Assembly (NCBI GenBank): GCA_016208495.1
Contig: JACQXX010000114.1
Coordinates: 1 to 35,768 of the forward strand
DNA: 35,768 nucleotides
DNA from: Acidobacteriota bacterium
GTDB taxonomy: Bacteria; Acidobacteriota; Blastocatellia; Chloracidobacteriales; Chloracidobacteriaceae
Direction: 5' to 3'
A model generated the notes under the pieces. That model did not search any database, was not told the DNA's origin, and was given only the letters and a program-made list of their open reading frames with translations. Positions within the stretch are counted from its first letter, which is position 1; each line of letters starts with the position of its first letter. The position numbers and the translations under genes are program-made. Positions 1-35,768 of the stretch are shown here, piece by piece.

Positions 1-88
1 ATTTCCTTAGGAAACCCTATACCGTCTTTCTTTTTCAAGTCTCTTATCCCTGTTTTCTTTTCTTTCCAAAGATCCGTTCTGCGACACG

Positions 89-1312
89 CTCTATTTAGAG
101 GGTGATCCCCGGCCAGGCCACTGGCCCAGAATGAGCTTGCCGGGAACTATCAAGTTCAGCAATGGCAGTTCTCCGACTTTGACTTCGACGGCTTCGTCCC
201 CAGGGACATACATATTGACGGCAGGTAACCCGGCGATTGTCGTGACCGGCACCTGGACCAAGGTGAGCGGGCCGGGAACGATTACCTTCAGCAATGCCAA
301 TTCTCCGACTTCGATGGCGACGGCTTCAGTCGCTGGGGAATACACTCTGCGCTGGACGATTACCGGCGGGAGTTGCCCTTCAAGTGATGACGTCAACATC
401 ACCTACACCCCAGGGCCGACCGCTACGGTAACCGGTGGTGGCACCATCTGTGCCGGGAACAGTTCCACTGTTACCGTCACCGTGACAGGTGGAACAGCAC
501 CCTACACGGTGACATTGGATAACGGCGGAGGGACCCAAAGCGGCTCCAGCCCGTTAACTTTTTCAGTGTTTCCGGAAGATTGGTCAACCACCTATTCCGT
601 GGAGTCAGGGACGGACGCTCTGGGTAGTTGTATCACCGGTAGCGGGAGCGCCACGGTCACAGTGAGCCCAGATTTCCCGGCCTATGCCGGGCCGGATCAA
701 ACCGTCTGCGGCTTGTTGGCGAGACTGGAAGGCTATTCAGAGGGTGAACCCCGGCCAGGCACCTGGCCCAGAATGAGCTTGCCGGGAACAATCAAGTTCA
801 GGAATGTCAATTCTGAGGCTTCGATGGCGACAGCTTCAGTTGCCGGGAAATACACCTTGCCGGCAGGTAACCCAGCAATTGTCGTGACCGGCACCTGGAC
901 CAAGGTGAGCGGGCCGGGAACGATTACCTTCAGCAATGCCAATTCTCCGACTTCGACGGCGACGGCTTCGTCCCCAGGTGCATACACCTTGCGCTGGACG
1001 ATTGCCGGCGGGAGTTGCCCTTCAAGTGATGACGTCAACATCACCTACACCCCAGGGCCGACCGCTACGGTGACCGGTGGCGGGACAATTTGCCTTGAGA
1101 GCATTTCCACCGTCACCGTCACCGTCACCGTGACGGGTGGAACTGCACCGTACACGGTGACATTGGATAATGACGGGGGGAGACAAACCGGCCCCAGCCC
1201 ATTAAGTTTTGAAGTGGAGACACCCTCAACAACCACCTATTCGGTGGAGTCAGGGGAGGACGCTCTGGGTTGTACAATCACCAGTAGCGGGAGCGCCACG
1301 GTTACCGTCATC
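89..1312 (+). repeat. Tandem 642-bp in-frame duplication inside the first gene
   Basis: Bases 89 to about 665 recur at 731 to about 1312, an offset of 642 bp (214 codons) over the first part of the copies. The second copy has a 6-bp expansion of the GTCACC type near 1120-1130, which adds two codons. Within each copy there is a shorter internal repeat: TIKFSN and TITFSN segments about 43 residues apart. The first copy continues upstream of the predicted start codon. Confidence 0.85.
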
Positions 1313-3007
1313 CTGACAACCGTCAATGCCGGACCTGACCAAACCATTTGCGCCGGCACAAGTGTAGTCCTTGCCGGATCGTTGACTGGTGGCGCGACAG
1401 GCCCGATATGGACCGGCGGAGGCGGAATCTTTGTTCCGAATGCAACCACACTGAATGCCATCTACACACCGTCAGATGAGGAAATTGCAGAGGGAATAAC
1501 GGCCTTGACGTTGAGAAGGGACAACCTGCCGGGAGTATGCGGGCCGATCAACGACACCATGTTCATCATCATCAATCCGGTTACCGTCCATGCCGGACCT
1601 GACCAAACCATTTGCGCGGGCACGAGTGCAATCCTGGCCGGATCCTGTGGCTATCAAGCAAACGGAACGTGGAGTGGAGGAACCGGAACATTCAGTCCGA
1701 ATGCGACGACGCGCGATGCCGTCTATACTCCATCAGCAGCCGAAAGAACGGCTGGAACGGTGACATTGACGTTCACGATGGACGACCCGCCCGCCGCCTG
1801 TGGACCGAACAGCGATACCATGACCATCACCATCAACCCGACAGCCAATGCCAATGCCGGACCTGACCAAACTATTTGCGCGGGCACGAGTGCCACTCTT
1901 GCCGGATCGTTTGACGGAATTGCCTACGGCTCGGAGTGGATCGGCGGAGGCGGCACCTTCATTCCGAGTGCAACCACGCTGAATGCGGTCTACACACCGT
2001 CAAGCGCGGAAATCACGGCTGGAAGCGTAACCCTGACTTTGCTCAACCCGGTCGGGCCTTGCCCGGGAGCCGTGGATTCGATGACGATTTTCATCGATTC
2101 CTGCCTCCCGCACATTGCGTTGCTGGTGGCGGACACCGCCAACAACCGGATTCAGGGGTTTGACGGAAGCAACTGGTCGGTCATCGGAGTCGGGACCCTC
2201 GGGGCCGGAAACGGTCAGTTCCGCGCTCCCGAAGCGGTCGCCTTCAGTTCGACGGGACAACGGATGTATGTGGCCGACACCGGCAACAACCGGATCCAAT
2301 GGTCAACCGATGGAGGCGTAAATTGGGCGAATTTTGCAACCAATGGAGTCGGATTCAATCAGGTCAAGGCGCCGCAAGGAGTCGCCCTGGATGCAGCCGG
2401 AAATCTTTATGTCGCCGACACCGGCAACAATCGGATTTTGCGCTTCAACGGAGGGATTCCGGGGATGGGAGTCCTGCTGGCCAACAAAGGAACTTCCGCC
2501 GGACAGGTGACCAATCCCAGCGGAATGGTCGTGGACAACAAATCAACTCTGTTCATTGCCGACACCGGCAACAATCGGGTTTTGAAAATCCTCAACGCCA
2601 GCACCGTCATTTCGACCAACACCGGAAAAGTCGTGGCTTCAAACGGGATCGGCCTGAACCAGGTCAGAGCGCCGCAGGGAGTCGCAGTTGACTCCAACGG
2701 CACGCTCTACATTGCCGATACCGGCAATTCCCGGATTCTGCGGTTTCTCAACGGGAATTCCAACAATGCAACCACTCTGGCCTTGAGCGGTACTCAACTT
2801 GGCCAGGTCAGACAACCTGAAGGCATCACCACAAGTCAGTTCACGTCAGGCTGGCTGGCTGGAATACCGATCATCGTGGTTGGAGACACCGCCAATAACC
2901 GGATCGTGGGCCGACCAATCGGCACCGGAAGCTGGTTATATATTGGTTCTCCCGACAATGTGGGGACAGGCATTGGGCAGTTCCGGGCACCATCCAAGAT
3001 CAGGTGA
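131..3007 (+). CDS. PKD-like/NHL-repeat surface protein, 5' end probably truncated
   Basis: Repeat protein of about 958 residues from the first ATG. Residues 1-400 hold two copies of a 214-residue block of PKD-like, Ser/Thr/Gly-rich beta repeats. Residues about 398-655 hold three domains of about 88 residues, each opening with AGPDQTICAGTS. Residues about 656-958 form an NHL beta-propeller with recurring VADTGNNRI motifs. Such proteins are usually secreted or surface-bound and adhesive, but no signal peptide is present. The ATG at 131 is doubtful: the frame is open from 11, after a TAG at 8-10, and the peptide encoded at 89-130 (YLEGDPRPGHWPR) matches the inside of the second block (YSEGEPRPGTWPR). 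The real N-terminus therefore lay upstream and appears lost or frameshifted. The C-terminus (QFRAPSKIR) matches that of the giant protein at 8989-21813. The stop TGA lies inside a GGTGACA repeat unit. Function beyond a structural or adhesive role is unknown. Confidence 0.8.
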   Translation: MSLPGTIKFSNGSSPTLTSTASSPGTYILTAGNPAIVVTGTWTKVSGPGTITFSNANSPTSMATASVAGEYTLRWTITGGSCPSSDDVNITYTPGPTATVTGGGTICAGNSSTVTVTVTGGTAPYTVTLDNGGGTQSGSSPLTFSVFPEDWSTTYSVESGTDALGSCITGSGSATVTVSPDFPAYAGPDQTVCGLLARLEGYSEGEPRPGTWPRMSLPGTIKFRNVNSEASMATASVAGKYTLPAGNPAIVVTGTWTKVSGPGTITFSNANSPTSTATASSPGAYTLRWTIAGGSCPSSDDVNITYTPGPTATVTGGGTICLESISTVTVTVTVTGGTAPYTVTLDNDGGRQTGPSPLSFEVETPSTTTYSVESGEDALGCTITSSGSATVTVILTTVNAGPDQTICAGTSVVLAGSLTGGATGPIWTGGGGIFVPNATTLNAIYTPSDEEIAEGITALTLRRDNLPGVCGPINDTMFIIINPVTVHAGPDQTICAGTSAILAGSCGYQANGTWSGGTGTFSPNATTRDAVYTPSAAERTAGTVTLTFTMDDPPAACGPNSDTMTITINPTANANAGPDQTICAGTSATLAGSFDGIAYGSEWIGGGGTFIPSATTLNAVYTPSSAEITAGSVTLTLLNPVGPCPGAVDSMTIFIDSCLPHIALLVADTANNRIQGFDGSNWSVIGVGTLGAGNGQFRAPEAVAFSSTGQRMYVADTGNNRIQWSTDGGVNWANFATNGVGFNQVKAPQGVALDAAGNLYVADTGNNRILRFNGGIPGMGVLLANKGTSAGQVTNPSGMVVDNKSTLFIADTGNNRVLKILNASTVISTNTGKVVASNGIGLNQVRAPQGVAVDSNGTLYIADTGNSRILRFLNGNSNNATTLALSGTQLGQVRQPEGITTSQFTSGWLAGIPIIVVGDTANNRIVGRPIGTGSWLYIGSPDNVGTGIGQFRAPSKIR

Positions 3008-3140
3008 CAGGGTGGACAAGGTGACAAGGTGACAAGGTGACAAGGTGACATCTGACAAGGTGACTATTTGACAGGATGACAACTGACAAGATGACCATTT
3101 GAGAAGTCATCATTTTGTCATTTTGTCAGATGTCACCTGG
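3004..3140. repeat. Octamer array with inverted arms between convergent genes
   Basis: Tandem GACAAGGT units start at the stop codon of the upstream gene, degenerate through the middle (GTCATCATTTTGTCA) and end in the inverted form. Bases 3043-3058 are perfectly complementary to 3123-3138 (16 bp). The neighbours are convergent, and the hydrolase-like stop at 3145-3147 abuts the right edge. A bidirectional terminator or RNA-stabilising hairpin is plausible. The element resembles the one at 8779-8988. Confidence 0.85.
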
Positions 3141-3144
3141 GAGG

Positions 3145-4419
3145 TCATCCCCCGGCTTTCATTTTCCCATCCACCGGTTTTCCAGCCAGAAACTCGCCAA
3201 TTGCCCGATCTAAATCCTCCGGGCTGTCTTCCGTCGCGTAGGCACGAGTATCTTCAAAGGTCACCAGTCTGAGTGGAAGTTTTGGGTTTTCAGTTTTGAA
3301 TTTTTCCCATTGCATACGATTCGCATTCCATCCGCCTGGAACCGTCATTTTGGCATCTGGAGAAGAAATGACGACCAGCATCGGGACGCTGAGTTTTTTG
3401 GCCGCTTCGGACAGGTCAGTCGTCATCAGTTCATAAAAGTATCGGTACATCACATCGAGCCGGGTTTTGGCCATCATTTCGGACAAGAGTTTCTGCCGGG
3501 CTTCGTGCTGACAGTAAAATGTTGAAAAACCAGACGCAAACTGGAGCGACTGGCTATAGGAACTGTTGGGCCACAGCGCCAGTGATGGCGAACTGTTGAC
3601 GATTTGAACTCGCTCCTGGTGAGTTGCCGGTTTGGTTGTATCGGCTGGGGAATTCATCGGGCTATACAACAGTCCATTGAGGTTCACAACGGCCCTGATC
3701 TGGTCTGGATGATCAAGGGCGGTTTTCATCGCCACATAGGCACCGGCTTGCTGGCCAACCAGCACCACACCGCTCAAGTTTTCCTTTTTGATCAGATTGA
3801 CAATGCCTTGTTCGATGGTGTTCCACCAATCCGTATGGCTGAAATTCCGAATTTTAGGACGCGGATACGGGGGCGTACCGGCAGCCCCAGGAAGCGTCAG
3901 GGCATACATTGTGTAAGCTTTTGCATTGCGGTTCATCAACGATTCATACACCGTCCAATCCAAACCGATGTCAGGGATCAAAATAACCGGAACTGGACCG
4001 GAACCGCGTTTTTCAATCTGGGAAAATTCGCCCGGCAAGACAACACTCCCTTTTGAAAGACCAACCGCTGCCTGGACGGTGCGATCAAGTCGGGTTTCAA
4101 ATCCGGCTGGCGCGCCCGTTAATTGGGCCAGTTTGGTCAATAGTTCCTTGTAGGCACGGGTGCGTTCTTCATCGCTGGCCATAAGTGAGTCCGCTTTGAC
4201 TTTGAGTCTGGTTAACACATCGAGGTCCTCCGCCGTGACCTTGTCCTGGATGCCCAAATAGGCAAGTTCATCTTCGATGATGGCCCGAATAACTCGGGGT
4301 GACGGAGCGTCGCTCCATGTGGGATCAAGCGTCGGGGCTTGTCCCAGGGCGCTGGCGGTCAACAGCAGAAAGAAAATCGGCAGAAAGACCATTCCTGCAA
4401 CTCGGCACCTGGTGGTCAT
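3145..4419 (-). CDS. Secreted alpha/beta-hydrolase-fold protein lacking catalytic residues
   Basis: Protein of 424 residues with a signal peptide at about 1-26, so probably periplasmic or exported. Residues about 143-410 follow the alpha/beta-hydrolase order: the first strand (VPVILIPDIG), the elbow strand (SGVVLVGQQAGAYVA), the acid strand (MLVVISSPDAK) and a C-terminal helix. The nucleophile elbow reads G222-Q-Q224-A-G226, so the usual Ser is Gln. The loop that normally supplies the His reads TRAYATEDSPEDLDRAIGEF, with no His where GHFP or GHxxxxE is expected. The acid Asp355 may remain. Enzymatic activity is therefore doubtful; a binding role or decay is as likely. The start is supported by GGAG about 7 bases upstream of ATG. 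The stop TGA abuts the octamer element shared with the convergent gene. Confidence 0.8.
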   Translation of the reverse strand: MTTRCRVAGMVFLPIFFLLLTASALGQAPTLDPTWSDAPSPRVIRAIIEDELAYLGIQDKVTAEDLDVLTRLKVKADSLMASDEERTRAYKELLTKLAQLTGAPAGFETRLDRTVQAAVGLSKGSVVLPGEFSQIEKRGSGPVPVILIPDIGLDWTVYESLMNRNAKAYTMYALTLPGAAGTPPYPRPKIRNFSHTDWWNTIEQGIVNLIKKENLSGVVLVGQQAGAYVAMKTALDHPDQIRAVVNLNGLLYSPMNSPADTTKPATHQERVQIVNSSPSLALWPNSSYSQSLQFASGFSTFYCQHEARQKLLSEMMAKTRLDVMYRYFYELMTTDLSEAAKKLSVPMLVVISSPDAKMTVPGGWNANRMQWEKFKTENPKLPLRLVTFEDTRAYATEDSPEDLDRAIGEFLAGKPVDGKMKAGG

Positions 4420-4584
4420 AACAATGCTCCATTGAATTGTGGTGGGGATGGATCAGGCCGCTGGATGAATCCGGCCTGGGGGTTAGCCTCAACACGATTG
4501 CCAGATGGGGAAGGTTGCGCTGATGGAGCGAATTGCCGGATGTGTGTTGTGGGTTGAGGGAAATCAGGGGTGAAGCAGAAAGAG

Positions 4585-4697
4585 CTTTGGAGTGCTGCAA
4601 CTTGTTGCAGCTTTGACATATGGCGACTTGTCGCCACTCTTTCTTGCGCGACAAGTCGCTTCATAGGAAAGCGGTGACAAGTCACCGCACTCCAAAG
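4585..4697. repeat. 113-bp element of four stem-loops, palindromic overall
   Basis: Ends are CTTTGGAGTGC (4585-4595) and its complement GCACTCCAAAG (4687-4697). Inside are four short palindromes in a row: 4594-4611 (GCTGCAACTTGTTGCAGC), 4622-4635 (GGCGACTTGTCGCC), 4648-4659 (GCGACAAGTCGC) and 4671-4688 (GCGGTGACAAGTCACCGC). The first two are centred on CTTG and the last two on CAAG, so the whole unit is a nested inverted repeat. It lies 13 bp after the response-regulator stop and could act as a terminator or 3' RNA structure, or be a small non-autonomous repeat. A single-hairpin relative lies at 34915-34945. Nothing else is seen in the rest of 4420-4709. Confidence 0.85.
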
Positions 4698-4709
4698 ATG
4701 TGTGAGCCT

Positions 4710-5513
4710 TCAAGACCGCCGCACCAATGCCGTTTCGAACTTTTCCCGGCGGCTTCGACTGAGTTTGATGCTGGTGCGATTGCTGAGGACAATGGTGCCA
4801 TCCCCGTTTTCGTTGAGTTCAAGTTCGCGGACGAAATCCAAATTAACGAGGGCGGACCGATGGACGCGAAAAAACTGGTCCGGGTCAAGTTGCGTCTCAA
4901 GCCGATTCAAACTGTCACGAAGCAAATGCTGTTTGCCGGCGACGTGCAACACAACATACTGGTCTGAGGCTTCAATCCATTCAATTTCAGCAACCTTCAG
5001 AAAATGAACCCGTCCGCCACTCTTTACCGAAAGGCGCTGCAGGTAGAGTGCTTTTTCGGTTGCTGGTGGCGAAGTCATCTGCTGACTGGCCAGCCATTCA
5101 AGCAACCGCCGGTTGATGTCGGCTGATCGGTTTTGGTAAATGTGCGATTTGGCGCGTTTGACAGCCTGTTCAAACCGTTCGTCGTCAAAGGGTTTCAAGA
5201 CATAGTCGAGCGCCTGGGCCTCAAATGCTTTCACCGCAAACTGATCATAGGCTGTGACAAAAACAATAACTGATGAAAGATCTGGGCCAGCGGCTTCCAG
5301 CACTTCGAACCCGTTCATTTCGGGCATTTGAATATCGAGAAAAAGCAGGTCCGGTCGGTCTCGTCGAATGGCCTTGACCGCTTCGAAGCCGTTTGAACAT
5401 TCCCCAATGATGGTGATTTCAGGATCATCCTTGAGCAGGAGGGACAGGGTCCGGCGAGCCAACGGTTCGTCGTCAACGAGCAGGGTTCGAATTTTTGCTG
5501 GTTCTCCAGTCAT
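4710..5513 (-). CDS. LytTR-family response regulator
   Basis: Receiver domain at about residues 8-125 and LytTR DNA-binding domain at about 160-260. Numbered from an upstream in-frame TTG at 5525, the acidic pair is Asp18-Asp19, the phospho-acceptor is Asp64 in LFLDIQMPEMNG, and the switch residues are Thr91 and Lys111 (LKPF). The LytTR part has VHRSALVNLDFV and ends in SIKLSRSRREKFE, as usual. Regulators of this AlgR/LytR type bind DNA and control surface, export or virulence genes. I prefer the ATG at 5513 (product 267 residues) to the TTG at 5525, because nothing upstream of the TTG resembles a ribosome site. The kinase is immediately upstream on the same strand, separated by a 125-bp hairpin-forming repeat. 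Confidence 0.93.
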   Translation of the reverse strand: MTGEPAKIRTLLVDDEPLARRTLSLLLKDDPEITIIGECSNGFEAVKAIRRDRPDLLFLDIQMPEMNGFEVLEAAGPDLSSVIVFVTAYDQFAVKAFEAQALDYVLKPFDDERFEQAVKRAKSHIYQNRSADINRRLLEWLASQQMTSPPATEKALYLQRLSVKSGGRVHFLKVAEIEWIEASDQYVVLHVAGKQHLLRDSLNRLETQLDPDQFFRVHRSALVNLDFVRELELNENGDGTIVLSNRTSIKLSRSRREKFETALVRRS

Positions 5514-5527
5514 GGGTGATACCAATG

Positions 5528-5643
5528 AGGGTTCAGGGTTCAGGGTTCAGGGTTCAGAAAAGACAAAAAAGACGAAAAGGACAAAAAGGACAAAAAGGAC
5601 GGAAAGGATTTGAATTCAAAAACCCTGAACCCTGAACCCTAAA
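5528..5643. repeat. Heptamer arms flanking nine-mers between kinase and regulator
   Basis: Four copies of AGGGTTC (5528-5557) face three inverted copies (5621-5643). 5528-5547 and 5621-5640 are perfectly complementary over 20 bp. Between them lies a degenerate GGACAAAAA nine-mer run (about 5575-5608). The kinase stop TAG is formed where the array begins (GTTTAGGG on the minus strand). A hairpin here would lower read-through from kinase to regulator or set their ratio. Confidence 0.85.
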
Positions 5644-6799
5644 CGGTATGAGTTTCACTCCTGGGAAGATCCTGCTCCGACAGAAACGGAATGGAAATCA
5701 GAGCGGAGGTGCCGCCTTCTTTGACGGTTTCAACCACGAAATCGTGATCTGAACCAAAACACGCCTTGAGCCGGGCCTGGACGTTTCGCAATCCAAGTCC
5801 TCTGGCTTCGGCCTGGGCAAAATCAGGCGGAAGACCGGGGCCATCGTCGTTGATTTGCAGACATAGCCGTCCATTTTCGCGCCAGGTGTTGATTTCGATT
5901 CGGGAAGCTGCAATGCGTTTTGAAATACCGTGTCGCACTGCGTTTTCCACCAGTGGTTGTAAAATCAGGTGTGGCACGCCGGCATCAAGCGTTTCCGGGG
6001 CAATATTTTTATACACGGTCAGGCGATCCTGAAACCGTATCTGTTCGATTTCAAGGTATTTTTCGAGGAATTCAAGTTCCAATCGAAGTGGAACCTGTTC
6101 ATTGCCTGATCGGTCCAGAACCGACCGCAGCAAATCGCTGAGTCCGGCGATCATCCGGACGGCGCCTCGGGTATCGTTTTCACGAACCAGAGCGGCAATG
6201 CTGTGCAGTGTGTTGAATAAAAAATGCGGGTGAAGCTGCATTTTCAGGGCCAGTAACCGTGCGTTGGCCAGTTGGGTTTCAAGTTGCGAGGTTCGCAGTT
6301 GTAGTTCGGCGGTTTGTCGCTCGCCTTCTCGCAACCGTTCGGCGTACACCATCGCGTGGCCAACTCCAACCAGCATCCAGTACACCATCGGTCCAAACAG
6401 CAGAGTAAAATTGATCATCCTGGCATAGCCGGCGAGAAACCCTTGAAGCGATTCAAAGATGCGTGGGTCTGGAATTGCCCATCGTGATACGAGGGTCAAC
6501 ACCAGCGCATAAACAAATCCAAAAACAATACCTGCCGCCAAATGGAATCCGAAGGCGCGTCCACGTCGTGGAACCTCAAAAGGAAACCGTCGGCTGAGAT
6601 CAAATACCAATGGCGTCGCCAGCGCCAGCGGCTCCCAGTACAGAAGTTGAAAGAACAATTCCCATCCCCAGGAATGGGGTCGAGGGCGCGCCGAAGGGCC
6701 GAATGTCACCTGGGCCACAATCAGAATCCCCGGTATCATCCACAGCGCACAAACCACAAGTTGCCGTTTCCAGGCTGGAGGAACAGAAGGGAAGATCAT
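5639..6799 (-). CDS. LytS/YehU-type membrane sensor histidine kinase
   Basis: Protein of 386 residues. Four hydrophobic helices lie in about residues 12-152, followed by a coiled linker at about 153-185. The His_kinase (PF06580) region contains LKMQLHPHFLFNTLHS; the phospho-acceptor is probably His192. The ATP-binding part has the N-box PLVENAVRHG (Asn286), the G1 box NDDGPGLP and the G2 box GLGLRNVQARL. These kinases pair with LytTR regulators, here the next gene on the same strand. No extracytoplasmic sensor domain is obvious, so sensing is probably by the membrane segment. The start ATG has no clear Shine-Dalgarno sequence, and the upstream GNAT ends 34 bp away, so read-through from that gene is possible. 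Confidence 0.93.
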   Translation of the reverse strand: MIFPSVPPAWKRQLVVCALWMIPGILIVAQVTFGPSARPRPHSWGWELFFQLLYWEPLALATPLVFDLSRRFPFEVPRRGRAFGFHLAAGIVFGFVYALVLTLVSRWAIPDPRIFESLQGFLAGYARMINFTLLFGPMVYWMLVGVGHAMVYAERLREGERQTAELQLRTSQLETQLANARLLALKMQLHPHFLFNTLHSIAALVRENDTRGAVRMIAGLSDLLRSVLDRSGNEQVPLRLELEFLEKYLEIEQIRFQDRLTVYKNIAPETLDAGVPHLILQPLVENAVRHGISKRIAASRIEINTWRENGRLCLQINDDGPGLPPDFAQAEARGLGLRNVQARLKACFGSDHDFVVETVKEGGTSALISIPFLSEQDLPRSETHTV

Positions 6800-6820
6800 T
6801 GAGGGGTCAGGGGTGAAAAA

Positions 6821-6852
6821 CAGGGTTCAGGGTTCAGGGTTCAGGGTTCAGC
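6821..6852. repeat. Heptamer array (CAGGGTT) at the GNAT 3' end
   Basis: At least four tandem 7-bp units. On the minus strand they read TGAACCC, encode the last residues (LNPEP) of the GNAT at 6834 and supply its TGA stop. The array continues to 22 bp from the kinase start. A degenerate unit lies at 6803-6814. Confidence 0.9.
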
Positions 6853-7334
6853 CCGATGTCTTCCACCCCAGATTGCCATTCCAGAAAGTAATATACTTCG
6901 TCACCATCAATTTTCTGAAAACCAAGCTTGAGAAACCAGGGCAAAGCCGGGTTAAAGCTTTCGACATAGATTCGAATCGGTTTGTGGTTCTGGCGACTTT
7001 CGGTCATCAAATCAGCCATGATTTTCCTGGCAATGCCTTGCCGCCGAAACTCCGGTAAGAGGGCCAGGTCAATGATGCGAAGCTGGTTTTCCAGTCGCCC
7101 AAGGTAGAGCCGACCAACCGGCTGGGTATCGAGCAGGATGACAGAAAAGTCTCCGGTTGGATATTTGATCCGGTATTGTTCGGACTGCGCTTGAAACTGG
7201 CTCCATAAGAATGCCCGTTTCAGCGAGTCATCCCACGGAACACGGGCCATTTCTTCGGCCCGAGAAGCTGCAAAGATTTGAAACAAAAAGGATTCGTCAT
7301 CCTGCTCGATGGGTTTGAGATGGATTTCGGGCAT
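6834..7334 (-). CDS. GNAT-family N-acetyltransferase (copy 1)
   Basis: Product of about 166 residues from the ATG at 7334; an ATG at 7361 with GGGAAG ten bases upstream is an alternative. It has the GNAT fold: an N-terminal strand and helix (EIHLKPIEQDDESFLFQIFAA), motif D/A with the acetyl-CoA loop in LPEFRRQGIARKIM (R/Q-x-x-G-x-A), and the C-terminal strand FLKLGFQKI. It is a clear paralogue of the GNAT at 8258-8770 (shared QFQAQ, ALLPE and KP[IL]R motifs). The acetyl acceptor is unknown. The last residues LNPEP and the stop are read from the heptamer array, so the native C-terminus was probably replaced. The DUF6916 gene lies upstream on the same strand, as in other genomes where I recall these families together. 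Confidence 0.88.
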   Translation of the reverse strand: MPEIHLKPIEQDDESFLFQIFAASRAEEMARVPWDDSLKRAFLWSQFQAQSEQYRIKYPTGDFSVILLDTQPVGRLYLGRLENQLRIIDLALLPEFRRQGIARKIMADLMTESRQNHKPIRIYVESFNPALPWFLKLGFQKIDGDEVYYFLEWQSGVEDIGLNPEP

Positions 7335-7345
7335 ATTTGAGGGCT

Positions 7346-7551
7346 GGTACTTGGGGAGCATTAAAAAACAACTTCCCGTTTTGGTTTGGAGACAGGTATT
7401 TGGATTGAGCATCCCTGTTAGGCTGCCGTTCGGATAGCTGGTGGTTGCAAGGTTTTGGGAGCTACCACCGGGAAACGATTGTCTCTCCGGTCCATCTTCC
7501 CCGCGTCGCCCGCGCCCCCAGGAACTTATTTTTTAACGCTCCCCAAGCACC
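7346..7551. mobile_element. MITE-like element with long terminal inverted repeats
   Basis: Left end 7346-7368 and right end 7529-7551 are inverted repeats with two mismatches over 23 bp (core CTTGGGGAGC, then TTAAAAAA), and weaker match continues about 10 bp inward. It encodes nothing. It fills the interval between the DUF6916 stop and the GNAT start, ending about 12 bp before the GNAT ATG, so the GNAT 5' leader lies within it. No target-site duplication was clear. Confidence 0.65.
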
Positions 7552-7553
7552 AA

Positions 7554-7880
7554 TTAAGCGGTTGTTGCCGTGCCAGTTTCAGCATTTAAAAACTGGTAAA
7601 AGACTGCTTCATAGCTGATGCCATTCTGGTCACGGCTCACTGGAACAATAAAGATATCGAGTTCACCCATCACTGGATGCGAGAGGTGAAGGGTTTGCTG
7701 AATCAACTGGTACTCAAGCGGACCCAGAAAGGTCAGTGAAAACTCTTCACACGTGGGTTTTTCCTGCCGAACCTGGATGGTATTGAGTTTCAGGTTAATG
7801 GATTGGGTTTCACTGATTTGAACCGCAAAATCAGTATGGAGATGTTCGCGAAACTGGGCAAGGTTTAGATGGTTGGTCAT
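7554..7880 (-). CDS. DUF6916-family protein, cytoplasmic form
   Basis: Protein of 108 residues without signal peptide. The pattern matches DUF6916 as I know it: an opening LAQFREHLHTDFAV, a central FSLTFLGPLEYQLIQQTLHLSHPVMGELDIFIVPV, and the closing GISYEAVFYQF. The function of the family is unknown. It shares this pattern with the Tat-exported protein at 24181-24639 (FTLRFKG, YQFKHYALGILPMFIVP, YFNVIYNRI). It lies between two paralogous GNAT genes on the same strand. No ribosome-binding sequence is visible; the leader is a GGTTCAG heptamer array. Family assignment is from memory of the pattern. Confidence 0.75.
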   Translation of the reverse strand: MTNHLNLAQFREHLHTDFAVQISETQSINLKLNTIQVRQEKPTCEEFSLTFLGPLEYQLIQQTLHLSHPVMGELDIFIVPVSRDQNGISYEAVFYQFLNAETGTATTA

Positions 7881-7886
7881 AGGAAT

Positions 7887-7913
7887 GAGGGTTCAGGGTT
7901 CAGGGTTCAGGGT
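7887..7913. repeat. Heptamer array (AGGGTTC) in the DUF6916 leader
   Basis: Three to four tandem units just upstream of the DUF6916 start. Same unit as at 5528-5557 and 6821-6852, so one repeat family occupies three consecutive gene boundaries. No inverted partner arm was seen nearby. Confidence 0.85.
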
Positions 7914-7940
7914 TTTTGTTTTGTAATTCTTCGTTTCCTA

Positions 7941-8193
7941 AATTTCGCCCAAAATACTAACATTTTCCTCAGGTGTGGTCTTTGATGTGGGTGATTGAGC
8001 CAGAACTAAAAGACATAAAGGACATAAAGGACATATAAGGAGAGGTTGGAAGTTAGTTTCGTCATCGCGAAGGCTCGATTTCGGTGAACTTTGATTCCAC
8101 TCAATGACCTGGGCGATTCCCGATTGCGATTCGTGTCCTGAACCGGTCGGTGCTGGTCGTGTCTGGCAAGGTGATGATATTTTGGGCGAAATT
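7941..8193. mobile_element. 253-bp TIR-bounded element, MITE-like
   Basis: The 16-bp ends AATTTCGCCCAAAATA (7941-7956) and TATTTTGGGCGAAATT (8178-8193) are perfect inverted repeats. The interior has no credible gene but contains a GGACATAAA nine-mer run at 8008-8040. A related right end with the same order of parts (nine-mers, then about 100 bp, then GATGATAATTTGGGCGAAATTTAGG) lies at 32811-32964, which argues for a dispersed family. No transposase is nearby. Target-site duplications could not be identified by eye. Confidence 0.7.
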
Positions 8194-8230
8194 CAGATTT
8201 GATCCTTAGCTCTTGGAAAGTATTGATTTC

Positions 8231-8264
8231 TAACCACTAACCACTAATCACTAATCACTAATCA
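8231..8264. repeat. Heptamer array (TAACCAC/TAATCAC) at the second GNAT 3' end
   Basis: Five tandem 7-bp units, two of one variant and three of the other. The minus strand reads ATTAGTG, and the stop TAG of the GNAT at 8258 is part of the first unit. Just left lies GAAAGTATTGATTTCTAA (8216-8233), which recurs at 27944-27961 beside another TTAGTGG array. Confidence 0.9.
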
Positions 8265-8770
8265 TATTCTTCATTCTCAATTCTTCTGTATTCCATTTGG
8301 AAATGGGTGTCGGTTGAGCCAGTTTCACGAAAACCAAGCCGCTGGTAAAACCTGACTGCCGGGCTGTGTTTGAGTACCTGCAACCGCAGTGGTTTGTTTG
8401 TGGTGGTGGCTTCAGCGATCAATTGGTAGGTGATGTGGGCGCCAATTCCCTGGTTCCGGTATTCAGGCAGTAAGGCAATATCAGCCAGACGAATTTCACT
8501 TTCCTGACGAACCACAATCAACCGACCAATGGTTTTTCCTGCAAGTTCAATCACCGAATGTTCTGCCGCAGGGTATTGCATTCGATAAAAGTGGTGCTGG
8601 GCTTGAAATTGCATGGTGAAGAAAACCAGTTGGTGGGCTTCATTCCAACCAACCAGAGCGATTTCTTCAATCCGGGTGCTGGCATAGACCTCGATGAGGT
8701 CTGGCTGGTCCTCATCGGTCGCGGGCCGTAATTTGGGTTCCGGGTTTTTGGAAAAATCAGGAAAAGACAT
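8258..8770 (-). CDS. GNAT-family N-acetyltransferase (copy 2)
   Basis: Product of about 170 residues from ATG 8770. A longer frame back to 8908 exists, but its extra 46 residues (MSPCHPVTLSPCHLV and so on) are only a translation of the octamer array. GNAT features: EVYASTRIEEIALVGW, the acetyl-CoA loop LPEYRNQGIGAHITY (Q-x-x-G-x-G/A) and FYQRLGFRETG. It is a paralogue of the GNAT at 6834. Substrate is unknown. The C-terminal residues RIENEE are read from a dispersed repeat (8267-8286) whose identical 20-base copy is non-coding at 32968-32987, so the end of this protein is repeat-derived. It lies downstream of the giant gene on the same strand; the octamer hairpins lie between them. Confidence 0.88.
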   Translation of the reverse strand: MSFPDFSKNPEPKLRPATDEDQPDLIEVYASTRIEEIALVGWNEAHQLVFFTMQFQAQHHFYRMQYPAAEHSVIELAGKTIGRLIVVRQESEIRLADIALLPEYRNQGIGAHITYQLIAEATTTNKPLRLQVLKHSPAVRFYQRLGFRETGSTDTHFQMEYRRIENEEYD

Positions 8771-8778
8771 AAAGAACT

Positions 8779-8988
8779 GACAAGGTGACAAGGTGACAAG
8801 GTGACAAAGTGACATCTGACAAGGTGACAAGGTGACAAGGTGACATCTGACAGGGTGACATCTGACAAGGTGACAAGGTGACAGAGTGACAGGGTGACAG
8901 GGTGACATCTGACAGGAGAAAGTTCATCATTATGGTACTTTGTCACCTTGTCATTCTGTCAGATGTCACCCTGTCACTGGTCACCCTG
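8779..8988. repeat. Octamer array with 22-bp inverted arms after the giant gene
   Basis: Long run of GACAAGGT/GACAGGGT units with interspersed GACATCT, then a short centre (GTTCATCATTATGG) and an inverted right arm. 8894-8915 and 8956-8977 are perfectly complementary over 22 bp. The right edge supplies the TGA stop of the giant gene (AGATGACAGGG on the minus strand). The layout and centre match 3004-3140, which follows the paralogous NHL gene. Confidence 0.9.
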
Positions 8989-11900
8989 TCATCTGATCTT
9001 GGACGGGCTTCGGAACTGGCCGGTTCCGCTTCCAAGGTTGTTTGGTATGCCGACCAGCGACCAGGCGCCGCCAGCCAGGAGCTGGCCGACAATTCGGTTG
9101 TTGGAGGTATCACCAACTGCCATAAATGATTGACCAGCAAAGGTTCCAGTTTCAAACCGGCAAATGGTGACACCTTCCGGTTTGTTAACCTGGCCCATGC
9201 TCGAACCGGTCCCAGTTGTCATCACGGTTGCGGCTGCCGGATTGCCACCCGGATACGCCAGCACCCGTGAATTTCCAGTATCGGCCACATAGACGTTGCT
9301 GAAATTGTCAACGGCGACGCCTTCTGGATTTCGCACCTGGCTAGAGCCGCTTCCTGGGCCGGCCACAAAGGTCGTGCCCGTGTTTGGCGTTCCAACTGTG
9401 TTGCAGTTGGTGATCTTGATCACGCGATTATTGTCGCGGTCGGTAATGTACAGGTTAAAGTTGACGTCAACGGCGATACCACGCGGGCTGCGGACCTGGC
9501 CTCCGCCAACGCCACTGGTTGCCAGAACCACGGCTGGTCCGGGCGTTCCATTGTTAAACCGCAGAACGCGATTGTTTCCGGTATCAGCCACGTAGAGATT
9601 CCCGAGCACGTCCAGCGCCACGCCCTGTGGTGACTTCACGTTGCTGAGTCCAATCCCATTGCTCGCGAGCGTTGCCCAGGTGGTGCCGCTGTTGGTGGTG
9701 TACTGAACCCGGTTGTTGCCGGTATCAGCCACATAAATTCGAGTGGCTTCAAAGTTGGCGGTGACAGCTTCGGGCAAACTCAGACTGGTTGAACCTGAGC
9801 CTGGCGCCCCAGTTCCCAGCAGAACCACCCAGCTTGTGCCGTCATAGCGCTGAATGCGATGGTTTTGAGTATCAGCCACATACAGGTAAGACAGTTCGGT
9901 GGCATTGACCTGCAACGTTGCGGTTGCGGTGTTGCCGGTGCCGCCATTGGTCGAACTGACCGCACCCGTTGTGTTGGTGATGGTGCCAGGCAGGGAAGCC
10001 GTGACATCCACCGAAATGGTACAGTTCCCGTTGGCTGCAATCGTGCCGCCCGTGAAGGTAATCACCGAGCTTCCAGCCACTACTGTGACGGTTCCACCAC
10101 AGCCATTCACAATCGCCGGTGTCGTGGCCACGGTCAACCCTGCCGGGAGGTTGTCGGTAAAGGCCACGCCAGTGAGAGCTTCGGTGGCATTTGGATTGGT
10201 TAAGGTAAAGACCAGTGTGGTGGTTTCGTTGAGCAACACGGTTGCCGGGTTAAAGACCTTGGCAATCACCGGCGGTGCCACCACGGTGATGGTGTCGGGT
10301 GCGGTGTTGCCGGTGCCGCCGTTGGTTGAAGTCACGGCATTTGAAACGTTGTTTTTCACGCCAGCCGTGGCGCCAGTGACGGTGACGTTGAAGGTACAGG
10401 TTCCTCCGGGCGCAATCGTGGCCCCCGTTAAGGTGACCCGGTTGTTGGTTGCCGACGTCGTGACTGTTCCGCCACAGGCTGAATTTGAACCGTCAGCAAT
10501 GGTCAATCCGGCTGGGAGGTTATCCACCAGCCCAACACCGGTGAGGGATTCGGTGGTGTTTGGATTGGTGATGGTAAAGGTCAGGGTTGTGGTTCCGCCG
10601 AGTGGGATGGTATCCACGGCAAAGGCTTTGGACGCGACGGCTGGGGCAACAACTGTGATGCTGGCCGAAGCCGTGCCGCCTGTGCCCCCCTGGGTTGATT
10701 GAATATTACCAGTGGTGTTGTTTTGAACTCCGGCAGCAACACCCGTCACATTGACCTGGATCGTGCAGGAGTTGCCAGCCGTGAGCGACCCACCAGACAG
10801 ACTGATGGTTGAACTTCCGGCCACGGCGGTGACTGTTCCCGAGCAAACCGCGCTGATGTTTGGCGGTGTTGCCACAACCAATCCTGCCGGGAGCAAATCG
10901 GTAAACGAAATGCCATTCAGGGTCTGAGTGGTGTTCGGGTTGGAAATCGAGAACGTCAGCGTTGTAGTGCCACCCAGCGGAATCGTCAGCGCGCCAAATG
11001 CCTTGCCGATGGTCGGAGGCAGCGCCACGATCAATGACGCCGAAGCCGTGTTGCCGGTGCCGCCATTGGTAGAGGAAACCGTTCCGGTGACATTGTTCTT
11101 GACGCCTTCGGTCGTTCCGGTGACATTCACTGAAATCGTGCAGTTGCCGCTGGCTGCAATCGTGCCGCCACTCAGGCTGATCGAATTTGACCCGGCCACG
11201 GCTGTGACCGTGCCGCTGCACGCACCAACCACATTTGGCGTACTCGCCACCTGCAAGCCCGCCGGTAAGGTGTCGGTAAAGGCCACACCCGTCAAGGCAT
11301 CAGATGGATTGGAGTTGGTCAAGGTAAAGGTCAACGTTGTGGTGCCGTTGATCGGAATATTTGGTGCGCCAAACGCCTTGCTGATGGATGGCGGCGCCAA
11401 CACTCGAATTGTAGCCGTACCGGCATTCCCCGTACCGCCGTTGGTGGTGGTGACTGCCGACGTGGTGTTGTTCTTGGTTCCAGCCGTGGTGCCGGTGACA
11501 TCAACTGAAATGGTGCAGTTGCCGCTGGCTGCAATCGTGCCACCGCTCAGGCTGATTGTGCCTGACCCGGCGACCGCTGTGACCGTCCCACCACAGACGC
11601 CCGTGATGTTTGGCGTGCTGGCCACGACCATTCCGGCTGGAAGTGTATCACTAAAGGCCACACCCGTCAGAGCTTCGGTGGTGTTCGGGTTGGTGATGGT
11701 AAAGGTCAGCGTCGTTGACCCATTGAGTGGAATCGTCGGTGCGCTAAAGGCTTTGGAAATCGAAGCCGGCGCCACGACCGTGATGCTGGCTGAAGCCGTG
11801 CCACCTGCTCCGCTTTGGGTTGATGAGACATTTCCAGTGGTGTTGTTTTTCACCCCGGCGGTTGTCCCGGTGACGTTGACAGTAATGGTGCAGTTGCCGC

Positions 11901-14900
11901 CAGCCGTCAACGACCCGCCACTGAGTGAAATCGTTGAACTTCCGGCCACTGCCGTGACAGTTCCTGAGCACACACCGGTCACGTTTGGTGGTGTGGCCAC
12001 GACGAGTCCGGCGGGCAATGAATCAGTGAAGCTGACCCCGGTCAACGGAACCGTGGTGTTCGGGTTGGTGATGGTAAAGGTCAGCGTGGTTGACCCATCG
12101 AGCGCAATGGTTGGTGCGCCAAACGCTTTGGAAATAGTCGGCGGTGCTGCCACGGTAACCGTGGCGCTGGCCGTGTTGCCCGTGCCGCCATTGGAGGAAG
12201 TCACGTTGCCGGTGACGTTGTTTTTGACGCCTTCAGTCGTGCCGGTGACATCAACTGAAATGGTGCAGTTGCCGCTGGCCACAATTGAACCACCGCTCAG
12301 GCTGATCGAATTTGACCCGGCCACAGCGGTAACCGTGCCGCTGCACGCACCCACGACGTTTGGTGTCGCCGCGACGACCAAACCTGCCGGTAAGGTGTCG
12401 GTAAAGGCAATGCTGTTGAGTGGTTCGGTGGTGTTTGGATTGGTAATGGTAAAGGTCAGCGTGGTGGTGCCGTTGAGCGGAATGTTGCTCTGGGTAAAGG
12501 CTTTCGAGATGGATGGTGGCGCCACGACCGTGATCGAATCTGAAGCCGTGTTTCCAGCCGGGAGTCCAGCCGGATTGCTTGCTGTCACCGTTCCCGTGGT
12601 GTTGTTTTTCGCGCCAGCCGTGGTGCCGGTGACATCAACCGTGATGGTGCAGCTTCCTGCTGCGGCCAGTGAGCCTCCGCTGAGGCTGATGGTTCCAGAC
12701 CCGGCGACGGCGGTCACACTTCCTGAACAAACTCCGACGATATTGGCTGGCGTTGCGACGACCAAACCTGCGGGCAGGGAATCACTAAAGGCAATTCCTG
12801 ACAGCCCAACCGTCTGGTTCGGATTGGTAATGGTAAAGGACAGTGTGGTTGAGCCATTGAGTGGAATGGTGAGCGCGCCGAAATCTTTAGTGATGCTCGG
12901 CGGACCAACCACGGTCATTGACGCTGAAGCCGTCAGTCCAGGTCCGCTTTCCGTCGAAGACACATTGCCCGTGGTGTTGTTTTTCACTCCAATCGTGGTT
13001 CCGGTGACATTGACTGTGACGGTACAGGTGCCGTTGCCAGCCAGTGAACCACCAGAGAAGGAAATTGTGTCGGTTCCGGCAACAGCGGTAATCGTGCCGC
13101 CGCAGGTTGAACTGGCACCAGGTGTGGCTGCCACAACGACTCCGGCAGGCAGCGTGTCGGTAAAGGCAATGCCGTTCAGGGTTTGAGCCAGATTCGGATT
13201 CCCGATAGTAAACGTGAGCGTGGTCGTTCCGTTCAGCGGTAAGATGCTCACACCAAAGGCTTTGCTCAGGGTTGGCGGCATTGCCACCATCAGTGTGGCG
13301 CTCGCGGTATTGCCCGTGCCGCCGTTGGTGGAGGTGACATTGCCAGTCGTGTTGTTCTTGGTGCCCACAGTCGTTCCAGTCACATCCACGCTGATGGTGC
13401 AGGAACTATTGGCCAGAATGCTGCCTCCGCTGAGGCTGATGGTTCCAGAGCCGGCAACGGCGGTCACGCTTCCTGAACAGACTCCGACGATATTGGCTGG
13501 GGTCGCCACGACAAGCCCGGCAGGCAAATTGTCGGTAAAGGCCACGCCAGTCAGCGGTTCGGTCAGGTTCGGGTTGGTAATGGTAAAGGTCAGCGTGGTG
13601 CTGGTATTGAGCCCAATCGCGGGTTGGGCAAAGGCTTTTGAAATGGCTGGCGGGGCCACCACCGTGATTGAGGCATTGGCCGTGTTGCCGTTGGGCAATC
13701 CGGCTGGCGTGGTGGCGGTGACATTGCCCGACGTGTTGTTTTTCACGCCGGCAGTGGTGCCGGTCACGTCAACACTGATGGTGCAATTGCCTCCGGCTGC
13801 CAGTGAACCACCACTGAGACTGATAGTACTTGAACCGGCAACGGCGGTGACCGTTCCTCCGCAAACACCTGTCACATTTGGAGTTGAAGCCACGACGAGT
13901 CCGGCTGGGAGTGAGTCAGTAAAGACAATTCCAGAGAGCGCGACCGTTGTGTTTGGATTGGTAAGGGTAAAGGTCAGGCTCGTGGTGCCGTTGAGCGGAA
14001 TGGTTGCCGCACCAAAGGCTTTGCTGATGGTTGGCGGTCCAACCACGGTGACCGTGTCGGAGGCGGTGCCGCCGGTGCCGCCTTCGGTGGTGGTAATGGT
14101 CCCGGTGGTGTTGTTTTTGACCCCGATAGTCGTGCCGGTGACATTGACACTGAATGAACAATTCCCGGCTGGGTCAATCACGCCGTTGGTCAGGCTGATG
14201 GTGCCCGAGCCAGCCGTGGCTGAAATGGTACCGCTGCCACATCCGCCAGTGAGGTTTGGTGGCGTGGCGACTACGAGTCCAGCAGGTAAGGTGTCGGTAA
14301 AGCTGACACCCGTCAACCCAATCGTTGCGTTGGCATTGGTAATGCTAAAGGTCAGCGTGGTGGTGGCATTGAGCGGCAAAATGCTCACGCCAAATGCCTT
14401 GGTAAAGCCTGGCGGTGCCGCGACCGAAAGCGTGTCGCTGGCCGTACCGCCGGTGCCGCCTTCAGTTGAGGTGACATTGTTGGTGGTGTTGACTTTCACA
14501 CCAGCCGTGGTCGCCCGGAGCGTGACCGAAATTGAACAGGTTCCACCCGGCGAAGCAATCGCACCGCCGCTAAAGGTCAGGGTGGTGGCCCCAGCGGTTG
14601 GATTCCAGGTGCCGCCACAGGTCGTGTTGGCCCCTGGCGTCGTGTCAACTTCCAATCCTGCCGGCAGATTGTCAACGATGCCGATTCCGGTCAATCCGCC
14701 CGGATTGGCTGCCGGATTGGTGAAGGTGATCGTCAGCGTGGTGGTGCCGTTGAGCGGGATGCTATTTGGACTAAAGGACTTCGTCACCGTTGGCGGAGCA
14801 AAGACGTTGATGGTGTCCGTCGCTGTTCCACCAGTGCCGCCTTCAGTGGACGAAATATTTCCGGTGGTGTTGACGTGAGCCCCAGCCGCAATCCCGGTCA

Positions 14901-17900
14901 CTGTGACATTGAAATTGGCTGAACCTGCCGCCGCCACTGAGCCACCGGTCAGGGTAATCGTTCGGGTGGCTGCCGTGACCGTCAGAACTGAGCCGGCGCC
15001 GCAGACATTGTTGAACACGCCATCTGAAACACTCAATCCAGCCGGTAACACGTCGGTGAATGAAATACTGGTCAGGCCAACCGTTGGATTGTTGTTGGCC
15101 ACGGTGAAGCCAAGGGTTGAAGTACCGTTGAGGGCAATTGAATCAGGCGTAAAGGTCTTGGTGAGCGTCGCCGGACCAACGACGGTCAGGGTGGCGCTCG
15201 CTGTGCTTCCGGCGCCGCTTTCGGTTGAACTGATATTTCCGGTGGTATTGAGTTTGACGCCAGCGGTGGTGCCCCGGACATTGACGGTGATGGTACAGCT
15301 TGCGCCTCCGGCCAGCGTGACGCCGCTCAGACTGAAGCTGGTTGTGCCGGGTGTTGCCGTGACCGTTCCACCACACGAATTGACGACATTGGGTGTGGCG
15401 TCAATTTCAATTCCTGCCGGGAAGGTATCGCTCAAGCTGATGTTATTGAGTGTCAGTCCCGCGTTCGGATTGGTGATAGTAAATGACAGCGTACTCACGC
15501 CGCCAACCGGGATCTGATTGGGGGTAAAGCTCTTGGTCAAGGTTGGTGGTGAAGCAACCGTGAGCGTGGCGGTGGCGGTATTACCTGTTCCGCCGTTGGT
15601 CGAAGTCACATTCCCGGTGGTGTTGGTTTTCACGCCTGAAGTCGTGCCCGTGACATCCACGCTGATGGTGCAGTTGCCACTGGCGGAAATCGTGCCGCCA
15701 GACAGACTAATCGTGGTTGAACCAGCCGTGGCGGTAACGGTTCCAGTGCAACCATTTGAAATATTTGGAGTTCCCGCAACCTGCACCCCAGCCGGAAGAT
15801 TGTCGGTAAACGCCACTCCGGTCAGGCTGTCGCTTGGGTTGGAATTGGTCAGGGTAAAGGTCAGGGTGGTGGTGCCATTGACGGCAATCGTGTCTGGCGA
15901 GAAGGCTTTGGCAATCGAAGGCGGCGCCAAAACCCGGATCGAAGCCGACGCCGTGTTTCCGTTTGGCAACCCAGCAGGTGTTGTGGCCGTGACATTTCCG
16001 GTGACGTTGTTTTTGGTTCCGGCGGTGGTGCCGGTGACATCCACCGAAATAGTGCAATTGCCGCCAGCCGCCAGTGAACCTCCGCTGAGGCTGATGCTTC
16101 CTGAGCCTGCAACCGCCGTGACTGTGCCGCCGCACACGCCGGTCACATTTGGTGGCGTTGCCACGACCAGTCCAGCCGGCAACGAATCGCTAAAGGCAAT
16201 ACCGGAAAGCGCCACGGTTGAATTCGGATTAGTAACGGTAAAGGTCAGCGTGGTGGTGCCGTTGAGCGGAATCGTAGCGGCCCCAAACGCTTTTGAAATT
16301 TGCGGTGGAGCGACAACGGTCAATGTGGCCGTGGCGGTCGTCCCGGTGCCGCCTTCGGTCGAGGTAATCGTGCCCGTGGTGTTGGTTTTGACGCCGGCGG
16401 TGGTGCCGGTGACATCCACGCTGATGGTGCAGTTGGCGCCACCAGCCACAGTTACAGTACTGATATTGAGCGAAGTCGAGCCAGCCGTGGCCCCGGTAAT
16501 GGTGGCGCCACAGTTGTTGACCACGTTTGGCGTGGCGGCCACTTCGACGCCTGCCGGGAGCGAATCGGTAAAGCTGATTCCTGACAATGAGTTGCTGGCA
16601 TTGGGGTTGGTAATGGTAAAGGTCAGGGTTGAGGTGCCAGTGAGTGGAATCTGATTTGGTGTGAATGATTTCGCCAGTGTCGGCGGTGCCAAAACCGTGA
16701 TCGAGGCACTGGCGGTGTTGCCGGTGCCTCCGTTGCTGGAGGTCACATTGCCGGTGGTGTTGTTCTTGAGCCCGGCGGTGGTGCCTGTGACATCAACTGA
16801 AATTGTGCAATTGCCGCTGGCCGAAATTGAACCGCCGCTCAGGCTGATCGAATTTGACCCGGCGACAGCCGTGACGCTGCCGCTACAGGCGCCGACGACA
16901 TTTGGCGTGGAAGCCACCTGCAAGCCCGCCGGCAAGGTGTCGGTAAAGGCTACTCCCGTCAAACTGTTGGACGGGTTGGGGTTGGTCAGCGTGAAGGTCA
17001 ACGTGGTCGTGCCATTGAGCGGAATGGTGCTCGCCCCAAAGGCTTTTGAAATTGAAGGTGGTGACAGCACCGTAATTGATGCTGAGGCTGTATTCCCCTG
17101 TCCGCCATTGGTCGAATTGACGTTGCCCGTGACATTGTTTTTCACCCCAGCCGTGGTTGCCGTGACCGTGACATTGAGGATACACGAACCATTGGCGGCA
17201 ACCGTGGCCCCGGTTAACGAAATGGTGCTGGTCGCAGCAGTTGTGGTGAGGGTGCCTCCACACTGGCTGGTTGAAGAATCGGTTACGGTGAGCCCAGCCG
17301 GAAGCACGTCGGTCACGCTCACACCGGTCAAAGCATCAACCGTATTCGGATTGGTGATGGTAATCGTCAGCGTCGTGGTTCCATTGAGCGGCATCGTCGG
17401 TGCCGCAAATGCCTTCGAAACCTGCGGTGGCATTAAGATTCGCTGGACCAGCGTGTTGGAAATACTTCCATTTGAACCGGCGGCGCCATCATAGACCGCC
17501 ACGATGTTGTGGTCGCCAATGGTCAGTGATGACGTGGCAAACGTCGCGATCCCCGAAGTCAACGTCCCGCTTCCAAGTAAGGTTGTTCCATCGAAGAAGC
17601 GCACATTGGCGCCGTTGGGTGGTTGGAACCCGGTGCCGGTCACGGTCGCGGTAAACGTGACTGACTGACCCTGGCCTGCTGGATTGGCTGATGAGGTCAC
17701 AACCGTCGTCGTCTGGTTGATTGCCGTCGTGGTGGGATTGGCCGCACCGGCAATATCCGGGTCATCCGTCAACACATTTGAGAAATTCGACCCGGAAACA
17801 GTGCCTTGATTTAAAACCTGGGTTACCGCTGGCTGCGATGGTGAAATCTGGGGTGTCGGTAACGGGTTGTTGACCGTGACGTTAAACCGGATGATCACTG

Positions 17901-20900
17901 ATTCACCGCCTGGAAGTGTCCCAATCGTCTGATTGACGGTTTCACCCGCCAGCGGATTGATCGCCACTCTGGACTGGGGCGGTCGGTTGCGTTGCGTGCC
18001 TTTTTGAGAATCCAGGTCATCGGTTGATACTGGTGGAAGGAACGAAGGTGTTGCTTCGGTAATGTCTGAAGTTGCTGGAATGACGCGAACCGCTTTTTTC
18101 AGTTCCGGGGCGAACGCTCCAAATTGAGCCGCAAAGGTCGGCGACGCATCGGCTGTCTTTTTCAAGAAGACTGGGAGCACGGATGTCATCTGGCCGATGG
18201 CCCAGCCTGAGCTTCCCAGGGCCAGAAGTGGAGTGGATGTCTGGGACGCGGAAGCTGGCGCATAGACTTTGGCTTCTTCAGTGGTTAGGCGGCGCAGGTC
18301 GTCAAAGGAAGCGTCAGGCAACCGGCGGATGGATTCAAAGAACATGTTGGCCATCAACTGGTCTTTAAACCGATCACCACGGAGCACTTTCAAGCCCGCG
18401 ATATGACCCAGTTGCCGCATGATGACCGTCAGCAGGTCAGCTTTGCGGAAGGCTGGGGTATTGGGTCTGGCGACATACAGTTGTGATGAGCCGACACGCT
18501 GGAATTCTTCGTCGCCGAGCGGTGACGAGTCCACAAACCAGCCGTATCCAGCCGCCGAATAGTCAACCACGATGGATTGCAGGTCATTGATGGCAATGAT
18601 TCCAATCGGCAGGTCACCGAGCGAAACAGTGACGTTTCGCATTTTCTCAAGCACTGCTGCCGGGATATCCGCCGTGGTCCAGCGAGAAATCGCCGCCGCT
18701 TTGAGCGTGTCGAGTTCTTCCTGGGTCACCTGTCTGACTTTGTCGCGGTCACCACCGTCACGCCAGACGCGGAGGTGGTTTTGACCGCCATCGTCAACGG
18801 TCTGATTGGGTTCGGTGGTGCTGCTGCCATCGGGCCTCGGAAGCGCCGGTCCGCAGGTGCCAGCCGCCACCACGCTAATCCCGGCACTGGCGTTGACCGG
18901 AGTTCCAGTGTTGGTGGTCGAAATTTGAGCTGATGCTGTGGCCTGAGTTCCTTCCAGAGAAAAGACGGAGGTGCCATTTTCAGCCAGAGTATAGGCTTCT
19001 TCAAATCCAGCCGGGAAAGAGGCTGGATTGTACGAGGTGTTGCCCGAGATTTTGGCGCAGAGTGATTTTTGATCCCGTGATTCCACATAGATGCCAGCCA
19101 GGGGGCAGGGGCATCCAGGGATATCGGTGCCACCTGTCGGCGCGGCGATGGTATTGCCGGTGATGGTGATTTTATGCAGGCCGGTGGTGTTATTGCAGGC
19201 CGGGTCCATGGTGTTTCCTGACCGGCGAATGACCTCAATGCCGCGAGCATTCGGGACTTCGCGGATGATGTTGTTGGTGACTTCGACCTGTGAGGTTCCC
19301 GCGCCGTTCATATTGACCCGGATCCCGTTTCCAACCGCAGACCCAGATTCCTTCACCCCAGCCTGACCGATGGTGTTGTTGCGGATTTTCCCTTGCAAGG
19401 TTCCGGAAGATGGACAGCCTTGAAACGTGTTGAGCCCGTGACTGCCATTGCCGGCACGGTTCCGGATTGTGGGGTTGTTATTAAAATCGTAGGTGAAGTT
19501 AGCGGCGGAGCTTAATGACAGGTCGGCGGCTAAGGTGTTGGTGGTAATGGTGTTACCCGAGATGTTACAGCCATTGATGGAGGCCGACCCGTTGGAAAGG
19601 ATCTGCATTCCGATTGAAAAGTTATTGGAAACAGTACAGTTGGTGATCGCCATGGTGGTAATGACTGCTGTTCCGTTGGCATCAACCAAAATCCCGTGGT
19701 TCCCGGTTCCTGACAGTGTGGTATCAAAAGTTGAATTGGAAATCGAAAGCGAACTCAGCGTCCCGCTGTCATTATCCAGGAAGAAGTGGTTGTGGGGTGA
19801 ACTGGTCACCGAACAGTTGGAAATCGAGACTGTCCCGCTCACATTGTCAAACTGGATGCCTTCATCCGAGGTGGTACCAGTGTTGTCGGTGATGTTGGTT
19901 CGGGCTAATGAGAAATTCTGGCAACTGGTCGCCAAAATTCCATCCGTTCCGCTGTTTTGGATGCTCAAGTATCCCAGGCTCACATCATTGACTGATGTCA
20001 GGGTGATGCCGGCATTTGAAGAGCCGGAGCCGGTAATCGTCCCGCCCGAGGCATTGTTTGACCCGCCACCGTCCCCGGTAATGGTAAAGCTGTTGGTCGC
20101 CCCAGATGCTTTCGCCACATTGGTCAGGGTAATCCCGTTGGTGGCTGATGAAGTACTGACGCTGGTGAGCACCATATTTAAATTGGCACGTGAGGCCGAA
20201 CTCGTCCCGGCAATCGAAATCGCCTGAACATTGCTGCAGGCAATCGTGCCAGTGGTCGAAGTGAGTGTGCCAGTAAATGTGCTGACGCCAATGGCCGAAA
20301 CGCCGCTATCCGGTGCGATGTCGAGATCCTGAAAGTTGACCGTGGCGGCTGAACCGGTGCTGGAGAGCGCCGTTGAGCCAGACATGTTGAGAGCTGTGTT
20401 GCCGAAGGAAAACGTTCCTGAGGCGGAACTAGCGATGGAAATGCCGGATTGCGTCGGATTGGTAATTGTCGTGGATGGGGAACTCAATGACCCGATGACA
20501 TTGGAACTGAACGCAATCCCCGAAGTTGGAGCATTGGTTGACGAGATACCGTCAAAGGTCGCGGCCAGTGTTCCATTCGAAAGTGTCAGTGCGCCGCCGG
20601 TCCCATTGAGGGTGGTATCGTCGAGCGTCAACGTTCCAAACCCGGCGCCGGAAATATCGGTCGTGGTGGCATTTCCCAGTGTGAGGCCCTGAATTCGATT
20701 GTTTTGGGCGAGTGTGACGGTTACTCCGGAACTGGTCAGCGTCGGGTCGGTACCGTTGGTGGTGGGGAAGGCATCGCTGAAGGAGGGCGGGGTCAACCCG
20801 GTAATAGAAGCCAGCGTGGCATCAGCGCCCTGGCCGATTAACTTCTGACCGTTCAACAGGGTCAACGTGGCTGAATAAGCGCCGCTACCGGTAAAGAGAA

Positions 20901-21813
20901 AAATGTTGTCATTGGCCGCTGGGTTGCTACCAGTTCCGTTATTGATCGCCGCAAAGGCCGAGAGGGAATTGAACGGGCTGGTGAGTCGGCCATCGCCAGC
21001 ACTTCCCAGGGCATTATTGATAAACCAGATCATCCCGGAAACCGTGATCGAGACGCTGCCGGTATTAGAGCCGACCGCGTTGGTCACGGTGTAGTTAAAC
21101 GTGTCGGTGCCTTCAAACCCAGCCGGGGGATTGTAGGAAAAACTCCCATCCGTGTTGAGGGTGACATTTCCACCGTTGGTGCTGGTAAAAGTGCCGCCAG
21201 TCAGCGTCGCCGTTGGTGTTCCCAGAAAATCGTTGGCCAGCACGCCACTTCCGGCTGGAACCTGGATGCGGACGTTGCCAACCGCAGCATAGGTATCATC
21301 AATCGCGACAGGGGATACTTCAACTGATCCACCCACCAGCGTCGTGTTGGCGCTGATGGTATCTGTCAACCCAAGTCCAGTCGCATCGCTGCCAGTGTTG
21401 TTGATGGTGATGGTATAGCGCAGGGTGTCACCAGGATCCACCAGGGTGTCGGAATCATTATCAGTAATCAGGGAATCTACTTTGGTTGCGCTGATGATTG
21501 GGGCAAAGAGCGGCCCACGACCAGCCGCTGTTTTAAACACGCCTGGTATGCGCCAGAAGGAAGTCGCCGGCGGTTTGGAAGAACCCCGGCTGGTACTCAA
21601 TCTGGGTGACTTGTCTGTACCTTGAGTGATGTCTTTCTTTTTATAAGGAGCAGGCCATGGTTGGTTTCCCTTTGGCGTCGTGGAGCCAGCCAGCGGGAGT
21701 GAGGCTGATGTGGTGATCTGACGCTGGAGCAAAGGCAGGCAGGTGAGCGGTGTTAAAATAAAACAAAGAACAAGGACTCGCATCAGGTGACGGCTGAATG
21801 AAGTGGATCCCAT
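8989..21813 (-). CDS. Giant secreted protein: beta-helix, DUF7933 repeats, NHL propeller
   Basis: 4274 residues with an uncleaved-looking signal sequence at about 1-38 (RVLVLCFILTPLTCLPLL). Order: a DUF11-like segment (about 90-165); a cadherin-like/Ig domain (about 168-260, AIDDTYAA...LANDF); a right-handed beta-helix (about 261-960, many ITNCTVSNN-type turns); a segment resembling metalloprotease domains of surface proteins (about 1040-1170) whose zinc motif is degenerate, R1133-Q-L-G-H1137; an Ig-like domain (about 1371-1455); about 20 tandem 125-residue DUF7933 repeats (about 1458-3970); and an NHL propeller (about 3975-4274) ending QFRSPSKIR. GGAG precedes the ATG by 8 bases. Repeats of this kind are stiff extracellular stalks; adhesion or matrix is likely, but no anchor or sorting domain is seen. 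The C-terminal 300 residues are paralogous to the gene at 131-3007. Confidence 0.9.
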   Translation of the reverse strand: MGSTSFSRHLMRVLVLCFILTPLTCLPLLQRQITTSASLPLAGSTTPKGNQPWPAPYKKKDITQGTDKSPRLSTSRGSSKPPATSFWRIPGVFKTAAGRGPLFAPIISATKVDSLITDNDSDTLVDPGDTLRYTITINNTGSDATGLGLTDTISANTTLVGGSVEVSPVAIDDTYAAVGNVRIQVPAGSGVLANDFLGTPTATLTGGTFTSTNGGNVTLNTDGSFSYNPPAGFEGTDTFNYTVTNAVGSNTGSVSITVSGMIWFINNALGSAGDGRLTSPFNSLSAFAAINNGTGSNPAANDNIFLFTGSGAYSATLTLLNGQKLIGQGADATLASITGLTPPSFSDAFPTTNGTDPTLTSSGVTVTLAQNNRIQGLTLGNATTTDISGAGFGTLTLDDTTLNGTGGALTLSNGTLAATFDGISSTNAPTSGIAFSSNVIGSLSSPSTTITNPTQSGISIASSASGTFSFGNTALNMSGSTALSSTGSAATVNFQDLDIAPDSGVSAIGVSTFTGTLTSTTGTIACSNVQAISIAGTSSASRANLNMVLTSVSTSSATNGITLTNVAKASGATNSFTITGDGGGSNNASGGTITGSGSSNAGITLTSVNDVSLGYLSIQNSGTDGILATSCQNFSLARTNITDNTGTTSDEGIQFDNVSGTVSISNCSVTSSPHNHFFLDNDSGTLSSLSISNSTFDTTLSGTGNHGILVDANGTAVITTMAITNCTVSNNFSIGMQILSNGSASINGCNISGNTITTNTLAADLSLSSAANFTYDFNNNPTIRNRAGNGSHGLNTFQGCPSSGTLQGKIRNNTIGQAGVKESGSAVGNGIRVNMNGAGTSQVEVTNNIIREVPNARGIEVIRRSGNTMDPACNNTTGLHKITITGNTIAAPTGGTDIPGCPCPLAGIYVESRDQKSLCAKISGNTSYNPASFPAGFEEAYTLAENGTSVFSLEGTQATASAQISTTNTGTPVNASAGISVVAAGTCGPALPRPDGSSTTEPNQTVDDGGQNHLRVWRDGGDRDKVRQVTQEELDTLKAAAISRWTTADIPAAVLEKMRNVTVSLGDLPIGIIAINDLQSIVVDYSAAGYGWFVDSSPLGDEEFQRVGSSQLYVARPNTPAFRKADLLTVIMRQLGHIAGLKVLRGDRFKDQLMANMFFESIRRLPDASFDDLRRLTTEEAKVYAPASASQTSTPLLALGSSGWAIGQMTSVLPVFLKKTADASPTFAAQFGAFAPELKKAVRVIPATSDITEATPSFLPPVSTDDLDSQKGTQRNRPPQSRVAINPLAGETVNQTIGTLPGGESVIIRFNVTVNNPLPTPQISPSQPAVTQVLNQGTVSGSNFSNVLTDDPDIAGAANPTTTAINQTTTVVTSSANPAGQGQSVTFTATVTGTGFQPPNGANVRFFDGTTLLGSGTLTSGIATFATSSLTIGDHNIVAVYDGAAGSNGSISNTLVQRILMPPQVSKAFAAPTMPLNGTTTLTITITNPNTVDALTGVSVTDVLPAGLTVTDSSTSQCGGTLTTTAATSTISLTGATVAANGSCILNVTVTATTAGVKNNVTGNVNSTNGGQGNTASASITVLSPPSISKAFGASTIPLNGTTTLTFTLTNPNPSNSLTGVAFTDTLPAGLQVASTPNVVGACSGSVTAVAGSNSISLSGGSISASGNCTISVDVTGTTAGLKNNTTGNVTSSNGGTGNTASASITVLAPPTLAKSFTPNQIPLTGTSTLTFTITNPNASNSLSGISFTDSLPAGVEVAATPNVVNNCGATITGATAGSTSLNISTVTVAGGANCTISVDVTGTTAGVKTNTTGTITSTEGGTGTTATATLTVVAPPQISKAFGAATIPLNGTTTLTFTVTNPNSTVALSGIAFSDSLPAGLVVATPPNVTGVCGGTVTAVAGSGSISLSGGSLAAGGNCTISVDVTGTTAGTKNNVTGNVTATTPAGLPNGNTASASIRVLAPPSIAKAFSPDTIAVNGTTTLTFTLTNSNPSDSLTGVAFTDNLPAGVQVAGTPNISNGCTGTVTATAGSTTISLSGGTISASGNCTISVDVTGTTSGVKTNTTGNVTSTNGGTGNTATATLTVASPPTLTKSFTPNQIPVGGVSTLSFTITNPNAGLTLNNISLSDTFPAGIEIDATPNVVNSCGGTVTATPGTTSFSLSGVTLAGGASCTITVNVRGTTAGVKLNTTGNISSTESGAGSTASATLTVVGPATLTKTFTPDSIALNGTSTLGFTVANNNPTVGLTSISFTDVLPAGLSVSDGVFNNVCGAGSVLTVTAATRTITLTGGSVAAAGSANFNVTVTGIAAGAHVNTTGNISSTEGGTGGTATDTINVFAPPTVTKSFSPNSIPLNGTTTLTITFTNPAANPGGLTGIGIVDNLPAGLEVDTTPGANTTCGGTWNPTAGATTLTFSGGAIASPGGTCSISVTLRATTAGVKVNTTNNVTSTEGGTGGTASDTLSVAAPPGFTKAFGVSILPLNATTTLTFSITNANATIGLTGVSFTDTLPAGLVVATPPNLTGGCGSGTISATAGSGTISLTNGVIDPAGNCSFSVNVTGTTIGVKNNTTGTITTTEGGTGGTASDTVTVVGPPTISKAFGAATIPLNGTTSLTFTLTNPNTTVALSGIVFTDSLPAGLVVASTPNVTGVCGGTVTAVAGSSTISLSGGSLAAGGNCTISVDVTGTTAGVKNNTSGNVTATTPAGLPNGNTANASITVVAPPAISKAFAQPAIGLNTSTTLTFTITNPNLTEPLTGVAFTDNLPAGLVVATPANIVGVCSGSVTAVAGSGTISLSGGSILANSSCTISVDVTGTTVGTKNNTTGNVTSTNGGTGNTASATLMVAMPPTLSKAFGVSILPLNGTTTLTFTIGNPNLAQTLNGIAFTDTLPAGVVVAATPGASSTCGGTITAVAGTDTISFSGGSLAGNGTCTVTVNVTGTTIGVKNNTTGNVSSTESGPGLTASASMTVVGPPSITKDFGALTIPLNGSTTLSFTITNPNQTVGLSGIAFSDSLPAGLVVATPANIVGVCSGSVTAVAGSGTISLSGGSLAAAGSCTITVDVTGTTAGAKNNTTGTVTASNPAGLPAGNTASDSITVVAPPSISKAFTQSNIPLNGTTTLTFTITNPNTTEPLNSIAFTDTLPAGLVVAATPNVVGACSGTVTAVAGSNSISLSGGSIVASGNCTISVDVTGTTEGVKNNVTGNVTSSNGGTGNTASATVTVAAPPTISKAFGAPTIALDGSTTLTFTITNPNTTVPLTGVSFTDSLPAGLVVATPPNVTGVCSGTVTAVAGSSTISLSGGSLTAGGNCTITVNVTGTTAGVKNNTTGNVSSTQSGAGGTASASITVVAPASISKAFSAPTIPLNGSTTLTFTITNPNTTEALTGVAFSDTLPAGMVVASTPNITGVCGGTVTAVAGSGTISLSGGTIAASGNCTISVDVTGTTAGTKNNTTSAVTTTNGGTGNAGTATIRVLAPPSISKAFGAPNIPINGTTTLTFTLTNSNPSDALTGVAFTDTLPAGLQVASTPNVVGACSGTVTAVAGSNSISLSGGTIAASGNCTISVNVTGTTEGVKNNVTGTVSSTNGGTGNTASASLIVALPPTIGKAFGALTIPLGGTTTLTFSISNPNTTQTLNGISFTDLLPAGLVVATPPNISAVCSGTVTAVAGSSTISLSGGSLTAGNSCTIQVNVTGVAAGVQNNTTGNIQSTQGGTGGTASASITVVAPAVASKAFAVDTIPLGGTTTLTFTITNPNTTESLTGVGLVDNLPAGLTIADGSNSACGGTVTTSATNNRVTLTGATIAPGGTCTFNVTVTGATAGVKNNVSNAVTSTNGGTGNTAPDTITVVAPPVIAKVFNPATVLLNETTTLVFTLTNPNATEALTGVAFTDNLPAGLTVATTPAIVNGCGGTVTVVAGSSVITFTGGTIAANGNCTISVDVTASLPGTITNTTGAVSSTNGGTGNTATATLQVNATELSYLYVADTQNHRIQRYDGTSWVVLLGTGAPGSGSTSLSLPEAVTANFEATRIYVADTGNNRVQYTTNSGTTWATLASNGIGLSNVKSPQGVALDVLGNLYVADTGNNRVLRFNNGTPGPAVVLATSGVGGGQVRSPRGIAVDVNFNLYITDRDNNRVIKITNCNTVGTPNTGTTFVAGPGSGSSQVRNPEGVAVDNFSNVYVADTGNSRVLAYPGGNPAAATVMTTGTGSSMGQVNKPEGVTICRFETGTFAGQSFMAVGDTSNNRIVGQLLAGGAWSLVGIPNNLGSGTGQFRSPSKIR
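9910..17440 (-). repeat. About 20 tandem 375-bp DUF7933-encoding repeats
   Basis: I count 20 units, each starting with a variant of PPSISKAFGAPTIPLNGTTT and ending with NTASASITV, near 125 residues apart. A conserved Cys pair per unit lies in the GxCxGxVTA and NCTISVDVTGT segments and could form a disulfide. Some units have an insertion (TTPAGLPNGN) in place of TNGGTGN. Units are diverged rather than identical, so expansion is not very recent throughout, although several pairs look close. Confidence 0.85.
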
Positions 21814-22267
21814 GGCTGATTCTCCGAGTTTGAAAACTCAAGTAATGAAGGCTTGGTGTTGATCTGTTCAAAAGTTAAATATCTGATATTAAAGAAAATA
21901 GTATTTTTTTTGTTTTTGGTTTGTCAGACGTGCTCAGGTTTGTTTTCCAGGTATTTGTAATAGAGTCTGAAGGGCAGAACGCACAAACACTGATACACTG
22001 GAACAAAAGTGCAAATTGGACATTCAAATTTTTTGGCGGCTTGGGTCGCCTGAAGCAGTGGCCTGAGAATGGTAGATTCTGACGTCCTGAGAACAGGAGG
22101 CAATATAAGGTTTCAAATCAGGAGGGCATTTCTGCCTCCCCGCTCCTGATATGAACCCGACAATTCTGGAAGGATTTCATCCCAGAATACGATGATTTGG
22201 ACGGATTGAAAAGGGTTTTCCGGGTGGCCAAATGAAAATCCACTTTTGTATCAGCCGGTTGCTTCCA
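21814..22267. other. Intergenic leader of the giant gene, no gene seen
   Basis: AT-rich near 21870-21930, which would hold the promoter of the minus-strand giant gene, but I cannot place -35/-10 boxes with confidence. It also holds the hairpin listed at 22117-22150. No coding frame with recognisable content was found. Confidence 0.5.
22117..22150 (-). terminator. Possible terminator of the tail-collar genes
   Basis: ATCAGGAG (22117-22124) pairs with CTCCTGAT (22143-22150). On the minus strand an inner GGCA-GAAA-TGCC stem gives a GNRA-like loop. It is 118 bp after the last collar gene. Only a weak T run (TTT) follows, so intrinsic termination is uncertain. Confidence 0.4.
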
Positions 22268-22792
22268 TTACGTTCGTGGCGGAAAGACCCCTTGCATGGC
22301 AATGCAGAAATAGAAGGTCAGATACGGTTGCATATTGTTATGGGGTTGATCGCCACCAGCCGGCGCCAGCGCCTCAGGGGCCATCATCCCAAGTGGACCA
22401 AAGGGTGGGTTTTGATACGGTGTCGCCCCAATCACGCGGGCAAAGCTTGTGCCCTGTGGGGTTGGGGCATTGGCTGGGCTCCCGGTGGCCATCAGCGCGT
22501 GGCTGTGGCCTGGAATTTCACTTTCCAGCAGGCTGACGGTTTCTGATCCACCAGTTTCGCCCAGGTCATGCAGCGAAAGTCCAGGTCCCTGGCCAGGTTG
22601 CATTGGTGCTCGCCCCTGAAGGTCAGGGAGCGCAAAGTTTGATTTCCCGTCTCCGCCGTATGTCGTTCCAAGCAAAGAGAAAAGCGCTGTATTTTGACTG
22701 ATCGGCAGCAACTGGCCATCGCACCAGGCCCAGCCTTTGGGGGGAAAGTTAAAGGGGAAAATCCGAATTTCAGCAACAAATGGGTCTGCCAT
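22268..22792 (-). CDS. Tail-collar domain protein A (microcystin-dependent-protein-like)
   Basis: Protein of 174 residues. The N-terminal Tail Collar domain is clear: GWAWCDGQLLPISQNTALFSLLGTTYGGDG, then FALPDLQGRAP. The C-terminal part has the family ending GGDQPHNNMQPYLTFYFCIAMQG. In phages this domain lies in tail fibres; chromosomal relatives (COG4675) have no firm role and are not proof of a prophage. GAGGAA lies 9 bases before the ATG. It is the last of three collar genes, 148 bp after gene B, and is closest in sequence style to C. Confidence 0.9.
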   Translation of the reverse strand: MADPFVAEIRIFPFNFPPKGWAWCDGQLLPISQNTALFSLLGTTYGGDGKSNFALPDLQGRAPMQPGQGPGLSLHDLGETGGSETVSLLESEIPGHSHALMATGSPANAPTPQGTSFARVIGATPYQNPPFGPLGMMAPEALAPAGGDQPHNNMQPYLTFYFCIAMQGVFPPRT

Positions 22793-22940
22793 AAGAAGGG
22801 TTCCTCGTGGGTTACGTCAATGAACTGGTGGGTGTCTGAAGCTCTGACACATATGGCAACGTGGTGCCAGTGGTTGAATTTTCAGACCCTTGAGTTCGAT
22901 TTCATTTCAAGCATGAAGTGCAGCCAGTGACGATTTCGGA

Positions 22941-23447
22941 TCAAGTTGGAGACGGGAAAATCCCATAGAGGGAAATGATAAAATTCACACAGAGATAGGG
23001 TTGAAAATTGGTGTGTGGCTGGCTCCCTCCAACCAGGCCGATGGATTGCGGCGCCATGGCCGCGAAACTGCTTGCCGAATCATTATAGACATCCACGGTT
23101 GATGCCTGAGCGGGAAGGCTATTGACCGGAGTGGTGTTATTGGCAATGTTGACGGTTGCCAGCAATGGGTGGGAATGGGCCGGAATTTGCTGCACGGTCA
23201 GGGTGATTTCTTCGGCGCCGCCGGTTTCAGCCAGGATAAAGCCGTTGCCCTGGTGAAGCGGAAGCCGGCCCCGTAAATCCGGAAGCGCAAACGTACTTTC
23301 CCCGTCCCCGCCATAGGTCGTTCCGATCAGTTGGAACAGAGTCTCGTTTTCCGAAATCGGCAAGAGTTGCCCTTCACACAACTGCCAGCCGACAGGGGCA
23401 AAATTTCCGGCAAACATGCGAATTTCACCAACATAGGGCTGTGCCAT
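22941..23447 (-). CDS. Tail-collar domain protein B
   Basis: Protein of 168 residues: GWQLCEGQLLPISENETLFQLIGTTYGGDG, then FALPDLRGRLPLHQG, and the ending GGSQPHTNFQPYLCVNFIISLYGIFP. The middle (about 75-130) is variable, as expected for the exposed part of a trimeric fibre-like protein. AGGAG lies 8 bases before the ATG. Only 21 bp separate it from the end of gene C, so B and C are very probably one transcript. Confidence 0.9.
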   Translation of the reverse strand: MAQPYVGEIRMFAGNFAPVGWQLCEGQLLPISENETLFQLIGTTYGGDGESTFALPDLRGRLPLHQGNGFILAETGGAEEITLTVQQIPAHSHPLLATVNIANNTTPVNSLPAQASTVDVYNDSASSFAAMAPQSIGLVGGSQPHTNFQPYLCVNFIISLYGIFPSPT

Positions 23448-23468
23448 AAGTAGGTCTCCTTATTGTAT

Positions 23469-23972
23469 TTAGGTGGCTGATGGGAAAATTCCCTGGAGGG
23501 CAATACAAAAACTCAAAGTGAGGAACGGCTGCATATTCAAATGCGCCTGACTTCCACCCGTGTTGCCAACGGTTTGAGGGGACATGGCGGCCAGGGCCGA
23601 CAGGGTGGTGGAGTAGGTTGGGTTTGGGGAACCCGCCAGAAGATTGGATTGGGGCACAAACACGTTTCCGGACTGGGTACTGCCACTCAGCACGTGGGTG
23701 TGTTCAGGTAGTTCCGCAATGGAGAGGGTGTGGGCCTGTTCGCCACCTCGTTCGCCAAGGGTATGACCGCTGCCAACGTGGATTGGCACCCGTCCGCGCA
23801 GGTCTGGGAGGCCAAAATTGACCCGACCATCACCACCAAATGTGGTGCCGAGCAGGGAAAAGAGTGCCTGATTTTGGTTGATAGGCAGCAACTGGCCGTC
23901 ACACAGTGCCCAGCCTTTGGGAGGAAACACAAAACTCATGATTCTGATTTCAGACAAAAATGGTTCTGCCAT
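23469..23972 (-). CDS. Tail-collar domain protein C
   Basis: Product of 167 residues starting MAEPFLSEIRIM. The frame stays open to 24149, but the extra 59 residues have no family resemblance, and all three collar proteins begin MA[DEQ]P[FY]; so the ATG at 23972 is chosen, with AAGG upstream. Collar motifs: GWALCDGQLLPINQNQALFSLLGTTFGGDG, FGLPDLRGRVPIHVG, and the ending GGSQAHLNMQPFLTLSFCIALQGIFP. First of three collar genes, 208 bp after the Tat-DUF6916 gene. The three copies are diverged paralogues, perhaps different subunits of one fibre. Confidence 0.9.
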   Translation of the reverse strand: MAEPFLSEIRIMSFVFPPKGWALCDGQLLPINQNQALFSLLGTTFGGDGRVNFGLPDLRGRVPIHVGSGHTLGERGGEQAHTLSIAELPEHTHVLSGSTQSGNVFVPQSNLLAGSPNPTYSTTLSALAAMSPQTVGNTGGSQAHLNMQPFLTLSFCIALQGIFPSAT

Positions 23973-24180
23973 ACATTTTTTGACCTTTGTGGATGAAATT
24001 GAATTCTGGATTGAGTGATAGGTACAGGGAACTGCACCCGGAGTGGTTGCGGAGTGTACCACTATTTCCCAACAAGAACAGCCTGGAAATGTTGGAAAAA
24101 AAGAAGAAAAAAACTTGAATGACTGGTGACGCAGGTCAAGGCGTACCACTGAAAACTCAAGATGCAGATGGACTTAACGC

Positions 24181-24639
24181 TCAGGCGTACCCAGTAATCC
24201 GGTTGTAAATCACGTTAAAATATTTGCCTGATGCGTCCTGGCCGCCAGGAACAATAAACATCGGCAGAATTCCCAGGGCATAATGCTTGAATTGATACGT
24301 GTTTTGTTTGAGAGAAACGGTGCCTGTTCCTTTGAACCGAAGGGTAAAGGTGGTAAAGGTCATCCTTCCCTCGGAAATTTCATTGACGTGATCTGACTGA
24401 TCTGTGACTGCAACGAGGGTGAGATTGACCCGATTGATACCACGTCCGGTAACTTCGAACGTGGTGTTGAGATACTGACTGAAAATTTCAGGAGTCAGTT
24501 CCAGGTTGGGAGCAACTTCAAAGGAAAATCGTTCACTGGATTGGGCAAGAGCTGCCTGACTGGTTTCAAAACCAGTCAGATACACCCCAAGCGCAGCCCC
24601 AGCCGTAACTTGCAGAAACGAGCGACGGGAAAGAGTCAT
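24181..24639 (-). CDS. Tat-exported DUF6916-type protein
   Basis: Protein of 152 residues with a Tat signal (SRRSFLQVTAGAALGVYLTGF, Arg5-Arg6), so folded before export to the periplasm. The mature part matches the DUF6916 pattern: LTPEIFSQYLNTTFEV, NLTLVAV, FTLRFKGTG, YQFKHYALGILPMFIVPGG, KYFNVIYNRI. Its cytoplasmic relative is at 7554-7880. A GAGGTG ribosome site lies 7 bases before ATG. It is the first gene of the collar cluster. Having an exported and a cytoplasmic member in one region suggests roles on both sides of the membrane; that is an inference. Confidence 0.8.
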   Translation of the reverse strand: MTLSRRSFLQVTAGAALGVYLTGFETSQAALAQSSERFSFEVAPNLELTPEIFSQYLNTTFEVTGRGINRVNLTLVAVTDQSDHVNEISEGRMTFTTFTLRFKGTGTVSLKQNTYQFKHYALGILPMFIVPGGQDASGKYFNVIYNRITGYA

Positions 24640-24866
24640 AATTCCACCTCAACTGTGCGAACTCAGTCTCCCAGGTGGTTCCCGATTATCGGGGCAATGA
24701 ATAAAAATGTGTTTGAAAGCACGAACGGGAAACAAGCAGCGATTGGGAGAGAACAAGTGGCTGCAATCTACCAAAAGAAAGGTGATTCGTCCAGATTCTT
24801 TCCAGCGATTATCCGGCAGGGTGTTCAACCCCATAAGCGCCAAGATAAGGAAATTTGAGCGCATTT

Positions 24867-25031
24867 GGGACAAGGAGATAGGGGGACAAGGGGACAAGGG
24901 GACAAGGAGACAAGGGGACATCAAACCAGTTCGTGTGACCCGAACTCACCTCCGATCAGAAGCGGGGAATGAGATCATCCCTGTTTTGTCCCCTTGTTCC
25001 CTTGTCCTCTTGTCCTCTTGTCCTCTTGTCC
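24867..25031. repeat. GGGGACAA octamer arrays as inverted arms
   Basis: Left arm 24867-24920 is six to seven GGGGACAA units; right arm 24985-25031 is the inverted form with TTGTCCTC variants. About 65 bp separate the arms. The unit differs by two bases from GGTGACAA, and the right arm is again preceded by an ATCATCCCTGTTTTGTC sequence like the TCATCATTTTGTCA at 3105-3118. It sits upstream of the Tat-DUF6916 gene and within 24640-25352, which otherwise shows no gene. Confidence 0.85.
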
Positions 25032-25266
25032 AGATGGGGTTCAACCCACCACTTTTCTGGCCAGGGTTAACCAGAAATAAGTACCTTCTCAAAAGTTTTT
25101 TGAGAAATAGAGTTTGGTAAATATTTGATTTTTTTCGTGGTTATGTGTCTTTTGTGGTTCAGGCGTCTTTGGGGTGGATGCTTTTGATAACTCCGGAATT
25201 TAAACTAGGTGCTGTGCATAGTTATCTGCCAACCAGTATTGTGCGCTATAAATTTTCAGAAAAATG

Positions 25267-25346
25267 TTCAGAGCATCGTCTTCAGACGAGAGCGTTTTTC
25301 TTGCGTCCCACTCGTCACCTCTCACGCCTGAAGACGTTACTCTGAA
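25267..25346 (-). terminator. Long-stem terminator of the GX3-repeat gene
   Basis: Arms 25267-25292 and 25319-25346 are complementary with a few mismatches and surround a 26-base loop. On the minus strand the hairpin starts 6 bp after the stop at 25353 and is followed by CATTTTTC. It is a good candidate for intrinsic termination. Confidence 0.7.
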
Positions 25347-25352
25347 CCGAAA

Positions 25353-27872
25353 TCAAAACTCTACCCACCGAATCAAAACTGGGACACCGTTTTCGCGGAG
25401 TTCGAATTCCAGCAGTCCTCCGGTGTTATCGCGGCTGATTTCAAAGCTGACCGTGGCTTTTTTGGACGTGCTTTTCCCGATGAGCGGAATCATTTTTGCC
25501 TGTTCGGTGACGGTGAGAAACGGCGCGGAGTCTTCAACCCGACGGACCAGCAGCTCAACATTCTGTCCGTTTGGCGAGGTGATGTTGTTGATATAGACAT
25601 CCAGACTTTCTTTTCCAGCCCGGCGCAATTTTTTCAGTGGATCCCCAGGGAAGAGTAACTGATAACTGTTGACGACTTTGAGCTGGGGCACCACTTCGGC
25701 TTTCCCAAGTTTTCGCCCATTCTGGTTAAACACCCCAATTGAAAGGGCAGCCAGGATATTGGCTTCATTGCGCCGGGTTAAGACCGGAAGCGTGATTTCA
25801 GCGGCGGCACCGGGTTCAAGTGGCTCCAACAACACATCAGATTGTGGGATTTCCACAAAGTAGTCATCAAACTTGACGGAAAATCGGCTGACCGGGCTGG
25901 GTTTGGCGCTTGATTGATTGGTGACGCGAAACTTGAGCGATGACGAAATGCCTTCCCGGAAAACGGGTACTTCGGTCAGTTCAATCTTCATCTGGTACTG
26001 CGGTGTGAGTTCAAACGAAACTGGCTGCCCGGCGAGCTTGTTTCCGGTGGCGGCGACTTCGATTCTGACTGGGGCCGATGCTGGTTGACCAGTGGTTGAA
26101 TTCTTCACTGCCAGAGCCGTATCCGCGATGATAATGTCCATCACGTCAGAAATATCGGTCAGGCTATCTGGTTGCAGTGCCTGATTGAGCACGACAAATG
26201 GTTGGGGAAGCTGGATGTTTTTTGGATCGGATCGCTGAACCAGAATGGTAATCGTTGAGGCAGAAATCACATCGGTGCTGAAATTGCGCAGTTGAATCCG
26301 CAATTTCATCGGTTCGCCCGGTTCAATCAATCCATTGGGAACGCTTTCGATTGCTTCGGCAAACACCAACTGCACCGGATGCTGGACAAATTCATTCATT
26401 TCGTCCTCGATTCCACGCTGGGTGGCATCACGGGCAAAGCCTGGATAGCGGGCCTGAAATTCCGTTGCTTTGGCTTCGTTATAAATTTGGGAATAGAGTT
26501 GTTCGGTGCGATTGCGATAGCCGTCGGTGCGGCCCTTCATCAGAAATTGCTGATAAAACTGGGGATAGGCAATTCGGTAGGCTTTTTCAATTTCGCCGGT
26601 GCGAATGACTTCCACCAGCCGGGCATAGGTCTCATCATAGGCTTTCTGGTAGCTTTCCTGGTATCCGACCCGAGTTCCATCCTCTCGCCCCCGCTGATAC
26701 TCGGTTTCATACGACCTGACTCGGGCGGCATTACAGCCTTCAACTTCGGCAACTCTGAACGCTTCAAGGTACACCGACCGAAACACATCCGGAAAAACAT
26801 TCTGAAATCGTTGTTGATATCCTTCGCGATACCCCTGGCGGTAGGCCCGGTTTTCAGCCTGGGTGGCATAGTTGGGGTTTGGGTTGGCATACCGGTAGTC
26901 GGGGCTAATCCCGCTTGGATCCTGAGGTGGCGGGCAAAATTCAGGTGAGCTGGCCATGGCTGATGGCGGCAGTTGCACCAGGGCCACTTTGGCAACCGAA
27001 GGAGCGTGAACCAGAGAGGCTCGGGTAAACGGACGTGGTGGGTCGGTCAGGGAGTAGGATTCCCGGTAAAACGGCGGGTTGGCCATGCGTTTTTGACGGT
27101 ACGCATCACGTGCTTTTTGATATTCGATCAAGTCTGCCTGGCGGCGGGCTTCTTCGCGTCCGGCGGCTTTGCCCTCAGACTCGGCCCGAACCAAAATACT
27201 CTGGCGGTCAGATTCGGCTTGGCGGCTGCCTTCTTCGGCGCCAAGTTCGTACGCCGCCTGGTAGGCATCCTGTTCAGCCCGTAATTGCCCGGCCTGGGTT
27301 CCATCCCGAAGTGCCTGAATCCGAGCGGCGTCTTCGCCGGCTTTCACTCCGGCCAGATATCCTTTCGGACGGCTCTGCTCTTCGCCCTCGCGAAGCCCCC
27401 GTTTGTATTCAGCTTCTTTCGCATCGGATTCACAGCGTTGCCCTCCAGCCAAAAACCCACGCTGGTGGCCCGATGCCCGCCCCAAATCACGGCCTCGCTC
27501 ACGGGCTTCCTGGTCACCACCGGGCTTGCCATCCACAAACCCCTGGCGAAAAGCAGTATCGGTCAGCGCCGGAAGATTGTCTGGCTCCTGTAATCTTCCT
27601 GGGGTTGGCCGCTTCTCGTTCTGGCCGTCATCTGATTGGTCTTCAGTATCTTCAGCTCGATCAACCCGATCTGCTTTTCGCTCGCGGACCCGCTGGTGTC
27701 GGTCAACTTCAGATAGGGAGGGAAGGTCCTTTGCCTCCTTTTGGCGTTCAGGTTTTGGCTCTTTCCCACGCTGAAAGCTCAAGGCTGTAACCAGTTGAAC
27801 GGGAAAGAACAAAACCAGCAGCATACTTGATACAACAGTCAAACGGATGAATGTGGGTGGGCGTCGTGGCAT
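25353..27872 (-). CDS. Secreted GX3-helical-repeat protein with beta C-terminus, unknown
   Basis: Protein of 839 residues. Signal peptide at about 1-33. A charged, Asp/Arg/Glu-rich linker (about 34-100) is followed by helical repeats with Gly every fourth residue (GFVDGKPGG, GRDLGRASGHQRGFLAG, about 105-260) and a second Tyr-rich set (YRQGYREGYQQRF, YQRGREDGTRVGYQESYQKAY, about 340-500). The Gly-x3 spacing resembles Yae1-type deca-GX3 helices. Residues about 505-839 are beta-rich and read like two or three Ig/CARDB-like domains. I do not recognise a named family for the whole. A long stiff periplasmic or surface helix carrying a beta head is the likely shape. It is followed by its own terminator. 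The ATG is preceded by only a weak ribosome site. Confidence 0.8.
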   Translation of the reverse strand: MPRRPPTFIRLTVVSSMLLVLFFPVQLVTALSFQRGKEPKPERQKEAKDLPSLSEVDRHQRVRERKADRVDRAEDTEDQSDDGQNEKRPTPGRLQEPDNLPALTDTAFRQGFVDGKPGGDQEARERGRDLGRASGHQRGFLAGGQRCESDAKEAEYKRGLREGEEQSRPKGYLAGVKAGEDAARIQALRDGTQAGQLRAEQDAYQAAYELGAEEGSRQAESDRQSILVRAESEGKAAGREEARRQADLIEYQKARDAYRQKRMANPPFYRESYSLTDPPRPFTRASLVHAPSVAKVALVQLPPSAMASSPEFCPPPQDPSGISPDYRYANPNPNYATQAENRAYRQGYREGYQQRFQNVFPDVFRSVYLEAFRVAEVEGCNAARVRSYETEYQRGREDGTRVGYQESYQKAYDETYARLVEVIRTGEIEKAYRIAYPQFYQQFLMKGRTDGYRNRTEQLYSQIYNEAKATEFQARYPGFARDATQRGIEDEMNEFVQHPVQLVFAEAIESVPNGLIEPGEPMKLRIQLRNFSTDVISASTITILVQRSDPKNIQLPQPFVVLNQALQPDSLTDISDVMDIIIADTALAVKNSTTGQPASAPVRIEVAATGNKLAGQPVSFELTPQYQMKIELTEVPVFREGISSSLKFRVTNQSSAKPSPVSRFSVKFDDYFVEIPQSDVLLEPLEPGAAAEITLPVLTRRNEANILAALSIGVFNQNGRKLGKAEVVPQLKVVNSYQLLFPGDPLKKLRRAGKESLDVYINNITSPNGQNVELLVRRVEDSAPFLTVTEQAKMIPLIGKSTSKKATVSFEISRDNTGGLLEFELRENGVPVLIRWVEF

Positions 27873-27903
27873 ATGGATTCTGAACCCCAGGAAATGAAGA
27901 ATG

Positions 27904-28375
27904 AAGAAAGTGGTTAGTGGTTAGTGGTTAGTGGTTCTTCTTTGAAAGTATTGATTTCTAAGTACTAAGTACAAGTCCCCATAAATAGGGGATGGAATTT
28001 CGGTGATTCCGAATTGGCTTTCGCCCGGATGGGCGCCGGACAATAGCCGGTGGTTTGCCGCTTTGGGCACACCACCGGATCTTTGGCCCACATTGGTTCG
28101 CACCCGGATGGGCGCTGGAAGCTGGTTCGGGTCCCGTTTCCCGTGGAATTTTCAGCTCCTCGCTCACCACTCTTGTTCCAGCGCCCATCCGGGCGCGAAC
28201 CCGTGATGGCGACTCTTTCCGGTGGCCGCGTGTCCAAAGCGACACTTGCCACCGGCTATTGTCCGGCGCCCATCCGGGCGAAAACCAATGTTTCTCCCAG
28301 CGGGTGGTTGAATTTCATCCCCTGTTTATGGGGACTTGTACCAAGCACTGACCACTAACCACTAACCACTTTCTT
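27904..28375. repeat. GGTTAGT heptamer arms around a palindromic element
   Basis: 27904-27928 and 28351-28375 are a perfect 25-bp inverted repeat made of TTAGTGG units. They bracket the 373-bp palindromic element. The right arm lies 14 bp from the BNR gene stop, and the left arm lies in the leader of the GX3-repeat gene. No credible gene is seen in 27873-28389. Confidence 0.9.
27969..28341. mobile_element. 373-bp nested palindromic element
   Basis: Three nested inverted repeats share one centre near 28150: outer ends 27969 to about 28000 and 28311-28341 (GTACAAGTCCCCATAAA start, two or three mismatches in about 31 bp); middle 28022-28053 and 28249-28280 (perfect, 32 bp); inner 28098-28120 and 28177-28199 (one mismatch). 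The motif CCGGATGGGCGC occurs four times, two in each orientation. There is no transposase. It may be a non-autonomous transposable unit or encode a long folded RNA. Confidence 0.8.
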
Positions 28376-28389
28376 TATTTTTTATTCAA

Positions 28390-31300
28390 TTATCGAATCG
28401 TGATAACCAGCTCAACCGTGCGGATGCGACCGCTGGCATCACGACCGCTAAAGACAAGTGTTTGCTGGCTTTGCGGCGCGTTGTTTTTAATCTTGACGGT
28501 AAAGCTCACGCTGGAACCACTCGTGGTTTGGGAAGCTGGTTTAAATTTGAACCCGGCGAGGGCCGGCGCGGTCACGGTAATCTGATCAGTCAGGCCATTG
28601 GTCCGGGCAATCGCCATTGTCACCGTGATTTTCCCGCCACGGGCCGGTGTTGGATTGGACGCGGTTGCGGTCAGTGAAAAATCTGGTCCTTCGACAACAA
28701 AAGCACTCTCTGAGGAAGCGCCTCCGGTCGGAGTGATCACCGAAATTGCCCCAGTTGTCGCCCCAGTCGGAACCGTGGCTCTGAGTTGGGTATCTGAAAG
28801 AACCTGAAAGGCGCTTGCTGCCACATTTCCAAACCTGACGCCACCTGTATTTGACAGGTTCATTCCATTGATTGTCACTTGAGTGCCGACTGGCCCTCTT
28901 TGTGGTTCGAACCCCAAAATCTTTGGGATTTTGACAATCACGGTAAATGCTTCCTGGCTTGTCGCTGTGCCATTGGCTGTCGTGACGACAATCGGACCTG
29001 AGTCAGCACCAATCGGAACTGTTGCCTGAAGTTGAGTACTGGACAGGACTTCAAACGGGGCAGATGTCCGGCCAAACTGAACATCTGTGGTTCCGGTGAA
29101 CTGCGTGCCATTGATGGTGACCACGGTCCCTGACTCTCCGCTGGTTGGGCTGAAACTGGTAATCGTCGGAGGTGCGAAAGTAACTGTGAATGATCCGGCA
29201 CTCACGGCTGTTCCTTTCGGCGTGGTTACACGTAGCTGACCGCCCGGAGTTCCAGAAGGTACGACTGCCGTCAGTTGATTGGCTGAAGCGACAGAAAAAC
29301 TGGTGGCAGGGACGTCGCCAAACCGAACCTGAGTGGCACCAGTAAAATTGCTACCACTGACGGTGACCGTGGTTCCAACCGGGCCGGAAGCTGGGAAAAA
29401 GCCGGCAATGGCCGGGGTTGGGTCTGGTTGGGCCGCCAGTGAAACCTTCCAGGCACCGCGTCCGTGGGTAAAAGCCACCAGGTTTCCATTGTCCTGACAC
29501 AGGGTTTGGACCACGGTGTTGGCAAATCCGGTGTTTTCAACCAGCCAGGTGCGACCACTGTCAAGCGTTGTAAAAACCCCGAGGTCGGTGCCGACAAACA
29601 CTCTGGCGCTATTTCCTGGGTCAACCAGTACCGAATGCACCGGGAGATCCGGCAATCTCCCGCTTCCAACGCCATCAAACGGCATCCAGCTCGCCCCGGC
29701 ATCGGTGCTTTGCCAGATGTGGTTTCCACCAAAGGTCGAATAAGTCGCATACACCACAGATGGGTTTTTCGGATCAAAAGCCAGCGACGACACAAACCCT
29801 TCGCGTGGCTGAACAGCGGGCCACACTGTTTCGCGATTGGAACTCAACGCGGCTGTCGTTCGGTGGATAAATCCATCGGCGCGACCAGCCAGCACGATGT
29901 TCGAATCCTGAGGAGAAATCGCAATCGCGCTCACGCTTGAAAAACTGTCTCCTTCATAGAGCGGGGCGCTGCCAAAATCCCAGAAAACCATGGCGTTGTC
30001 ACATTGCCACATGCGTTGTCCACCGGTCCAAAACCGCTTTGGATCTTTCGGATCCATGGCAAACGGAGTGATGAATAAAAATCTGCGGTCAGCCAGTCCA
30101 AATGATCCGATTTCGAAGGTTCGTCCACCGTCATTGGTGACATAAAAGCTGCCGTTTGGTGTCGAAACATACTGGGTCAGCAAATTGACTGGGTCAATCG
30201 CCACATAGCCGCCATCACCGCCAAACACACGTCCCCAGTTGATTCCGGTTGAATCGCCGCCGCGAACGGTGCCGTTGTCCTGGGTGCCGCCAAAATAAAA
30301 GCGGGCATTTTGATAGGCTGTTCCATGGTAAAACTGGGTAACAGAATAGCCATTATTGAGCGAACGCCAAAACACACCGCCATTTTCAGTGCTACAGGGA
30401 GCCTGATCGCCTTGAGCAGATGGGCCACGGGCATTGTCGGTTCGTTCAATCCCACCATCACTGGTCACAAACATGGTTTGATTGCGCACCCCGTCATATT
30501 GCGGATGAAACACAATGTCGTGATGGTCGGCATGCGAATAGCGTGGTGACTCAGGTGATGCCCACCAGTGACTGATCAGCCCCCAGTTGGCGCCGCCGTC
30601 GTCTGATCGGAACAGGTCAATGCCACCGGCAAACACGATGTCCGGGTTGAGCGGGTCAACCGCGATGACATTGTCCCACCAGCCTTGATTGAAAAAGGTG
30701 GTGGGGCCGCTAAAAATCCGGCACTCGTTTAAAAAGGCAAAAATGGTATTTGAGAGCAACACGGTGTTCAGCCGGGTTGGGTCGGTATTGCGCACGCGGG
30801 CTGACCAGGAACCGGTGTCGCCGTTTGAAGTTGACCGAAACACCGCGTGAAGCCCATGGGTGTAATTAAAATCAAACCGGCTCTCGATGCTGGCTGACAT
30901 GGCATAGACGGTACTTTGATCCGAGGGAGCAATTGCTAAAGACGTCCGGCCCATTCCGGTTTCATTGAGCACGGTTTCCCAGTTTCCATTCCCTGCTGCA
31001 TCTTTGTTGCGCAGGATTGCCGCCTGGGCAAAGGTGCCAATCGTGGCAAACAGGAAGTCAGTCGGCTGGTCAGTTCGAATTGCCAGATCCATCGCTCCGC
31101 CGCGCACATCGGTGGCATGGACCTGCTGCCACGAGGCGCCGCCGTCGGTTGTACGCCAGATGCCGGTTCGGGTGGCGGCATAGACCCGGTTGGGGTTGGT
31201 CGGGCTGACGACCAGATCATTGACATACTCGAAATTTGAGTTGTTGATCGTGTCGGGCAGATGTTGCCAGGTGGCGCCGCCATCCGTAGAGCGAAAGATT

Positions 31301-32085
31301 CCATTGCCAGATGCACCACTTCCGCCACGAGTCACGTCAAGTGACAGAAACCCTTCGCCTGTTCCGGCATAAATCACAAACTGATCAAGGGTTGGACCGG
31401 GCACCACCGCCAGCGCACACACCGCCAGATTCGCCAGGGCATCGGTGAGTGGTTTCCAGGAGCCGCCTCCATCCGTAGATCGCCAGACGCCCCCGCTCAC
31501 GCCCCCAGTAAACAGAATGGATGGATCCGTCGGATTGACAAACAGTTTCCGGGTGCGTCCCCCAATATTCCCCGGTCCAAGTTCGGTCCAGGCGCCGAGT
31601 GACTGGCGTTGGGTGTCGGAGAGCCGTGTTTGCCGGAGCTGCTGACGCGACGGAAGTTGTTTTCCAAGTGCCGTTGAAACCTGGGGCATGGTTTCCATCT
31701 GTTCCAGCGCCTGAATGTAGCGTTGCATCGGAAGGGGCTCACCTGGGCTGATGGTTCGTTTGCGGTAGTCCCACTGAAGTGCTTCTCCTGGCTGGTCAAA
31801 CCGCATCCGCTTTTGCTTGTCAGCCAGGCGTTTGGCCAAAACCGGATCCACCGGTTTTGGGTTGGTTTTGACCGTGCCGATTGGGGATTTTCGACCCGAT
31901 TGGTGCAAAGTAGGTTTGCCAGAGTTGGAATGTCCAGCATAGGATTGCGGCGCACGGCGTTGCGCCAGCACTGGAAATTCGCCTGCGACACCTGCCAGCA
32001 AGACACACCAGAGCCCGATTCCTAAAAAAACAACTGGTATCTGGTGGCCAGACACCGGAAATCCGCGTGAACCTGAAACGTGCAT
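28390..32085 (-). CDS. Secreted BNR/VPS10-like propeller protein with IPT domains
   Basis: Product of 1231 residues from ATG 32085; a TTG at 32118 in frame adds 11 residues. The signal peptide region reads IPVVFLGIGLWCVLLAGVAG. A large beta-propeller region (residues about 150-890) carries Asp-box/BNR repeats (STDGGGSW, STDGGATW, TTDGGASW, SDDGGANW, TNDGGRTF, STDAGASW, TLDSGRTW), resembling sortilin-type and xyloglucanase-like propellers. Three IPT/TIG domains follow (about 900-1160), each with a motif such as ITSFSPTSGESGTVVTINGT, then one Ig-like domain to the end. Catalytic function is not evident; a binding or adhesive surface protein is likely. It is divergent from the HAD gene, with only 41 bp between starts. 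A GGATG sequence lies about 9 bases before the ATG. Confidence 0.88.
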   Translation of the reverse strand: MHVSGSRGFPVSGHQIPVVFLGIGLWCVLLAGVAGEFPVLAQRRAPQSYAGHSNSGKPTLHQSGRKSPIGTVKTNPKPVDPVLAKRLADKQKRMRFDQPGEALQWDYRKRTISPGEPLPMQRYIQALEQMETMPQVSTALGKQLPSRQQLRQTRLSDTQRQSLGAWTELGPGNIGGRTRKLFVNPTDPSILFTGGVSGGVWRSTDGGGSWKPLTDALANLAVCALAVVPGPTLDQFVIYAGTGEGFLSLDVTRGGSGASGNGIFRSTDGGATWQHLPDTINNSNFEYVNDLVVSPTNPNRVYAATRTGIWRTTDGGASWQQVHATDVRGGAMDLAIRTDQPTDFLFATIGTFAQAAILRNKDAAGNGNWETVLNETGMGRTSLAIAPSDQSTVYAMSASIESRFDFNYTHGLHAVFRSTSNGDTGSWSARVRNTDPTRLNTVLLSNTIFAFLNECRIFSGPTTFFNQGWWDNVIAVDPLNPDIVFAGGIDLFRSDDGGANWGLISHWWASPESPRYSHADHHDIVFHPQYDGVRNQTMFVTSDGGIERTDNARGPSAQGDQAPCSTENGGVFWRSLNNGYSVTQFYHGTAYQNARFYFGGTQDNGTVRGGDSTGINWGRVFGGDGGYVAIDPVNLLTQYVSTPNGSFYVTNDGGRTFEIGSFGLADRRFLFITPFAMDPKDPKRFWTGGQRMWQCDNAMVFWDFGSAPLYEGDSFSSVSAIAISPQDSNIVLAGRADGFIHRTTAALSSNRETVWPAVQPREGFVSSLAFDPKNPSVVYATYSTFGGNHIWQSTDAGASWMPFDGVGSGRLPDLPVHSVLVDPGNSARVFVGTDLGVFTTLDSGRTWLVENTGFANTVVQTLCQDNGNLVAFTHGRGAWKVSLAAQPDPTPAIAGFFPASGPVGTTVTVSGSNFTGATQVRFGDVPATSFSVASANQLTAVVPSGTPGGQLRVTTPKGTAVSAGSFTVTFAPPTITSFSPTSGESGTVVTINGTQFTGTTDVQFGRTSAPFEVLSSTQLQATVPIGADSGPIVVTTANGTATSQEAFTVIVKIPKILGFEPQRGPVGTQVTINGMNLSNTGGVRFGNVAASAFQVLSDTQLRATVPTGATTGAISVITPTGGASSESAFVVEGPDFSLTATASNPTPARGGKITVTMAIARTNGLTDQITVTAPALAGFKFKPASQTTSGSSVSFTVKIKNNAPQSQQTLVFSGRDASGRIRTVELVITIR

Positions 32086-32126
32086 AAAGTATTCATCCAA
32101 ATAGCGAAAGAGGATCAAAAACGCTC

Positions 32127-32786
32127 ATGAGCCGAGCTGTGATATTTGATTTTGATGGAGTGATTGTAAACAGCGAGCCCATTCACTTTCAGGGGCTCAA
32201 TCGGGCGTTAGCACCCGAAGGAATTGATGTTTCTTGGGAACAATACCAGGAAAGGTATTTGGCTTTCGATGATAAAACCTGCTTTTCGGCTGTCTTCCAG
32301 GATTGGGGATGTGAACTTTCTTTGAGTAAGCGAACTGAATTGATTGAACGCAAGGCAGAGATTGTCCATCAGTTAATGGAAGGAAGGGAATCGCTTTTTC
32401 CAGGCGTGATGGAATTGATTCCTCGCCTGGCGACGATTGTTCCCCTGGCCGTGAATTCAGGTGCTTTGCGAGCCGAAATTGAACTGGTTCTGACTGGAAC
32501 TGGTCTCCGGCATCATTTCACCACGATTGTCAGTAGCGAAGATATAACTCGCTGTAAACCGGATCCAGAAGGGTATCTGCTGGCCTTGCAACGTCTTAAT
32601 GAGTTTCTCAACCCTCATCCGTGGCTCCAGCCAAAAGATTGCTGGGTGATTGAAGACTCGGTTCAGGGGGTTGAATCTGCCATCCGGGCCGGAATGAAAT
32701 GCCTGGCGGTGACCAATTCCTACCCGGCAGAGGCGCTCAGTCGTGCCACCCATATCGTTTCAACCCTGGAAGGCTGGCAGCCTTGA
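32127..32786 (+). CDS. HAD-superfamily phosphatase, beta-phosphoglucomutase-like
   Basis: Protein of 219 residues with all four HAD motifs: I, Asp8 and Asp10 in FDFDGVIVNSE; II, Ser111 in AVNSG; III, Lys144 in RCKPDP; IV, Glu176-Asp177 in VIEDSVQG. The helical cap between motifs I and II marks subfamily IA (phosphoglycolate phosphatase/beta-phosphoglucomutase group). Cytoplasmic; substrate cannot be told from sequence. AGAGGA lies 12 bases before ATG. The stop TGA overlaps the first unit of an AATGAAG array (GCCTTGAATGAAGAATG). The gene seems unrelated in function to its divergent BNR neighbour. Confidence 0.92.
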   Translation: MSRAVIFDFDGVIVNSEPIHFQGLNRALAPEGIDVSWEQYQERYLAFDDKTCFSAVFQDWGCELSLSKRTELIERKAEIVHQLMEGRESLFPGVMELIPRLATIVPLAVNSGALRAEIELVLTGTGLRHHFTTIVSSEDITRCKPDPEGYLLALQRLNEFLNPHPWLQPKDCWVIEDSVQGVESAIRAGMKCLAVTNSYPAEALSRATHIVSTLEGWQP

Positions 32787-32993
32787 ATGAAGAATGAAGA
32801 TGGTGAAAAAAAGGACATAAAGGACATAAAGGACATAAAGGACCAGGTAGAAGTCGGTTGTGTGGGAGTGACGCGGGTGGTACTGACAAACCCTCTATTC
32901 CCAACACCAACCTGGTCGGCACTGGTCTTTCGGCAACGTGATGATAATTTGGGCGAAATTTAGGCAATTCTTCATTCTCAATTCTTCATTCTG
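32784..32993. repeat. Composite repeat: AATGAAG arms, nine-mers and a TIR-type end
   Basis: GAATGAAGAATGAAG (32785-32799) faces an inverted CTTCATTCTCAATTCTTCATTC (about 32970-32991). Between them lie GGACATAAA nine-mers (about 32811-32843) and, at 32941-32964, an end related to the 7941-8193 element. The right arm includes a 20-base sequence identical to the coding end of the GNAT at 8267-8286. Confidence 0.8.
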
Positions 32994-33297
32994 TTGACTT
33001 CCTGCCACACCAAATGCCCACGTTTGTGGCAGAACCACAACACCTCTCGGTCAGCGATTTTTGGGATTTTTGAGAAGTACCTGTATTTGTGGAATTTGCA
33101 AAATTTTGATGTGGGTTCAAAATTTGGTATGCAATATGCAGAGGCTTTCAACGGTTTGTATTTTCAATCCAATCACAATCAAAAGGAACGAGCGAAAGGA
33201 TCCATCCAGAGATTTTGCCAGGGAAACGTCTTCCCAAGTTTTTTCAACCAAGCCCCACCGCGTAAGAAAAAACCTGGCTCCAGCTCGTGAGGAATCA
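32994..33297. other. lpxC leader, no gene seen
   Basis: AT-rich interval before lpxC. The lpxC frame is open back to 33061, but those residues have no LpxC similarity. A promoter is expected here, yet I cannot place the boxes reliably. Confidence 0.5.
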
Positions 33298-34209
33298 ATG
33301 AGACCACAAACGACGCTTGCTCGCGCCGTCCATACCACCGGGATTGGTTTACATACCGGTACTCCTGTTGAACTGACCATTTTTCCAGCCCCCCCCGATA
33401 CCGGGTATGTTTTTCGCCGGGCTGACCTCAACGGCTTTGAACTCTCCGCCACGCCCCATCACGTTGCCCACGTCAGTTATGCCACCACCCTGATGCGCAA
33501 AGGGGTGATGGTCTCCACCGTCGAACATCTCCTTTCCGCATTGCACGGATGCCAGGTTGACAATGCGATTATTGAACTTAACAGTTTTGAAGTTCCGATT
33601 TTGGATGGCAGTGCGTTGCCGTTTGTCGAACTCATCGAAGCGGCCTCAGTCGTTGAACTCCCCGCCATTGGACAAACACTGCGGATTTTGCGCTCAGTTG
33701 AAATCATTGACGGTGCCCGCCGAATTGCCATTCATCCGTATCAAGGGTTCCGGATTGAGAGCACCATTGATTTTCCCCACCCCGTGATTGGTCGTCAGAC
33801 CAGTGCCCTTGACCTCACCCCCGAAAATTACCGTCGCGAAATAGCCCCGGCCCGAACCTTTGGGTTCATCCACGAAGCCGAAGCCCTCAGAAAAAGCGGG
33901 CTTGTGCGTGGTGCTTCGCTTGAAAATGCGGTGGTGCTCGACAAGGAAAAAGTCCTGAACCCAGAGCCGTTGCGGTTTAGCGATGAATTTGGGCGACACA
34001 AAGTCCTTGATATCGTTGGAGATCTGGCTTTGTTAGGGATGCCGATTGAAGGACGAATCGTGGCTGAGCGTTCTGGTCATGGGCTTCATTCGGCCCTGAT
34101 GGCCAAACTGATTCGCGAAACAGACGCCTGGGAAGTCACTGAAGCCGATGTTGACCTGCCAGCCATTCTGGCCGCGAATGGCTTTTTCCGTGAAGCGGTG
34201 CGTGCCTGA
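33298..34209 (+). CDS. lpxC: UDP-3-O-acyl-N-acetylglucosamine deacetylase
   Basis: Protein of 303 residues, the usual LpxC length. It removes the acetyl group from UDP-3-O-acyl-GlcNAc in the committed step of lipid A synthesis, in the cytoplasm, with zinc. Visible active-site motifs: STVEHLLSALHG (Glu76, zinc ligand His77), FGRHKVLDIVGDLALLG (zinc ligands His234 and Asp238) and SGHGLHSAL (His261, general acid). The substrate-loop region DGSALPFV is present. GAGGAA ends 5 bases before the ATG at 33298, so this start is preferred to the longer frame from 33061. Unlike its usual partners (fabZ, lpxA), no other lipid A gene is adjacent. The intrinsic terminator at 34277-34326 follows. Confidence 0.97.
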   Translation: MRPQTTLARAVHTTGIGLHTGTPVELTIFPAPPDTGYVFRRADLNGFELSATPHHVAHVSYATTLMRKGVMVSTVEHLLSALHGCQVDNAIIELNSFEVPILDGSALPFVELIEAASVVELPAIGQTLRILRSVEIIDGARRIAIHPYQGFRIESTIDFPHPVIGRQTSALDLTPENYRREIAPARTFGFIHEAEALRKSGLVRGASLENAVVLDKEKVLNPEPLRFSDEFGRHKVLDIVGDLALLGMPIEGRIVAERSGHGLHSALMAKLIRETDAWEVTEADVDLPAILAANGFFREAVRA

Positions 34210-34220
34210 GTGAATACAAA

Positions 34221-34373
34221 GCGAGTAGCGAGTAGCGAGTAGTCAGACATTCTGCGTCAAAGTGTTTAAAATAGGCATAGAAAAAGGCAGGGAGTTAAAA
34301 AACCCTCTGCCTTTCTATTTTTACTTCAATCACTTTCACAAAGTGGTTTGACTACTCGCCACTCGCTACTCGC
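34221..34373. repeat. AGTAGCG heptamer arms around a terminator
   Basis: 34221-34244 and 34350-34373 are inverted repeats with one mismatch in 24 bp, built of AGTAGCG units. They enclose the terminator hairpin between the convergent lpxC and LysM genes. A further degenerate unit lies at 34382-34396. Confidence 0.9.
34277..34326. terminator. Intrinsic terminator between lpxC and the LysM gene
   Basis: ATAG plus AAAAAGGCAG (34277-34290) pairs with CTGCCTTTCTAT (34307-34318), followed by TTTTT on the plus strand. On the minus strand the stem is flanked by A/T tracts as well, so it may work both ways for the convergent genes. Confidence 0.85.
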
Positions 34374-34403
34374 TTTTTCTGCACTACTCGCTAGTTCACT
34401 CCC

Positions 34404-34787
34404 TCAGTGCTTGGGAATCGTCAATTTTTGTCCAACCTGGATCTTATTTGGATCATTGAGGATATGGCGATTGGCTTCAAAAATCTGCTGGTAGGAGAGC
34501 TTGTTTCCGGTCACTTTTTTGGCAATGCCAGAGAGCGTATCGCCTGATTTGACTGTGTATTCACCAAAAATGTCATCGCGGGCAACCGACCAGTCAAACA
34601 CCAGGTCACCGTGATTCAGGTTGGGATCAATTTCTTTGATTGCGTCCCAGAGCTGGTTGGCCGCATATTGATGCGGAGCATTGGCCTTGAGAACCAGTTT
34701 GCCGCCGTCTTCAGTCGCGCTCAGCGGGTCGCATCCAAGTTGTTGGGCCAGATTGTACACACTGCTGTATTTGTCGGTGAGTGACAT
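34404..34787 (-). CDS. LysM-domain protein, BON-LysM (Kbp/YgaU)-like
   Basis: Protein of 127 residues. The C-terminal LysM domain (about 76-125) reads EYTVKSGDTLSGIAKK...IFEANRHILNDPNKIQVGQKLTIP, the classical glycan-binding fold. The N-terminal 70 residues look like a short BON-type domain, as in the E. coli potassium-binding protein Kbp. No signal peptide is seen, as in Kbp, so it may be cytoplasmic. AGGAG lies 10 bases before ATG. It is convergent with lpxC. Confidence 0.88.
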   Translation of the reverse strand: MSLTDKYSSVYNLAQQLGCDPLSATEDGGKLVLKANAPHQYAANQLWDAIKEIDPNLNHGDLVFDWSVARDDIFGEYTVKSGDTLSGIAKKVTGNKLSYQQIFEANRHILNDPNKIQVGQKLTIPKH

Positions 34788-34914
34788 ATGTCAAAAAGCT
34801 CCTTAAATAGGTGTGATTTTGAAAAGGGAAGTGGTAAAAGATCCACCTTGATCAAACGGGGCCAACTCTAGCTGGTTCTCGATTTGAGATCAACCTGTCA
34901 TACTTCACAAAATA

Positions 34915-34945
34915 CCAAAGCGGTGTCAGGCCACCGCACTCCAAA
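34915..34945. repeat. Solo copy of the GCGGTG...CACCGC hairpin repeat
   Basis: GCGGTG (34920-34925) pairs with CACCGC (34932-34937) and is followed by ACTCCAAA, the same order as the last hairpin of the 4585-4697 element. It lies in the leader of the cobalamin adenosyltransferase gene, 14 bp before its ATG. It does not look like a cobalamin riboswitch. Confidence 0.75.
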
Positions 34946-34959
34946 CAATAGTAGATCTT

Positions 34960-35502
34960 ATGAACACCAAACGAACTCCGCTGGTGATGATTAACACCGG
35001 CAATGGAAAAGGCAAAACCACGGCGGCGCTTGGGCTTTTGATGCGTGCCGCTGGACGCAACTTCAAGACCATCATGCTGCAATTCATTAAAACGACTGAA
35101 GATCCACGCTTTGGCGTCTATGGCGAAATTTTGAGTGCTCAGAAACTGGGAATTGAAATTTTATCACTTGGCGATGGCTTCACCTGGGACACCAAAAACC
35201 CTGACCAGGATAAACAAACCGCCCGCAAAGCCTGGGAAGTCTGTGTCGAAAAAATCAATTCCGGGGTCTATGACATCGTGGCGCTGGATGAAATTACCTA
35301 CGCGTTTCACTTTGGCTGGCTCACGACAGAAGAGGTCATTGACGTCCTCAAAAACCGTCCGGCAAATCTGCATGTTGTCTTGACTGGGCGCAACGCCCCA
35401 CCAGAACTGATTGAATTTGCTGATCTGGTGACCGAAATGACGGAAATCAAACATCCGTTTACTGAAAAGAAAGTCGTGGCTCAGTTGGGGATTGAGTTTT
35501 AG
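34960..35502 (+). CDS. cobO: Cob(I)alamin/cob(I)yrinate adenosyltransferase
   Basis: Protein of 180 residues of the CobA/CobO/BtuR family, which adds the adenosyl group of ATP to Co(I) corrinoids. The P-loop is GNGKGKTTAALG (residues 14-25). Other family blocks are MLQFIKTTEDPRFGVYGE, DIVALDEITYAFHFGWL, NLHVVLTGRNAPPELIEFADLVTEM and the ending KHPFTEKKVVAQLGIEF. Cytoplasmic. Start is the first ATG with a weak ribosome site. No other cobalamin gene is adjacent, so a salvage or housekeeping role is likely. The stop TAG merges with a TAGTCAG heptamer array. Confidence 0.95.
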   Translation: MNTKRTPLVMINTGNGKGKTTAALGLLMRAAGRNFKTIMLQFIKTTEDPRFGVYGEILSAQKLGIEILSLGDGFTWDTKNPDQDKQTARKAWEVCVEKINSGVYDIVALDEITYAFHFGWLTTEEVIDVLKNRPANLHVVLTGRNAPPELIEFADLVTEMTEIKHPFTEKKVVAQLGIEF

Positions 35503-35563
35503 TCAGTAGTCAGTAGTCAGTAGTCAGTAGTCAGTAGTCAATAGTCAGTAGTCAAAACCCAGA
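35500..35563. repeat. TAGTCAG heptamer array after cobO
   Basis: About eight tandem 7-bp units starting with the cobO stop codon (TTTTAGTCAG). One unit has the variant TAGTCAA. No inverted partner arm is visible before the window ends, so it may lie beyond 35768. Confidence 0.9.
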
Positions 35564-35768
35564 TCGTTGAATCCGTAAAATTCTTGAAAAGGATTGTTCT
35601 TAAATGACTCAACTAAGTGAGTTAGCAAAAGTTATTTGAAAAATAGCGAATGAGAGTTAAGCTCGACGGATGAGAAAAGCGAGGAGTCCATCAGAACTGG
35701 GGTTGAGTCGGCACGATGAGCGACGACTCAAAAAAATATCTTTCTGTCACAAATCCTGTGATGGACAA
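35564..35768. other. Right-end interval, one hairpin, no gene seen
   Basis: TTGAGTCG (35703-35710) pairs with CGACTCAA (35724-35731). It is followed by an A run on the plus strand, so it is not a typical plus-strand terminator. No recognisable coding frame. Confidence 0.45.

Follow-up and report, generated by a model that had tools for sequence, protein, structure and literature searches.

Short tandem repeat arrays in the genome of this Acidobacteriota bacterium bracket its intergenic DNA, with the G-rich strand outgoing from each gene and often with matched inverted pairs at the two ends of a gap. They lie close to stop codons, well above chance. Most arrays follow a native stop, and gene ends encoded by an array are a minority. 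The explanation that we consider likely as a whole is that these are polar intergenic arrays which usually leave the native stop in place, occasionally provide repeat-coded protein ends, and owe their placement to turnover and selection. The window, the whole stretch of 35,768 nucleotides analysed here, belongs to the single genome of its genus (G000), for which the sampled DNA of 1.09 Mb consists of the window and, from 60 of the 177 contigs, up to 20 kb at the start of each. A sister genus (G001) was used as a second sample. Genes were called with our own script, and array edges are those defined by TRF.

The G000 sample contains 496 arrays (~450 per Mb), 399 of them intergenic, 42 straddling a gene end and 55 within genes. 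Intergenic regions hold many arrays with units of 7 to 9 bp; 7-mers make up 319 of the 441 intergenic or straddling arrays, and the 95 distinct units include many variants of one another. Proximity was judged against 1000 shuffles, using the stops and starts that face array-bearing gaps (234 stops and 218 starts in G000). An array lies within 10 nt of the stop in 91 of the 234 cases, where 28.6 are expected, and the nearest array edge is at or before the stop in 39, where 2.8 are expected; no shuffle reaches either number. Within 3 nt, the count is 48 of 234 (null 10.9). This distance count on the 1.09-Mb sample bears out the preliminary description of the window, which had proposed that stops lie near arrays beyond chance. 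The excess is also seen in G001, and it persists when the TRF cut-off is set to 36 or 50 and when the initial 2 kb of every stretch are left out. At a cut-off of 70, G000 retains 19 of 67, above all 300 shuffles (highest 12), and G001 no longer exceeds every shuffle, either with all sequence (7/30, highest shuffle 7) or without the first 2 kb (7/28, highest shuffle 8). Starts are mildly enriched in G000, with an array within 20 nt in 58 of 218 cases against 37.5 expected (0/1000 shuffles), and show no excess within 3 nt (5/218, null 7.6). Arrays lie less close to starts than to stops, presumably because a ribosome site is needed there.

In the window, the stops of the genes ending at 3007, 5639, 8989 and 35502 do lie in arrays or at their edges, as had been described. 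The stop ending at 32786 does as well, touching a weak GAATGAA array (32785-32800) that falls below the score cut-off of the genome-wide count. The arrays and arms mapped around these and neighboring genes are as follows.
3002-3095, plus strand: AGGTGACA array, G-rich arm; the stop of gene 131-3007 lies in its first unit
3110-3128, minus strand: opposite arm (TCATTTTG on the plus strand), on the side of gene 3145-4419; the whole gap folds with z -5.1
7888-7914, plus strand: AGGGTTC array upstream of gene 7554-7880, G-strand outgoing from the gene
8778-8916, plus strand: TGACAAGG array, G-rich arm
8941-8991, minus strand: inverted arm TGTCACCC, touching the stop of gene 8989-21813; the gap folds with z -7.3
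27909-27936, plus strand: AGTGGTT array, G-rich arm
28346-28370, minus strand: inverted arm CACTAAC, before the stop of gene 28390-32118
32785-32800, plus strand: GAATGAA units, beginning in the stop of the HAD gene 32127-32786
32810-32843, plus strand: AAAGGACAT array
32965-32992, minus strand: 14-bp repeat (ATTCTTC family), carrying the non-coding copy of the GNAT2 end
34220-34242, plus strand: AGCGAGT array, G-rich arm, 10 nt past the lpxC stop
34243-34350, no strand: inter-arm spacer, with one occurrence in the whole assembly and, by eye, a stem-loop with a T-run
34352-34374, minus strand: inverted arm CTACTCG, on the LysM gene-end side; the whole gap folds with z -11.3

With the G-rich strand outgoing on both sides of each gene, a two-array gap typically shows a G-rich arm after the first gene, then a spacer, then a C-rich arm ahead of the next gene. 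In gaps with at least two arrays, the outermost arms are G-rich on the left and C-rich on the right in 100 of 124 cases in G000 and 51 of 56 in G001, and the reverse order is found once among the 124 gaps of G000 and never among the 56 of G001. Of the edge arrays no farther than 30 nt from a stop, 115 of 124 in G000 and 58 of 64 in G001 are G-rich on the sense strand; at the same distance limit from starts, 61 of 67 and 34 of 37, respectively, are C-rich on that strand. Here an edge array lies at the gene edge and a deep array reaches more than 6 nt into the gene. Arrays that overlap the gene obey the polarity more loosely: the 16 deep arrays in the count comprise 11 G-rich, 4 C-rich and 1 neutral. 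Single arrays nearest a stop follow the polarity less (35 G-rich away from the gene, 21 C-rich). The arms share a common unit in 53 of the 100 gaps in G000 (shuffled 13.2) and 45 of the 51 in G001 (shuffled 10.6), and gaps with matched arms fold far better than shuffled sequence. For gaps of 80-230 nt, the median folding z is -6.3 in G000 and -6.1 in G001 with same-unit arms, -1.7 and 0.2 with different-unit arms, and -1.1 and -0.4 without arrays.

This polarity corrects one earlier reading, in which the AGGGTTC orientation behind a kinase of the window was an exception; downstream of stops it is the rule. The region around that kinase contains:
5528-5608, plus strand: G-rich arm of four AGGGTTC units followed by AAAGGACAA units, between the kinase and a response regulator
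5621-5644, minus strand: AGGGTTC array outgoing from the kinase stop, with a TAG common to stop and unit
5639-6799, minus strand: sensor histidine kinase (His_kinase, HATPase_c), its stop abutted by the array

In 19 of 630 G000 genes and 15 of 396 G001 genes, or about 3-4%, the final 1-6 residues together with the stop are encoded by the array itself. The preliminary description had arrays supplying C-termini and stops, which is true of this minority and not of most array-adjacent genes. Its further proposal, that a unit bearing a stop makes insertion at a gene end tolerable, agrees with the data: the unit contains a stop on the gene strand in 33 of 34 deep arrays vs 77 of 132 edge arrays (one-sided Fisher test: G000, p 0.0025; G001, p 0.00056), as predicted if insertion is tolerated where the unit has a stop. 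Two acetyltransferase-type (GNAT) genes of the window belong to this class.
6821-6851, minus strand: TGAACCC array in C-rich sense orientation, encoding the LNPEP-stop of GNAT1
6834-7412, minus strand: GNAT1, ending in 5 residues and a stop supplied by the array; its true start is probably 7334
8230-8264, minus strand: TGATTAG/AGTGGTT-type array, holding the GNAT2 stop
8258-8908, minus strand: GNAT2, with its last residues and stop from repeats; probable start 8770
8266-8286, minus strand: 21-base repeat encoding RIENEE of GNAT2, with a non-coding copy at 32967-32987
Both genes probably use starts internal to the listed coordinates, those at 7334 and 8770 being given by our own gene caller. 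The LNPEP-stop of GNAT1 is indeed read from heptamers, its stop lying inside the array, and the GNAT2 stop falls within an array unit as described. GNAT2 ends in RIENEEYD; the reported non-coding copy of the RIENEE-coding repeat exists, with a length of 21 rather than 20 bases. A G002 relative also has an array-coded C-terminus, and the array at this GNAT end differs between the two genera. A stop-less unit can leave a longer trace, and a 9-bp unit gives the tail GSLGSLGS in a G001 kinase (L192).

Whether array-coded proteins have lost native sequence was judged by comparison with the best homologue whose own end is not array-coded. No filter for alignment to the C-terminus was applied, since such a filter hides large differences, and genes with no array near the stop served as controls. 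A usable homologue was found for only 19 of the 34 array-coded ends (a main set plus both GNATs, L119 and SMC), and many of these homologues are paralogues or multi-domain proteins. In 13 of the 19 the protein ends within 7 residues of the homologue, 4 are shorter by more than 7 and 2 are longer; among the controls, 183 of 315 end within 7 residues, 77 are shorter and 55 longer. Native C-termini, whose possible greater length the preliminary description had put up for checking, were thus not generally longer, and shortened proteins are no commoner with an array-coded end (4/19) than in controls (77/315). Ends at the same residue, which would speak against arrays supplying the C-terminus, were found for CobO and not for the array-coded class.
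34960-35502, plus strand: CobO-type adenosyltransferase, native C-terminus GIEF
35500-35554, plus strand: TAGTCAG array; cobO stops at its first TAG
The CobO end residue is identical in 27 of 27 relatives' loci, and the arrays at the cobO end, read by eye, differ among G000, G001 and G002. The opposite case is an SMC protein of G000, cut at the Walker B motif with 59 residues lost to an array at its junction with OsmC (contig C59, 12.4-12.5 kb); it is either the single clear truncation or an assembly fault. For the HAD gene, the best profiles stop short of the gene's end. Relatives do not fix the native end of the window kinase, as their tails are unrelated.

Could array insertion at gene ends be a routine event in which the array takes the place of the native C-terminus and stop? 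The 34 array-coded ends, including both GNATs of the window and the G002 relative, together with the 59 residues lost from SMC, are what such replacement would produce. As a general rule, it is refuted by the present data, and we consider it improbable beyond the minority for which it stands: near-stop arrays mostly start at or after the stop (132 edge vs 34 deep), CobO is unchanged among its relatives, array-coded proteins are not shortened oftener than controls, and stop-codon usage is normal when an array lies 1-25 nt downstream (TAA 35/96 vs 200/490 in genes with no array in range). Seeding of arrays on stop codons through microhomology with the unit, such as TAG with AGGGTTC, is scarcely credible. 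TAG is the stop in 9 of 17 genes in G000 and 7 of 14 in G001 when an array touches the stop (-3 to 0), compared with 92 of 490 and 56 of 315 genes with no array in range, but this excess is expected because TRF extends an array into the stop only on a match, and in G000 array starts show no peak at the stop when compared with the interval 3-10 nt past it. An origin of the arrays in mobile elements of MITE or REP type, with a preference for insertion just downstream of stops, is rather unlikely. By eye, a module of GAATGAA units, AGTGGTT units and AAATCAATACTTTC recurs after several stops, 31 of 56 G000 inter-arm spacers are copied elsewhere in the sample, and IS200-type transposase domains occur. 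However, in G001 9 of 40 spacers are copied in the sample and 31 are not, repeats are frequent in array-free gaps too (61/208 in G000, 28/155 in G001), the polarity is common to many different unit types, and neither a target duplication nor fixed element ends have been established. The spacer at 34243-34350 is single-copy in the assembly, and simple insertion of a single repeated palindromic element does not account for same-unit arms around a spacer that occurs only once; such an element in each gap was therefore not upheld as the only answer. The IS200-type transposases themselves have matches in 7 of 10 family genomes, both array-rich and array-poor, and were rejected as the cause.

A role of the arrays in transcription ends or in protecting mRNA 3' ends is possible, and pairs might be maintained as bidirectional terminators or 3'-end protectors, although we are doubtful of this as the explanation. 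Per kb of gap, arrays are densest where genes converge and sparsest where they diverge (convergent 2.71, co-directional 2.31, divergent 1.09 in G000; 3.66, 2.02 and 0.56 in G001), and strong hairpins form where the arms match. Rehm et al. (2015; PMC4692102) report that transcripts start or stop oftener at G4-forming than at control repeats. On the other hand, arms of different units fold no better than usual, arrays occur near starts as well, and only 1 of 35 G000-G001 orthologue pairs carries arrays at the stops of both members, which gives no indication of a conserved function tied to particular sites. The reading that we favor is continual array gain, loss and slippage, filtered by selection against gene damage, as the likeliest cause of placement. 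Where an array end falls a few codons inside a gene, the unit would supply the stop, in frame within three units provided that the period is not a multiple of three, and the protein would usually retain its fold and gain 1-6 repeat-coded residues. Alternatively, a deletion may join the gene body to the far C-rich arm, as we infer for GNAT1 and SMC. Stop-less units occur almost only behind a native stop, and those of 9 bp can give long repetitive tails; copying between arms may keep hairpin arms alike. Selection alone does not clearly explain the scarcity of C-rich-sense arrays downstream of stops. An active polar process might add arrays at DNA ends, where the outgoing 3' strand would always be G-rich as at telomeres, with the ends rejoined head to head and stop-bearing units capping damaged gene ends such as those of SMC and GNAT1. 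We regard this as very improbable; if true, it would be a genome-wide supply of new C-termini.

Part of this organization is already published. For Xanthomonas heptamers, and in part for Nostoc, stop proximity, the strand rule and inverted pairs were reported by Rehm et al. (2015; PMC4692102). There, the G-rich units GGGAATC and GGGGA(C/T)T form 7-bp tandem, mostly intergenic repeats; most downstream ones, including all that overlap a stop, are on the coding strand <50 bp from the stop, and those upstream and near the gene lie mainly on the non-coding strand. Inverted pairs in convergent orientation number 70 and 75 in two Xanthomonas and only few in Nostoc, and repeats are scarce between divergent genes. 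Repeats of that type also favor four units and form G-quadruplexes. The arrays described here resemble these in the dominance of heptamers (319/441), in lying mostly outside genes (55/496 inside), in the G-rich coding strand after stops (115/124) and non-coding strand before starts (61/67), in the inverted pairs (100/124 and 51/56 gaps) and in the lowest density in divergent gaps. They differ in their many unit types, in periods of 7, 8 and 9 bp, in lineage, and in units without a GGG tract (TAGTCAG, AGTGGTT, GAATGAA and TGACAAGG). Since several unit families lack GGG, quadruplex formation is excluded as a cause common to all arrays. Units of this kind obey the strand rule that had been discussed for G-quadruplex repeats, which points to the polarity of the process or of the hairpin instead. 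In addition, array-coded C-termini are counted here and compared with homologues; the term 'c-terminal' is absent from the main text of Rehm et al. What is new is that one rule covers many unit types, that C-termini are array-coded in some genes and obey a stop rule, and that a further lineage is involved. Short tandem repeats are shown to supply protein C-termini in one bacterial lineage, under the countable rule that arrays entering genes nearly always have a stop in the unit.

Other repeats share single features with these arrays. Filamentous cyanobacteria have STRR, dispersed heptanucleotide tandem repeats of several unit types. The intergenic TAACTGA direct repeats of marine Beggiatoaceae (MacGregor 2015; PMC4679880) are heptamers of which 13 sets overlap the upstream gene's stop; forward repeats yield stops in all three frames, and most sets lie nucleotides upstream of starts in one orientation. 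Unlike these, the arrays here crowd stops (48/234 within 3 nt) and not starts (5/218), and belong to other unit families. The enterobacterial elements RU-1, RU-2 and RU-3 (103-168 bp; 2007 report, PMC2759123) are intergenic repeats fused to gene 3' ends, and in one amidase the normal stop is lost and the protein extended. They are small mobile sequences of the Delihas type, not tandem 7-9-mers, and make longer additions than the arrays here. DRT10 makes tandem-repeat DNA (Tang et al. 2025, preprint, PMC12632851), its sole likeness to the arrays here. No DRT10-like enzyme was recognized in G000 by a PF00078 search, an absence weakly shown because PADLOC of 2023 predates DRT10. That search gave 3 matches in 2 genes, one retron-like and one group II maturase-like, and reverse transcriptases are not favored as the array source. 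In open-licence PubMed Central, we found no paper on intergenic tandem repeats in Chloracidobacterium, and, among the matches listed for Acidobacteria, no title pointing to a study of such repeats.

In 7 of the 11 listed homologues of the window kinase, the kinase stop overlaps, by eye, the apparent start of the response regulator. Three of the homologous kinases in that comparison are G000 paralogues. In the window, a repeat-rich gap of 125 bp parts the kinase from its response regulator.

Tandem arrays of short units crowd at stop codons in the source genome, G000 (8.38 Mb in 177 contigs, the window being contig C114). Arrays were called by TRF (period 6-10, score >=36) in the window and the opening part, up to 20 kb, of each of contigs C1-C60 (1.09 Mb in total), and in comparison samples from the sister genus G001 (40 contigs taken in the same way, 0.67 Mb) and a further relative, G003 (0.4 Mb); a codon-pair script called 654, 421 and 311 genes, respectively. 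The density of merged arrays is 454 per Mb in G000, 345 in G001 and 65 in G003. The 496 merged arrays of G000 comprise 399 intergenic ones, 42 straddling a gene end and 55 within genes. Of the 441 that lie between genes or straddle a gene end, 319 have 7-mer units; the 441 together contain 95 different units, many of which are variant forms of others.

For a null distribution, every array was re-placed randomly inside its own gap in 1000 shuffles. Among 234 G000 stops that face a gap with arrays, the nearest array edge lies at or before the stop in 39 (2.8 expected) and within 10 nt in 91 (28.6 expected), counts that no shuffle equalled. The distances are thus far from random, as the preliminary description had supposed. 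Starts also mildly attract arrays, since their counts exceed random placement within 10 nt (32/218, 20.6 expected, 5 of 1000 shuffles) and 20 nt (58/218, 37.5 expected, no shuffle); at 0 nt there is one (1.9 expected). In 20 contigs of G001, 32 of 52 stops have an array within 10 nt, against 6.5 expected. Stop proximity is unchanged at score cut-offs of 36 or 50 or when every stretch is trimmed of its initial 2 kb. At a cut-off of 70, G000 retains 19/67, above all 300 shuffles (highest 12), but G001 does not surpass the highest shuffle, either complete (7/30, highest shuffle 7) or minus the first 2 kb (7/28, highest 8).

The arrays also follow a strand rule. In gaps with at least two arrays, the outermost two, or arms, are G-rich on the left and C-rich on the right in 100/124 gaps of G000 and 51/56 of G001, and the reverse occurs in one G000 case. 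Of the edge arrays, 115 of 124 at stops are G-rich in the sense strand, and 61 of 67 at starts are C-rich. Families lacking GGG obey the same polarity in G000 edge arrays (TAGTCAG 10/10, AGTGGTT 13/13, AAGGTGAC 10/10, AAGAATG 7/7). Single arrays are looser: nearest a stop, 35 are G-rich away from the gene versus 21 C-rich. The two arms share a unit, allowing one mismatch, in 53/100 G000 and 45/51 G001 gaps (13.2 and 10.6 when shuffled), which may reflect copying between arms. Among gaps of 80-230 nt, same-unit gaps have a median folding z of -6.3 in G000 (22/23 folded) and -6.1 in G001 (22/35), compared with -1.7 (16/16) and 0.2 (4/4) for different-unit gaps and -1.1 (22/120) and -0.4 (22/99) for array-free gaps. 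The arrays may have a role in transcript ends. Spacers of at least 40 nt have copies in the samples in 31/56 cases in G000 and 9/40 in G001, and array-free gaps in 61/208 and 28/155.

Stop-associated arrays fall into two classes. Arrays 1-25 nt downstream leave normal stop-codon usage in place: TAA ends 35/96 such genes in G000 versus 200/490 without an array in range, and 26/50 versus 135/315 in G001. Where the overlap between array and stop exceeds 3 nt, TAA is almost absent (1/27 in G000, 0/17 in G001). We defined a deep class, whose array begins over 6 nt upstream of the stop's last base, and an edge class, starting from -6 to +10. The deep class covers 19/630 genes in G000 and 15/396 in G001, with 1-6 whole codons read from the array. 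Its units contain a gene-strand stop in 33/34 arrays versus 77/132 edge arrays (one-sided Fisher 0.0025 in G000, 0.00056 in G001). This agrees with the proposal that stop-bearing units make insertion at gene ends tolerable; selection, together with deletion, may be the route to array-coded ends.

The window contains both kinds of end, at the following features:
6821-6851, TGAACCC units
6834-7412, minus strand, GNAT1, an acetyltransferase-family (GNAT) gene
8230-8264, array containing the GNAT2 stop
8258-8908, minus strand, GNAT2
8266-8286, 21 bases identical to 32967-32987
34243-34350, spacer with a stem-loop and T-run (by eye), unique in the assembly
34960-35502, plus strand, CobO gene

As described beforehand, GNAT1 ends LNPEP-stop from the repeat, and GNAT2, ending RIENEEYD, takes its end from a repeat with a non-coding copy, although the shared stretch is one base longer than the 20 first given. 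The stops of genes ending at 3007, 5639, 8989 and 35502 lie inside or touch arrays; the one ending at 32786 also has array contact, but its array is weak.

The preliminary description asked whether native C-termini were longer where arrays now code the end. In reciprocal-best pairs between samples, C-termini agree within 2 residues in 11/22 pairs of an array at or after the stop with no array, and in 40/114 directional rows of no-array pairs, each pair counted twice; deep versus no-array pairs do so in 2/5 (-6, +1, +1, +5, +63). For 15 of the 34 deep genes, the samples supplied a best-scoring homologue without an array-coded end, with no C-terminus filter. The unaligned-tail differences (minus, array-coded shorter) are -155, -117, -19, -6, -2, -1, -1, +1, +1, +2, +3, +3, +5, +42 and +63; in the first two, multi-domain proteins aligned only in part. 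Searches by family contribute GNAT1 (+7) and GNAT2 (+3), against a relative only 30-32% identical, a gene of stretch L119 (+2) and SMC (-59). In total, 13 of 19 array-coded ends are within 7 residues, 4 shorter and 2 longer. The 315 controls, genes whose stop has no array nearby, give 183, 77 and 55; 61 edge-array genes give 38, 9 and 14. Therefore, the comparison reveals no general shortening. In all 27 CobO loci of relatives, 22 of them top matches and the other 5 second matches that are more distant, the protein finishes GIEF or GVDF right before the stop, and the G001 and G002 genes have different repeats immediately 3' of it (by eye).

Beyond the last conserved strand (by eye), an array-free G001 relative has 6 residues, GNAT1 13 and GNAT2 9. 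The relative in G002 has 8, QKRMKDEG (by eye), and its end lies within GAAGGAT repeats, the acquisition here involving another unit. The SMC gene of G000 (L122:12475-16080, on contig C59), the sole full SMC match found in the assembly, aligns to TIGR02168 up to position 1119 of 1181 and ends CIL-NPEP-stop, read from TGAACCC units. At that point G001 reads CILDEVDAPLDD, with 63 residues in total beyond CIL. At this locus (L122:12387-16080 with the array) the gene is cut at its Walker B motif, and a search of the G000 assembly for the missing C-terminal part returned nothing (best E 0.34). Because the (TGAACCC)n array, oriented as arrays ahead of starts usually are, continues as far as a gene that by eye is OsmC-like, the simplest reading is that a deletion joined the body of the SMC gene to the OsmC-side arm. 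An assembly fault could instead have produced the truncation. The make-up of GNAT1 matches that of the truncated SMC. In G001 (contig C221), the last ~40 residues of a histidine kinase are GSLGSLGS-type, from a 9-bp repeat.

The three-unit AGGGTTC pattern has 758 + 606 matches on the two strands of G000 (overlapping matches counted) and its reversed form, read backwards, 0. It is present in 8 of 147 genomes of the class, with hundreds of matches only in G000 and G001, of the same family. Seven genomes of another genus, g4, and G002 have none, although they are closer than G021 and G029 of another family, which have 44 + 23 and 4 + 2 matches. In 35 G000-G001 orthologue pairs, an array is at the stop only in G000 in 7, only in G001 in 4 and in both in 1; the arrays are mostly lineage-specific.

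Comparable repeats are known. Rehm et al. 2015 (PMC4692102) describe GGGAATC-type repeats in Xanthomonas and GGGGA(C/T)T in Nostoc with the same strand rule, crowding at and overlap with stops, and scarcity between divergent genes, and inverted pairs in Xanthomonas. The heptamers in MacGregor 2015 (PMC4679880) overlap stops too, with stops in all frames remarked, and enterobacterial small mobile repeats add C-termini to proteins, according to a 2007 report (PMC2759123). Among the matches listed, open-licence papers only, none studied these repeats in this lineage or counted array-coded C-termini.

Several other features of the window were observed. A stretch of ~200 bp at 7349-7549 with near-perfect inverted ends, CTTGGGGAGC[A/G]TTAAAAA, is MITE-like (by eye); it encodes the initial residues of the long GNAT1 ORF, and these recur on two other contigs. 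A single open frame of 4,274 residues with 375-bp internal repeats spans 8989-21813, and three adjacent phage tail collar-domain proteins are encoded at 22268-23939. The spacer between AGTGGTT arms at 27936-28345 is, judged by eye, a nested palindrome rich in GC, and the G000 sample has 51 matches to this spacer.
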